This document shows positions 1-45,334 of a DNA stretch of 45,334 bases, piece by piece. Each line of letters opens with the position of its first letter. The stretch's first letter is position 1. Below the pieces are notes generated by a model, which was not told where the DNA came from, did no database searches, and was given only the letters and a program-made list of their open reading frames with translations. The stretch lies in IMG/VR virus record IMGVR_UViG_3300036851_000168, positions 1 through 45,334 of that record, one strand, 5' to 3'. Position numbers and translations under genes: made by a program. Source of the DNA: a virus.

Positions 1-127
1 GCACCCGAGCTGCATCGAGAGCGGGTACGTGGAGCACGAGACGTGCTGCGCTTTCTTGACCGAGTAGAGGGTGGCTTCCGTTGGCGTGTGACTCGGCAGC
101 GAGCTGGTCTGCTCCGTGAGTTTGCCG
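1..127. repeat. Left copy of 127-bp exact terminal repeat
   Basis: Bases 1-127 are identical to bases 45208-45334. The repeat lies inside one open reading frame that continues correctly across the join, so it most likely marks a circular or circularly permuted genome rather than a biological terminal repeat. A length of 127 equals a common maximum assembly k-mer, which also points to an assembly overlap. Confidence 0.95.
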
Positions 128-201
128 AGTCTCGGCTAGTCAGACCTCGTGGTCCTATTACCTCTCGGGAGAAGGTGCTGCGTGAGGCACTACAGGATTA
201 G
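1..201 (+). CDS. 3' part of helix-turn-helix protein that starts at 44824
   Basis: Read from base 1 in frame 1 this is open to a TAG at 199-201. It is the continuation of the frame that starts with ATG at 44824 and runs off the right end. On the closed circle the protein is 194 residues. This part encodes the arginine-rich C-terminal half, ending ALQD. See the entry at 44824 for the helix-turn-helix region and likely role. Confidence 0.85.
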   Translation, partial: APELHRERVRGARDVLRFLDRVEGGFRWRVTRQRAGLLREFAESRLVRPRGPITSREKVLREALQD

Positions 202-421
202 ACGCGACGACAACGACGGATACGACACGGTGTACCGGGACTACCACAGGTGCAAGGCCGGGGCGAAGGAAGAGAACGATGTGCTTGAGTTCTGGCCACA
301 CTACTCAGGTAAGGGATTGCCTGCCGGTGTTCCGTTCGTAGTGAGAGCTGAGTGCCCCGCTTGTCACGAGTGGGTTCCGGCGATGTTCGAGTGGTCGAGT
401 AACCTAATCATCCCAACGTAG
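182..421 (+). CDS. Small protein with CPAC motif, unknown function
   Basis: A 79-residue protein. The GTG at 182 is preferred because GGAGAAGG lies 6 bases upstream, and it overlaps the end of the preceding gene by 20 bases. The N-terminus is charged (arginine, aspartate, tyrosine). The C-terminal third carries AECPACHEW, half of a possible zinc site. It is the last gene of the plus-strand block that crosses the genome join, and it ends 6 bases from the stop of the convergent gene at 428, with no room for a terminator between them. Function not recognised. Confidence 0.65.
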   Translation: MRHYRIRRDDNDGYDTVYRDYHRCKAGAKEENDVLEFWPHYSGKGLPAGVPFVVRAECPACHEWVPAMFEWSSNLIIPT

Positions 422-427
422 CCCTTC

Positions 428-1690
428 CTATGCATCCGTGATGGTAAGGGGAGCGTTGGCAAGGGTAGCGTAAGGGTTAATCTGCGCTTGCATCTCCGCA
501 CGCACCTGAGCTAAGCGTTCACTGTTGCGCCGGCGCATCTCTTCCCGGCATATATCACAGTCGCAGGGCGGCGGTTCAGGCATCGTCTCCGGCGGGTCGT
601 CTGCCTCGTATGGGTCACGGTCAATGTACTCATCGTATTCGTCAGAAGCTACGACGTTCCATCCGTTCCTCCGCAACGACGGTCGGTTCCCACGCGCAAC
701 ATTCTCAAGCCTTACATACGCCTCCTCGTCCTCACCGTGTAGTCGAGTCAGCTCGGCCCAAGAAGGCTGCCACTGTTTTCCATCGAAGGTTTGCCAGAAA
801 CGCTGGACGAACCCCTGTCTATTGCGCTCGGGCAACACGCTCTGCACCTTATTGAGGAAGTGTGCCGCTGCTGTCCTGCCCTTCGCTTCTGACTTAGTGC
901 GAGTGTATCGACCGAGAGTACCGCCCTTGCTCTTACTGACCGGCTTCTTCTTCGCTCGCTGCACCATCGCAACTGACAGGTCCACAAGGAACTGCATCTG
1001 CCAGGCCGTGCGCACTACATCCCAGAGCCGGAACTCGACTGTGTTCTGTCGACTAAGCGGCCGGAAGTTGAGTGAGACGTACTTGGTTTCGCCGATAGTG
1101 GTGCTCTGCGGGTCCTCATCGAGTGCGTAAGAGAGCCCGTATCTCGCTTCGTTCTCGGACTCGAAGGCAGAGAACGGCATACAGTAGCGGTAGTTGTTGT
1201 ACTGCCCACGGTGCCGTGGCCCTTGCGATGCAAGTCGGAAGAGCACCGCCTCATTCGAGTACATGAGCCGGGCCAGGTTCGCCAGCTCTCCCCTCGTCAG
1301 GTCACTCGCTTCAACGTGGACATGGAACGAGCATCTGTCGTTAGTGTCGATGGCGGGGGCGCGGTTGAGTACGTCGTCGAGGGTGAAGGTCATGTCTCGC
1401 CAGCGTGGGTCACCCCATGCGATGGGCGCCGTGATTACCTCAGCTCCACAACTTGAGTCGTACTGGACTTTTACTGGGTAGTAGCGATGGTCCTCGTGCA
1501 TCCACCAGTCTTGTCGGTCCCAGCAGAAGTTAGTGCGGCACCAGTCGCACTCGCAGTGGTAGTCGTGCGTGTAGCTTTCGTCGTCGTCATTCCACTTGAG
1601 TCCAGCGCGTGCAAGCCTGTTGTTCAGGTTGCGCAGCCGGCCACTGCCTACCTCTAGCTCGAAGCCGAACCTGCGTTCCTCGATGTTCAC
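428..1690 (-). CDS. Amidoligase-like COOH-NH2 ligase (glutamine-synthetase/GCS fold)
   Basis: A 420-residue protein with the signature of the amidoligase_2 family, enzymes that use ATP to join a carboxylate to an amine. Visible in order are GFELEV (E11, E13), a D-x-S then CGAEVITAP (E84), FHVHV (H123, H125) and TVEFR (E219, R221); the acidic and arginine residues are those that bind metal and ATP in this fold. A cysteine-rich loop (C46, C48, C51, C56) and a second cluster (C376, C378, C381) may bind zinc. The GTG start overlaps the stop of the gene at 1687 (GTGA). It is the last gene of its operon, downstream of a class II amidotransferase and a second amidoligase, which suggests one pathway. 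The substrate is unknown. The C-terminus LTITDA is identical to that of the major capsid protein. Confidence 0.75.
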   Translation of the reverse strand: MNIEERRFGFELEVGSGRLRNLNNRLARAGLKWNDDDESYTHDYHCECDWCRTNFCWDRQDWWMHEDHRYYPVKVQYDSSCGAEVITAPIAWGDPRWRDMTFTLDDVLNRAPAIDTNDRCSFHVHVEASDLTRGELANLARLMYSNEAVLFRLASQGPRHRGQYNNYRYCMPFSAFESENEARYGLSYALDEDPQSTTIGETKYVSLNFRPLSRQNTVEFRLWDVVRTAWQMQFLVDLSVAMVQRAKKKPVSKSKGGTLGRYTRTKSEAKGRTAAAHFLNKVQSVLPERNRQGFVQRFWQTFDGKQWQPSWAELTRLHGEDEEAYVRLENVARGNRPSLRRNGWNVVASDEYDEYIDRDPYEADDPPETMPEPPPCDCDICREEMRRRNSERLAQVRAEMQAQINPYATLANAPLTITDA

Positions 1691-2055
1691 TTCAACACCT
1701 CGTCAACGGCAGCAGCGAGAGCGTCGTCTATCTGTGACTGGGCCTCTTCAGCTTCTTGCTGAATCCCCACAACAGGCACAACCCAGCGTCGGCACTGGTT
1801 CAGCGCATCCCGCATCTGTTCGATGACGCGACGGAGTGAGTCTTGTTTATCCTGCATTCGGTCGATAGTGGCGTCGTAGACCGTCTCGTCAACGTGACAC
1901 TGAGCGCAGTAGCGTTCCTGCTTGCGTATCTCGGCTATCGCTTCGGTGAGAGCAGCCTCAGCCAACGGGTAGCCCTCCCACGCCTTCTTTTGTCCCATCA
2001 AAACGGCGATGCGCCGTTCCTGTTGTTCTCGTTCGAGCCGGTCAGCGATGTTCAG
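1687..2055 (-). CDS. Coiled-coil-like protein, paralogue of gene at 40343; likely CTG start
   Basis: A 122-residue helical, charged protein of unknown function. It is clearly paralogous to the protein at 40343-40702: shared ADR-x-EREQ-x-ER near the N-terminus, AIAEIR, RRVIEQ-x-RDAL and a VLK C-terminus. The first ATG (near 1998) would delete the conserved ADR-EREQ segment. The homologous N-terminus requires a start at or near CTG 2055, which lies 7 bases after GGGAGG and overlaps the upstream stop as CTGA, matching the ATGA/GTGA coupling used elsewhere here. A conserved 34-bp stretch (around 1803-1836 versus 40444-40477) differs at about one base, indicating recent duplication or conversion. 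Confidence 0.7.
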   Translation of the reverse strand: MNIADRLEREQQERRIAVLMGQKKAWEGYPLAEAALTEAIAEIRKQERYCAQCHVDETVYDATIDRMQDKQDSLRRVIEQMRDALNQCRRWVVPVVGIQQEAEEAQSQIDDALAAAVDEVLK

Positions 2056-2222
2056 CTTAGTACCTCCCTTGCTCTGTCCAGAGCAGGTGACGGTCCGAAG
2101 TCACGCTGCTCCGAAGCGAACACCAGGTCACGCAACGCTTCTTGCAACTCCACGACCCTGTTGAGTAGCCAGGTTGTGCCGCTAAGGATTTCAGCGTGAG
2201 CCGTATAGGGCGCCTTCTTCAT
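2052..2222 (-). CDS. Small helical protein, unknown function
   Basis: A 56-residue reading frame starting ATG AAG AAG GCG. It overlaps the upstream 45-residue gene as ATGA and is coupled to the downstream gene through CTGA. The protein is amphipathic and leucine/glutamate-rich (VVELQEALRDLVF), with no recognised domain. Tight packing on both sides is the main evidence that it is real. Confidence 0.55.
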   Translation of the reverse strand: MKKAPYTAHAEILSGTTWLLNRVVELQEALRDLVFASEQRDFGPSPALDRAREVLS

Positions 2223-2356
2223 GGCGTGTACCTCGCAGCTTCAAGTGCTGCAGCTATGCGTTCGAGCGCATCGACTGCACGCCGCCCAAGGTCGAAGCCT
2301 TCCTCTATCTTCTCCTTCGTGTCGCCTAGTCCGAGCAGGTCAGCGAGTGCTTTCAC
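2219..2356 (-). CDS. Small helical protein, unknown function
   Basis: A 45-residue frame whose GTG directly follows the TGA of the amidotransferase gene, and which ends in an ATGA overlap with the next gene. It contains an alanine-rich helix (AVDALERIAAALEAAR). Function not recognised; it may be a small accessory partner of the cassette. Confidence 0.5.
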   Translation of the reverse strand: MKALADLLGLGDTKEKIEEGFDLGRRAVDALERIAAALEAARYTP

Positions 2357-3661
2357 TCAGACCTTCGCTCCTTTCTTCTTGCGCTTGAACAAGTCCACGA
2401 TGGATGCAGCCTCACGTCTAGCCTCTTCCTCTTCGCCACTCAGTGGCCCGGAATGGGTAGTAGTTGCCGGGATTGCGGCACGGACAGTACGCTCGGCGTC
2501 CAACAGCGCATCGCCTCCTGTCGTGCCCAGCCTGGAGCAGTAACGAAAGGGTGGCACCACCGACTCGTTGACGATGAAGCTGCCATCCGAATAGACGTGG
2601 ATGTATCGCTTCTCTTGTGGGTCGGTCGGGTCTAGGTGCGTGCCCTGCCATTGCGAGCCGGGCCTGACCGTGGCGTCGTAGCCCACGTCGGCGATGTTGA
2701 AGGGCAAGGTTTCGCTTGCATTTTCTGGATAATCGGGTGGTAGCCAGCACTTGTCTACTTGGTCCCACATCCACCCGTCTGGGTTCTTCTCGTATCGCTT
2801 GGGGTCACGGTAGATGCGGGACGTGCCCGCCCAATTCATTTCCCATTCGTCTTCGTCCTCCCACTCACAGCCTGGCAGTAGGTACGGAGGGCAGGTAGAG
2901 GTACTGCGGTTCATGCGACCGTAGCTGTAGCTGTTACTCCAGTCGTTGAACTCGAACTTCCCATACTCTTGCTCTATGCCGTCCGAGTAGACACCGTAGT
3001 GCCCCTCCTCGTAATAGAGGATTCCGGTCGAGCCGCTTTCTTTCTTCTTGACGAACCCACCGACCAGCTTCTCGACCGCAGCTAGTGTCTTATACGTGCT
3101 AGCAAACACCCAGCCGTACTTGCACTTAGCGATGTGCAGCGGGGAGTCCTCACCGCGCACCAGGTACAGCACGTTGCGCTCTAGCTCGCTGAGATAACCG
3201 AGGGCATAGCTACCCCATACGTCGGTCATGTCGGTGGGGATGAGTCCGTGCTCGTAGAGGTAAGCGAACACTGCTTCGCTATCGACCTCGGCTTGTCGCT
3301 CTAGCTTGACGTGCTCGGCGAATATCTTGTCGTCGTTCCAGATGTGTCCGTTGTGGACACCGACCACTCGCCGACCATGTTCACCCACCCTGACTGGATG
3401 GTTGTTACGGTTCAGCTTGGGACTTCCTTGTGTTGCGAACCGAGTGTGCAAGATGGCAGTGCTCGTGTGCTTACTCATTCGTACCTTGAACTTCGACGCC
3501 GGGATGGGCGCCTTGTCCAAGCACAGAGCGTTAGGTCCCCACCATGCTGCACCTGTTGCGTCCTTGCCTCTTTCTTCGATGCCCGTGAATAGCATTCTCG
3601 CTAGCTCATTCGCATCGAGCGGGTGTCCTGGTTCCAAACAAAATCCTGCAACTCCGCAGAT
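2357..3661 (-). CDS. Class II glutamine amidotransferase (Ntn hydrolase), apparent ATC start
   Basis: Enzymes of this class release ammonia from glutamine through an N-terminal cysteine exposed after removal of the initiator methionine. The sequence CGVAGF immediately follows codon ATC at 3661-3659, and AAGGAGG stands 5 bases before that ATC. No ATG, GTG or TTG lies just upstream in frame, and the first ordinary start (TTG 3637) would remove the catalytic Cys2. The other family marks are present: HTRFATQG, VGVHNGHI, VDSEAVF and WGSYALGYL. The 434-residue protein has no attached synthase domain; its C-terminal half is tryptophan- and acid-rich and ends in a basic tail (KRKKKGAKV). It lies between two amidoligase genes and probably supplies ammonia to them. 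Confidence 0.8.
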   Translation of the reverse strand: MCGVAGFCLEPGHPLDANELARMLFTGIEERGKDATGAAWWGPNALCLDKAPIPASKFKVRMSKHTSTAILHTRFATQGSPKLNRNNHPVRVGEHGRRVVGVHNGHIWNDDKIFAEHVKLERQAEVDSEAVFAYLYEHGLIPTDMTDVWGSYALGYLSELERNVLYLVRGEDSPLHIAKCKYGWVFASTYKTLAAVEKLVGGFVKKKESGSTGILYYEEGHYGVYSDGIEQEYGKFEFNDWSNSYSYGRMNRSTSTCPPYLLPGCEWEDEDEWEMNWAGTSRIYRDPKRYEKNPDGWMWDQVDKCWLPPDYPENASETLPFNIADVGYDATVRPGSQWQGTHLDPTDPQEKRYIHVYSDGSFIVNESVVPPFRYCSRLGTTGGDALLDAERTVRAAIPATTTHSGPLSGEEEEARREAASIVDLFKRKKKGAKV

Positions 3662-3894
3662 ATGTACCTCCTTGCTCTCGACTGTTACTCGGGTAGAAAA
3701 GGTGAGCGGGGGCTACCCCGCTCAAGTGGAAGGCAGGTGAGCGTGCGCTCATGCCGTCACTCCAAGAGTCGTTCGCTCTCTCGGTTAGCTCCAGGTTCAC
3801 GGCCGAGGGGTTGGAGTCCTCAACCAGTCGGGCGTCACCCAACCAACTGGACCGGGCGCCGGGGTTGGGCGCCGGAGTTACTTCGACTCAGCAG
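3662..3894 (-). promoter_or_regulatory. Structured 5' leader of the amidotransferase gene
   Basis: A 233-bp gene-free stretch between amidoligase 2 and the amidotransferase, the only sizeable gap in this otherwise end-overlapping operon. Minus-strand RNA could form several hairpins (GGCGCC repeats near 3850-3870, CCAGT/ACTGG, GGTTG/CAACC) and then the terminator-like stem at 3696-3723 just before the SD. This arrangement is typical of attenuators and riboswitches. I could not match it to a known class. Confidence 0.45.
3696..3723 (-). terminator. Terminator-like hairpin in the amidotransferase leader
   Basis: On the minus strand, GAGCGGGG (3723-3716) pairs with CCCCGCTC (3711-3704) around a 4-base loop and is followed by ACCTTTTCT. 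It ends about 20 bases upstream of the AAGGAGG of the amidotransferase gene, so it could work as an attenuator. Confidence 0.6.
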
Positions 3895-5013
3895 CTAGGA
3901 GCTACTTGCCCTGCCACTATTGCATTCGTCCCAGCGGGCGTTGAGCCGACGCTTCGCCGCAGCTGGGAGCTTCACTAGGTTCATCAGTGCGTTGAGTTTC
4001 TCTTTGCTATTCGGCGTTCGAGCCAAGCCCTCTATGCTCTTGCGTTTCACTCCGTTGCTGGCGTAGTCCACCATGTGCTCGCACAGTGAGGCCCATGCAA
4101 GAGCTAGCCTGGAGTCTTCGGTGCTACCGAACATCCTGAACTCGAAGGTGTTGTAGCCAGTGCGACCGCAGAGTCCGTTGTTGTGGCTGTTGAAGTCCCA
4201 CCGTGGGAAGGGCTGTCCTTCCTCGGCCAGGTCGAGCATCTTCCTAGTCGCCGCCTGTCTGCTACCGCCGTGGTCGCCCAGCGACCACATCCCGCCGTAG
4301 CCACTGCGACGGCTGGGATACAGGCCGTATAGCGTGCGCTGACACGAGAACCACAGTGCCATGAGGTAATAGCACCGAGCGTCGTCAAGGTCCGAAGCGT
4401 CGACGTGTACGTGCAGTCCGGCTTGTGGTTCTGCCTTGTACCCTGCGCCGATGGCGTTGTGATAGAGCTGGTCTACGTCCTGCTCAAACTCATGTCCATA
4501 GCCAGGGTTAGTGACGAACTCACACCCACTTGGGAAGTACCCATGCAGTGAGCCATCTTCCTTCGCTCCGAACTTGACCGGGATGGAAGGTAGCTCGTCG
4601 GGTCCATTGTCCAGCTCAACCTCAAGCCCGACGCTACGTGGTAGCTTGAGGAAAGCTGCTGTGTCTACGCAGCCTTTCGTGTGCTCCTCGCTCGGGTCGG
4701 TTATGTCTCCATACCGACCACCGCAGTTGTGACAATCGCCGCATTCCGTGCCGCAGGTTTCGCAACCGCAACCACCGCAGTAGTCATAGTGGTTGTCCCT
4801 GCATGAGTAGCACCAAAGGTCGAAGTCATCACGCCAGTCAGGACATGGACTGTTAGCGTGTTCGGCACGACAAGCGTGGCACCAGTCCCTTTGGTAGCCA
4901 GAGGATTCGAGGCAGTCGAAGGAGTTGCCACACTCCTCGCATCCGCACTCACCGCATAGCTCGTGCTCTTCTTCTTCTACTTCAACTGCCACTGCCGTGG
5001 TACTAGGCGGCAC
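3895..5013 (-). CDS. Second amidoligase-like ligase with cysteine-rich zinc-binding N-terminus
   Basis: A 372-residue protein in two parts. Residues 20-115 hold many CxxC and CGxCGC units (for example CGECGCEECG), consistent with several zinc sites. Residues 127-330 carry the amidoligase signature: VGLEVEL (E131, E133), KEDGSL (D153), SGCEFVTNP (E165), LHVHVD (H201, H203) and TFEFRMFG (E291, R293). The GTG start follows AGAGGAG by 6 bases. It is only weakly similar to the 428-1690 protein outside the motifs, so the two probably act on different substrates or steps. A likely role is ATP-dependent amide bond formation, with the cysteine-rich region recruiting a protein or nucleic acid. Confidence 0.75.
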   Translation of the reverse strand: MPPSTTAVAVEVEEEEHELCGECGCEECGNSFDCLESSGYQRDWCHACRAEHANSPCPDWRDDFDLWCYSCRDNHYDYCGGCGCETCGTECGDCHNCGGRYGDITDPSEEHTKGCVDTAAFLKLPRSVGLEVELDNGPDELPSIPVKFGAKEDGSLHGYFPSGCEFVTNPGYGHEFEQDVDQLYHNAIGAGYKAEPQAGLHVHVDASDLDDARCYYLMALWFSCQRTLYGLYPSRRSGYGGMWSLGDHGGSRQAATRKMLDLAEEGQPFPRWDFNSHNNGLCGRTGYNTFEFRMFGSTEDSRLALAWASLCEHMVDYASNGVKRKSIEGLARTPNSKEKLNALMNLVKLPAAAKRRLNARWDECNSGRASSS

Positions 5014-5016
5014 GGT

Positions 5017-5178
5017 TCACTCCTCTGTTACCTCCTCGTGTAGGGCGTGGTACAAGTCATGCGCCGCAACTTGAGCAGCGTTGTCGTTCTTGAACCAATC
5101 GTCGTTCGTTGTGCGATTGGCCTTGTGCTCGGCGTCGTGCCAATTGCGCAGCAGTCTTGCGAATGTAAGCTCATCCAT
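5017..5178 (-). CDS. Small acidic/histidine-rich protein, unknown
   Basis: A 53-residue frame starting ATG GAT GAG after an AGGACAGG purine stretch, overlapping the upstream gene end by 8 bases. It ends EEVTEE just before the GTG of amidoligase 2. Contains RNWHDAEHKAN and HDLYHALHEE, which look helical. No domain recognised. Confidence 0.6.
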   Translation of the reverse strand: MDELTFARLLRNWHDAEHKANRTTNDDWFKNDNAAQVAAHDLYHALHEEVTEE

Positions 5179-5356
5179 CCTGTCCTCCCTCGTGGTAGTG
5201 GACGACGCCGGCTTCGCACTGGTCGCAGTGCGGCAAGTTGTACCTGTGGTACAAGAGATGGAACCTGTGCTTTAGTTCTGCGTGCAGCCAGAGCAACACG
5301 TCACGCTCGCTCTCTGCGCGCTTCGCCCTGTTGAACCAGAAGCCAGTTAGTGTCAT
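5171..5356 (-). CDS. Small protein with C-terminal CxxC/HxH site, unknown
   Basis: A 61-residue protein with an amphipathic N-terminal helix (FNRAKRAESERDVLLWLH) and a C-terminal CDQCEAGVVHYH that could coordinate zinc. ATG 5356 lies 1 base after the stop of the preceding gene. Function not recognised. Confidence 0.65.
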   Translation of the reverse strand: MTLTGFWFNRAKRAESERDVLLWLHAELKHRFHLLYHRYNLPHCDQCEAGVVHYHEGGQDG

Positions 5357-5357
5357 G

Positions 5358-5729
5358 TCAGAGCTGCTCTTCGATGATGTCGGCTATCTGCTCGAACGTG
5401 TAGCCGTCATCGTTGCAGCCAGCGAGCGTGTTGTGCTCACCGGCAACCTCGACATGGAAATCACAGAGAGCGAGGAGAGGGTCCCCCACGGCCCATATCG
5501 CTACGGGTTCCGGTAGGTATGCTACTTGTCCCTCGCATTGTAGGTTTGCCTTGTTGCCCAGCGCCCAGTCCTCAACCACTCCGTCCTTGATGGCTAGGTC
5601 GGTGAGCACGCCGAGGCAGCAGAACCTATGGTTACCGTCGGTGTCTAGGTTGTGCAGTGCTCCTTCCCCCTGCCTGTACTCGCCACTGCGTAGAGCAGCG
5701 ACCCACTTGCGCTTTACCTCTGGGTTAAT
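5358..5729 (-). CDS. Conserved phage protein (WVAALRSGEYRQG family), probable ATT start
   Basis: A 123-residue protein resembling a common phage hypothetical family with KWVAALRSG-x-Y-x-QG, FCCLGVL-x-DLA, LPEPVAIWA and a terminal FEQIADIIEE; its function is unknown. AAGGAGG stands 5 bases before codon ATT at 5729, which is followed by AACCCAGAGGTA, giving the usual short N-terminus before the family motif. The ATT overlaps the upstream TAA (ATTAA). The alternative GTG at 5744 lies upstream of that SD and has none of its own, so ATT is favoured. Confidence 0.7.
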   Translation of the reverse strand: MNPEVKRKWVAALRSGEYRQGEGALHNLDTDGNHRFCCLGVLTDLAIKDGVVEDWALGNKANLQCEGQVAYLPEPVAIWAVGDPLLALCDFHVEVAGEHNTLAGCNDDGYTFEQIADIIEEQL

Positions 5730-5898
5730 GTTGTCCTCCTTCACGTAGCTGTCGCCTTACCTCGGTGGCGACTGGTTCAAGCCAACGCAACGCTATGCTT
5801 ATGCCCTCACTCATGTTCTCAAGGGTGCGTTGCGTCTGTAGCAAAACCTCTGCATTTTCCTGCGAAAGTTGCACAGTTTCTTGCGAGTTGTTAGACAT
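5725..5898 (-). CDS. Small helical protein, unknown
   Basis: A 57-residue frame starting ATG TCT AAC, overlapping the upstream gene end by 8 bases and ending within the coupled ATTAA of the next gene. It is glutamine/glutamate-rich and probably one long helix (ETVQLSQENAEVLLQTQRT). Function not recognised. Confidence 0.6.
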   Translation of the reverse strand: MSNNSQETVQLSQENAEVLLQTQRTLENMSEGISIALRWLEPVATEVRRQLREGGQH

Positions 5899-6271
5899 CT
5901 AGGTCGTCCGCAAGTTCGTCGGCAACGAGTGCAAATAATAGAGCGGCGCCCCACTTAACACCTGAGTCTTGCGTGTGCTGGAACTCTCGGAAAGCGGCGT
6001 ATGCACCCCGCTCTAGGGCATAGCCATTCTCGTGCAGCACCGGAGAGGCGTCGTCCATGCTCGAACCTAAGCCGTAGTCGTCCATCTGCTTGAGTATGGA
6101 CAGTGGGACGCCCAGCTTGGACAGTGCTAGGCCCACGCCGCAGCTAGGCGCTTCGTTGTGTACGTAGAGGCACGCCCCGCCGTCGAGGAGTTGATACACG
6201 TAGTCCTCTCCACGCTCGGCCACTGCTTCACGCAGTGCACGGATGGCGTCCTCCTTGGTGATGAACTGCAC
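5891..6271 (-). CDS. Conserved phage hypothetical protein
   Basis: A 126-residue acidic protein. GTG 6271 directly follows the upstream TAG. The segment APSCGVGLALSKLGVPL resembles a motif seen in many actinophage hypothetical proteins (PSC-x-VG-x-AL). There is no catalytic signature that I recognise. It sits in the middle of the small-gene operon. Confidence 0.7.
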   Translation of the reverse strand: MQFITKEDAIRALREAVAERGEDYVYQLLDGGACLYVHNEAPSCGVGLALSKLGVPLSILKQMDDYGLGSSMDDASPVLHENGYALERGAYAAFREFQHTQDSGVKWGAALLFALVADELADDLDV

Positions 6272-6505
6272 CTACCAAACCTCCTTCATCACAGACTGGA
6301 ACTCCGCAAGCGTCTCGTTCGTCCAGCCACCGTCATGCTCGACCTGCCATATCAAGTCGCGCATTGCTTTCTTGACCTCGGCTTCCGCCTTCCAGCGTGC
6401 GAGGTTGTCCTTGAACCGGGCTCGGCTCTCGGCTCGGCACGAGCGGCAGTACTTCGACTTACCCACGGTGGACCCGTGGCTTGTGTCTGTTGCGCACAGC
6501 TTCAC
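6272..6505 (-). CDS. Small protein with CxxC, unknown
   Basis: A 77-residue protein from GTG 6505, chosen because AAAGGAG precedes it by 5 bases and GTGA overlaps the upstream stop. C4 and YCRSCRAES may form a zinc site, followed by a charged helical C-terminus (WTNETLAEFQSVMKEVW). The zinc-finger-like start suggests nucleic acid or protein binding; function unknown. Confidence 0.65.
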   Translation of the reverse strand: MKLCATDTSHGSTVGKSKYCRSCRAESRARFKDNLARWKAEAEVKKAMRDLIWQVEHDGGWTNETLAEFQSVMKEVW

Positions 6506-6654
6506 GCTGGCTCCTTTCCTAGTTCGTCCGGGTTCTCGGACGTATAGACGGGGACCTCCCCGCACAACCCGCACTTACGCACTGGATAGCCGATGGCTAT
6601 GACCCATGCCCTGCAACAGCGAGCGACTGCATAGTGCAGCTCTGGCTCAGGCAT
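6502..6654 (-). CDS. Small zinc-ribbon-like protein
   Basis: A 50-residue frame starting ATG CCT GAG CCA, overlapping the preceding gene by 8 bases and coupled by GTGA to the next. It carries two cysteines at RCC and KCGLCGE, so up to four cysteines could bind a metal. Function not recognised. Confidence 0.6.
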   Translation of the reverse strand: MPEPELHYAVARCCRAWVIAIGYPVRKCGLCGEVPVYTSENPDELGKEPA

Positions 6655-6784
6655 TCGGACCTTCGACTGGTACCAGCCATATGACTGGCGCAGGTGATGC
6701 GACCTTCTCTTCGATGAGTTCGAGCATTCGCAGTACGCTTGCGCTCGGCTCGTGGATGAGAACCCAAGTCACTTGCTCGGGCAT
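6647..6784 (-). CDS. Small protein, unknown
   Basis: A 45-residue frame starting at ATG 6784 with GGAG 8 bases upstream. Predicted beta-alpha-beta character (VTWVLIHE, LRMLELIEEKV, PVIWLVPV). Packed between two other small genes. Function not recognised. Confidence 0.6.
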   Translation of the reverse strand: MPEQVTWVLIHEPSASVLRMLELIEEKVASPAPVIWLVPVEGPNA

Positions 6785-6787
6785 TGC

Positions 6788-6922
6788 CTACTCTCCTAGC
6801 CAGGGTCCATAGGTGGCTTCGCACTTGAGCGCGATAGCCACGCGCCTTCCCTGCTCAGCGACAACCGTTTCGTCTAGCTGCTCTAGATTCGGACCGTAGA
6901 GCAGCTCTATCGCGTAGCGCAT
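6788..6922 (-). CDS. Small protein, unknown
   Basis: A 44-residue frame whose ATG 6922 lies inside the last codons of the preceding gene. Contains IELLYGPNLEQLDETVVAEQ and ends WLGE. No recognised domain. Supported by tight packing in the operon. Confidence 0.55.
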   Translation of the reverse strand: MRYAIELLYGPNLEQLDETVVAEQGRRVAIALKCEATYGPWLGE

Positions 6923-7071
6923 TGCAAGTCGCGCGCTCGGGTAAGCAACGTGCTTCGAGTCTCGCCTTGCGCGAGCATGGCCAGCTTGTGCAGCCGGCGC
7001 ACGGCTTCGTCTACTCCGAGTCGCGTGGTCATGTCGGCCACGGCTCGGTCGATGGTTGGGTACTGGTACAT
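6907..7071 (-). CDS. Small helical protein, unknown
   Basis: A 54-residue protein from ATG 7071, chosen over longer in-frame starts because GGAAGGTGCCT immediately precedes it; the same leader stands before genes at 7499 and 8456. Helical and charged (VRRLHKLAMLAQGETRS). Function not recognised. Confidence 0.65.
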   Translation of the reverse strand: MYQYPTIDRAVADMTTRLGVDEAVRRLHKLAMLAQGETRSTLLTRARDLQCATR

Positions 7072-7091
7072 AGGCACCTTCCTTTCACACG

Positions 7092-7277
7092 CTAGGTGCG
7101 TGCTGTGACAACGAGCGCAGATTCCCCGTACTTCTCTCGGGCGCGTGCCTCCGCTTCGCGCAGGGTTTCCGCCCATACGTAACCGAAGGCTGTATTGCCT
7201 GGTGGCCACGTCCAAACGACGTTCCACTGGCGACAGTTCTCGCTTGTGCAGGCAAGGCAACCCTCGTCGTTATGCAT
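7092..7277 (-). CDS. Small protein with CxxC pair, unknown
   Basis: A 61-residue protein. The N-terminus ECGC-like region reads GCLACTSENC, a possible metal site, followed by WNVVWTWPPGN and a C-terminal helix (TLREAEARAREKYGE), resembling small phage proteins that modify or bind other proteins. ATG 7277 has no clear SD and probably depends on translation of the upstream 21-residue frame, which it overlaps. Confidence 0.65.
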   Translation of the reverse strand: MHNDEGCLACTSENCRQWNVVWTWPPGNTAFGYVWAETLREAEARAREKYGESALVVTART

Positions 7278-7335
7278 GGCGCGGGCGCTTGCGCATGGCC
7301 ATGAGCTGGGCCAGGAACATCACTAACCTGGTCAT
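7270..7335 (-). CDS. Possible 21-residue hydrophobic peptide
   Basis: ATG 7335 lies two bases after the stop of the preceding gene and the frame ends at 7270 within the next start. The peptide is a short hydrophobic stretch (LVMFLAQLMAM) with a basic tail (RKRPRH), so it could be a membrane micropeptide or simply a coupling leader. Confidence 0.35.
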   Translation of the reverse strand: MTRLVMFLAQLMAMRKRPRHA

Positions 7336-7337
7336 GG

Positions 7338-7499
7338 CTAGAACACCTGAATGGATAGACCTGCGCCTTCGCGTATCTCTCGGATGGCGTCGGCGTACTT
7401 CTCTGCCTCTTGTTGTTCGCCTCTCAACCACGCGCGGTCGTGCTCGCGTAGCAAGGCTTCGATGCGGTCAAGCGCATCGTCGGTCGGGGACTTATGCAT
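7338..7499 (-). CDS. Small helical protein, unknown
   Basis: A 53-residue protein starting at ATG 7499 with GGAAGGTGCC a few bases upstream. Acidic and helical (DDALDRIEALLREHDRAWL). It is the first gene after the terminator at 7529-7582, so it probably has its own promoter or depends on read-through. Function not recognised. Confidence 0.65.
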   Translation of the reverse strand: MHKSPTDDALDRIEALLREHDRAWLRGEQQEAEKYADAIREIREGAGLSIQVF

Positions 7500-7528
7500 T
7501 ACAGGCACCTTCCCTTGGCATGGTTCGT

Positions 7529-7582
7529 GGACAAAGAAAAGGGACCAGGACTACACGCCTGCCAGCGCATAGCCCTGGTCCC
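7529..7582 (-). terminator. Intrinsic terminator (minus strand)
   Basis: GGGACCAGG (minus 7582-7574) pairs with CCTGGTCCC (7549-7541), followed by TTTTCTTTGTCC. The stem core and tail closely match the terminator at 32630-32669, suggesting the phage uses one terminator type twice. Confidence 0.8.
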
Positions 7583-8132
7583 TTGACTTGCGGGTATTAG
7601 TCGAGTGTTGGTAACAGTCGCTTGGCTACTTCCTACGTGGCGTACTCTTGCGCGGGCGTGTGATTGCCCTCACGTAGACTGACTAACCTGTTACCTCAAC
7701 CAGCGTCAGCGTGCTGGAAAGCGACCGGGCGCATGGCCACGGTACTCCCGGCGCTCGCACCTAGACTTTCCCACTTGCGTGGTACTTGACCTAAGCGCAG
7801 GCACGCTTGGCTTTAGACCGGCGACGGACACCTTGCGCGTACCGTGGGCTACGCTTGGGTACTTACCTCGCGCCTTGCAGACCATGCGCCTGTCCGTGGA
7901 CAGACCACGCGCCTATCGCTTGGCTTTCACCTTGCGCATTGCCCTGCTACCTTGAGCCGTTGGCAGACTGTGCTCAAGTCACGCCTTCGCATGGCATACT
8001 GCGCCTACCCTATGAAATTGGCCTGGTTCACCGTTGGGCGTGCGCACCTACGTGCGGCTTTTACGCCCTGTCCAGACTCGTTGCTTTTCGTGCGCGGCCA
8101 GGCGCGACACCTGGCCCACGGCCTACGTTGGC
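7583..8132 (-). ncRNA. Candidate structured non-coding RNA region
   Basis: A 550-bp stretch without a credible gene, between the stop of the 8133 gene and the terminator at 7529-7582, transcribed on the minus strand from the promoter at 8503-8531. It is rich in short repeats: CGCAAG at least six times and CCAAGCG four times on the minus strand. It has potential stems, including GGCCAGG/CCTGGCC, CTGTCC/GGACAG, CCAC-GCAA-GTGG with a GNRA loop, and a nested GGTAACAG (7697-7690)/CTGTTACC (7617-7610) enclosing CTACGTG/CACGTAG. Its own open frames have unnatural composition. It could be a regulatory RNA, a long leader for the downstream genes, or a protein-binding repeat region. Confidence 0.4.
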
Positions 8133-8456
8133 CTACGCTTGCGCGAGATACTTCCCGCGCGTGTTCCCATCCGTGAGCGCCGCTGCCTCTCGCGAGACAT
8201 TGACTCCCCGTACCCCAAGGTTTGCACCTTGCGGTTGACTCCATCGCCCGTGCGAGCGCATACCCAGCCGACCCTTCATGCCCTTGTTCGTTTTCGCGAA
8301 GAACTCGCGCACGTCCGCAGGCTGGTTGCTGAGCCAGGTGGACTCTTCCTTGCGTGCGTCCCTGCGCATAGCCCGCACTGCGAGCATGGTGGGGTTGCAC
8401 TCATGGTCGAGAACCCTGTCTGCCTCGCACACGGCGCACCAGCGCCGAGTGGTCAT
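8133..8456 (-). CDS. First gene of left minus operon; CxxC...HxC protein
   Basis: A 107-residue basic protein with RWCAVCEADRVLDHEC near the start, a likely zinc-binding site, then a helical region (LAVRAMRRDARKEE) and a basic C-terminus. ATG 8456 is preceded by GGAAGGTGCCTGC. It is the first gene downstream of the best promoter on this strand. A role as an early host-interaction or regulatory protein is a guess based on position only. Confidence 0.7.
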   Translation of the reverse strand: MTTRRWCAVCEADRVLDHECNPTMLAVRAMRRDARKEESTWLSNQPADVREFFAKTNKGMKGRLGMRSHGRWSQPQGANLGVRGVNVSREAAALTDGNTRGKYLAQA

Positions 8457-8502
8457 GCAGGCACCTTCCTATGTAGGGCGCTTGTTCGCGCCGTATGACA
8501 AC

Positions 8503-8531
8503 ACACTAGCACACTGCTACCTACCTGTCAA
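8503..8531 (-). promoter_or_regulatory. Sigma-70-type promoter for left minus operon
   Basis: Minus strand TTGACA (8531-8526), 17-base spacer, TAGTGT (8508-8503), which fits the housekeeping consensus and the TANNNT form common in actinobacteria. It sits about 47 bases upstream of the first gene (8456). The -10 part belongs to an 11-bp direct repeat ACACTAGCACA (8503-8513 and 8664-8674). Confidence 0.75.
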
Positions 8532-8740
8532 GCCCCCTGCTTGTGGGGGTCGCGCTAGGCCCAAGGGCGCTACCCGTAGGACCCCCACTAGCAGGGCATT
8601 ACGTGTTCGGAGCGTTGTCAGGGCTTATGCTCTAGGCTGCCATCGAGCGAACCGAACGCCAGAACACTAGCACAATGGTCAAAACCGCAGGTCACACGGG
8701 GTTTACACTGTCCAGCATTACCGATTACGGCGCTGCTTCG

Positions 8741-8808
8741 GGACAAAACGGACACCCTCCCATGTCCAGTTGGTACAGGTTTGTCCACAAAACTGGGTGG
8801 GTTTGTCC
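8741..8808. repeat. GTTTGTCC operator-like repeats
   Basis: GGACAAAAC at 8741-8749 (inverted) and GTTTGTCC at 8779-8786 and 8801-8808 form three near-identical 8-bp sites within 70 bases upstream of divergent operons. Such clustering suggests a regulator or initiator binding region. Confidence 0.4.
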
Positions 8809-9002
8809 TATTGTGTTCGTTTTCCAGCAGGGTAGGGAAAACATCCGTGTAACTCAGGCGTCAAAGAGAACGCGCGCACAACGCGCGCGGGGAGCTACGT
8901 CAACGTGAGACCGCGGCTGGAAGAAACTGGAAACTCCAGCTCGTGACGACCAACATGGAAGTAATTACCATCGTGTCATTCCCGGAGTAATAGGAACGGG
9001 CG

Positions 9003-9087
9003 AGCACGTAGCGCGCGGGCATGGGGGCGCGTGTACGCGCTGGCACACACACGCGGGCACACGCATGCACACGCGAGAGCGCGCGAT
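9003..9087. repeat. Alternating purine-pyrimidine low-complexity tract
   Basis: An 85-bp run dominated by GC, CA and GT dinucleotides (GCGCGC, GCGCGTGTACGCGC, CACACACACGCG, CACACGCATGCACACGCG). This is the classic composition for left-handed Z-DNA. A shorter similar run (GCGCGCACAACGCGCGCG) lies near 8872-8890. Confidence 0.7.
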
Positions 9088-9593
9088 GTTACTTTTACCC
9101 AGGATGTCCCAGTTTCAGAGTAGGGTGTTTTAAATGATAAATAGAGGAGGAGGATATCACCCCCACGTAGCCATTGAGCTGCGGTTTTGTACCTGTCGGC
9201 GGTCATAATCAGGCCCCCCCAACGGCGGAAGGTGCCTATCTCCCATGACCGCTGGAAGGGCCTGATGCCGTTCCGCCGCAACGCACGGAACGCACCCGTA
9301 CTGTACCCGTACCGGTGTGCGTTGTTGTAGAAGTTCCACGCCGGCGTCGAGCTAAGTCTAGTGAGACGGAGGGGCGGGCCGGCCAACCAAAGGGGCTCCT
9401 GGACCCCCAAGGCCACGACGCTCCCCCACCACAGGGCACCTTCCTACGGAACGGGGAGGCCCACTTCCGCTACTCGGACATCCTCAGAACCGCAATGGTA
9501 ATGAAAGTCTAAAGCCTGTCACTCTCCGCGTCCATAGGTCACAAGACTCAATTAGCAAACCAACCGTCATGCTATGCTATGGACTAGTTCTTT

Positions 9594-9611
9594 GTTACCT
9601 AGTGTGGTAAC
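9594..9611. promoter_or_regulatory. Inverted repeat upstream of first plus gene
   Basis: GTTACC (9594-9599), 6-base spacer, GGTAAC (9606-9611): a perfect dyad 28 bp before the ATG at 9640, in an operator-like position. Confidence 0.45.
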
Positions 9612-9639
9612 AGACTACAGGTGGTAGCTAACGAACATT

Positions 9640-9906
9640 ATGGGCGTTGCGGAGAAAGGGCTGGTGAGGAACCTGAATTACAAGGAGAAAGTGCAGCGGT
9701 TCGCGAATGGGGTTTTGTTATTCGCTCACTCTGGGTTGCGTCAGTACTGCAACGGCTGTGAGCTGTGGCTGACGTATTTAGCCGGGGATGGCTGGGGACG
9801 CTGCCCCTTCTGTGGGGGCCGGCTGCTAAGGGCTCGCCGGCCCGGTAGACACTTCAATCGACGAAGGCGGTACGCCCATAACGGTCGCCGTGCTCAATCA
9901 AGTTGA
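9640..9906 (+). CDS. Small zinc-ribbon protein with basic tail
   Basis: An 88-residue protein with YCNGCELW and RCPFCGGRL, four cysteines arranged as a zinc ribbon, then an arginine-rich tail (RRPGRHFNRRRR). This suggests nucleic acid binding, perhaps a regulator. No SD precedes ATG 9640, so the mRNA may be leaderless, which is common in actinobacteria. It stands alone between two control regions. Confidence 0.6.
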   Translation: MGVAEKGLVRNLNYKEKVQRFANGVLLFAHSGLRQYCNGCELWLTYLAGDGWGRCPFCGGRLLRARRPGRHFNRRRRYAHNGRRAQSS

Positions 9907-9941
9907 GCAGCCTCCCGGCTGGGGCCGGTCGGTACGTAAAC

Positions 9942-10073
9942 TCACCAGTTCGGCCAGCGCCAGTGCCCCTGGCGCAGCCAAGCGATACCCGCGACAACGA
10001 TGTAAACGGGTATCACGAAGGCCAGGATGTAGCCGTACCATCTGAGGACCTCGCCCCACCAGACTGCCACCAT
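9942..10073 (-). CDS. Small single-pass membrane protein
   Basis: A 43-residue frame with a strong SD: AGGAGG 5 bases before ATG 10073. The middle is a clear transmembrane segment (YILAFVIPVYIVVAGIAWL) flanked by tryptophans. It lies alone on the minus strand between the plus gene at 9640 and the late promoter at 10154. Possible roles include superinfection exclusion or holin/antiholin action; none is shown by the sequence. Confidence 0.65.
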   Translation of the reverse strand: MVAVWWGEVLRWYGYILAFVIPVYIVVAGIAWLRQGHWRWPNW

Positions 10074-10153
10074 GCCATCCTCCTGTCCAAATGTTAACAA
10101 CATGTTAAATCTTTGAGCTGACCAGCAGTTTTTGGAAAACCCCTGAAAAATCT

Positions 10154-10191
10154 ACGTCCAGTTAGCTGTCATTTGGCCCCTATATATGGGG
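10154..10191 (+). promoter_or_regulatory. Phage-specific late promoter, copy A
   Basis: A 38-bp element shared with 21876-21913 at about 32 of 38 positions with no gaps. The fixed parts are ACGTCCAGTTA on the left, CATT in the middle, and GCCCCTATATATGGGG on the right; TATATAT is the likely -10. It is followed by an RNA hairpin GGGGGCTT (10190-10197)/AAGCCCCC (10213-10220). It stands 98 bp before the first gene of the packaging block. Confidence 0.75.
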
Positions 10192-10288
10192 GGGCTTAAG
10201 CACTTCCCTGCCAAGCCCCCGCAAGCACGAGCTTGGGATTTGGTTTCTTTTACACCAGCCCGAGTAAAAGTACCCGACAGACTTAAGC

Positions 10289-10471
10289 ATGAGTATGCCT
10301 GTAGCCAGAAGTCTCTACATGTCGCTAACCAAACGATACGGCTCGAAGAAGGGTAAGGCCGTTTACTACGGCATGGAGGCGAAAGACAAGGGCAGCTTCC
10401 GCAAGGCAGTGGCCACTGCGGTCAAGCGTGGTCACGTAATGGGACTCAGAAAGAAAAAGGCGAAGAAGTAG
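10289..10471 (+). CDS. Small basic protein, start of packaging operon
   Basis: A 60-residue lysine-rich protein (KRYGSKKGKAVYYGMEAKDKGSF, ending GLRKKKAKK). Similar small basic proteins occur in other phages without known function; DNA or RNA binding is plausible. It is the first gene behind late promoter copy A and is followed immediately by the gene at 10472. Confidence 0.7.
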   Translation: MSMPVARSLYMSLTKRYGSKKGKAVYYGMEAKDKGSFRKAVATAVKRGHVMGLRKKKAKK

Positions 10472-10834
10472 TTGGCAGGTTTCCGCTACACGCCCATCGG
10501 TTCAACTACAGGCACCAATATCAAAGAGCCGACCCTCTCGGACTACATCAATACCTTGGTCGGCCGTATTGTCACGTCCCCTGCCCCCGGCACAGTGACT
10601 CCCCCCGCTGGAGAGTTCGTGCCGGCTAACCCCTCCAAGGACCTCCTCAACCAGCTTGAGGGCGTAGTTCCCGGCCAGGCTGCACCAACTGCCGGCCTTC
10701 CCACTCTCCCCTACCGTCCGGGCCTCTTGTCAGGGACCACCACTAGCAACACCTTCTTCGGTCTGCGTCTTCCTGAGTATGTTTTGCGCCGGCTGCGTAG
10801 CCGTACCCGAGCCGGACTGTCCCCTCGGAGGTAA
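10472..10834 (+). CDS. Proline/glycine-rich hypothetical protein
   Basis: A 120-residue protein starting TTG directly after the preceding TAG. Low-complexity proline/threonine-rich middle (SPAPGTVTPPAGEF, PGQAAPTAGLPTLPYRPG) and an arginine-rich C-terminus. Possibly a minor virion or packaging accessory protein. No domain recognised. Confidence 0.6.
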   Translation: MAGFRYTPIGSTTGTNIKEPTLSDYINTLVGRIVTSPAPGTVTPPAGEFVPANPSKDLLNQLEGVVPGQAAPTAGLPTLPYRPGLLSGTTTSNTFFGLRLPEYVLRRLRSRTRAGLSPRR

Positions 10835-10837
10835 GAA

Positions 10838-10951
10838 GTGAAAGACCTAAAGCGTGCTCTTGAGAAAGCCTTCACTGGTTTTTGTGTGGCAGTCGGCGCC
10901 TTGGGCGCCTTTGCCGTTTGGACAAACTGGCTCCACTGGCCAGCTCCTTAA
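10838..10951 (+). CDS. Small membrane peptide
   Basis: A 37-residue frame from GTG 10838, with CGGAGG 6 bases upstream. An amphipathic start (KDLKRALEKAF) leads into a hydrophobic segment (FCVAVGALGAFAVW). It ends TAATG, overlapping the next start by one base. Function unknown. Confidence 0.6.
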   Translation: MKDLKRALEKAFTGFCVAVGALGAFAVWTNWLHWPAP

Positions 10952-11466
10952 TGGTTAAGGGAAACGAGTGCCGCATCTGCGTAAGCCCTAACCGGGTCTA
11001 CATAGAACGTCTCAAGGAAAGCGGCAAGAGCTACACCGAGATGGCGCGCCTCGTCGAGGCAGAGTTCGGCGAGCGCATCTACACCCGTAGCTTCACGGTC
11101 CACTTCACCAAGCACGTCAAAGTCGAAACGGCCGCGTATATGACGGGCCTAAAGGAAGCACTACAGCATGAGATGGAGTTGGCTCCTCCTACTATCGCCC
11201 CTCTATACGCTCTTGCTCTACGCAATCTGGAGGGCCTGGAGGATACAAAGCCAAGCCAAGAGCACCTTATCCGTGCTCTCAAGGCAATCCATGAAATCAC
11301 TGGACTCCGACTCCAGCAGCACATGCTTGTCGCCTTCGCCAGAGAGCGCAGCAAACTTGCTGGGGCAGATGACTCCGCAGGAGCACTACCTAGCCAAAGC
11401 ACTGGCGGAACAGAAGGCAGCGCAGGTTCTCGGGTTGTTCCTCTGCGGTCGGTGCGGGAGTCGTAA
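10951..11466 (+). CDS. Terminase small subunit-like protein
   Basis: A 171-residue protein from ATG 10951. The N-terminus has CRIC then a helix-turn-helix-like stretch (IERLKESGKSYTEMARLVEAEFG...SFTVHFTKHV), the arrangement of many phage small terminase or DNA-recognition proteins. A long helical region follows. Its place just before the large terminase supports a role in recognising the packaging site. The last ~33 residues overlap the next gene in another frame and look like low-complexity read-through. Confidence 0.6.
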   Translation: MVKGNECRICVSPNRVYIERLKESGKSYTEMARLVEAEFGERIYTRSFTVHFTKHVKVETAAYMTGLKEALQHEMELAPPTIAPLYALALRNLEGLEDTKPSQEHLIRALKAIHEITGLRLQQHMLVAFARERSKLAGADDSAGALPSQSTGGTEGSAGSRVVPLRSVRES

Positions 11467-11602
11467 CCAAGTCGCGCACTGTCGCAACTGCTTGGAGACC
11501 CTGACTCCACGTCAGGAACATCGACTCCAGTTCTTCAACCTACTGCTCTGGAATATCAACACCGTCTCAGACCTGGAAGCTGAATGGCTGTTATTCAAGT
11601 AG
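11369..11602 (+). CDS. Small zinc-finger protein overlapping terminase genes
   Basis: A 77-residue frame from ATG 11369. It has FLCGRCGSRNQVAHCRNC, a convincing four-cysteine zinc site, and a tryptophan/leucine-rich C-terminus. It overlaps the small terminase gene by 98 bases and the large terminase by 19. HNH-type or zinc-binding partners of terminases are known, but no HNH motif is visible. Confidence 0.6.
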   Translation: MTPQEHYLAKALAEQKAAQVLGLFLCGRCGSRNQVAHCRNCLETLTPRQEHRLQFFNLLLWNINTVSDLEAEWLLFK

Positions 11603-13044
11603 ATGACCTGATGGTCGAGCTAGCCCGTTGCCGCGACGACGCAGAGGGCATACAGCGTTTTAACGAGCTGGTTTTTGGTACCCCTCTGCACCCAGGGCAG
11701 CTCGACTGGGTGCTGAGAGCGAAGAAGCAGGTCAACCTACTCTCGCCCGGTAACAGTTGGGGGAAAACCGAAGTCATTGCCCGAGAAGCAGTCCGGCACT
11801 CTTGGTACAAGCTTGGGCTCCCTCTCACTCCAGAGGAGTGGCTTACCGCCCAGTACAACGTCCTCGTTTGCTCATTCAACTACGACATAGCGAACGAGAG
11901 CTTTGACCGGCTGAAGCATCTGTGGCTACAGGGTGGGCCGCTAGGATTTCTCATCGAGAAGGTTTACGACAGCGAGCCGCACAAGATTAAGTTCACGAAC
12001 TCATCGGTCTGCGACTGGGGTTCGCTCGCCGAGGATGGTCGGCTCATCGAGGCCACGCGCCGGCACAAAATCTTTGTTGATGAAGTTGGCCAGGAACCAG
12101 GGTTCGAGCAAGCGTACAACGATGTTATCTACCCGCGTACCATCGGGGTCAACGGAACCATCGACCTCATTGGCACACCGAAGCCGAAGACGGACCCCTT
12201 CGTCTTTGAAATCTTCGAGCTAGGAAGCCGCGGCGACGAGTTCTACTTCGCCAAAGAAGGTTCCTCGTTCGAGAACATTTACTGGCCAGAGAACGAACGT
12301 AAGCGGGTCATGGCCAACCCGAAGCTCGTCAAGCCGGATGGCGCTCTTACCGAACTGGGAGAGCAAGTCATCAACGGCCGGTTCCGCATAGCGGGCGGTC
12401 TGTTCTTCAACCGGCTGCGCGTGGCGCGAATATTCACCGGAGACTGGCCGCTGCTGGACTCCAAGGAAGAAGGTCGCTACTACCTCGTAGCCTGCGACCT
12501 CGGAGGGCGTAAGAAGACTTCGGATGCGACGGTTATCATGGCGCTCGATATCACCGAGCTGCCCTGGCGCCTGAAGTTCTTCCGCCGCTTCGAGGGCGCG
12601 GAAGCTGACTGGGAAGACAAGTACGAAGCCATACGCGAAGCGTACGAGGAGTTTCTCCCGCCCTACACGCTCGTTGACGTAACAGGTTCGACGCGAGATT
12701 CCATCGCAGAACAACTAGAACTGCGTGGCGTACCCGTCGAAGGAGTGCAGTTCGGCGGCGCCCAGGGTGGCAAGAAGTACAACTATCTTCGCTCGCTACA
12801 GAGCGCGATGGAGATGGACTGGGTAGAGCATCGCGAGGACGGCGGCAGTGTAGCCCATCGCGGCTATATCCGCTGCCCAAACGTGGACCTCGAACCCGGG
12901 CTTCGTCAGCTAAAGCATGAGCTGGACTTCTATCAGCTCAAGGACGAGAAGCTCACGCAGGACTGCGTAATGACACTCGCCATGCTGGTCCACTGGGCCA
13001 TGCTCGAACTTGTACCGGAACCTATGACCGGAGAGGCGTATTAG
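11584..13044 (+). CDS. terL: Terminase large subunit (DNA packaging ATPase/nuclease)
   Basis: A 486-residue packaging motor. The ATPase half has a Walker A site SPGNSWGKTE (residues 54-63) and a Walker B HKIFVDEVGQ (about 160-169). The nuclease half has VACDLGGRKKTSDAT (first catalytic aspartate near 305), DVTGSTRDS and a C-terminal DCVMTLAML with another acidic residue. The motor pumps DNA into the prohead at the portal and cuts the concatemer. Gene order small terminase, large terminase, portal is canonical. Confidence 0.93.
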   Translation: MAVIQVDDLMVELARCRDDAEGIQRFNELVFGTPLHPGQLDWVLRAKKQVNLLSPGNSWGKTEVIAREAVRHSWYKLGLPLTPEEWLTAQYNVLVCSFNYDIANESFDRLKHLWLQGGPLGFLIEKVYDSEPHKIKFTNSSVCDWGSLAEDGRLIEATRRHKIFVDEVGQEPGFEQAYNDVIYPRTIGVNGTIDLIGTPKPKTDPFVFEIFELGSRGDEFYFAKEGSSFENIYWPENERKRVMANPKLVKPDGALTELGEQVINGRFRIAGGLFFNRLRVARIFTGDWPLLDSKEEGRYYLVACDLGGRKKTSDATVIMALDITELPWRLKFFRRFEGAEADWEDKYEAIREAYEEFLPPYTLVDVTGSTRDSIAEQLELRGVPVEGVQFGGAQGGKKYNYLRSLQSAMEMDWVEHREDGGSVAHRGYIRCPNVDLEPGLRQLKHELDFYQLKDEKLTQDCVMTLAMLVHWAMLELVPEPMTGEAY

Positions 13045-13046
13045 TA

Positions 13047-13271
13047 GTGGCAGAGGGAAATGGAACTGCATCAATCAGAGATGTGTACGCAGTGCAGCAG
13101 CGCATCGAGGACAAGCTTGATGCGGTACTTAAGCGCTTCCAAGACGAGCATGAAAAAATCCACGACCAGGTAGACAAGAAGATAGACCGATTGAACTGGC
13201 GTTGGTACATCGTTGCGGCTGGGCTCCTAGGAGGCATCGTCGCACAGGCGAAGGGGGCCTTTGGTGGTTAG
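13047..13271 (+). CDS. Coiled-coil protein with C-terminal membrane segment
   Basis: A 74-residue protein from GTG 13047. A charged coiled coil (VYAVQQRIEDKLDAVLKRFQ) precedes a transmembrane segment (WYIVAAGLLGGIVAQ). It overlaps the next gene by 11 bases. Small phage proteins with this layout are often holin-like, but its place in the packaging block leaves the role open. Confidence 0.6.
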   Translation: MAEGNGTASIRDVYAVQQRIEDKLDAVLKRFQDEHEKIHDQVDKKIDRLNWRWYIVAAGLLGGIVAQAKGAFGG

Positions 13272-13695
13272 CCAAATCATGGAGTGGCTCCGGCGTATCC
13301 TGCCCGGACTAGTCGTCGTATTTCTAGTCATGGCAACCGTGTGGGGATTGCGCTCTGCCGATATGGAAGCAAAACGCGCCATAGAAGCACAGGCGCGTGC
13401 CGATGCTCGACAAACTCAGCTTCTAAATGAGCTGAAGGCGAATCAGGACCTCATCAGGCAGCTGATTGCCCAGATGCAGCAAGCCATTTCCCAGGGTCGT
13501 ATAAACACAGCTAGGGCAATCGCCAGGCTTATTAAGGCTATGCAAGATGACCACGACGCCCTACTTCGCGCTATCAGAAGTCAGAATGACAACTCCGTCA
13601 TCATCCGCGAGCCCGCCACAAGTCCCTCCCCTACCCATAATCCAACCAAGAAGCCGTGCAAGCATCCTGTCGACGGCCTCTGCCCCGGAGGCTAA
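13261..13695 (+). CDS. Membrane-anchored coiled-coil protein
   Basis: A 144-residue protein. A hydrophobic segment at residues 14-30 (ILPGLVVVFLVMATVWGL) is followed by a long glutamine/arginine-rich coiled coil and a proline/threonine tail ending in two cysteines (KKPCKHPVDGLCPGG). The topology resembles i-spanins, but a Gram-positive host would not need one. The 31580 gene has a similar layout. Starts TTG 13261. Confidence 0.6.
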   Translation: MVVSQIMEWLRRILPGLVVVFLVMATVWGLRSADMEAKRAIEAQARADARQTQLLNELKANQDLIRQLIAQMQQAISQGRINTARAIARLIKAMQDDHDALLRAIRSQNDNSVIIREPATSPSPTHNPTKKPCKHPVDGLCPGG

Positions 13696-13698
13696 TAG

Positions 13699-15459
13699 AT
13701 GCCAGAGCAGATGTATGAACAAGGTTCCAGTTTTGACGTAGAGAAAGAGGTTGAGAAGTTTCTTTCTCTTAAGCGCAGTCAGTACTACATAGTACGCAAT
13801 TTCAATTACTTCCTACTGCGCGAGGCAATGGAAGGTCGGTTCCGCTGGCCGGCCGAATGGCCCAAGCACAAACCCAAGCTCATCTACAACCTCGTGAAGC
13901 GCATCTCGATGCGCTACTCCTCGCTCCTGACGGGCAAGGGGTTCCAGGTGCAGGTGCCCGTGCTGGCGCCGAACGACATGGACCTGCGGCTGCGTAGTCA
14001 GGGGGTTGAGAAGCTCTGTTACCGGTTCATCGAAAAGAGCGGGGACTTCTCTACTTTCTCACTCGGCTCCCAAGACGGCAGCCTTCTTGGCAACACAGTC
14101 TTCAAGACATACATCGACCAGAAGACGAAGTGGCCATCTTTCTCGCAGTGTATCCCGGACTACTTCTACGGCATCTCGTCTTCAGTCAACTATGCCGGCG
14201 AGCTGGCCAAGGTGTTCTACACCTACAAGATTGACATCGACGAGGCCCGCGAGCTGTACGGCAACCTGGACTTCAAGGGCGACATGGACTACACGCGCGA
14301 CATCTACCTGTCTAAGGAGATGCTCAACCAGTCCACGCAGGAGAAGGAGCGCCAAGTTCCTTGCCTAGAGGTCTGGACCAAAGACAACTACATGCTCAAG
14401 GTCGGCAATGCAGTCGTGTACAACGGCGCCAACCCCTACGGCTTCGTCCCCTTCGTGTCCATTCCGAACATCCGTAAGACGGGCCGCGTCGAGGGTCTAA
14501 GCGATGTCGACGATGTACTCCCAGTCAATGAGGAGCTGAACCAGATGCTCAGCCACCGCGCCTACGTGGTGCGTCGCTGGCTCAATCCAACGCTCATTTG
14601 GGAGGGTGCGCCCAAGGACTACGCGGCAATCATTCAGAAGATTGTCGGTGGCGGGGGCGTCATCCCGACACGACTTGGAGCGAAGCTCAATTTCCTTGCC
14701 CTCAATGGCCAAGGACCAGACGTAATAGAGATGCTGGAGCGCCTGCGTCTCATCGCCCTAGAGAACGCGAACATGAACGACCTCGCGCTCTCAGGCAACG
14801 TGCAGGGGTCCATTAACACTGGACAGTCACTCGACCGAATGCTCATCTCCATCATCACCACACTGGAGGAGAAGCACCGAAATTGGGAGCGTGGCTTGAA
14901 GAAACTATTCGGCCAGCTGCTCACACTCTCTACTCACGAGGAAGCAGCAAAGGAATACGGAGAGGTCCAGGTTAACGCGGACAAGAAGTCGGCTGAGGGA
15001 GGCGGCATCCTCACTCTTGACGGCGAGTTGGTCGGCGACATCCGCGACGTGAAGGTTATCTGGCCTGGCACTTTGGCACGCGACGACGCAGCAAGCGTCT
15101 CGCTGGAGCTGCAGAAGTATCAGGCCGGCGTGCAGTCTCTCTACACCACGCTGGAGAACCTCGGAGTCGACTTCCCAGACGACGAGATTGAGAAGATTGC
15201 ATCCGAGCGCAGTGACCCGCGGCTCGCTCCGAAGGAGCAGGCTTCCCTGCTCAAGGCCGCAAGCCCGCTACTGGCGCAGGAGCAACAGGCACAGCAGGAG
15301 CAGCTTCCGCCGGAGGCTTTCGAGAATCCGGAGGAAGAGGCACAGCTTGCGCTTGAGGAGGAGGAGTCGGCGCCTAAGCGCCGCCGTCGCAAACGAGCTG
15401 AGCCTACTGAGCCCGAGGTAACCTTCGATAACTCTGACGAACCTAGCCTGGCTGTCTAA
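13699..15459 (+). CDS. Portal protein
   Basis: A 586-residue protein directly downstream of the terminase block, with the length and composition of SPP1 gp6-type portals. Typical pieces include KPKLIYNLVKRISMRYSSLL near the N-terminus, a TVFKTYID beta region, and the helical ENANMNDLALSGNVQGSINTG section. The last ~90 residues are glutamine/glutamate-rich then basic (APKRRRRKR). A dodecameric portal is the DNA channel and the docking site for terminase and tail. Confidence 0.85.
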   Translation: MPEQMYEQGSSFDVEKEVEKFLSLKRSQYYIVRNFNYFLLREAMEGRFRWPAEWPKHKPKLIYNLVKRISMRYSSLLTGKGFQVQVPVLAPNDMDLRLRSQGVEKLCYRFIEKSGDFSTFSLGSQDGSLLGNTVFKTYIDQKTKWPSFSQCIPDYFYGISSSVNYAGELAKVFYTYKIDIDEARELYGNLDFKGDMDYTRDIYLSKEMLNQSTQEKERQVPCLEVWTKDNYMLKVGNAVVYNGANPYGFVPFVSIPNIRKTGRVEGLSDVDDVLPVNEELNQMLSHRAYVVRRWLNPTLIWEGAPKDYAAIIQKIVGGGGVIPTRLGAKLNFLALNGQGPDVIEMLERLRLIALENANMNDLALSGNVQGSINTGQSLDRMLISIITTLEEKHRNWERGLKKLFGQLLTLSTHEEAAKEYGEVQVNADKKSAEGGGILTLDGELVGDIRDVKVIWPGTLARDDAASVSLELQKYQAGVQSLYTTLENLGVDFPDDEIEKIASERSDPRLAPKEQASLLKAASPLLAQEQQAQQEQLPPEAFENPEEEAQLALEEEESAPKRRRRKRAEPTEPEVTFDNSDEPSLAV

Positions 15460-18400
15460 TGCCGGTTCTTGACCCAGACAAGGCACTTCTTCAGCCGGTA
15501 ATAGCGCCGCCGAAGAAGCCTAAGAAGAAAAAGAAAAAGCCCGCTCTCATCGCGCCGCTTGGTGCAGGCAAGCTCAAGCTTGAGATGGAGCGCGAGCTTC
15601 GCGCTCAGCAAAGTCTTCTCAAGAGGAAGGCTGAACTGCAAGCGCGCGCTCAGCGCGCCAAGGCTGAGGCGCTCTTCGAGAAGTCCGAGCGCGCCAAGTA
15701 TCTCAAGGGCCAGGCCGGACTCCAGAAGCAGCTTCTCGCTGCGCGTGGAGTCGGTGGTCAGATAGCCAAAGAATACGTCGAAGAAGCGCGGTCGGCCATC
15801 GCCGGCACGCGCAGCAAGTACGTTCAGGATAAGCAGACTCGCGAGTTTGTTAGCGAGCTGACGAAGCTCAGCTCTACCAACCCCTCCCTTGCGGGCAAGG
15901 ATGCTGAGAAGGTATTCCTCTCGCTCTCCGATGCGGAGAAGCTGGCTATTGTGCTGCGGCATCCTGCTGCGTTCCCTGAGCTAACCCGCGAAGCTCTGAA
16001 GGCGCAGGCGGCGTACGAGAAGGCAAAGCGCGAAGCCGCAAAGAAGCCGGGCATCGGGCAGAAAATTCTGGGCGCAATCGGTAAGGTGCTCGGCCCACTC
16101 GACAAGCCGCGCTCTTTGCTGGGGCAGGCTGAAGCTGCCGAGAAACTGGCAAAGGCAGTGCGAGAGCGGAAGACGACAGTTGAGAAACTGTGGGCTCGGC
16201 TCTCTCCCGACGAACAGGCTGACTACGTCCTGCGCATTGCTCGCTTCCCCGAGGGCGAGGGGTACCTGCGCACCATCTTTGGTGCCAATCGGAACCGTGA
16301 GCGCATCAAGAAGTACCTTGCCACCCGCTCGGGTGAGTTCCTTCGGGGCCTGCAACGGCGGGACAACTTCCGAACGCATGAGGGTTCTCTTGGCGGTGAC
16401 TTCTACTCAAAGCTCGCCCAGAGCCAGGAGCGTCGTGACAAGCTCGGCAAGGAACTGGGCTTCGTTGTTCGACACGACACAGGCATCACGCAGTTCGCTC
16501 TTGACCCCACTCTCTACCTTCCCTCGCTTGGCGCCCTGCGCACCATCAACACGGCGGCTAAGAGTGAGAAGTTTCTTCAGGTCGGAGGTAGACGAGCACT
16601 AGAGCGCATCGCTGCGAAGGTTGCGCTAATTGGCGAGAACGCAGCCAAGATTGCCGAGCGCTTCAAGCTGCCAGTCGAGCTTGCAGAGAAGGTCGCACTC
16701 GCAGCCGGCGACACTGAACGAGTTGTCGCTCTTCTCGCCGAGGAGCTGGGCAAGACTTGGACCCCAACCGTAACACGGCGCAGTATCGCTGCGCTGCGTC
16801 CAGCGCTCAAGGAGCAGGGTCTACTCAAGCGTGGCCTGGAGACTGCAGCTGCTCCACGCCTCACTGAAGCCGCGACCAAGAACGTACAGAAGGCGCTAAC
16901 CCTTGGCGCCCAGAACAAACTGCGCGCACAGCTCGCCAAGGGTCAAGCGAGGATTGCCAATATCAATTCGCGTCTCGCCAAGAAGGAAGCGCAGCTCAAG
17001 CGGCTTACACCCGCTCGACAGACTCGCGCAGTGCGCTTGCGTCAGGACATTGTTGGATTGCGCCTACAGCGCAAGGGGCTTTCCAAGCAAGCGACGAAAC
17101 TGGACAAGGCGCTTCGAGCCGGGCGCATTGTTGAGAAGCAGGTCATCCAGAAAGCTGAGCGCCGGGGGCTTCGGTCTGTTACCGGGCAAGGAGCAGCCCG
17201 CCTTGCGCGCGCGCCCCTGGCCTTCATTGAGAAGGCCACTCCAGGCAAGTTCAAGCACGAGCTGAAAGACCAGGCAGCTGACGCGGTGCGTCGGTACACG
17301 CGCGGCTTGGGCCTGGGTCACGACATCGTTGACGGCATCACGAACCGGGTTATCAAGGCCGGCACAATCGACGACGCAGAGAGCGCAGTCGCCGAGGCAG
17401 TGCGCCATTACGCAGCGAAGGCCGGGCTCGACAGTACTCAGTCGGCCCAGCTCCTCGCGTTTATGAAGTCGGCCAAGGACGAGTTCGACCGAGCGTTTAA
17501 GGCTCGGCTCTACGGCATCAAGGGCGAGGCTGCTCCCCTCGCCCGCACTCAGCTTCGTAACGAAATCCTGCTCCCCGATAAGGGCGACCTGGACCGCGCC
17601 ATCAAGCAGATTAGGTCTGGTCGCGCTGTTACCGGGCGAGCAGGACTAGCAGTACGCGGTCTGAAGGCCGGACACCGACTGTGGAAGTTTGGAGTGGTGA
17701 CTGGCCCAGCCTTCGGTATCGGCCTGGCCGGCTCTATCCCTGGCGCCGCCATCGGCGCAACCATCGGCGTCATCAAGCATGCTGTACCAGGCGCCGTCAA
17801 GGCTGCGCTCAAGGGCGACCTCGACCACCTGCTCCTCGGCATACAGCGCACCAAGAGTTCCCTTCTGAAGGGCGCTGCTGGTGGCGCGCACATCGGCGCC
17901 AGCGTCGGCGGGCTCCAGTATTCCCTGCGCGTGGCGGTTATCGAGGAGACGTTCGGCCGTAGCTTTGCAGTCCATGGTATTACCCGCTCGGTAATAGAAC
18001 GCCTTCCCTTCGGCCTTGGCCCGAAAATCTTGTGGAAGGGACTTAACGAGAACCAGCGCAAGATTGCAGTCAACACGGTGCGCATGTTGCGACACGCGGT
18101 CAGGGCCAACCCAGAGAACGACTGGGCACTGCACGCTTTCCTGACGAAGGCCAGTAAGAGCACGCTTATCGAGCAGGGAGACAGGCGGTTCCTCGACGCC
18201 TGGTATCACGTCATCAACTATCAGCTACATCAGTCCGACGATGTGATTCGCCATCTAATGGCGGGCCGGTTCGGCGACAGTCGAATTGCAGTCGGCGAAA
18301 CAGGCGAAGCCATCGTGGAAGCCACGAGTCGAGAGGCAGCACAAGCTGCCGCTATCCGTTGGCTGGAGCACGACCCTCGCGGCAAGGTCTACCTGCGCGA

Positions 18401-21400
18401 CATGATTGAAGCTGGACGTGCCAAGAATGCCAAGCAGCTCGTGGACAATGCACAAACCCTCATTGACGAGGTAGTCACACACCCCGCCATCGTCAAGGCG
18501 TGGCAGGCCGGCCCCGTTGATAAGGGAGAGCTGCGCGCACTCATCGCCAAGGGTGCAGCACCCCAACGCATTCATGCCTTGGACCGGCGCACGTTGAACC
18601 CGCTCAACCCCAAGGACTTGCAAGAGGTTGTGTCCCGCTCTGTTCTCCAAGCTCCGACCAATGTGGGACGGGAAGGTTTCTTCCTTGGAGAGTTCACCGA
18701 CCACTACAAGTCCCTGCTCGACGGCGGCATGGACCCCAGCCTCGCCGCCCAGATTGCCGGCCGGCGAGCCGTCGAGCGCACGAACGAAATCATGTTCTCA
18801 CTGGATGGGATGAGTCGCTTTGCCAAGAAGGCTGACTACGTTTTTCCGTTCCAGCAGGTGCGTGAGGAGCTGTTTAGGGTCTACGGAAAGATTGCGCTGG
18901 ATAACCCACTGCGCACCATGCGCCTATACAAAGCAGCGAAGACTGGCTTCGACATCGGTGTCGAAGAGGGATGGATTTACAAGGACCAGTACGGCGAGTA
19001 CGTAGTTACCATCCCCGGCTCTGCGGCTCTAACGCGCCTACTGACTGGACGTGCTATCGCCAAGACGTTACCTCTGTCGCGCCTATCGTTCATCGGACAG
19101 GGCGCATTCGGCATCGGAGTTATCCCCACCCCCGGTGGTCCGTACTTCAGCGCAGGGGCCTCGGTGGTACTGCGCGCGTTCCCGGACCTATTCCCAAAGA
19201 ACGACACCGTGGCCAAGTGGCTGTTCCCATTCGGAGCTAGCGGCTACATCGGCCGAGAGAACGTGCGGCAGATTATCGCTGGTATCCAGCCTGGTTTCGG
19301 GGGGGCATTCTACGAAGTGGTCGGCAAGGACAACCAGCGCGACCAGCTCTACCGCCTAGCGCACCGCGTGTACTCCGCGATGTACGTGGACTGGAAAGAG
19401 GGACATGGCCCTGAGCCCACACTCGAAGCAGTAAAAGATGCGGTGAAGAAACTGACTTTCGCCTCGGGCATTCTCGGCGCCATTGTTCCCGGAGGCGGAC
19501 AATTCCTCATCCCCGAGGAGGAGCGCTTCTATAACGACATCGCGCCAGCCTTTAGGGATGCAAGCGGCCGGTTGGATATAGCCGCCTTGCTTGAAGAGTT
19601 CCCGCAATATCAGCCCTACCTCACGTCCAAGGGCAAGTACATCGGACCTGAGAAGTACTGGCAGCAGCCCGGGCTTCCACGTGAGGCAATGTCAGAAGCC
19701 GACAAGTTCAAGAGCAAGCTCAATACCAAGGTGTTCTCGCCTGAGGAGTTCGCCGCTGAGATTAAGCGGTCGCAGCAGTTGTCCCTCGCATTCAAGGACT
19801 TTTACGAGAGCACCTTTGACCCGACTGACGTGCGCGGCGTGTTCGAGCGCCAGGATGCCGTGCTTCGCCGGCATCCCGAGCTGCGGCACTTCTTCGACAC
19901 TCGCTACCAGATGGAATTGCAGTACATCAAAATCCGCCGGCTCAATGACCCTAAAGAACAGGACCGCCTACTCAAAGAGTGGCGCTTCCGATGGAAGGAC
20001 CAGGACGGCGGCTGGAGTAAGAGTGCTGAGGAGAAGCTGTCCTTCCGTTACGTCCGTGGAGTTCTCGACCCGGAGGGACTGTGGAATGCAGCTCGTGATG
20101 CAGACGAGCTGGACAGAATGTGGCGTGACCAGAAGTCTCGTCATTCGGACCTCTCGCTGCGGCAGTTTGCCTCGCGCTTGAGCGCGTCGGAAGCCATCAA
20201 GTTCCTTCGTCGCAGGGAGCGTGATGCGGAGACGCTCGACGAGTACTTCCGCATTCACAAGCTCATCAGCGAAACCTACGACAACCATCCCGAGCTGCTG
20301 GCCCCGCGCAAGATTGACCCGCTGCGTGACTCGTACGAACAGAAGCTTGCACGAGAGCTGTCTGCAAAAACGTCGGACTTCTACGAGGACATGGCCAAGC
20401 TGCAAACGCGCGTGGACCAAATCAAGAAACAGATGGATGCAGCTGCACAGTCCAAGAACTGGACGCTCTATTACTCTCTGAAGGACCGGCGCACGAAGGC
20501 GTACGACCAGATACGCATTCTCAAGAACGCCGTGTACCACAAGTACCAGGACTGGCCACTCATCGCAGACACGCTGAAGGAAGGCTGGTACGACGAAGGG
20601 CTGACCACCTTCCACATCAAGGAGCTGGAGAAGCAGGGCCTTGGCTGGCTTGCCATCGCCCCGGAAGAGAAGCAGTGGCAGAACATGACCGAGCTGCTTC
20701 GTGACGAGTACCTCAAGGACTTGACTGGCCGGCTGTCTCAGCCTGCCTTCTCAAAGGGCAAGCTCTACTGGGAGTGGCTGACAGACTTCCAGAAGGACCT
20801 GCTCCAGGGACAGTACGGCTACGACAAGGCGAAGCAGTGGGCTCTGCGCTCGGCAGCCGACGATGCAGCAGCGCGCAAGCGCGGAGGAATGTTCTCCGTT
20901 GCCGAAGGCGAGATTGCTTTCGCTATGGCGATGTTCAACCAGTACTCCAAACGGCCTCGCGGTGCTCGGCCCCCGGCCGCATACAAGCAGTACCTCTCGT
21001 TACCGGACAACCGGGCCGTCCGGTTCGCATTCCTGCAACAGCACCCGGAAGTACAACGGTGGCTACAGCTCGGGCCGATGGCACAGATGCCGGTGCTTCT
21101 TCGCAACCTGGTCGCCAACATAATGATTAAGCACGGCAAGTGGCAGGGTGAGGGCCGCACCATCGACGAGATAACAGAAGTTTCGTTCGCACAGCTGCAG
21201 CTGCAGAAGTGGACAAAGCGTCGACCAGGAGAGCGTCCACCGGCCACGTTCGACCTGTGGCTCAACATGCCGACTGGACCCGGTAAGGCTGCCTACCTAC
21301 GCAAGCATCCAGAGATTCAGGACTGGTTGTCGCGAGGGCCGATGTCCAACATGCCCGACAACCTCAAGGACGTGGTGCGAGAAATCCTTGTCAACTACGG

Positions 21401-21833
21401 GGTGTTCACTGAGAAGTCTGACCCGCTCTCCAAGCTCATCGGTGAGTACTCGAAGTTGCCGGCCTCAGCTAAGGCCGTGTTCCTGGCTCAGCACCCAGAG
21501 CTGGTGGAGTACTGGCGCGCACTACGTCCGCCTGAGGAGAGGCCGCTATTCGACCTGGCCTCGCGGTACTTCGCTATCGACGACACTGCAGCGAAGCGCA
21601 TGTTCCTCGAAGTCCACCCGGAGCTGAAGGATTACTTCATCCGGGAGCGGGAGCGCCGCTACGAGCGCTTCCTGAACCGAGTGAGCTTTTACCTAGGGGC
21701 AAACCCAGAGCTAATCAACGGCTACCTGTCGGAGCAGACCCGCATCCTGAGCGCCTTGCTCGACAAGTTTGGTGAGCGTCCTCTTCTGCCGGAGAAGTTC
21801 GTCACCCGCAGCCGCTCCCGCCGCGCCGCATAG
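15459..21833 (+). CDS. Giant internal virion (ejection) protein, 2,124 residues
   Basis: The largest gene, starting ATG 15459 as the portal gene ends. The N-terminal ~200 residues are lysine/alanine-rich (PKKPKKKKKK). Glycine/alanine-rich segments that could insert in membranes occur around residues 745-780 (GIGLAGSIPGAAIGATIG) and 800-830. A region near 1110-1200 (FAKKADYVFPFQQVREELF) is followed by another glycine-rich part. The C-terminal third has repeated HPE(L/V/I) units (four between about residues 1855 and 2060). Size and position fit ejection proteins of short-tailed phages, which leave the head with the DNA and form a conduit. No lytic transglycosylase or polymerase motif was seen. 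Confidence 0.75.
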   Translation: MPVLDPDKALLQPVIAPPKKPKKKKKKPALIAPLGAGKLKLEMERELRAQQSLLKRKAELQARAQRAKAEALFEKSERAKYLKGQAGLQKQLLAARGVGGQIAKEYVEEARSAIAGTRSKYVQDKQTREFVSELTKLSSTNPSLAGKDAEKVFLSLSDAEKLAIVLRHPAAFPELTREALKAQAAYEKAKREAAKKPGIGQKILGAIGKVLGPLDKPRSLLGQAEAAEKLAKAVRERKTTVEKLWARLSPDEQADYVLRIARFPEGEGYLRTIFGANRNRERIKKYLATRSGEFLRGLQRRDNFRTHEGSLGGDFYSKLAQSQERRDKLGKELGFVVRHDTGITQFALDPTLYLPSLGALRTINTAAKSEKFLQVGGRRALERIAAKVALIGENAAKIAERFKLPVELAEKVALAAGDTERVVALLAEELGKTWTPTVTRRSIAALRPALKEQGLLKRGLETAAAPRLTEAATKNVQKALTLGAQNKLRAQLAKGQARIANINSRLAKKEAQLKRLTPARQTRAVRLRQDIVGLRLQRKGLSKQATKLDKALRAGRIVEKQVIQKAERRGLRSVTGQGAARLARAPLAFIEKATPGKFKHELKDQAADAVRRYTRGLGLGHDIVDGITNRVIKAGTIDDAESAVAEAVRHYAAKAGLDSTQSAQLLAFMKSAKDEFDRAFKARLYGIKGEAAPLARTQLRNEILLPDKGDLDRAIKQIRSGRAVTGRAGLAVRGLKAGHRLWKFGVVTGPAFGIGLAGSIPGAAIGATIGVIKHAVPGAVKAALKGDLDHLLLGIQRTKSSLLKGAAGGAHIGASVGGLQYSLRVAVIEETFGRSFAVHGITRSVIERLPFGLGPKILWKGLNENQRKIAVNTVRMLRHAVRANPENDWALHAFLTKASKSTLIEQGDRRFLDAWYHVINYQLHQSDDVIRHLMAGRFGDSRIAVGETGEAIVEATSREAAQAAAIRWLEHDPRGKVYLRDMIEAGRAKNAKQLVDNAQTLIDEVVTHPAIVKAWQAGPVDKGELRALIAKGAAPQRIHALDRRTLNPLNPKDLQEVVSRSVLQAPTNVGREGFFLGEFTDHYKSLLDGGMDPSLAAQIAGRRAVERTNEIMFSLDGMSRFAKKADYVFPFQQVREELFRVYGKIALDNPLRTMRLYKAAKTGFDIGVEEGWIYKDQYGEYVVTIPGSAALTRLLTGRAIAKTLPLSRLSFIGQGAFGIGVIPTPGGPYFSAGASVVLRAFPDLFPKNDTVAKWLFPFGASGYIGRENVRQIIAGIQPGFGGAFYEVVGKDNQRDQLYRLAHRVYSAMYVDWKEGHGPEPTLEAVKDAVKKLTFASGILGAIVPGGGQFLIPEEERFYNDIAPAFRDASGRLDIAALLEEFPQYQPYLTSKGKYIGPEKYWQQPGLPREAMSEADKFKSKLNTKVFSPEEFAAEIKRSQQLSLAFKDFYESTFDPTDVRGVFERQDAVLRRHPELRHFFDTRYQMELQYIKIRRLNDPKEQDRLLKEWRFRWKDQDGGWSKSAEEKLSFRYVRGVLDPEGLWNAARDADELDRMWRDQKSRHSDLSLRQFASRLSASEAIKFLRRRERDAETLDEYFRIHKLISETYDNHPELLAPRKIDPLRDSYEQKLARELSAKTSDFYEDMAKLQTRVDQIKKQMDAAAQSKNWTLYYSLKDRRTKAYDQIRILKNAVYHKYQDWPLIADTLKEGWYDEGLTTFHIKELEKQGLGWLAIAPEEKQWQNMTELLRDEYLKDLTGRLSQPAFSKGKLYWEWLTDFQKDLLQGQYGYDKAKQWALRSAADDAAARKRGGMFSVAEGEIAFAMAMFNQYSKRPRGARPPAAYKQYLSLPDNRAVRFAFLQQHPEVQRWLQLGPMAQMPVLLRNLVANIMIKHGKWQGEGRTIDEITEVSFAQLQLQKWTKRRPGERPPATFDLWLNMPTGPGKAAYLRKHPEIQDWLSRGPMSNMPDNLKDVVREILVNYGVFTEKSDPLSKLIGEYSKLPASAKAVFLAQHPELVEYWRALRPPEERPLFDLASRYFAIDDTAAKRMFLEVHPELKDYFIRERERRYERFLNRVSFYLGANPELINGYLSEQTRILSALLDKFGERPLLPEKFVTRSRSRRAA

Positions 21834-21842
21834 CGGCGTTTT
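21824..21842 (+). terminator. Intrinsic terminator overlapping end of the giant gene
   Basis: CGCCGC (21824-21829), 3-base loop, GCGGCG (21833-21838), then TTTT. The stop codon of the giant gene lies in the loop and stem. It separates the packaging transcript from the capsid promoter 34 bp downstream. Confidence 0.7.
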
Positions 21843-21859
21843 CCCAGCGTAACCAAGCT

Positions 21860-21883
21860 CTGGACGTACAGGGGCACGTCCAG
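21860..21883. repeat. Inverted repeat over the -35 part of late promoter B
   Basis: CTGGACGT (21860-21867) and ACGTCCAG (21876-21883) form a perfect 8-bp dyad whose right arm is the left conserved block of promoter copy B. Copy A lacks the left arm, so this may be an operator specific to the capsid promoter. Confidence 0.5.
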
Positions 21884-21913
21884 TTAACGACCATTCTGCC
21901 CCTATATATGGGG
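21876..21913 (+). promoter_or_regulatory. Phage-specific late promoter, copy B (scaffold/capsid)
   Basis: The second copy of the 38-bp element at 10154-10191, with the same spacing between ACGTCCAGTTA and CCCCTATATATGGGG. Its terminal GGGG forms a short hairpin GGGGA (21910-21914)/TCCCC (21921-21925) immediately before the SD GGAAGGAG of the scaffold gene. Both promoter copies therefore produce mRNAs beginning with a hairpin. Confidence 0.75.
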
Positions 21914-21939
21914 AGTGTTTTCCCCGGAAGGAGTACCAC

Positions 21940-22602
21940 ATGTCTCAAGGCGAGCCGCTCGACGAGGGTTCTCCCGGGACTGAGCCAGTGGCACCAGCCG
22001 CTCAGCCGACTCCCGAAGTTCCCGACGCCAGTGGGTCACCGGCTCCAGCTGTTGCGCCAGAGGCGCCGGCTGCGCCGCCCGCCAAGCCCAACGAAGACTG
22101 GAAGGCGCGCTTCGACGGGTTGATGAGCGAACACCAGAAGGTCCTCAACAAGATGACTGAACTGGAACGCGCCAAGCTTCCTCCCGAGCAGCGCATCGCT
22201 GCAGAGGAGAGCGACCTGAAGACTCAGATGGAACAGCTTCAGGCTCAGCTCGCAGTTGTCGAGCTGGAACGGGCCAAGGAGTCCATCCTTAGCCAGTATC
22301 CAAAGCTTGCTCCATTCGCCGACCTCATCTACGCGGAGTCCGGTGAGGAGATGCTTGAGCTGGCAAAGGACCTCAACGCTCGACTGGAAGGGCTAGGTGC
22401 CACTGGCACGACTCCCGCAACGCCAGCCGAGCCGGCCACACCAGCCGCGCCTGCTGCTCCGGTATCGCCGGGTTCACCGGCATTCCAGGGACCTGACGGC
22501 TCCGACCTACTGGAGAACGCCAGGGAAAAGGCACGCTCGACGGGCGACTGGGCTGAGTACCTGCAGGCCAAGTTCCTAAAGCAGCAACTCGGGTCGCAGT
22601 AA
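21940..22602 (+). CDS. Capsid scaffold protein
   Basis: A 220-residue acidic protein directly before the major capsid gene. Proline/alanine-rich ends surround a central coiled coil (SDLKTQMEQLQAQLAVVELERAKESIL), the usual composition of phage scaffolds that guide head assembly and then leave or are degraded. SD GGAAGGAG. The C-terminus (WAEYLQAKFLKQQLG) may be the capsid-binding helix. Confidence 0.75.
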   Translation: MSQGEPLDEGSPGTEPVAPAAQPTPEVPDASGSPAPAVAPEAPAAPPAKPNEDWKARFDGLMSEHQKVLNKMTELERAKLPPEQRIAAEESDLKTQMEQLQAQLAVVELERAKESILSQYPKLAPFADLIYAESGEEMLELAKDLNARLEGLGATGTTPATPAEPATPAAPAAPVSPGSPAFQGPDGSDLLENAREKARSTGDWAEYLQAKFLKQQLGSQ

Positions 22603-22637
22603 CCCAACCTACTAAACCCGAAAGGTAACAGACCACA

Positions 22638-23744
22638 ATGGCAGTCCAGCCTAGTACCCCTATGGGTACGTACAACCAAACGGTTGGCGTCAAGCTGTCG
22701 ATGGATGACGCAATCTTCATCCTGACCCCGAGCGACGTTCCGCTTCAACAGAAGCTTGGTTCCGAGCCGGTGGACCAGAAGAAGATTGAGTGGCTCGAAG
22801 AGGACCTGACCCCGCAAGAGGTTACGGTCAACGCCACGTCAGCGCTCGGTTCGAGCACCATCGTCCTTGTCGCCGACGACGGCTCCAAGGTGCGCGTCGA
22901 CGACGTGCTTATGAAGAAGGACGGCACCGTCCAGGCACTCGTCACCGCCATCGCGACTGACACCCTCACCGTTACCCGGCCGTTTGCCGGTTCGACGGAT
23001 GAGGCGCTAGCCGCAAACGACATTCTCCACATCATCGGTCAGTACCGTGTTGAAGGTTCGGACCCACTCGCGGGTCGCTTCGTGGACCGCACCACGGCGT
23101 ACAACATGACGCAGATTGACCAGGAGAAGGTCGAGGTCACTCGTACCGAGAAGAAGCGCGCTCAGTACGGCGTGTCCGACCCGTACGACCACGAGGTCCA
23201 GAAGAAGTTCAAGGAACTGGCCATCCGCTACGAGCGTCGCCTCATCAATGGCCGGCGTGTCGAGTCGGGGGACCTCAAGCAGCGAGCCATGGGTGGCTTC
23301 TTCTATTACGTCACCACGAACTCGCGTTCCAACACCAAGGCCAACATCGAAACCGCTCTGAACGACATACTCCAGGACTGCTACACGCAGGGTGGGGCTC
23401 CGACGTGGCTTGTCGTTAGCCCAGCTATCGCCCGCGTTATCAGCGCCCTGAACGCTTCGCGCATCACGTACCCGGACTCGGGCGCTGGTTCCAAGCGTGG
23501 TCAGGTTGTTGAGCGTTTCCTCTCCGACTTCGGCGAGGTTGGCATCACCATCGACCGGCACCTGCCCAAGACCAAGGCGCTGGTCGTTCAGCCTGACTAC
23601 TTCAAGGTCAGCAACTTCGACGACTACTTCCACGAACTGCTCGCCAAGACTGGCGACGCGGAGAAGGGTGAAATCGTCGCTGAGAAGTCGTGCAAGGTCA
23701 AGAACCAGAAGGCACACGGCGTTCTCACCATCACCGACGCCTAA
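22638..23744 (+). CDS. Major capsid protein (SU10-type HK97 fold)
   Basis: A 368-residue protein following the scaffold gene, preceded by AAAGGTAACAGACCACA. It begins MAVQPSTPMGTYNQTVG and contains PLQQKLGSEPVDQKKIEWLEED, EKKRAQYGVSDPYDHEVQKK, FKELAIRYERRLINGRR and RGQVVERFLSDFGEVGITID, which match my recollection of the SU10 major head protein family. Codons are strongly GC-ending, as in a highly expressed gene. It ends HGVLTITDA; the last six residues equal the C-terminus of the amidoligase at 428-1690. A strong hairpin follows at 23766. Confidence 0.85.
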   Translation: MAVQPSTPMGTYNQTVGVKLSMDDAIFILTPSDVPLQQKLGSEPVDQKKIEWLEEDLTPQEVTVNATSALGSSTIVLVADDGSKVRVDDVLMKKDGTVQALVTAIATDTLTVTRPFAGSTDEALAANDILHIIGQYRVEGSDPLAGRFVDRTTAYNMTQIDQEKVEVTRTEKKRAQYGVSDPYDHEVQKKFKELAIRYERRLINGRRVESGDLKQRAMGGFFYYVTTNSRSNTKANIETALNDILQDCYTQGGAPTWLVVSPAIARVISALNASRITYPDSGAGSKRGQVVERFLSDFGEVGITIDRHLPKTKALVVQPDYFKVSNFDDYFHELLAKTGDAEKGEIVAEKSCKVKNQKAHGVLTITDA

Positions 23745-23765
23745 CCAGGCGTCACCATAATCGGA

Positions 23766-23799
23766 CTGGGGTGGGGGCTCAATAAAGTCCCCACCCCAG
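23766..23799 (+). terminator. Strong hairpin downstream of major capsid gene
   Basis: CTGGGGTGGGG (23766-23776) and CCCCACCCCAG (23789-23799) form a perfect 11-bp stem with a 12-base loop. There is no T tract, so it may be an mRNA-stabilising or attenuating hairpin rather than a full terminator, raising capsid mRNA relative to downstream genes. Confidence 0.65.
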
Positions 23800-23836
23800 C
23801 ACCAAAGCCCGCCAGGTCGGTAGGAGGTAAAAGCGG

Positions 23837-24271
23837 GTGGCACTCACTCATACCAAACCACACTTCGAAAGCCCAGAGATAGTCGCTGGCACGAACCAAG
23901 CAGCCGGTGTTGAAATCTCTGAGGTTGTCCCCAGTACTAGGGCGTGGACTCTCTACGCGGTCTTCTTTCGTCTAGTCACTAGTGCCACGGTAGCGAACCG
24001 AAGGCCGCATCTCGTCATCGACGATGGCAATAGCAATATCATATTCCGCTCTCCTGCTGGAGCAGTGCAGGCCGCGAGCGCAACAGTCGATTACGCCTTC
24101 TGTAATACCAACGTGCGAGAGACGGCAGTAACCGATGGAGTCCTTATGGCTCCCATGCCGGCGCTGATTCTTCATCCAGGCTGGCGTGTGCGCACTATCA
24201 CTACGGCCATTCAGGCCGGTGATGACTTTGGCGCTCCATCTCTCCTGGTTGTCACCCAGCCCATTTACTAA
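23837..24271 (+). CDS. Probable minor head protein
   Basis: A 144-residue protein from GTG 23837, with AGGAGG 9 bases upstream. Beta-rich with little charge (WTLYAVFFRLVTSATVANRRP, RTITTAIQAGDDFGAPSLL). It lies between the capsid and head-completion genes, which suggests a decoration or neck component. No family recognised. Confidence 0.6.
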   Translation: MALTHTKPHFESPEIVAGTNQAAGVEISEVVPSTRAWTLYAVFFRLVTSATVANRRPHLVIDDGNSNIIFRSPAGAVQAASATVDYAFCNTNVRETAVTDGVLMAPMPALILHPGWRVRTITTAIQAGDDFGAPSLLVVTQPIY

Positions 24272-24273
24272 CC

Positions 24274-24843
24274 ATGGGTACGTATAACGAACACGTCTCA
24301 CAATCACTGCCTGGGTCCGGGACTATCAGCGAAAAGCTACTGGCGTATTTTGCTTCAGGACCCATCGGGAGAACTCTTGCTGCTGTGTACTCCGATGTGG
24401 GATGGCCGATTTCCGTAGGGGCCAACTCTCTTGCGAACTCTGAGGCGCTTCCAGCGTGCATGGTGCAGTGGGAACACGGCTACAACGCTGTTGAGGTTGT
24501 GCTCGACGGCATCGTTGTCATTGTGAACTCCTCTGTGGCGGCGGGCACCAAGGTCACTATCAACCCTTACATCAGCGATGTAGACCAGGCCGGTAACGCA
24601 ATGTACTCAGTTGCATCTCAAGGTTTCGTTAGGCACACCTTCCACGACGCGACTGCACAAACGCAAGCGACACCATACTTCCGCGCGGTAGCCCTAGTAA
24701 CAGCGGCACCCGGAGCTATCGTGACGTTGCAGGGCCGTGCGTACATCTCTGCGGGAGCAGCATCAACATGGAGCGCTTCGGTTGGTAGTGCTCTCGGACC
24801 GGCCGCAGTAACCACGCGCATGATTGCACGAGAGGTTTCATAG
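24274..24843 (+). CDS. Probable capsid decoration protein
   Basis: A 189-residue beta-rich protein with VVLDGIVVIVNSSVAAGTKVTI and PYFRAVALVTAAPGAIVTLQGRAY, resembling DUF2190-type capsid cement proteins (small beta-sandwich, alanine/valine-rich). It starts MGTYN, as does an internal stretch near the capsid protein N-terminus. The role as a decoration protein is inferred from composition and position. Confidence 0.5.
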   Translation: MGTYNEHVSQSLPGSGTISEKLLAYFASGPIGRTLAAVYSDVGWPISVGANSLANSEALPACMVQWEHGYNAVEVVLDGIVVIVNSSVAAGTKVTINPYISDVDQAGNAMYSVASQGFVRHTFHDATAQTQATPYFRAVALVTAAPGAIVTLQGRAYISAGAASTWSASVGSALGPAAVTTRMIAREVS

Positions 24844-25908
24844 ATGGGCTACCTAATTCGCGCGGCGGTAGATGTCTATCAGAATAATGAACAACATGTT
24901 CTCTATCTCCCAACAAAAGCTGGTGGAGCAGTTCTAACTGCTCGTAAATGCCTCATCGCACTCCACGGCCGGAACGCTACCGCTTCTCATCCAACCGCCA
25001 TCAAGGGATGGAATGCACACATCCTCAAGCTGGTCGAAGCCGGCGGCTACGTGGTCATGTCTATCGACACGGGCGCGCAGACAGACGGGCCGGGAACCAA
25101 CGACGGCAATAGCTACAAGAATCAGTGGGGCAACGACGCGGCAATGACCGCCATCACCAACGCGAAGACGTACCTACTCACGACACTCGGCGCGTCCGGT
25201 TCCACCAAGGTCGGGTTCCTTGACTACTCCCTCGGGGGTGGTCAGGGCTTCAACTGGATGAGTCGCAATGCTTCGCTGTGCGCGGGGGCTATTACATACG
25301 CGGGCGGCGTGGACTACGACTACTTCTGGAACAACTTCAACCAGTACAAGGCCGAACTTGAACTGAGCTACACCGGCACGAAGACAACCACGACCGGCTC
25401 GGGGACGCTTAACCAGGTTGGCTCAAACCTAACCATCGCCTCGGGAACCAACTTCCCCGCCTCGGGAACCTGCGTTCTGTACCCGTTTGGGAACGTCGTG
25501 CAGTACCAGGCGAACGACCCGGTAATTGTCACCTACACGGGTGGTGGTGGAACGACAACGCTCACGGGCTGCACCATCCCCTCGGGGTCGAAGGCATGGG
25601 GCACTGGCTCGCAGTACTTGGGTGTCTGCACGGTCGGTGGATATGCGACGAACAAGACGACACGCTCTCCGATACTCATCGCGTCCAACGTCGTGTTCGA
25701 TGCGGTTCCCGTCCACGATTACTGCGGGACACTCGATGAGGTCGTTGGCGCGTCGGCAACCCCAGCATCTACTCAGAACCAAGACTTTGTAACGGCCGTA
25801 GGACCCAATGCCGTTTACCACCCCGTGACGGGTTACACCCACGGGACCCTGTTCAATGGAATCTCTTCAGACGAAATCCTGTCCATCGTCAACACCTTCA
25901 AGTGGTAA
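24844..25908 (+). CDS. Virion-module alpha/beta hydrolase (esterase) with inserted beta domain
   Basis: A 354-residue protein starting ATG directly after the preceding TAG. It shows the alpha/beta-hydrolase order: LIALHGRNAT (oxyanion loop), GFLDYSLGGG (candidate nucleophile Ser129; the usual first glycine of GxSxG is Asp), GTLDEVV (Asp298) and GYTHGTLF (His333). Between nucleophile and acid, about residues 178-260, sits an insertion rich in glycine, serine and threonine (LTIASGTNFPASGT, TTTLTGCTIPSG), like beta domains found in phage structural proteins. In the head-tail gene order it is likely a virion component, perhaps de-esterifying surface polymers during adsorption. It differs from mycobacteriophage LysB, which is in lysis cassettes. 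Confidence 0.7.
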   Translation: MGYLIRAAVDVYQNNEQHVLYLPTKAGGAVLTARKCLIALHGRNATASHPTAIKGWNAHILKLVEAGGYVVMSIDTGAQTDGPGTNDGNSYKNQWGNDAAMTAITNAKTYLLTTLGASGSTKVGFLDYSLGGGQGFNWMSRNASLCAGAITYAGGVDYDYFWNNFNQYKAELELSYTGTKTTTTGSGTLNQVGSNLTIASGTNFPASGTCVLYPFGNVVQYQANDPVIVTYTGGGGTTTLTGCTIPSGSKAWGTGSQYLGVCTVGGYATNKTTRSPILIASNVVFDAVPVHDYCGTLDEVVGASATPASTQNQDFVTAVGPNAVYHPVTGYTHGTLFNGISSDEILSIVNTFKW

Positions 25909-25911
25909 TAG

Positions 25912-26508
25912 ATGCCTACTCTTAGGAACGCCTACCGCACTCTCCTTGAGAACAAGCTTCGAGATGTCGCCGACAGCCTCGGTAAGAAGGACTTCTCTGA
26001 CACAGAGAAGAACGAGATGCTCGACAACGCTCCTCGACGCTTGTTCCCCAACGTCTACAAGATTACTCAGGTAATAGCACAGTCGTCTGACTCGAACGGG
26101 CGGATGTCCACGGGGTCAGTGGACGCCAACCGAGTATTCGAGATTTGGGATGACGACTTCGATGAACTTGTAACCGGCTGGAAGCCGCGCGGTGTCGACA
26201 CCATCGTAGGGCTTCCAAGCTCAGAAACCAATCTGCGCTTTTACCACCTAGCTCCGTACACCATGCCCGCAGACGACGTAACGGACCCCGGTATCCCAGA
26301 CGAGTACAAGGAAATGGTTGTTCTCGCAGCTGCTCTGGACGGCCTTGAGCGCTTGGGCGTGGACAAGGTGGACTTCACCGGATATCAACCCAACTCCGAG
26401 ACCGGAGTGGATGAGAACGAAATACTCAACCTCTACTCCGCTCTCTCTGCAGCACTCGCGGCAGAGATTGACCTGAAGGGTATGTCCCTCCCGGCACTGG
26501 CGGTCTAA
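25912..26508 (+). CDS. Head-tail connector-like protein
   Basis: A 198-residue, mainly helical, acidic protein (RNAYRTLLENKLRDVADSLG, IPDEYKEMVVLAAALDGLERLG) following the hydrolase gene and overlapping the tail gene start by one base (TAATG). Length and position fit a head-completion adaptor under the portal. No specific family identified. Confidence 0.6.
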   Translation: MPTLRNAYRTLLENKLRDVADSLGKKDFSDTEKNEMLDNAPRRLFPNVYKITQVIAQSSDSNGRMSTGSVDANRVFEIWDDDFDELVTGWKPRGVDTIVGLPSSETNLRFYHLAPYTMPADDVTDPGIPDEYKEMVVLAAALDGLERLGVDKVDFTGYQPNSETGVDENEILNLYSALSAALAAEIDLKGMSLPALAV

Positions 26509-28520
26509 TGCCTGACGCCGTAGGTACGACTCACGAAATCCAGCTCGACGGGAAGTTCTTCCGCGTTCGGCCAGGCACCTACTTCAAGTCCAGCTCCCCC
26601 ACTCCGGTGGGTCCGCAGGTTGCCGGCAAGCAGGTTGACCTGGCCCCGCTCAAGTCCTGGTTCCAGGACACCTGGGTTGGCGGGCTCGGACAGGACGTGT
26701 GGCAAGACGACGCCATGTACAAGGACGGCTTCGTTGATTCTTACTCCCACCCGCACGAGCTGCGCTGTCTGCAGCTCGTCGAACCCCTGACCAATAGTGC
26801 CGCATGGACGGACGGCGTTAACTCTCAACCTTACTTCGCAATCAGAAGTATCAACGCGACGGACAAGCCCAGGCTCTATGTTGCCATTGCAAACCTAGCC
26901 GCTGACGCTAGTGCAGGGCAGGTATACCGCTATCGTGAGGACCTGGACACGGGACAGCTCAAGTCTCTATTCGCCTTCGCCGCTAACCGGCGCCCCGTAG
27001 CCATGAACATCGTCCCCAAGCAGGGTCACCCGTTCTTCCTCGGGTACTCACTGGCGGTAATGGCCACCGGCAACGGTGAGATGCGCTTCTCCGACGCGAG
27101 TGGTGAGACGCTCGCCGGAACCATCTACAAAACCTGGTCGAACAACCAGTTCGCTACCGCTATCCAGCACTTCAATGACGCTGACTACTACGGACTGAGC
27201 CGTGGCTCCGTCAGCGCGGCTCTGTACCGAAATCCGCCCTCGACCATCGACAAGTTCTATGAGACGGGAAGCATGGCCATCGGCGGATTCACTGTGTGGA
27301 ACGGACGACTCTGGTTTATCAGCCAGGTTAGTGAGGGAGTCTCTCGCCTCTACGTTTCTGACGGAACCGTCGTCAACATGGCGTACGAGTGGCCCACGTC
27401 ATTCCTCGCCTCGTCCATCTATGCGCACTGGGGCTACTTGTACATCGGAGGTACTCGTCAGAGGTACGACGAGAGTGCCGGCATCGGTCAGCTCTGGCGC
27501 TACAACGGCGCGACCATGGACTTGATTGCCCAGTTCGACGACTCCGGGCTCACGTCCACTCCTAAGTTCCCGGCTAGCACTAACTACGTCATCCCCGACA
27601 TGGCAGGCTGGGGCAAGTTCTTGGTTGTCCCCAACACCGGACGCTCTATGAGCGACGGCACCACGCGACAGGGCGTGTGGTTCTATGACCCCGAGGAGGA
27701 TGCCTGGCACTACGGCGCCTACATCCCCACCGCCGACGCGAGCGGTGCCCAGAACCGCTGGGTCACGCAGGTCATTGACTTCGACGGCCGGCTGTTCATG
27801 GGATGTCGCAACACCGGCAAGGTTCACTTCGTTCGAAACGACAGCTCGAAGTTCACGCAGTCTCAGTATGTCAGCTCGGTGTTCGATGGCGGGTTGGCTC
27901 AGGCCGACAAGGTATTCAACAAGGTCGTCATCAAGAACGAGGCGCGCAAGTACTCCCGTATCACGGTCGAGTACAGCACGGACGGCGGTACTGTGTGGAC
28001 CTCGCTCGGCAACATCGACGGCCCAACCTCAGACACTACTGTTACCCAGGAGACGACGTTCACCATCGGCACGGCATTCATCGGCGTTACTGCACGCCGC
28101 TTGCAGCTGCGCTTGACCATGTATCCGGGAGATAGCGCTGCGGTTGGATATGCCAACGCAACAGGTAACAGAACCCCAAAGGTTTTCCACCATGAAGTCG
28201 TGTGGGACTACGCACCCATTGTTCGCCACAACTGGAGCATGACGGTACTTGCGCTTCCCTACATGGTTAGCCCTGACGGCTCGCGTGAGAACAAGACTGG
28301 GACCACCATCATGTCCGACCTATGGACCATCATCGAGAACCGGAAGCTTGTGAAGTTCCAGGACGTGGACCAGAAGTGGTGGCTCGTGAAGGTAACAGGG
28401 CTCAATCAGTACGAAGCGAAGATTGACTACCGTGACCTTGAGGGGCGCTACGCAGAGATGCCCATTTCGCTGCAGGAGTTTGCCGAGCTTAGCTCTGACG
28501 GCAGCACGGTGGTCGAGTAA
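26508..28520 (+). CDS. Large beta-rich tail protein
   Basis: A 670-residue protein with an N-terminal region (GKFFRVRPGTYFKS, LGQDVWQDDAMYKDGF) followed by repeated beta-strand units with W/F-G patterns (GGFTVWNGRLWFISQV, YAHWGYLYIGGTR, GVWFYDPEEDAWHYGAY, IDFDGRLFMGCR) that suggest a beta-propeller. The C-terminal ~200 residues look like a distinct beta domain. It is probably the tail tube/hub or a receptor-contact protein of a short tail. Confidence 0.65.
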   Translation: MPDAVGTTHEIQLDGKFFRVRPGTYFKSSSPTPVGPQVAGKQVDLAPLKSWFQDTWVGGLGQDVWQDDAMYKDGFVDSYSHPHELRCLQLVEPLTNSAAWTDGVNSQPYFAIRSINATDKPRLYVAIANLAADASAGQVYRYREDLDTGQLKSLFAFAANRRPVAMNIVPKQGHPFFLGYSLAVMATGNGEMRFSDASGETLAGTIYKTWSNNQFATAIQHFNDADYYGLSRGSVSAALYRNPPSTIDKFYETGSMAIGGFTVWNGRLWFISQVSEGVSRLYVSDGTVVNMAYEWPTSFLASSIYAHWGYLYIGGTRQRYDESAGIGQLWRYNGATMDLIAQFDDSGLTSTPKFPASTNYVIPDMAGWGKFLVVPNTGRSMSDGTTRQGVWFYDPEEDAWHYGAYIPTADASGAQNRWVTQVIDFDGRLFMGCRNTGKVHFVRNDSSKFTQSQYVSSVFDGGLAQADKVFNKVVIKNEARKYSRITVEYSTDGGTVWTSLGNIDGPTSDTTVTQETTFTIGTAFIGVTARRLQLRLTMYPGDSAAVGYANATGNRTPKVFHHEVVWDYAPIVRHNWSMTVLALPYMVSPDGSRENKTGTTIMSDLWTIIENRKLVKFQDVDQKWWLVKVTGLNQYEAKIDYRDLEGRYAEMPISLQEFAELSSDGSTVVE

Positions 28521-29521
28521 TGGCCCGCAGTACTAGGCGCCCCCTCACGGGGCGCAATTCCCCCATCACTGGTCTTCCACAACCCCCGGGTCGCATCACT
28601 GGCTTGCCCGACATGGGACAACACACTTCAGGTCAGGCCGGCTCACGTATCACCGCGTCTGACATTTGGTTCCCAGACAATAACCCCGGAGTTGACCGAG
28701 TACGCCTCACTTCCGGCTTTAGGTACGGAAACCTTGAGGGCAACTCGTACCAAGGAATAGGGCTACTTACCGCCGAGCAAACCTTCGGCGATGAAGACAA
28801 CGTGGCCAATCTCTGGGGCAGCATTCTGTTTAAATTCAGCACCGGACTAAACGACACAGATTCCGGCTGGATAGTTAGAGGACTCGATGCTAGCCGTAAG
28901 GCGGCGTCTCAGACCCTATCTGGTATTTCGCTGGTGAGCGGCGGTGACAGGGAAAGCTTTGGTACTGCTGACCCATACGTTGAGTTTTCATTCTCCAAGA
29001 ATGATGGCACAAGTACGCGCAGTACTACTGCGAGAATAGGTCCGTACGCCACTGGGAGCGCCTGGTTCACAGAGCTTAGAGGGATTAACAGAGCACCAAG
29101 CCTTCTCTCGTATTACCACGCAGCTGCAGGTACCTCACCGGGCATTAACACCACTGATACCGTGGTCATTGCAGCTGCTTCGAGCATGACCGTCGAATCT
29201 CCGACGCAGACCTTTAGCGTTGTCTTTTTCCTTGACTTTGATGTTTCAACCGTAAGCTCAGGAGTCATCCTGATTGGAGAGTGTCAGTATCGCCTGAATG
29301 GCGCCGGAAGCTGGATTGCCCTTGCGGGACAAGCCCTCTATCAGGACAACGGAGGAACGGCTAATCAGCGCGTAACTCCGGGTCAAACCACTTCACTGAC
29401 AGGTCTGACCGTTGGCGACCTTGTTGAGTTCAGGATTGTTGCACGCAAGTCAGCGGCAGCTGGTGGTTACACGGCAAACGCCATCCACAGCCGCATTACC
29501 GTTCTGGGACTAGGAGTATAG
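28520..29521 (+). CDS. Tail fibre / receptor-binding-like protein
   Basis: A 333-residue protein beginning with a basic stretch and two ITGLP units separated by PQPPGR, as in collagen-like or linker N-termini of tail fibres. The rest is serine/threonine/glycine-rich beta sequence. AT content and codon use are more relaxed than in the capsid genes, as is usual for fast-evolving receptor-binding proteins. It overlaps the preceding gene by one base. Confidence 0.55.
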   Translation: MARSTRRPLTGRNSPITGLPQPPGRITGLPDMGQHTSGQAGSRITASDIWFPDNNPGVDRVRLTSGFRYGNLEGNSYQGIGLLTAEQTFGDEDNVANLWGSILFKFSTGLNDTDSGWIVRGLDASRKAASQTLSGISLVSGGDRESFGTADPYVEFSFSKNDGTSTRSTTARIGPYATGSAWFTELRGINRAPSLLSYYHAAAGTSPGINTTDTVVIAAASSMTVESPTQTFSVVFFLDFDVSTVSSGVILIGECQYRLNGAGSWIALAGQALYQDNGGTANQRVTPGQTTSLTGLTVGDLVEFRIVARKSAAAGGYTANAIHSRITVLGLGV

Positions 29522-29650
29522 ATGGACTACACAGCCGTCATGGCCGTCCTCGGCGAGACGTACTTCAAGCTGCGCTCCGCCGAGCAAACCATTCACGACC
29601 TTCAAGAACAACTTGCTGCACTAAACCCCAAAGAAGAGGACGAGGAGTAA
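29522..29650 (+). CDS. Small acidic coiled-coil protein
   Basis: A 42-residue frame whose ATG directly follows the preceding TAG. It is helical (TYFKLRSAEQTIHDLQEQLAAL is split by no breaker) and ends EEDEE. It could be a chaperone or small accessory protein for the tail fibre. Function unknown. Confidence 0.6.
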   Translation: MDYTAVMAVLGETYFKLRSAEQTIHDLQEQLAALNPKEEDEE

Positions 29651-29653
29651 GAG

Positions 29654-30298
29654 ATGCCTTTTGTTGTTGTCTCGCGCTCAAGCTGGGGCGCGAAGCCTCC
29701 TAAATCCAAGGTGCCCATGACGGGCGCCAAGGCAGACGTGTTCATCCATCACACGGCCGGGTTGGCAGGTCCGGCTGACAAAGAAGCGGCCATCATGCGC
29801 GAACTACAACAGTCAGCCTTCAATGAGAACTACCGAGACATCGAGTACCACTTCGTTGTTTTCCCAAGCGGGAACGTCTACGAAGGGCGCGGATGGGGAC
29901 TTGAGGGTGGCGCAACGCGCGACCACAACACGGACTCGTACGCCATCAGCCATGCCGGTAACTATCAGAGCGAGGGAGTGAGCCAGGCGCAGATTGAGGT
30001 CACGCGCTGGCTCATCGCCGAGGGACAGAAGAAAGGCTTCATCGCGAAATCGCCCATCATCCGTGGACACCGCGACGTGAACGCGACTGTATGTCCCGGC
30101 TCACATTTGTATGCACGTCTGCCCGACATCCGTAAGCCATGGCTAGCTCAGTTCCCGTCGTATCGCATCACGCATAAGAGCGGCAGTAGTGGCGTCATTA
30201 ACCCTCCCGCTCCAGGCCAGTCGGCGTTTCCGATAACAGTCAAGCGCATGGAGGAAATCCTCCGAGACGAGGGCTGGGTTAAGGGCGAGCGACTCTAG
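29654..30298 (+). CDS. N-acetylmuramoyl-L-alanine amidase (endolysin)
   Basis: A 214-residue amidase_2/PGRP-type zinc enzyme that cleaves the peptide from N-acetylmuramic acid in peptidoglycan. Motifs: VFIHHTAG (zinc His near 32/33), YHFVVFPSGNVYEGRGW, and RGHRDVNATVCPGSHLY (zinc ligands His139 and Cys147). The catalytic domain fills residues 1-165; the C-terminal ~50 residues (RMEEILRDEGWVKGE) may form a small binding helix. No signal peptide is seen, so release by a holin is expected; a holin-like gene is encoded on the opposite strand at 32691. Confidence 0.88.
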   Translation: MPFVVVSRSSWGAKPPKSKVPMTGAKADVFIHHTAGLAGPADKEAAIMRELQQSAFNENYRDIEYHFVVFPSGNVYEGRGWGLEGGATRDHNTDSYAISHAGNYQSEGVSQAQIEVTRWLIAEGQKKGFIAKSPIIRGHRDVNATVCPGSHLYARLPDIRKPWLAQFPSYRITHKSGSSGVINPPAPGQSAFPITVKRMEEILRDEGWVKGERL

Positions 30299-30798
30299 TG
30301 CGGCGCGCCACCTGGCGGCTCGCACTAGCCGCCCTGGTGGTGGTCGCAGTCTCATGGCCGCAGGCAACCACGGTTAGTGACGCACTCTCACCGGGCGCGA
30401 TAGAGAACTGCTTCGCATCGAGTATTAACTACGAGCGCCGGCACGCTGGAGTGAAGGAGCTGCCGCGTCTTGCCTCGCAGGACTCAGCAGCACGCACGCA
30501 CTCCAGCGCGATGGCGCGGAAAAGCACCATCTTTCACAGTACCCCGGACGGAACGTGGGGCGGCGAGAACGTCGGGATGGGACCCGACTGTCCGAGCATC
30601 CACAATGCGTTCATGGCATCTGCTGGTCACAAGTCCAACATCTTGGACAAGGACTGGGCTGGCATGGGGGTTGGTGTCGTCGTAAGAGATGACACCGTGT
30701 ACGTAACGGAACGCTTCACCTACCCGAGGAGTAATAGTGCCCCGCGACCCACGCCATCGCCGAAACTTCGGCGGAAGGATTCGTGCTCAAGAACTTGA
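30298..30798 (+). CDS. Secreted CAP-superfamily protein
   Basis: A 166-residue protein from GTG 30298. Residues 1-28 form a signal peptide (basic start, then LALAALVVVAVSWPQA). The rest matches the CAP/SCP fold: NYERRHAGVKELPRLASQDSAA, FHSTPDGTWGGENVG and SAGHKSNILDKDWAGMGVGV, with the family histidine and glutamate. CAP proteins are exported and of varied or unknown biochemical role. Next to the endolysin it could aid wall binding or alter the infected cell surface. The last 62 bases overlap the next gene. Confidence 0.78.
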   Translation: MRRATWRLALAALVVVAVSWPQATTVSDALSPGAIENCFASSINYERRHAGVKELPRLASQDSAARTHSSAMARKSTIFHSTPDGTWGGENVGMGPDCPSIHNAFMASAGHKSNILDKDWAGMGVGVVVRDDTVYVTERFTYPRSNSAPRPTPSPKLRRKDSCSRT

Positions 30799-31333
30799 GC
30801 CCGTCAATCCGTACCCGTGGATGTCATGGCCGGACGCCGTAGTCCACAAGGAGCTGGAACTTCGTGGCGTGCCGTTCTCGTACCGCTACTTCAAGCCAGA
30901 GTGGTCGCCGGTTCTGAAGATAGTGCTCCCGGACTTTCATCCCGAGTTCACGCTGCCCAACTACAAGATAGTCATCCTCATCCTGGGCACGTTCTGGGGC
31001 GGCATACCTGGACTCATTGACCGTAACGCGCTGGCGAAGGTCATCCTCGAAGGTGAAGGGTGGAAGGTAGTCACCTGGAACGAGATTGACATTCGTACGC
31101 GAGTGCAACAGCTGTTCATCAATGACCTGCCACAGCTTAATGCAGCTGCCATCCGTGGTCCGATGATTGTCTCGCCGTACGCAACGGTCAACTACATCGC
31201 CCGATTCCTTGCCATCATCGGGAAGAAACGAAAGCTCATCAAGAAAACTCGTCCCACTATTACTGCACGACAGGGAGGAAGACGTGAGCGATTCCGTCGT
31301 CGTAAGCGCCGTCGCGTCCGCCGCGGCTATTAG
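30737..31333 (+). CDS. Vsr-like endonuclease-fold protein with basic tail
   Basis: A 198-residue protein from GTG 30737 with GAGGAG 5 bases upstream. Residues 35-120 resemble very-short-patch repair and related endonucleases: HKELELRGVPFSYR, LPDFHPEFTLPNYKIVILILGTFWGG and LAKVILEGEGWKVVTWNEIDI. Asp66 and the FW signature remain, but the Vsr histidine after FW is glycine and no E-x-K is evident, so activity is uncertain. The C-terminus is extremely arginine-rich (RRERFRRRKRRRVRRG). It may be an inactive DNA-binding or DNA-end protein. Confidence 0.55.
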   Translation: MPRDPRHRRNFGGRIRAQELEPVNPYPWMSWPDAVVHKELELRGVPFSYRYFKPEWSPVLKIVLPDFHPEFTLPNYKIVILILGTFWGGIPGLIDRNALAKVILEGEGWKVVTWNEIDIRTRVQQLFINDLPQLNAAAIRGPMIVSPYATVNYIARFLAIIGKKRKLIKKTRPTITARQGGRRERFRRRKRRRVRRGY

Positions 31334-31529
31334 CTGTACCTGGCTGTTCTGCCGCACGCTCAGGACGCTGAACTTCGTAGTGGCGACCAGCTCGCAGCCC
31401 GAGGCTGCGGCAGTCAGCGAGGAGGAACTGTCCGAACTGGATGAAGTGGACGAGAGGTTTCCAACCGAGCTAGGTCGGGACCAAATGACCTACGAAGGTG
31501 CCGCGGAGATGCTCGACTCACAGTTGTAA
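31284..31529 (+). CDS. Small membrane-anchored acidic protein
   Basis: An 81-residue protein from GTG 31284, with GGGAGG 5 bases upstream. A hydrophobic alanine/serine-rich start (VVVSAVASAAAISCTWLFC) is followed by an acidic tail (SEEELSELDEVDE). It overlaps the preceding gene by 50 bases. The layout suggests a membrane protein of the lysis region; function unknown. Confidence 0.6.
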   Translation: MSDSVVVSAVASAAAISCTWLFCRTLRTLNFVVATSSQPEAAAVSEEELSELDEVDERFPTELGRDQMTYEGAAEMLDSQL

Positions 31530-31532
31530 AGA

Positions 31533-31561
31533 AGAGGAGGGGGCTTGTGGCCCCCTCCTCT
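31533..31561 (+). terminator. Strong terminator-like hairpin, possibly bidirectional
   Basis: AGAGGAGGGGGC (31533-31544) and GCCCCCTCCTCT (31550-31561) form a perfect 12-bp stem with a 5-base loop. The plus side lacks a T tract; the minus side is followed by TCTTTAC, so it may also stop transcription entering from the right block. Confidence 0.7.
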
Positions 31562-31579
31562 GTTGCTACACTCACCTCC

Positions 31580-31849
31580 ATGACACGCCTCCGTGCCTTG
31601 AGCGGACTAGTTGCGCTCCTCGTGCTGTTCTCCATCTGGACGACAGGTCGGCTCAACCTGGTCGAAGAACAGGCGCAGAAGGACCGGCGCGCCGCCTGCG
31701 AAGACAACAACAAGCTCCGAGACAGCCTACAGGAGATTGGCGTGCGCATCGCGGAGGGCTATCGCCCACCCGGACTCGCGCCAAAAGAGGTGCAGGTGAA
31801 GAGACTCATTGAACGTTTTCAGAGACTCTTCAAGCACCTAGACTGCTAG
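31580..31849 (+). CDS. Membrane-anchored coiled-coil protein at end of late block
   Basis: An 89-residue protein from ATG 31580. An N-terminal membrane segment (LSGLVALLVLFSIWTTG) is followed by a charged helical region. No SD is present, but TTGTGG, a 16-base spacer and TACACT lie 13-40 bases upstream, consistent with a promoter giving a nearly leaderless mRNA. Layout resembles the 13261 protein. It ends DC-stop inside a perfect palindrome. Confidence 0.55.
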   Translation: MTRLRALSGLVALLVLFSIWTTGRLNLVEEQAQKDRRAACEDNNKLRDSLQEIGVRIAEGYRPPGLAPKEVQVKRLIERFQRLFKHLDC

Positions 31850-31854
31850 CAGTC
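31841..31854. repeat. 14-bp perfect palindrome holding both convergent stop codons
   Basis: GACTGCTAGCAGTC reads the same on both strands. The plus gene (31580) and the minus gene (31846) both end Asp-Cys-TAG within it, with their TAG codons overlapping. Confidence 0.9.
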
Positions 31855-32589
31855 CCCAGCACCCGCAGGATAATCCACTCGGTCCCCAGTGGTCCCCGAG
31901 CCTGCCGTGCGGGACACATGGAACCAATTCGCTGAGTCATCAAAGCAAACAAGCCTGCGACTGCCGTTGGCTGGATACCAGATACCGTCGTTTGCGGACA
32001 ACACCCACACGTTCTTGTGATAGTCCGGCATCGGGTCGCCGCCGTTACTGTCGTTAATGTGCTCGGCGGAAGTCAACGCGACGGGGTTATCCGGGTAATA
32101 GCCAAGGACGTTCGTGTAGTTGATGGTCTGTCGCGCCTTGTTCGGCTCATCCCATTGAACAGCGAAGTCATCGGTCCCCGTCTTTATCATCAGGATGCGC
32201 CAAGGACCGAAGTTCAGGTTCGTGTTATCGAGTCTCCAGGTGTAACAGGGATTGCCGCACGATGACTTGCCGGTAGCAACGAAGTGTCGGATATGCCAAA
32301 CGCCGTTTAGGTCCTTGTCGGCAATCACGCCGTGCTCAAAGAACTCGGTCGTCGTCCGGTCGTACAGATACACGCTACTTACAATGCCACCACCAAGCTC
32401 AACGCCATTCGGGGCTTCGTGCCAAACGTCGGCTGCGACTCCTGCCACTTGCCAGCACGTAGTCCCATCAGCTGGCCCTGAACACGTCTGGATTGCAGGA
32501 CGACCATCGACGGCACTAGCGGGGGTTTGTCCGAGCAGCCCGACCAGCAGCGCCACAGAGGCCAAGATGACTGCGATACTTCTCTTCAA
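31846..32589 (-). CDS. Secreted protein of unknown function
   Basis: A 247-residue protein. TTG 32589 is chosen because AAGGAGG precedes it by 5 bases and it opens a signal peptide (KRSIAVILASVALLVGLLGQTPASA, cleaved after ASA). The mature part is aromatic- and cysteine-containing (TCSGPADGTTCWQVAG, SSCGNPCYTW, FVQWDEPN-like), suggesting a disulfide-bonded extracellular domain. It has its own transcription unit after the terminator at 32630. I recognise no family; action at the host surface is likely. Confidence 0.75.
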   Translation of the reverse strand: MKRSIAVILASVALLVGLLGQTPASAVDGRPAIQTCSGPADGTTCWQVAGVAADVWHEAPNGVELGGGIVSSVYLYDRTTTEFFEHGVIADKDLNGVWHIRHFVATGKSSCGNPCYTWRLDNTNLNFGPWRILMIKTGTDDFAVQWDEPNKARQTINYTNVLGYYPDNPVALTSAEHINDSNGGDPMPDYHKNVWVLSANDGIWYPANGSRRLVCFDDSANWFHVSRTAGSGTTGDRVDYPAGAGDC

Positions 32590-32629
32590 TGCACCCTCCT
32601 TCGGGTTGTCCCGCACGACCGCCGTGCGG

Positions 32630-32669
32630 AAAGAAAAGGAGGACCAGCGCTCATCCACGCTGGTCCTCC
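32630..32669 (-). terminator. Intrinsic terminator after holin gene
   Basis: On the minus strand GGAGGACCAGCG (32669-32658) pairs with CGCTGGTCCTCC (32649-32638), followed by TTTTCTTTCC. Core and tail match the terminator at 7529-7582. A further hairpin (CCGCAC/GTGCGG) lies just downstream, before the secreted-protein gene. Confidence 0.85.
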
Positions 32670-32690
32670 GGGCCGTAGACAGTTACCCGA

Positions 32691-33122
32691 CTAAGCTCCG
32701 TCCCCTTCGCTCGTCGGTTCTGCCTCGACAGGGACCTCAATTTCGACTTCAGGCTCGGGCTCGAAGACCGGGGCCATTGGGGCAAGGCCCTCAGACATGA
32801 GCCGGAAGTCCACAAGTGCGCTGTGGAGTAGGTCGTAGACCTTCTCTTGGTCCAGCCCCTTGAGGTTCTTTACGCCACCGGCAAGACTTGAGAAAGTCCT
32901 GGCGGCGATGGCGAGCTTCGTCTCGCCCTGTGCCCCGGTCTGCGCGCCCAACTCCTCGGCTACCCTCACAGATTGCTCCGCGATAGTGCGCGCTACATCT
33001 AGCTGCCGAGCGGTAAGAGAACTCTTGAGCAGGCGCAAGACATAGGCCACGATGATGGGCGTGGCAGCAGCAAGAACCGTCGCGATGAGCTGAAGTGCAG
33101 CTTCCTGAATGCTCTCAAGCAA
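32691..33122 (-). CDS. Holin, LLH-type
   Basis: A 143-residue protein from TTG 33122, with GGAGG 4 bases upstream. A single N-terminal membrane segment (LQLIATVLAAATPIIVAYVLRLL) is followed by ARQLDVARTIAEQSVRVAEELGAQ and KLAIAARTF, matching the phage holin LLH family, then an acidic proline-rich tail. Holins permeabilise the membrane and release the endolysin. It is separated from the endolysin (29654) and lies on the other strand, at the end of the replication/regulatory block. Confidence 0.72.
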   Translation of the reverse strand: MLESIQEAALQLIATVLAAATPIIVAYVLRLLKSSLTARQLDVARTIAEQSVRVAEELGAQTGAQGETKLAIAARTFSSLAGGVKNLKGLDQEKVYDLLHSALVDFRLMSEGLAPMAPVFEPEPEVEIEVPVEAEPTSEGDGA

Positions 33123-33224
33123 AGTGCCTCCGAGTTCAATCGAGTTTGAACTTGAAGGACAGCGCAGCTTAACTGCGCAGCCTCCTTGGACAACCGAGTT
33201 AGTCGTCCAAGGAAGTGGCTATGC
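33123..33224 (-). promoter_or_regulatory. Holin leader with two hairpins
   Basis: Contains GCGCAG/CTGCGC with a 5-base loop and CCTTGGAC/GTCCAAGG with a 13-base loop, close to the holin start. They could delay or control holin expression. No promoter was identified. Confidence 0.45.
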
Positions 33225-33386
33225 TCAGTGCTGGCGCGTGCTATCTCCGGCATTCCAGATAACTGTTACCGAGGTAGGGGTAACGGGGGGTTCGCCGCCG
33301 CAGTCAGTGCAGGTGAATCGGCCGGTAGCGTCAGGCCGGTGTGCCGGCTTGAGCGTCTCGCACACACGACAGTAACGGAGCTTCAT
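33225..33386 (-). CDS. Small zinc-ribbon protein
   Basis: A 53-residue frame from ATG 33386 with YCRVCETLKPAHRP and FTCTDCGGE, a four-cysteine ribbon typical of small phage nucleic-acid-binding proteins. No strong SD. Short palindromes lie just upstream. Confidence 0.65.
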   Translation of the reverse strand: MKLRYCRVCETLKPAHRPDATGRFTCTDCGGEPPVTPTSVTVIWNAGDSTRQH

Positions 33387-33432
33387 GGGGTCATAGCCCC
33401 ATGGGGCACCATGAGATGAATCTCATGCAGCT
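33387..33432. promoter_or_regulatory. Short palindromes upstream of zinc-ribbon gene
   Basis: Contains GGGG/CCCC arms around TCATAG (at 33387-33400) and ATGAGAT/ATCTCAT separated by GA (near 33411-33426). Size and position fit an operator. Confidence 0.35.
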
Positions 33433-33660
33433 TCAAGTGCTTGACCCTCCCTTTGACGGCGCGCCGCGTAGGGAAACGGTGGGATTCCCCACGCCACGTT
33501 CGCTCACATACCAGGTGACGTGGCGGACCTCCCTCGGGTAATCGTCAAACTCGGTCAAGACAACTACATCGCCCACGCGCGGCACCGTGTCCATCGCATA
33601 CTCGACGTTCATGGGTCCCGACTGGTCATCTGGCTGAAAGACGAACCGTACCGTTGTCAC
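33433..33660 (-). CDS. Small beta-rich protein, unknown
   Basis: A 75-residue protein (TTVRFVFQPD, VPRVGDVVVLTEF, REVRHVTWYV) with a beta-barrel-like pattern common to small actinophage proteins. Ends PSKGGSST. Starts one base after the stop of the upstream gene. Function not recognised. Confidence 0.7.
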   Translation of the reverse strand: MTTVRFVFQPDDQSGPMNVEYAMDTVPRVGDVVVLTEFDDYPREVRHVTWYVSERGVGNPTVSLRGAPSKGGSST

Positions 33661-33867
33661 TCAACCTCCATCGGGCGTCGCGCCGCGGCGGTATCCCATC
33701 TCGTAAGCGTGCTCCATCAGCACGTCCGCGACCTCAGTGAAACCAGGGACCGGACCGAACGTCCATCCACACGCGCACGTCGCCGTGTAGAAACCATCGT
33801 CGTCGTCCATGAAGGAGTCCTCGGCGATGTTATGCTCCGTCGCCCACGTAACCTGCGCTTCACTCAT
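33661..33867 (-). CDS. Small CxCG...H protein, unknown
   Basis: A 68-residue protein from ATG 33867. FYTATCACGWTFGP followed by VLMEHAYEMGY resembles a small phage family with a cysteine pair and a downstream histidine, probably metal-binding. It overlaps the preceding gene by 8 bases. Function unknown. Confidence 0.65.
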   Translation of the reverse strand: MSEAQVTWATEHNIAEDSFMDDDDGFYTATCACGWTFGPVPGFTEVADVLMEHAYEMGYRRGATPDGG

Positions 33868-34072
33868 CGTTCGCTCGACTCCCATTCGACGCTCGGCGCA
33901 TCGGACCCCAAAGCGCCTTCCGGCATTCGTGGACGACGTACTCACGAAGGTCCTCCAAGTCGGCCTTGAGCATCCCCTTCTGGTCTGCGGCGGCGTAGAT
34001 GCGGACCAGCGCAGCCTTCATCGCCAACGCGGTCGGCACATAGGGGTCGCGGTGTTCTACCAAGTCAGTCAT
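33860..34072 (-). CDS. Small helical protein, unknown
   Basis: A 70-residue protein (VPTALAMKAALVRIYAAADQKG, LEDLREYVVHECRKALWG), predicted all-helical. An SD-like GGGAACCTGCG lies upstream of ATG 34072. Function not recognised. Confidence 0.65.
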   Translation of the reverse strand: MTDLVEHRDPYVPTALAMKAALVRIYAAADQKGMLKADLEDLREYVVHECRKALWGPMRRASNGSRANDE

Positions 34073-34087
34073 TCGCAGGTTCCCCGT

Positions 34088-34411
34088 TCAGCGACGCGCC
34101 CGGCGCTCGCGTCGGGGGCGGTTGTCGTACCATTCGACCGCCTTCTCAATCTCAGCCGCGCGCTCCTTCGTAACCAAGATGGTGTCCATCCCATCCTCGC
34201 CATCCATCACTAGGTTGAAGTACAGACGCAGCCGCACCCGGTCCTTAGGGTCGGCGTACTTGTAAGAACTACGGAAGTACCAGACCAGCTTCATCAGCAA
34301 GTCTTGGAACTTCTCTCGGTCCACGTTCTCGTTCGAGTCGAGGAACTCCTCGACCATCACGTAGCTCCGCTGATAGTCCTCCTCATTGAAGCCCGTCTTC
34401 TTCTTAAACAC
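34088..34411 (-). CDS. Helical protein, unknown
   Basis: A 107-residue protein. GTG 34411 is chosen: AAGGGA lies 7 bases upstream and it overlaps the end of the preceding gene by 8 bases. It contains YVMVEEFLDSNENVDREKF, LLMKLVWYFRSSYKYADPKDR and RLRLYFNLVMDGEDG, so it is mostly helical, with a basic C-terminus (RPRRERRARR). No known domain. Confidence 0.65.
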   Translation of the reverse strand: MFKKKTGFNEEDYQRSYVMVEEFLDSNENVDREKFQDLLMKLVWYFRSSYKYADPKDRVRLRLYFNLVMDGEDGMDTILVTKERAAEIEKAVEWYDNRPRRERRARR

Positions 34412-34868
34412 GCTTCCGTCCCTTCGCCCACTTCTTCCTGCGCTGCTTCTCAGCCGCAGTGCGCGCTTGTCGCGCAGCCATGTTCTTGTCCCAGTCACCC
34501 CACTGTGCCTGGGTCAAACCTTTCTTGTCTTGCGACTTGGCCTTAGCCTTCTCGCCAGACTCCCTATCCCTGCGCACTCGGTCGGCAGAGATAGCTAGAT
34601 AGCATTCGAGCACAATGGAAGGCAGTCCCTGAGTGGACTGAAGCACTTGAGCGTCCTGAGTCCAGTCGTACTCAGCCAGCTTCTCATGCACCAGCTCAAC
34701 GATGAGCTTCTTGGTTGGGCTTGAGTGCATGACGAAGCGCCCTGACGCCTCATGGGTAAGAGTCCAGCCCAGCTTCTCGACGTGTGACTTATGAACCAGG
34801 AGGCCGGGTATTACTTCCTCGGCCGTCACTACTGCGCCTATCGGGTTGACCACTATCTCCCGCTTCAT
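34404..34868 (-). CDS. Hypothetical protein with basic C-terminus
   Basis: A 154-residue protein from ATG 34868 (GAAAGG 4 bases upstream; a TTG immediately before is also possible). N-terminal beta-rich part (REIVVNPIGAVVTAEEVIPG, GRFVMHSSPTKKLI) and a lysine/arginine-rich C-terminus (EKQRRKKWAKGRKR). Nucleic acid binding is plausible. It overlaps the upstream gene by 80 bases. Confidence 0.65.
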   Translation of the reverse strand: MKREIVVNPIGAVVTAEEVIPGLLVHKSHVEKLGWTLTHEASGRFVMHSSPTKKLIVELVHEKLAEYDWTQDAQVLQSTQGLPSIVLECYLAISADRVRRDRESGEKAKAKSQDKKGLTQAQWGDWDKNMAARQARTAAEKQRRKKWAKGRKRV

Positions 34869-35010
34869 CAAGCCTTTCGATTACCAAGCGCGAGCCTTTG
34901 TGCTCGCGGCGCCAGCGCTTGAGGAAGCGCCGGCTAGAGCCCCGAGTGCGGGGCACGAAGACAACGGAGGGTCCATCTTCCTCGCGGATGACCAGCTTCT
35001 TGCGCCTCAT
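34789..35010 (-). CDS. Small basic protein, unknown
   Basis: A 73-residue frame from ATG 35010, coupled to the upstream gene as ATGA. Residues 1-45 (RRKKLVIREEDGPSVVFVPR, RRFLKRWRREHKG) look real; the last 27 overlap the next gene in another frame and are low-complexity. Function not recognised. Confidence 0.55.
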   Translation of the reverse strand: MRRKKLVIREEDGPSVVFVPRTRGSSRRFLKRWRREHKGSRLVIERLDEAGDSGQPDRRSSDGRGSNTRPPGS

Positions 35011-35153
35011 CGAGTGCCTTCCCACCGCAGGCGCCGCACCCACAATTGTGGGTTCCACTTCTCAATTACCCCCAAGTGGGTGCGCCATGAGGCACCACTC
35101 GCCACCCTGTCACCTAGCTCTAGGGCTAAGGCTTCATACTCAGCTGGGGTCAT
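35007..35153 (-). CDS. Small protein, unknown
   Basis: A 48-residue frame from ATG 35153, overlapping both neighbours as ATGA. TPAEYEALALELGDRVAS followed by a tryptophan/arginine-rich C-terminus (WNPQLWVRRLRWEG). Function not recognised. Confidence 0.6.
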   Translation of the reverse strand: MTPAEYEALALELGDRVASGASWRTHLGVIEKWNPQLWVRRLRWEGTR

Positions 35154-35548
35154 GCTGCCTCTAGCTTCTCGCACCCATGACAGCGCCAGTCCTCGGCGCT
35201 GCGCCAAGCGCGTTCGCTGACTTCAAAATCTCGACGGCATGAGAGACAGTAAAGTCGGAATAAACCCTGGCAGGTAGGGCAGGTATTCGGATTGAAAAAC
35301 GCACCCTTCTGACCAGCACTTTTACTCTCGTTTATTCCGGGTTTGCCCGGAGGCGGCAACGTCCTGTCGAGCGCTGCCCTCACTGCCCGGTCGGTTACGC
35401 CGTATCGACGTGCGAGACTCGCCACTATCCCGTACGCTCCGTGCGCCTGTTGGTACTCCTTCTGAAGCATCCGTGCCATCTCTGTCGAGATGTTCTTGCT
35501 GCCCTTCTTCCTCGGCACCTTCCGGTAGCACCTTCCCTTGAGAGTCAA
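35150..35548 (-). CDS. HTH plus zinc-finger protein overlapping the XRE gene
   Basis: Up to 132 residues (TTG 35548); a GTG at 35518 is an alternative start. A helix-turn-helix-like part (YGIVASLARRYGVTDRAVRAAL) is followed by a zinc finger (TCPTCQGLFRLYCLSCRRDFE and WRCHGC). This is a plausible DNA-binding regulator. Its first ~75 residues overlap the XRE gene in a different frame by 227 bases; codon periodicity appears to favour this frame. Confidence 0.65.
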   Translation of the reverse strand: MTLKGRCYRKVPRKKGSKNISTEMARMLQKEYQQAHGAYGIVASLARRYGVTDRAVRAALDRTLPPPGKPGINESKSAGQKGAFFNPNTCPTCQGLFRLYCLSCRRDFEVSERAWRSAEDWRCHGCEKLEAA

Positions 35549-35816
35549 TGGTGGGGGGATAGACCTGCAAGTGGCGCTCCCTGAACCACTGGAGCGCGAT
35601 GTCTTTTACCGTCTCTGTGTCGAGGAGCTGGTCGATGCTTAGGCCGAAAGCATCAGCAATTCCCCGCACAATGCGCAGTCCAGGGTTAGGGCTCTTGCCC
35701 GTCTCCACTGTCTGCAGAGTGGGGCGCTTGACGCCGGCGTATCGCGCCAGCTCTGACTGGTCCCATCCCTTTGCTTCGCGCAACATCTTCACGTTCTGAC
35801 CAAGCTTGCTCATCAT
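35322..35816 (-). CDS. XRE-family transcriptional regulator
   Basis: A 164-residue protein with an N-terminal XRE helix-turn-helix (LGQNVKMLREAKGWDQSELARYAGVKRPTLQTVETGK is the classic layout; the recognition helix is RPTLQTVE). Residues 65-85 may be a dimerisation helix. The last ~75 residues are polar low-complexity and overlap the next gene. It may repress phage promoters or take part in a switch, though no integrase is present. It starts as ATGA with the helicase stop. Confidence 0.8.
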   Translation of the reverse strand: MMSKLGQNVKMLREAKGWDQSELARYAGVKRPTLQTVETGKSPNPGLRIVRGIADAFGLSIDQLLDTETVKDIALQWFRERHLQVYPPTIDSQGKVLPEGAEEEGQQEHLDRDGTDASEGVPTGARSVRDSGESRTSIRRNRPGSEGSARQDVAASGQTRNKRE

Positions 35817-36790
35817 GCGGACTCCTTCACGCTGTATGCGGCGGATGTCTGCATAGTAGCAGCTTGACTTACTTCTGTCATCTTGCCACTAGGCCATTCC
35901 CACTTGAACTGCCAGCCTGGGAATGTGCTCTCAATGGGCCTAGGCCCATGTCGGTTCTTAAGGAGCTGCACGTACACTTTGTCTTTCGCTTCTTGCACTC
36001 GTTCGGCCCATTCCAGGTACTCCTCATCGTCGGAGTCTCTCGACGGGGGTGGTTCGCGCTCTGGTCGGTACAGTCCGAGCATGTAGTCGGCGTGCTGCTC
36101 CCCGCCGTACATCGCGTCCTCTAGCGTCAGCGGTATATGGCCGTGATTGCGTCGTGTAGGGTCGCCCTCATTGGCACGGCCTGTCTGGTGGAGTAACAGT
36201 AGGGACACCTGCTCCGCATCCGCCCAGCGTTCCGCCTCTGTAGCCAGCCTTGGTATGCGCTGCTGCTCCGCGCCGCTATATGCATCCCGACGAGCAAGCC
36301 CAAGAAAGTCGAGAGCCACAATCCGCGGCCTCTCCCCCATGTGCTCCTCGTAGTCGTGAACTGCTTTCGAGAAGTCATCGAACCCGGCACCTTCCACTTT
36401 TGTTGGCTTGTACACCCAGAGCGACGGGTACTCCTCGGCGTAGCGCTCAAGCCACTTGCGTGACTCCTTGCTGCCTGCCTTGAGCCCGCCTTCCAACGCC
36501 CACGGGTCCAGCCCGAAGCGCATACATGCGAGCCGGGACCAGACCTGCGGCACCGTCATCTCTAGCGAGAGGAACAGCACGCCGTGCTGCGCCATGTTGG
36601 CAATAAGGTTCAGGGCGAAGAACGTCTTGCCGACTTCGGTGCGCCCTATTACCATCATCAAGTCGCCGGGGGCTAGACCACCGCCGCGCATCTGCTTGTC
36701 GAGACAGGCATAGCCGGAGCTAATCCGGCTCCGACTGTCGAGCGCGTACTCCTCGAAGAGGTCTGTCTGTTCGGTAGGCGAGTAGAGCAC
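35813..36790 (-). CDS. DnaB-like replicative helicase (RecA-fold ATPase)
   Basis: A 325-residue protein from GTG 36790, with GGAGG 4 bases upstream. It has only the RecA-like motor domain: Walker A GRTEVGKT (49-56), VLFLSLEM, Walker B IVALDFLGLA (about 157-166), LLLLHQTGR and KNRHGP. The N-terminal primase-binding domain of DnaB is missing, as in several phage helicases. Likely unwinds DNA at the fork with the primase at 38832. Confidence 0.85.
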   Translation of the reverse strand: MLYSPTEQTDLFEEYALDSRSRISSGYACLDKQMRGGGLAPGDLMMVIGRTEVGKTFFALNLIANMAQHGVLFLSLEMTVPQVWSRLACMRFGLDPWALEGGLKAGSKESRKWLERYAEEYPSLWVYKPTKVEGAGFDDFSKAVHDYEEHMGERPRIVALDFLGLARRDAYSGAEQQRIPRLATEAERWADAEQVSLLLLHQTGRANEGDPTRRNHGHIPLTLEDAMYGGEQHADYMLGLYRPEREPPPSRDSDDEEYLEWAERVQEAKDKVYVQLLKNRHGPRPIESTFPGWQFKWEWPSGKMTEVSQAATMQTSAAYSVKESA

Positions 36791-36812
36791 TAAGCCTCCG
36801 TGCTTGTTCGAG

Positions 36813-36892
36813 TACCGGGGGAAGGACTTGCACCTTCGGTCGTGGCTGCGGGATTACACCGCTCCGGCCAGAACCCTTTCTATCGCCCCGGT
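36813..36892 (-). ncRNA. tRNA-like structure, aberrant D and anticodon arms
   Basis: On the minus strand ACCGGGG (36892-36886) pairs over all 7 bases with CCCCGGT (36820-36814), next to a T-arm GAAGG-TGCAAGT-CCTTC (36837-36821) and a discriminator A at 36813; CCA is not encoded. Inside, GCGG-TGTAATC-CCGC could be the anticodon arm, but position 33 is G rather than U; the D-arm (TAGA/TCTG) is short and extra bases separate it. It may be a degenerate tyrosine- or leucine-type tRNA, or a tRNA mimic. The T-loop has TGC instead of TTC. Confidence 0.5.
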
Positions 36893-37060
36893 TGACCTGC
36901 GCTGCCTACTACTTTCCGGCCTCGTGCTGGTTGCCTAGGACCTTGGCCACTTCCCGCATAGCGGGCGTGTGCCGCACGCGCCGTATCTACCTCGGACGGG
37001 CAAGGCCAAAATCCTCGCTCGCCACTACCAACCCACCCTCGGCAGCGCATGTCTTGTTGC
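36893..37060 (-). other. Gap upstream of tRNA-like element; one possible micropeptide
   Basis: A 168-bp stretch between the 37061 gene and the tRNA-like structure. A 22-residue frame (36977-36909, GTG start, REVAKVLGNQHEAGK) is the only protein-like candidate and is weakly supported. No promoter was identified. Confidence 0.3.
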
Positions 37061-37522
37061 TTAACCCACTTGCGCCATGAACTCCTTGGCCACGCGCTTG
37101 ACCAACTCGTTCTCCGTCTTGTTGACGAGGAAGTTGGACACGAACGTCGGGTCCTTCTCGTAGACCTCATCAAGCGTGAGGCCCTTGTACTTGCTCCACG
37201 TCAGCTTGAAGCTGCCGGGGTCGTCGCTAGGCGCCGACTCGGGTTCCTCGATGACAGTGCCCTTCGGCATGCTGCCTTCGATGACGCGCAACGCAACGTC
37301 CGTCGCGTCCTCGTCACTAGCACCCGCAGCTGCGAGCGTTGCCGTAGCAATCTCTTCCTTCATGGACCAGAAGGTAGAGGTTGCCTCTTCCTTGGTGGTG
37401 ATAACCCCCGCCTCGACGAGGCTGGAGGTAAGAGCAGCCGCCGCAGACACAGCGTTGCTGTGTGCGATGGCACGGTCACGGGCGTCATACTCCCGCTTGA
37501 AACTGCCTCCACGTCCGGGCAT
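37061..37522 (-). CDS. Protein with ExoX-like C-terminal domain
   Basis: A 153-residue protein from ATG 37522 (TAATG overlap). The N-terminal half is alanine/threonine-rich. The C-terminal part, LTWSKYKGLTLDEVYEKDPTFVSNFL, matches the short domain found after exodeoxyribonuclease X and in other replication-associated proteins (GKYKG-x-TL-x-E-x-x-x-DP-x-Y). It probably interacts with DNA or replication proteins; there is no nuclease domain. Confidence 0.6.
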   Translation of the reverse strand: MPGRGGSFKREYDARDRAIAHSNAVSAAAALTSSLVEAGVITTKEEATSTFWSMKEEIATATLAAAGASDEDATDVALRVIEGSMPKGTVIEEPESAPSDDPGSFKLTWSKYKGLTLDEVYEKDPTFVSNFLVNKTENELVKRVAKEFMAQVG

Positions 37523-37710
37523 TAACTAGCCTTCCTTTCCATGGGCGCCGGCCTTGGCGCATACTTTCCGTCTTTGGTCATCAAGTACGCCTCGGGGTAG
37601 AACGGCGTGCCGTAACCTGCGAACAACTTCTCGTGGTAATAGCACCACTCCCCTACCGTGCCGTCGTCCTTCAGGACTTTGGGATGGGGACAACTCCCGC
37701 GTGACAGCAC
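37522..37710 (-). CDS. Small C/H-rich protein, unknown
   Basis: A 62-residue frame from GTG 37710. SCPHPKVLKDDGTVGEWCYYH gives a C-x-x-x..C-x-x-H arrangement that may bind zinc. The C-terminus is basic and proline-rich. Function not recognised. Confidence 0.55.
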   Translation of the reverse strand: MLSRGSCPHPKVLKDDGTVGEWCYYHEKLFAGYGTPFYPEAYLMTKDGKYAPRPAPMERKAS

Positions 37711-37727
37711 TAGACCGCATGTTTCTC

Positions 37728-37847
37728 TCAGCTTTCCTCCTTGTCAGTCAATTCAACTGCCGAAGCATCTTCCAGCAATAGAACACAGACATACGTGAAA
37801 ATACCCAGACCGAGGATGGCACCAATAACCACCGCCATGACGTTCAC
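37728..37847 (-). CDS. Small single-pass membrane protein
   Basis: A 39-residue frame from GTG 37847, coupled as GTGA to the nuclease gene. A membrane segment (VVIGAILGLGIFTYVCVLLL) is followed by an acidic tail. Function unknown. Confidence 0.6.
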   Translation of the reverse strand: MNVMAVVIGAILGLGIFTYVCVLLLEDASAVELTDKEES

Positions 37848-38734
37848 GCCACCCTCCTCGCTAGTTCCTCAATATGCCGCTCAACGCACAGCTCAGCCGT
37901 CGGCTTGAAGCGGTGCGTCCAGTCGGTCAGGTAGTTGAAACCCTTCGGGTACGGCGGCAGAATTCCGCTGCGCTCGTATTCACTGAAAGCTTCAATCACT
38001 TCGTCGTAGCGTGGGCGAATGAACTTCAAAACCTTGTCGTCATCCCAGATGTCGGGTTCTTTTACCTTCTTGTAGGGGTTAGAGGCGCCCTTCTTCGTCG
38101 CCACTTCCTTCGTGCGTCGCACTTCCAGTGGCTTGATGGGAATGCCGCGCGCCTCCACCACGTCTACGTACCAGATGACTAGGTGCTCGCACTTCCATGC
38201 GGCCGGCGAGAACTTTCCGAGGTTGCCCTCCCACTGGTAGGCGTTGTTCACCAGCCAGCGGTAACCCTGCACCTGCTCAACGTGGTCGGCCCACGGGTCG
38301 TCCCACCGTGGCGGGTTGTCCGTCGTCTTCAGGTCAATCAGCGAGTCGGGCAGGATGAGGTCCGGCTTGCCGTGTACCTCTCCCCCACCGGGCAGCTTGG
38401 CCCAGAAGCGCACTTCGGCAATGCCACCCTTGCGCGTGTGTCGCTCGATGATGCCGTGATATGCCGTGCCCTTCCATGGCTTCCAAAGCTTCTCAAGGTC
38501 CACCACGTAGTCTTCGTACTTCTCAAGGATGGAACAGCGCAGGCACCTGTCCACGTTCAGCAACGTGGTCATGCTCACGCCATCCGGGCGCTCCTCAGTC
38601 TCAAGCATGGACTTGAGGATTTCGTACGGATAGATGAAGGCGGGGTCTTCGAGAGCCTCACCGAGCAGGTCCTCGGGCGTAGTCTCGTAGACCTGGCCGC
38701 GATAGCCCTTCCAGCGAACTAGGACAGCGGGCAT
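37844..38734 (-). CDS. Cas4/RecB-like PD-(D/E)XK exonuclease
   Basis: A 296-residue protein with the RecB-family nuclease motifs: GTAYHGIIERH (motif with His), GKPDLILPDSLIDLKTTDN (Asp, then Asp-x-Lys) and VQGYRWLVNN (QxxxY-like). Cysteines CLRC early and further ones late could hold an iron-sulphur cluster, as in Cas4. Phage enzymes of this type degrade DNA ends for recombination or replication. It lies between the primase and helicase genes. Confidence 0.8.
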   Translation of the reverse strand: MPAVLVRWKGYRGQVYETTPEDLLGEALEDPAFIYPYEILKSMLETEERPDGVSMTTLLNVDRCLRCSILEKYEDYVVDLEKLWKPWKGTAYHGIIERHTRKGGIAEVRFWAKLPGGGEVHGKPDLILPDSLIDLKTTDNPPRWDDPWADHVEQVQGYRWLVNNAYQWEGNLGKFSPAAWKCEHLVIWYVDVVEARGIPIKPLEVRRTKEVATKKGASNPYKKVKEPDIWDDDKVLKFIRPRYDEVIEAFSEYERSGILPPYPKGFNYLTDWTHRFKPTAELCVERHIEELARRVA

Positions 38735-39016
38735 TTACTGAGCCACCAGTTTGCAGAAGGAGTTGCAGTAGAACCTGCCGTTGAAGAAGACAACGTGCGG
38801 AGTGCGCAGGTTATCGAACGGCTTGCTACAGCTAGCGCAGGCGAGCTGGCTTCCTCGGCCAAAAGCTTCGCCGCTCTTGAAACCCTCGCTTATTCCCTTC
38901 GCGTACGTCTCCTCGCGTATCTGGAGCAGTTCGTCCACCGTCACCACGTCGCGCGGCTCCGAACTCTGGTCGGTAGCGGGGGCAGCTTTCTTGGCAGTGC
39001 GGTTCTTTTCCGTCAT
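38735..39016 (-). CDS. Zinc-binding protein overlapping primase 3' end
   Basis: A 93-residue protein from ATG 39016, with AAGGGAG 7 bases upstream. ACASCSKPF and YCNSFCKLV form a four-cysteine zinc site; the N-terminus is polar. The first 185 bases overlap the primase gene in another frame. Possibly a replication accessory protein. Confidence 0.65.
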   Translation of the reverse strand: MTEKNRTAKKAAPATDQSSEPRDVVTVDELLQIREETYAKGISEGFKSGEAFGRGSQLACASCSKPFDNLRTPHVVFFNGRFYCNSFCKLVAQ

Positions 39017-39896
39017 GCAGAAACTCCCTTCGGCAATCGAAGGTCGGAGTAGTAAGCCTGTAAACACTTAGTCGCTTGCTGCGGAGCGTATGCTCGTCAA
39101 GAGATGGCGATAGGTGACTATTAGCCTGGGCGAGTACGGTGTCGGTTTCCCCTTCAGAGAAACCAGCGCGCCGGCACTGCAACGCCAGCGCATACATGGC
39201 ATGGTTGCGTGCGCCTCTCGTCTCTCCGTGGTCCCGGATGTGCTCGGCGCAGGGCAACAGCTTCCCGTCTCCCTCGTACTCAACGGGCGCCGGCTTGGGC
39301 TCCGGCGGAAGCCCTCGCACCAATAACTGCCACCACTTGCGAGATAGAGAAGCCTTTGCTTCTATCTCGGGCATATCAACTTCAACGAGTTCTGAGCGCT
39401 TGCCTGTTACCAGATGCACGCCCAGTGGCAGCTTGACCAAGGTTCCATACCCGCCCAGAGCAACGAGCCCCTTTGGGTAGACCTCGCACGTAATGCCGGC
39501 CTGCTCCATGACCCACAGTCCGAAGCGCCTTGCTTCTAGCGCGTCGGTCCACTCCTCAAGGAACAGCCAAGCGTGATAGCCCTTCTTCCCCGAGAACTCC
39601 AGGCAGAAGTAGCCCGAGTTGATGCCAGCACGTAATAGAACTCGACGGATGAGAAACACGTCGGCATTAGCCTGGCGCATGTCGCCATCACGGTCTATGT
39701 CCCAGACAATGCAGCGAACCTTGCTGTCCTCTTCCCGGCCCAAGTAGATGCCGATGGTCCAGTCGCCATCAAGATGGCGCTGCACATCCTCGGGGGTCAG
39801 CTCTCGCCGTACCGGGTGGTAGCTTCCGTTCGGTTGCTGCTCGGCAAACGCGCTGCGCCTGCCCTGGAAGAGGAACATGAAGTCATCTAAGAACAA
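38832..39896 (-). CDS. Archaeo-eukaryotic-type primase (PrimPol, TOTE-like)
   Basis: A 354-residue protein. The catalytic part has VWDIDRD (D66, D68), SGKKGYHAWLF (102-112) and KLPLGVHLVTGKRS (155-168), the motifs of AEP primases of the TOTE group. Residues 295-325 hold C-x-C-type cysteines (DCRREFLHDGKEPHCQ, SCPRY) that may bind iron-sulphur or zinc, as in other primases. The last ~60 residues overlap the next gene. It makes primers and may extend them. No separate DNA polymerase is encoded, so the host enzyme is probably used. Start TTG 39896 or ATG 39878. Confidence 0.82.
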   Translation of the reverse strand: MFLDDFMFLFQGRRSAFAEQQPNGSYHPVRRELTPEDVQRHLDGDWTIGIYLGREEDSKVRCIVWDIDRDGDMRQANADVFLIRRVLLRAGINSGYFCLEFSGKKGYHAWLFLEEWTDALEARRFGLWVMEQAGITCEVYPKGLVALGGYGTLVKLPLGVHLVTGKRSELVEVDMPEIEAKASLSRKWWQLLVRGLPPEPKPAPVEYEGDGKLLPCAEHIRDHGETRGARNHAMYALALQCRRAGFSEGETDTVLAQANSHLSPSLDEHTLRSKRLSVYRLTTPTFDCRREFLHDGKEPHCQESCPRYRPEFGAARRGDGGRTAPDTRGDVREGNKRGFQERRSFWPRKPARLR

Positions 39897-40260
39897 AGTT
39901 GAAGAAGTCCTCCTCGGTCATCACCACGAGCGCCTTCTCTCTGTCCCGGCGCAGCCTGGCGATTGGGATGCCCGGTCCCTTCTTCGCCTTCTCGATGTTC
40001 AAGTAGAGCCGAGCTGGTATGCGAGTGGAGTCGCGCGTTACCTCGACAGAGAACGCCACTCCCCTGCCACCAGCTGCCTCAGCAATAGCCACAAAGTCCG
40101 GGCCGTCCACGCCACCGCGCCAGGGCACCGGCCTAAAGCCGCGCTCGGCCCACGCCTTGCGCGCCTCGCTCTCTCCGTTACTGCCCTTGCGCCTCGACCG
40201 CCTGCCTCGGCGGTTGACCGGCGAAGGCGTCACTTCTCCGGGGGACCTGCTGCCGCTCAC
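39883..40260 (-). CDS. Hjc-like Holliday junction resolvase/nuclease
   Basis: A 125-residue protein from GTG 40260. After a basic start (RRGRRSRRKGSNGES) it shows the small PD-(D/E)XK resolvase pattern: NGESEARKAWAERGF (Glu), GPDFVAIA (Asp) and FSVEVTRDS, where the usual lysine of E-V-K is Thr. The lysine may be supplied from elsewhere or activity may be altered. Expected to cut branched DNA before packaging. Confidence 0.68.
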   Translation of the reverse strand: MSGSRSPGEVTPSPVNRRGRRSRRKGSNGESEARKAWAERGFRPVPWRGGVDGPDFVAIAEAAGGRGVAFSVEVTRDSTRIPARLYLNIEKAKKGPGIPIARLRRDREKALVVMTEEDFFNFVLR

Positions 40261-40346
40261 CTAGACACCCACCATGCGAAGTAGGACAGCCATGCCACCC
40301 AGACAGCGACATAGGCAATAAGGAATCTTGCCTCCCACTTACTCAC
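40257..40346 (-). CDS. 29-residue membrane peptide
   Basis: GTG 40346 overlaps the upstream stop (GTGA), and the frame ends overlapping the next GTG. It is almost wholly a tryptophan-rich membrane segment (FLIAYVAVWVAWLSYFAWW). Coupling on both sides supports translation. Function unknown. Confidence 0.55.
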   Translation of the reverse strand: MSKWEARFLIAYVAVWVAWLSYFAWWVSR

Positions 40347-40702
40347 TTCAGCACGTCCTCAGCGGCAGCGATAGCAGCTTCTATCTTGCGAGGGCGATAG
40401 ACAGCACCATCGCTTGACTCGATGTCAGGTGGAATTGATTTCAGCGCATCCCGTATCTGTTCGATGACGCGACGGTAGCGTTCGCTTCGTTCTGCTAGGT
40501 CAGCACAACGGGCCTGAAGAAACTGGTCGGCTACTTCCTTCATTGCGAGCGGGACTCGCCAGTTCTCCAGCCGTCGTATCTCGGCTATCGCCTTGTTGAG
40601 CGCACGCCGTTCCGCGTAGTAAAGCTGGTTCGGGGTGAGAGACGGTTGCGAGTCGGACCGTTCTCGCTGTTCTCGTTCAAACCGGTCAGCTAGGTCACTC
40701 AA
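40343..40702 (-). CDS. Coiled-coil-like protein, paralogue of gene at 1687
   Basis: A 119-residue helical protein sharing ADR-x-EREQ-x-ER, AIAEIR, RRVIEQ-x-RDAL and VLK with the 1687-2055 protein in the opposite part of the genome. The middle region differs. Its ordinary start helps fix the start of the paralogue. Function unknown. Confidence 0.7.
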   Translation of the reverse strand: MSDLADRFEREQRERSDSQPSLTPNQLYYAERRALNKAIAEIRRLENWRVPLAMKEVADQFLQARCADLAERSERYRRVIEQIRDALKSIPPDIESSDGAVYRPRKIEAAIAAAEDVLK

Positions 40703-40950
40703 CCTGCCATCTCCTGAGCTATCAACATGTCCCGTATCGTGCGGTAAATGAAATGGTGCAAGTTGTACTGCTCTGTCTGCGAGTCACTCACTACGGCACA
40801 GAACTCGCACCCACACAAAGGTGCTTTGTGGTCCCGGAGACAGACGCTCTTACCGCAGGCACACGGTGACGGTTCCTTAGCTACCGTCTCTGCCGTGGAG
40901 GGTGAGGCCAAAAGCGATGAGCGCCAGGCCGGCGACGGCAAGAACGACAA
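40699..40950 (-). CDS. Cysteine-rich small protein overlapping LPXTG gene
   Basis: Up to 83 residues from TTG 40950 (AGGAG 6 bases upstream). The first ~25 residues overlap the LPXTG gene and are poorly protein-like; the rest, PCACGKSVCLRDHKAPLCGC and HHFIYRTIRDML, is convincing as a zinc-binding protein. The start is uncertain, and no ordinary start lies nearer the cysteine region. Confidence 0.5.
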   Translation of the reverse strand: MSFLPSPAWRSSLLASPSTAETVAKEPSPCACGKSVCLRDHKAPLCGCEFCAVVSDSQTEQYNLHHFIYRTIRDMLIAQEMAG

Positions 40951-41380
40951 TGCCTACTCCTGTCTTCGGGAGTGGCTTCGGGTCCACTCTCTTGCTGCTT
41001 GACGAGCCGCCGCCTCCGACTCCTGAGACTGAAGTAGTAGGAGTTGGGCTCGGTGTAACAACGTCACATCCCGGCGTGATTTCGCACGGCTCGCAACCCT
41101 CCGGTAGCCAGCAAATAAGAGTTGGCTCCACCGATGGAGACGGAGTGGGCGAAGCGGTAGGTTCCGGCGATGCACAGTGGTCCTCGTTTCCGTCACCATT
41201 CGGCTGGTCACAGTCCTTGCCATGCTCGGGCTGCGGGTCCGGGCGACACTCCTGATTGCTATTACCGTGCGAGCAGTCCGTGCCGAAGTCGTCGGCAAGC
41301 GCTCTGGGCGCCACGAATACGAGCAACGCCGCAAGTGCTACGCCGAACAGAAACGCCGGCAATGGTCTGATTTCTCTCAA
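40877..41380 (-). CDS. LPXTG cell-wall-anchored surface protein
   Basis: A 167-residue protein from TTG 41380. Residues 1-29 form a signal peptide (FLFGVALAALLVFVAPRALA). Residues 30-135 are a cysteine-, proline- and threonine-rich extracellular part with serine/glycine spacers. LPKTG at 137-141 is followed by a membrane segment (VGIVVLAVAGLALIAFG) and a short HGRD tail, the sortase sorting signal. Host sortase would link it to peptidoglycan. A phage surface protein of this kind could block re-infection or alter attachment; that role is inference. Confidence 0.82.
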   Translation of the reverse strand: MREIRPLPAFLFGVALAALLVFVAPRALADDFGTDCSHGNSNQECRPDPQPEHGKDCDQPNGDGNEDHCASPEPTASPTPSPSVEPTLICWLPEGCEPCEITPGCDVVTPSPTPTTSVSGVGGGGSSSSKRVDPKPLPKTGVGIVVLAVAGLALIAFGLTLHGRDGS

Positions 41381-41646
41381 CGCTTAGGTCCCTTCTCCTG
41401 CTTGTCATGCAAGCGGTAGCGCGCTGCCTTCACAAGAGAAGAAGGGAACGCTGACTGGTTGACAACTACGTAGTGACAGAGGGATGGGTCATCGAGCACC
41501 GCATCGAGCTGGTCGCGCAGGGCTTTCCATTCCCCTTCCGGGTTCTGCTTGTAGCTGCGTAGGACTGTTATCGTCCCTCCCGGCCAGGTTCGTACCAGTC
41601 GGTACGGCTCCAGGTCAGAGTCGATATGCAGGTCTAGGTCACTCAA
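41377..41646 (-). CDS. Hypothetical protein, unknown
   Basis: An 89-residue protein from TTG 41646, overlapping the sigma-like gene stop as TTGA. Mixed alpha/beta (RLVRTWPGGTITVLRSYKQN, HYVVVNQSAFPSS) with a basic C-terminus. Between a sigma-like factor and the LPXTG gene; no domain recognised. Confidence 0.65.
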   Translation of the reverse strand: MSDLDLHIDSDLEPYRLVRTWPGGTITVLRSYKQNPEGEWKALRDQLDAVLDDPSLCHYVVVNQSAFPSSLVKAARYRLHDKQEKGPKR

Positions 41647-42242
41647 GCTAGGTGCCTTTCTCGCATCTTCTCTTGAAGCTCGGTCAGAACAGCTAGAACT
41701 TTCTTTCCGACGTATGGCCCACGCGGGTCCGGCCGGCGCAAGCCCAGCTCGGCGCCTGCTTCTCGCACCGTCATGCCATCGAGGAGCAGGTGCAGCATCC
41801 CTCGGGCTTCTTCGCTCAGCTCTGCGCTGAGCATTCGCATGTCGGCCATGAACTCGACGTGTGCGAAGCCAGGCTCGTCCTTCAGTAGCCGGACGCTCTC
41901 CTCCGACTCATCAAGAAAGTCGGACTTGAAGTCCATGGAGAACTCGTTCGGTCTGCTCCCGATGCGTCGATGCAAGAGCCACATCGCACGCCACGCAGCA
42001 CGTTCGTAGATGAAGTTCTTCGGACTCTTCCCCTTCTGCGGGTCATAGAGAGCATGGAACTCATCTATCACCCGCTGTACTACCTCGGGGATAAACTCCA
42101 GCGCTTCGGAAACACTCAGCTTTGTCCCGGTGAAGCACGCATTGCGAGCTACGTCAACCATCTCTCCGAAGTGCTCACGGATATACCGCTCTCTGCCCTC
42201 GTAACTCGACAGGTCGAGCACTACTTCCAACAAAACCTCCAT
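41643..42242 (-). CDS. Sigma-70-like transcription factor
   Basis: A 199-residue protein (or 195 from TTG 42230, which has GGAGG 5 bases upstream; ATG 42242 has no SD). VVQRVIDEFHALYD, NFIYERAAWRAMWLLHRRIG resembles sigma region 2, and LSEEARGMLHLLLDGMTVREAGAELGL region 4, with an insertion before the last helix. As the first gene of the right minus block it is likely expressed early and could direct host RNA polymerase to the 38-bp late promoters. Confidence 0.68.
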   Translation of the reverse strand: MEVLLEVVLDLSSYEGRERYIREHFGEMVDVARNACFTGTKLSVSEALEFIPEVVQRVIDEFHALYDPQKGKSPKNFIYERAAWRAMWLLHRRIGSRPNEFSMDFKSDFLDESEESVRLLKDEPGFAHVEFMADMRMLSAELSEEARGMLHLLLDGMTVREAGAELGLRRPDPRGPYVGKKVLAVLTELQEKMRERHLA

Positions 42243-42262
42243 TCGGGGTTAAAGAATGGTCT

Positions 42263-42320
42263 GCTTAAACGTCACTGCGCCTTCGCTTAAACGTCACCGC
42301 AGACAGACCAGTGCTTAAAC
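42263..42320. repeat. GCTTAAAC operator-like repeats
   Basis: GCTTAAAC occurs at 42263-42270, 42285-42292 and 42313-42320; the first two extend to GCTTAAACGTCAC. Spacings are 22 and 28 bp, close to two and somewhat under three helical turns. They lie between divergent blocks, just before the sigma-like gene. Confidence 0.6.
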
Positions 42321-42370
42321 CCAGGCGTCTATTACCGGGCTGGTATTAGCTACATCCTGGCCCCCCAGCC

Positions 42371-42400
42371 CCCCGTCAAGAGTGTTAGTCGTTGACGGGG
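42371..42400. promoter_or_regulatory. Inverted repeat with outward TTGACG elements
   Basis: CCCCGTCAA (42371-42379) and TTGACGGGG (42392-42400) form a perfect 9-bp dyad with a 12-base spacer. Each arm holds a -35-like TTGACG pointing outward, so it may be paired promoter elements or an operator. No clear -10 was found at normal spacing. Confidence 0.45.
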
Positions 42401-42449
42401 ATTGCTATGTGAAGCAGCACGCTCATAGCGCGTTTGTTGAACGACTTAC

Positions 42450-42890
42450 TTGGGCGTGAACCAAGCCCCGATTCGTTCTTGGGAAAAGCTCGAAAGCACT
42501 CTTCGGAACTTCGATTCATGGCTCGGTGATGCCGTACCAGGTGGCATGGACATCGACTTCATGTGCGAGCGTCGGGGCAACTTCCTCATACTCGAAGGTA
42601 AGCCGCTCATTGATGGACAGGTCATCCTCCCGCTCGGTCAGTACATCGCTCTTAGAGCCCTTGCTGCGGTCCCCAACTTCACCGTCTACATCGTCGGTGA
42701 GGGGGCCCAGGTCAGCCGTGCTCGACGTGGTGCGTTTGCTATTGCCTCGGTACGGGACCTACCTCGAAACCTTGTTCAACGGCGTTGGAGCGGCGTTCGC
42801 TCTGTGGTCATTCCTTCAAGCCTTCTTGAGCCGGTGAGTGTCACCGGCCTTCGCAACACCCTTAAGAGATGGTGGGAGGAAGCCGCTTGA
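42450..42890 (+). CDS. PD-(D/E)XK-like nuclease domain protein
   Basis: Up to 146 residues (TTG 42450, or GTG two codons on). DIDFMCERRGNFLILEGKP gives an Asp followed by Glu-x-Lys on adjacent strands, and LGQYIALRALA follows, resembling small phage nucleases. The C-terminus is basic and helical (LRNTLKRWWEEA). It is the first gene of the right plus block. The nuclease assignment is from motif only. Confidence 0.55.
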   Translation: MGVNQAPIRSWEKLESTLRNFDSWLGDAVPGGMDIDFMCERRGNFLILEGKPLIDGQVILPLGQYIALRALAAVPNFTVYIVGEGAQVSRARRGAFAIASVRDLPRNLVQRRWSGVRSVVIPSSLLEPVSVTGLRNTLKRWWEEAA

Positions 42891-43024
42891 GTCAGCTCGT
42901 AGTCACGCTGCCCGATGGAAAGCGCTTCGTGTTCCAAGAACACGGCGGGCTTGACCGGAAGTGGCAGCTGCAAGTGATGGAAGAACTCATCGAGAAGCGC
43001 CAAGGAGAACCGAGTCAGAGATGA
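42887..43024 (+). CDS. Small protein, unknown
   Basis: A 45-residue frame from TTG 42887, with GGGAGG upstream and TTGA overlap. It reads LVVTLPDGKRFVFQEHGGLDRKW then a helix. Ends overlapping the next ATG. Function unknown. Confidence 0.6.
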   Translation: MSQLVVTLPDGKRFVFQEHGGLDRKWQLQVMEELIEKRQGEPSQR

Positions 43025-43209
43025 ACTGGAAGAGTCTTGTCGGAGGACTGTTATTCGCAGCGGCTGCATTTACCTTCGGTGCTTGTATCTGGACTTATCA
43101 CGAGCACCCGTCGCAGCAATGGTTCACCGTTCTGTACTCCGGGGTTGTTGAGCTAATCACGGCGCCCATTTTCCTTGTATGGGGCTCGGACCCTCCTAAG
43201 GGGTACTAA
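43021..43209 (+). CDS. Small two-helix membrane protein
   Basis: A 62-residue protein from ATG 43021 (AAGGAGAACC upstream). Two hydrophobic segments (LVGGLLFAAAAFTFGACIW and VVELITAPIFLVWG) suggest a hairpin in the membrane. Could be a holin-like or exclusion protein; no proof. Confidence 0.65.
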   Translation: MNWKSLVGGLLFAAAAFTFGACIWTYHEHPSQQWFTVLYSGVVELITAPIFLVWGSDPPKGY

Positions 43210-43212
43210 CCA

Positions 43213-43815
43213 TTGAAGATTGCTGTTGACCTTGACGACGTAGTTCTCGACTTCCGTGGTGGCCTGCTCGACGCTATGTATCGGGAGTTCGGAGTTAGGG
43301 CAGAGCGAGAAAGCTTCACGAAGTGGGACTCACCCCTGCTCGTGGACTATGAACACGTCTTCAAGGACGCTGGGTACAAGAGCGCATGGCAATGGCTGCG
43401 TGAGCGGGACTGGCTCTGGGCTACGTTCGTTGCTGTCCCCGGCGCCATCGGTGCTATTCAGCAACTGCGCTCGCAGGGTCATTACCTCGAATGCCTGACC
43501 GCCAAGCCTGAGTGGGCCGAGTGGTGCGTGTGGCGGTGGCTTGGACGCTGGAGGCCGGCCTTCAACCGAGTCACCATCGTTACCAACAAGACACACAAGG
43601 CCAACGCATCTGACGCAGACCTACTCATTGACGACAAAGACGAGAACGTCAAGGGCTGGGTCATGTCCCGACGGGAGCGCATTGGCATTGTGTTCGACCA
43701 GCCCTGGAATCGGGCTCCCGCCGTCGAAGGCAACGTGCGCACCTACCGAGCACATGACTGGAGCGATGTCCATCAACTCGTGGAGCACATTAACTGGAGG
43801 AAGGCAGTTGTCTAA
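43213..43815 (+). CDS. 5'(3')-deoxyribonucleotidase-like HAD phosphatase
   Basis: A 200-residue HAD-superfamily protein from TTG 43213. KIAVDLDDVVLDF carries the nucleophile Asp pair; LECLTAKPEW the Thr; VTNKTHKANA a Lys; and ADLLIDDKDENV the acidic pair. This matches phage deoxynucleotidases that dephosphorylate nucleoside monophosphates. With the diphosphohydrolase next to it, it probably alters the dNTP pool during replication. Confidence 0.78.
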   Translation: MKIAVDLDDVVLDFRGGLLDAMYREFGVRAERESFTKWDSPLLVDYEHVFKDAGYKSAWQWLRERDWLWATFVAVPGAIGAIQQLRSQGHYLECLTAKPEWAEWCVWRWLGRWRPAFNRVTIVTNKTHKANASDADLLIDDKDENVKGWVMSRRERIGIVFDQPWNRAPAVEGNVRTYRAHDWSDVHQLVEHINWRKAVV

Positions 43816-44278
43816 CTTCGAGGTAAAAGACTCAGGCAAGCGTGCCCAGTTTGAAAGCGGCATGGTCCGCGATACCAACGATGGGAAAGTGCAGTGGCAT
43901 CGCCTCGCAGAGGGTCCGATGCTCGCACGTTGGGCCGAGCACCTAACCAAGGGTGCGGTCAAGTACCCCGACCTTGAGGATGGCAGCGCTAACTGGACGC
44001 TCGCCTCTGGTGATGCGGAGCTGCGCCGGTTCCGTGAGTCTGCGTTCCGCCACTTCATGCAGTGGCACAACGGAGACACCGACGAGGACCATGCCTCTGC
44101 TGTGTTCTTCAACGTCAACGGCGCTGAGTACGTGAAGAACCAGCCTTTGAAATTGAACTGCCTAAGTACCTATACGTGGCATGAAGCACCGGACAGGAGA
44201 CCTGTTCTTGTGATTTGTGAGAACAAGTACGGTCATTCTGGCCTTCACTCGGCCGGACCTTACACATGGATGGAATGA
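43808..44278 (+). CDS. dATP/dGTP diphosphohydrolase-like protein
   Basis: A 156-residue protein. TTG 43808 is chosen because GGAGGAAGG precedes it and TTG overlaps the upstream stop region. FESGMVRDTNDGKVQWHRL, LTKGAVKYPDLEDGSANW, RFRESAFRHFMQWHNGDTDEDHAS and FFNVNGAEY match the dATP/dGTP diphosphohydrolase N-terminal family found in phages, some with modified bases. It would hydrolyse purine dNTPs. No PurZ-like gene is present here, so base replacement is not indicated. Confidence 0.68.
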   Translation: MSNFEVKDSGKRAQFESGMVRDTNDGKVQWHRLAEGPMLARWAEHLTKGAVKYPDLEDGSANWTLASGDAELRRFRESAFRHFMQWHNGDTDEDHASAVFFNVNGAEYVKNQPLKLNCLSTYTWHEAPDRRPVLVICENKYGHSGLHSAGPYTWME

Positions 44279-44291
44279 GGCGACACAACGG

Positions 44292-44837
44292 ATGAGTCTC
44301 GTCGAGCGTCTGCACGAGGAACTACAGCAGCTCATCTTTGACAACCGAACCGTTTTTCTGTTCCGGGAGATAGACCAGGAGAGCAGCGAGCAGGTGTGCC
44401 GAGAGCTGCTGCGCCTCAGTACCACCCGCCGCAAGATAACTCTCGTAATGAACTGTGAGGGTGGCTCTATCTTCTCGGGCTTCTCCGTCGTAGACATGAT
44501 TGAGTACTGCAATCGCCGAGGCGCAATGGTCCACGCTGTCGTGCTTGGGCAGTGCGCCAGCATGGCAGTAGCCGTGCTGCAAGCAGCACACAAGCGCCTT
44601 GTCTCTCCTCGCTCGCACGTAATGCTGCACTCGGCGAGCGTGTTCAAGGAGGACTACCTGTCGCTAGCCGAAGACTCGCTGCAATTCGCACGGCGCGACT
44701 GGCTGCGCTACCTAGAGCTGTTGTGTGAGCGCAGCGTTTACACACCGAAGCAACTTGAGAAGAGGCTTGTCGGGCGGGAGCTGTACCTCACCGCCGAAGA
44801 GGCCATCGAAGTCGGCCTGGCGGATGGCACGCTATAA
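44292..44837 (+). CDS. ClpP-family serine protease
   Basis: A 181-residue protein from ATG 44292. Family marks include TVFLFREIDQESSEQVC, MNCEGGSIFSGFSVVDMI, GQCASMAVAVL (catalytic Ser), SHVMLHSAS (catalytic His) and LYLTAEEAIEVGLADG. The position of the ClpP aspartate before FLSA reads GRELYLTA, so it is probably Glu here. Head maturation proteases of this fold usually lie beside capsid genes; this one is far away, so it may process other phage or host proteins. Confidence 0.78.
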   Translation: MSLVERLHEELQQLIFDNRTVFLFREIDQESSEQVCRELLRLSTTRRKITLVMNCEGGSIFSGFSVVDMIEYCNRRGAMVHAVVLGQCASMAVAVLQAAHKRLVSPRSHVMLHSASVFKEDYLSLAEDSLQFARRDWLRYLELLCERSVYTPKQLEKRLVGRELYLTAEEAIEVGLADGTL

Positions 44838-45334
44838 GGAACCGTTCGCTGACAAAACCGAACCACACCACCTGCTCTACCCGGACCCAGAGCTGTCCCC
44901 ACGCTGGCGTGACATCGACGCCGAGCGCTTGCGTGAGACGGTTGACTCACTCCCCCGCCCACTGCGACACGTGGCAGAGTCCCTGTTCTGGGAGCGTACC
45001 TCTCTTGCTCTTGCGTGCCGGCGCCTCGGACTACCCAAGGCAGCCGGCGCTTACCTACTAACCCGGTTGAAAGAAGAAGTGGCGTACCGCTACTCAAACC
45101 CGGTTCAGTTAGATGTGCCTTTGGCACGGCGGGTGGAGCGGCACGCCACTCTCTATGTCGATGGCTTGCGTCCCAGTATCTATGTCGCCTCTCGCGCCGG
45201 GGTAATAGCACCCGAGCTGCATCGAGAGCGGGTACGTGGAGCACGAGACGTGCTGCGCTTTCTTGACCGAGTAGAGGGTGGCTTCCGTTGGCGTGTGACT
45301 CGGCAGCGAGCTGGTCTGCTCCGTGAGTTTGCCG
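44824..45334 (+). CDS. 5' part of helix-turn-helix, sigma-region-4-like protein
   Basis: ATG 44824 overlaps the protease stop by 14 bases; the frame runs off the window and continues at base 1 to 201 (194 residues on the circle). Residues 42-85 (SLPRPLRHVAESLFWERTSLALACRRLGL) resemble sigma region 4 or a LuxR/TrfA-type helix-turn-helix. It lacks an obvious region 2, so it may be a co-activator or a small DNA-binding regulator paired with the 41643 sigma-like factor. Confidence 0.7.
   Translation, partial: MARYKEPFADKTEPHHLLYPDPELSPRWRDIDAERLRETVDSLPRPLRHVAESLFWERTSLALACRRLGLPKAAGAYLLTRLKEEVAYRYSNPVQLDVPLARRVERHATLYVDGLRPSIYVASRAGVIAPELHRERVRGARDVLRFLDRVEGGFRWRVTRQRAGLLREFA
45208..45334. repeat. 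Right copy of 127-bp exact terminal repeat
   Basis: Identical to bases 1-127. Removing one copy gives a 45,207-bp circle with an uninterrupted gene across the join. Confidence 0.95.

Follow-up and report, generated by a model that had tools for sequence, protein, structure and literature searches.

Gene content and layout of the locus

The window, i.e., the whole stretch of viral DNA analysed, is a virus record of 45,334 bases, the first and last 127 bases of which are identical. Based on this exact 127-bp terminal repeat, the record is probably one complete phage genome of 45,207 bases. The phage genes recognised in it include those for portal, major head protein, head maturation protease, endolysin, Rz-like spanin, holin, DnaB helicase and primase. 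Nucleotide-metabolism genes of the NT5C and dGTP_diPhyd_N families are found in the same phage. An integrase was looked for among the phage genes and not found, yet a Cro/C1-type HTH protein is encoded, and the description of the phage as lytic in an earlier note on this DNA is thus not established. The features of the locus under study are as follows:

3895..5013, minus strand: ligase B, predicted PF12224 amidoligase with a Cys-rich N-terminus (372 aa, GTG start)
3662..3894, minus strand: apparently non-coding gap between ligase B and GAT, with strong hairpins, upstream of the GAT ribosome-binding site
2357..3661, minus strand: standalone class II glutamine amidotransferase, GAT (434 aa, presumed ATC start at 3659-3661)
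2219..2356, minus strand: small ORF (45 aa), immediately downstream of the GAT stop codon
2052..2222, minus strand: small ORF (56 aa) between GAT and ligase A, with a 4-base overlap with the 2219..2356 ORF
1687..2001, minus strand: small ORF (104 aa), the stop of which overlaps the ligase A GTG start by 4 bases
428..1690, minus strand: ligase A, predicted PF12224 amidoligase (420 aa, GTG start)

Pfam matches, kept motifs and the minus-strand gene order bear out the earlier proposal that two proteins with amidoligase motifs flank a class II GAT. The three genes belong to one gene string, as had been claimed, but they are not directly adjacent: in the direction of transcription, ligase B is followed by a 233-nt gap, GAT, three small ORFs and ligase A. 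From GAT to ligase A, the genes abut or overlap by 4 bases, with the exception of one 50-base gap, and the overlap between the 104-aa ORF and ligase A is consistent with translational coupling. The 104-aa ORF has no Pfam or PHROG family match above cut-off, and no identifiable family match was obtained for the 56-aa and 45-aa ORFs in whole-set family scans.

The RNA fold of positions 3640-3900, covering the gap between ligase B and GAT, has a predicted energy of -107.1 kcal/mol (z -2.7 versus shuffles), and a terminator-like hairpin lies at 3703-3724, inside the gap. A glutamine riboswitch in this gap was considered, and the Rfam search gave no match.

The amidotransferase and the two ligases

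The assignment of the middle protein to the class II GATs holds: it matches GATase_6 (PF13522; E-value, 2.6e-13) and phrog_14519 (E-value, 3.8e-28), as well as PF13537. Residues C2, R74, T77, N104, G105 and D127 are invariant among ten aligned sequences, and the Arg, Asn-Gly and Asp positions are those that we take to be the glutamine-site residues known from GlmS. The nucleophile Cys is encoded and invariant, and it occupies position 2 only if an ATC start is used, as the ORF drawn from an ordinary start (TTG at 3637) would exclude this catalytic residue. The GAT frame stays open as far as 3712 and contains AAGGAGG-TACAT-ATC-TGC-GGA, i.e., a ribosome-binding site, five bases, ATC and the Cys codon. 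Because of the AAGGAGG ribosome-binding site and of homologues that begin with MCG, we infer that the GAT starts at the ATC at 3659-3661. In 27 distinct phage GATs, the codon before that Cys is ATG in 24, GTG in one and ATC in two, the latter being the window and a distant relative (L054, 31% identity). A sequencing error is a possible but less likely explanation, since ATC recurs in two unrelated contigs. The need for so rare a start counts somewhat against the function proposed below, as expression of the GAT is presumed from its sequence.

Ligase A scores well above the curated cut-off of PF12224 (Amidoligase_2; 22 bits), with 50.9 bits (E-value, 2.6e-13), and ligase B is barely above it (24.9 bits; E-value, 2.3e-5). 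The marginal score of ligase B is backed by its match to phrog_2443 (E-value, 1.5e-10) and by the alignment, and both ligases match PHROG amidoligase families. The PF12224 model gave zero matches in 14 control genomes. Ligase A also matches the YbdK/GCS2 model below cut-off (E-value, 7.7e-4). The ATP/metal residues were expected to be kept across homologues, which is what a 47-row alignment of phage relatives revealed: the ExE, D-x-S/T, G-x-E, H-x-H and E-x-R positions are kept in both ligases. With residues counted from the open frame, a few residues off the ORF numbering, these include E15/E17, H127/H129 and E223/R225 (ExE, H-x-H and E-x-R, respectively) in ligase A, and E132/E134, H202/H204 and E292/R294 in ligase B. 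Among 38 relatives from viral contigs, ExE, one His and ExR are invariant or nearly so, and further Gly, Asp, Glu, His and Asn residues are present in at least 90% of the sequences.

The AlphaFold models of the two ligases, for which alignments of 38 and 34 rows were used, are confident in their cores; that of ligase B is mostly above 90 pLDDT at residues 160-230 and 290-360. Foldseek analysis revealed that the best PDB matches of ligase A are type III glutamine synthetase, YbdK, Dop and PafA, and those of ligase B are the YbdK family (1tt4/1r8g; E-value, 1.5e-5), glutamine synthetases and Dop; GCL is also among the matches of the ligase models. Together with the PF12224 scores, these models place both large proteins among the amidoligases of the GS/GCS fold, in agreement with the earlier reading, and the placement is one of predicted fold class only because the TM-scores are low (0.37-0.40 to YbdK, 0.40 at best). 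PDB sequence searches with the ligases returned no credible relative.

The Cys-rich N-terminus of ligase B, pointed out previously, is real: 18 Cys are found in 116 residues, mostly as CxxC pairs (residues 20-115), and the region may bind zinc. The AlphaFold model is uninformative over the N-terminal 115 residues (pLDDT below 50). Ligase A carries a short Cys-rich insertion (CECDWCRTNFC, residues 46-56) and, at its C-terminal end, the sequence CDCDIC. Among PF12224 phage relatives, Cys-rich N-terminal extensions are also present in L012 (27 Cys) and L057 (11 Cys), and Cys-rich inserts in L044, L048 and L052.

Related modules in other phages

According to the literature, the combination of a ligase of this type with a GAT is known from several phage groups. 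In LUZ24-like phages, including UFV-P2, a COOH-NH2 ligase, PF12224, GATase_6 and ATP-grasp occur together (PMC3890496, PMC11945000), and the ligase-GAT combination is also described for these phages in PMC3517423. A "peptidoglycan modification" cassette with two amidoligases has been listed for RIO1-like, phiEco32 and LUZ24-like phages (PMC5498523), an amidoligase/GAT combination for OM43 phages (PMC10580990), and an amidoligase with GGCT for Clostridium prophages (PMC11318856). Among named phages, the PF12224-GAT pair was found in Arthrobacter phages Wheelbite (gp93-94) and Ottawa (gp65-66). With more than 100 IMG/VR loci added, the pairing of ligase and GAT is not unusual in phages, which weakens the earlier reading; the presence of two PF12224 ligases is rare.

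A profile search of all fetched loci demonstrated that a PF12224 ligase lies upstream of the GAT on the same strand for 108 of the 118 GAT genes, and within 700 bp for 102, with overlapping or duplicate contigs counted as they came; the loci were partly collected by the GAT itself, and the figure is that of linkage given a GAT of this clade. In whole-record Pfam searches, PF12224 was present in 27 of 30 GAT-bearing records; the three others include G040 and G041, each with two PF14395 ligases. One PF12224 and one PF14395 are found in each of G047 and G049 (the PF14395 match of G049 is below cut-off). The two-ligase slot is filled in three ways across the relatives (PF12224+PF12224, PF12224+PF14395 or PF14395+PF14395), a hint that a GAT may often require two ligases. 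GGCT (PF06094) occurs in 11 of the 29 records searched, the window not being one of them, and ATP-grasp follows the GAT in L053, L054, L060, L061, L062 and L063. In L063, a contig binned as Microthrixaceae (actinobacterial MAG), GGCT, a weak second-ligase match, PF12224, GAT and ATP-grasp stand in this order.

In the suggested search for the three-gene neighbourhood, covering about 119 loci, only the window and L061 (IMGVR_UViG_3300003375_000055) have a GAT flanked by two PF12224 ligases. L061 has the same order and strand, but an ATP-grasp gene precedes its second ligase, whereas ATP-grasp was not detected in the window. The published cassette resembles the trio in PF12224 and the GATase_6 GAT, in two ligases per module and in belonging to a tailed phage; it differs in that its five to seven genes include PF14395, GGCT and ATP-grasp, in place of which the window has a second PF12224. 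The Arthrobacter pair likewise has ligase then GAT, adjacent and on the same strand, but a single ligase without the Cys-rich N-terminus, and GGCT upstream; its identity to the window proteins is 33-37% for the GAT and 23-27% for the ligases.

Searches of the whole record gave no match to PF14395 COOH-NH2 ligase or GGCT (PF06094), and no ATP-grasp was detected by Pfam or by a profile of the module's ATP-grasp, which a divergent one could escape. With none of the three detected, this phage cannot carry out the whole of the three-linkage pathway that has been published, a point against the function proposed below. What sets the locus apart is that it has two PF12224 ligases and lacks the other module genes; judged from sequence, the module is well populated in phages, and its form in the window is rare, reduced and two-ligase. 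Single-sequence IMG/VR searches with each of the three proteins returned nothing, relatives being reached only by alignments, and tblastn of either ligase against named phages gave no match.

Proposed function

Family knowledge and sequence make it very probable that ligases A and B are amide-forming, ATP-dependent ligases with a glutaminase partner, and the earlier interpretation is supported in part. The GAT would hydrolyse glutamine at its N-terminal Cys and supply ammonia, while each PF12224 ligase, whose metal-ATP site is of the GS/glutamate-cysteine ligase type, would convert a carboxylate to an acyl phosphate, to be joined to ammonia or an amino compound as an amide. The most likely partner of the GAT is ligase B, which holds the upstream position conserved across phages, and ligase A may be served as well.

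If the trio does form amides, an envelope target is slightly favoured, and we lean, at a little short of even confidence, towards the trio being a pared-down form, with two ligases, of the phage amidoligase/GAT module already known, with an envelope carboxylate as its most likely target, e.g., D-glutamate or diaminopimelate in a peptidoglycan precursor. GatD is a class I GAT and MurT a Mur ligase, with folds that differ from those of the trio. MurT-GatD is a functional analogue, not a homologue: a ligase and a glutamine amidotransferase that amidate the glutamate of peptidoglycan (PMC3267633). The choice of target is drawn from this analogy and from a published suggestion; the cell-wall idea had already been published. 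In PMC10580990, cell-wall change with superinfection exclusion is credited to Iyer et al. 2009, which citing papers name, together with Hardies et al. 2013, as the origin of the idea. A change of the envelope during infection might conceivably blunt the action on it of other phages or of the cell's own hydrolases. The module is widespread in phages, and in the accessible sections of the literature on it, where the wall hypothesis is comparative, no substrate experiment or biochemical proof was found.

The ligases might instead modify proteins by attaching an amino compound or a peptide to side-chain carboxylates of phage or host proteins, much as the structurally related PafA conjugates Pup; the Cys-rich N-terminus of ligase B would then pick the target. 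The structural matches, Dop and PafA for ligase A and Dop for ligase B, agree with this, and so does the separate Cys-rich domain, similar to the extensions of L012 and L057, which fits target recognition. However, the matches to YbdK and glutamine synthetase are at least as good, neither a Pup-like partner nor a match to a Pup-ligase family turned up, and a GAT partner favours ammonia transfer over peptide conjugation, which makes protein modification unlikely.

We regard as slightly less likely still that the module makes a small diffusible product (a short peptide, a gamma-glutamyl compound or an amino acid in amidated form) and does not change a polymer. YbdK-type ligases use free amino acids, as known for the family, and gamma-glutamylcyclotransferase (PF06094), an enzyme acting on gamma-glutamyl compounds, occurs alongside the ligase or the GAT in many of the relatives. 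For phage Marvin, PMC10580990 also cites the suggestion of a secondary metabolite. On the other hand, searches of this phage turned up neither GGCT nor a transporter nor any additional biosynthetic enzyme.

That the GAT-like protein is an amidase stripping groups from the same target, not a feeder of ammonia, is improbable. Class II GATs are, as a family, Ntn hydrolases, and the GAT of the module is counted among degradation genes in PMC5498523, but the positions through which GlmS-type domains bind free glutamine (R74, T77, N104, G105, D127) are invariant, and ligase and GAT are tightly linked. Modification of phage DNA bases or nucleotides, for which the NT5C and dGTP_diPhyd_N family genes could speak, is very improbable, as thymidylate-synthase-like, hydroxylase, QueC/QueD/QueE and PurZ matches are absent from the scanned ORFs and no genes for DNA hypermodification were found there.

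The two ligases may act on two positions of one substrate; alternatively, one may carry out amidation and the other attach an amino acid. It is possible, though doubtful, that one glutaminase feeds two PF12224 ligases acting in succession on one substrate, recruited by the Cys-rich domain of ligase B, and that the resulting amide modification is new and used in infection. The set of two ligases and a GAT is smaller to express and test than five- to seven-gene cassettes, and could help to settle the product of the module. In the tree, the two ligases of L061 are sisters (support 100/99), whereas ligases A and B do not pair; a tree in which they do is not rejected (p-AU 0.48), and each of them is on a long branch.

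Start codon of the amidotransferase gene and the gap ahead of it

Judging from the sequence, the genes for the standalone class II glutamine amidotransferase (GAT) in the window and in the relative's locus L054, which are distantly related (31% identical), both appear to start with the rare codon ATC, and each apparent start is preceded by a good ribosome-binding site. In most GAT relatives, the start codon is ATG.

Window 3659–3661 (-): apparent ATC start codon of GAT, directly before the catalytic Cys codon
L054, about 6001: apparent ATC start codon of GAT, directly before the catalytic Cys codon
Window 3662–3894 (-): apparently non-coding, structured gap of 233 nt (fold versus shuffles, z -2.7)

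The gap contains several hairpins, one of them terminator-like, and is followed immediately by the GAT ribosome-binding site. It had no match in Rfam, and nothing similar in sequence was found in the related loci compared.

Amidoligases in related phages

Like ligase B of the window, two other phage amidoligases are Cys-rich at the N-terminus, which suggests that such extensions are a recurring metal-binding add-on.

L012 5395–7038: phage amidoligase, extension with 27 Cys
L057 4197–5816: phage amidoligase, extension with 11 Cys

Among the cases seen, only L015 has GAT and a PF12224 ligase transcribed divergently (genes at 3899–5140 (-) and 5515–6591 (+)).

Other genes of the window

Window 15459–21833 (+): 2124-aa ORF between the portal and head genes, without a match in Pfam or PHROG
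Window 22638–23744 (+): major head protein

The major head protein has distant kin in Sporosarcina phages, Bacillus phages and a large number of Pseudomonas phages. Among the records it matched, two bear the name Bruynoghevirus, the LUZ24 group; this group, like the window phage, has the ligase/GAT module. A CAP-domain (SCP/PR1-like) protein (30298–30798 (+)) adjoins the endolysin, and the primase encoded at 38832–39896 (-), whose archaeo-eukaryotic primase domain is of the TOTE type (PF22548), shares its gene string with a DnaB-like helicase.
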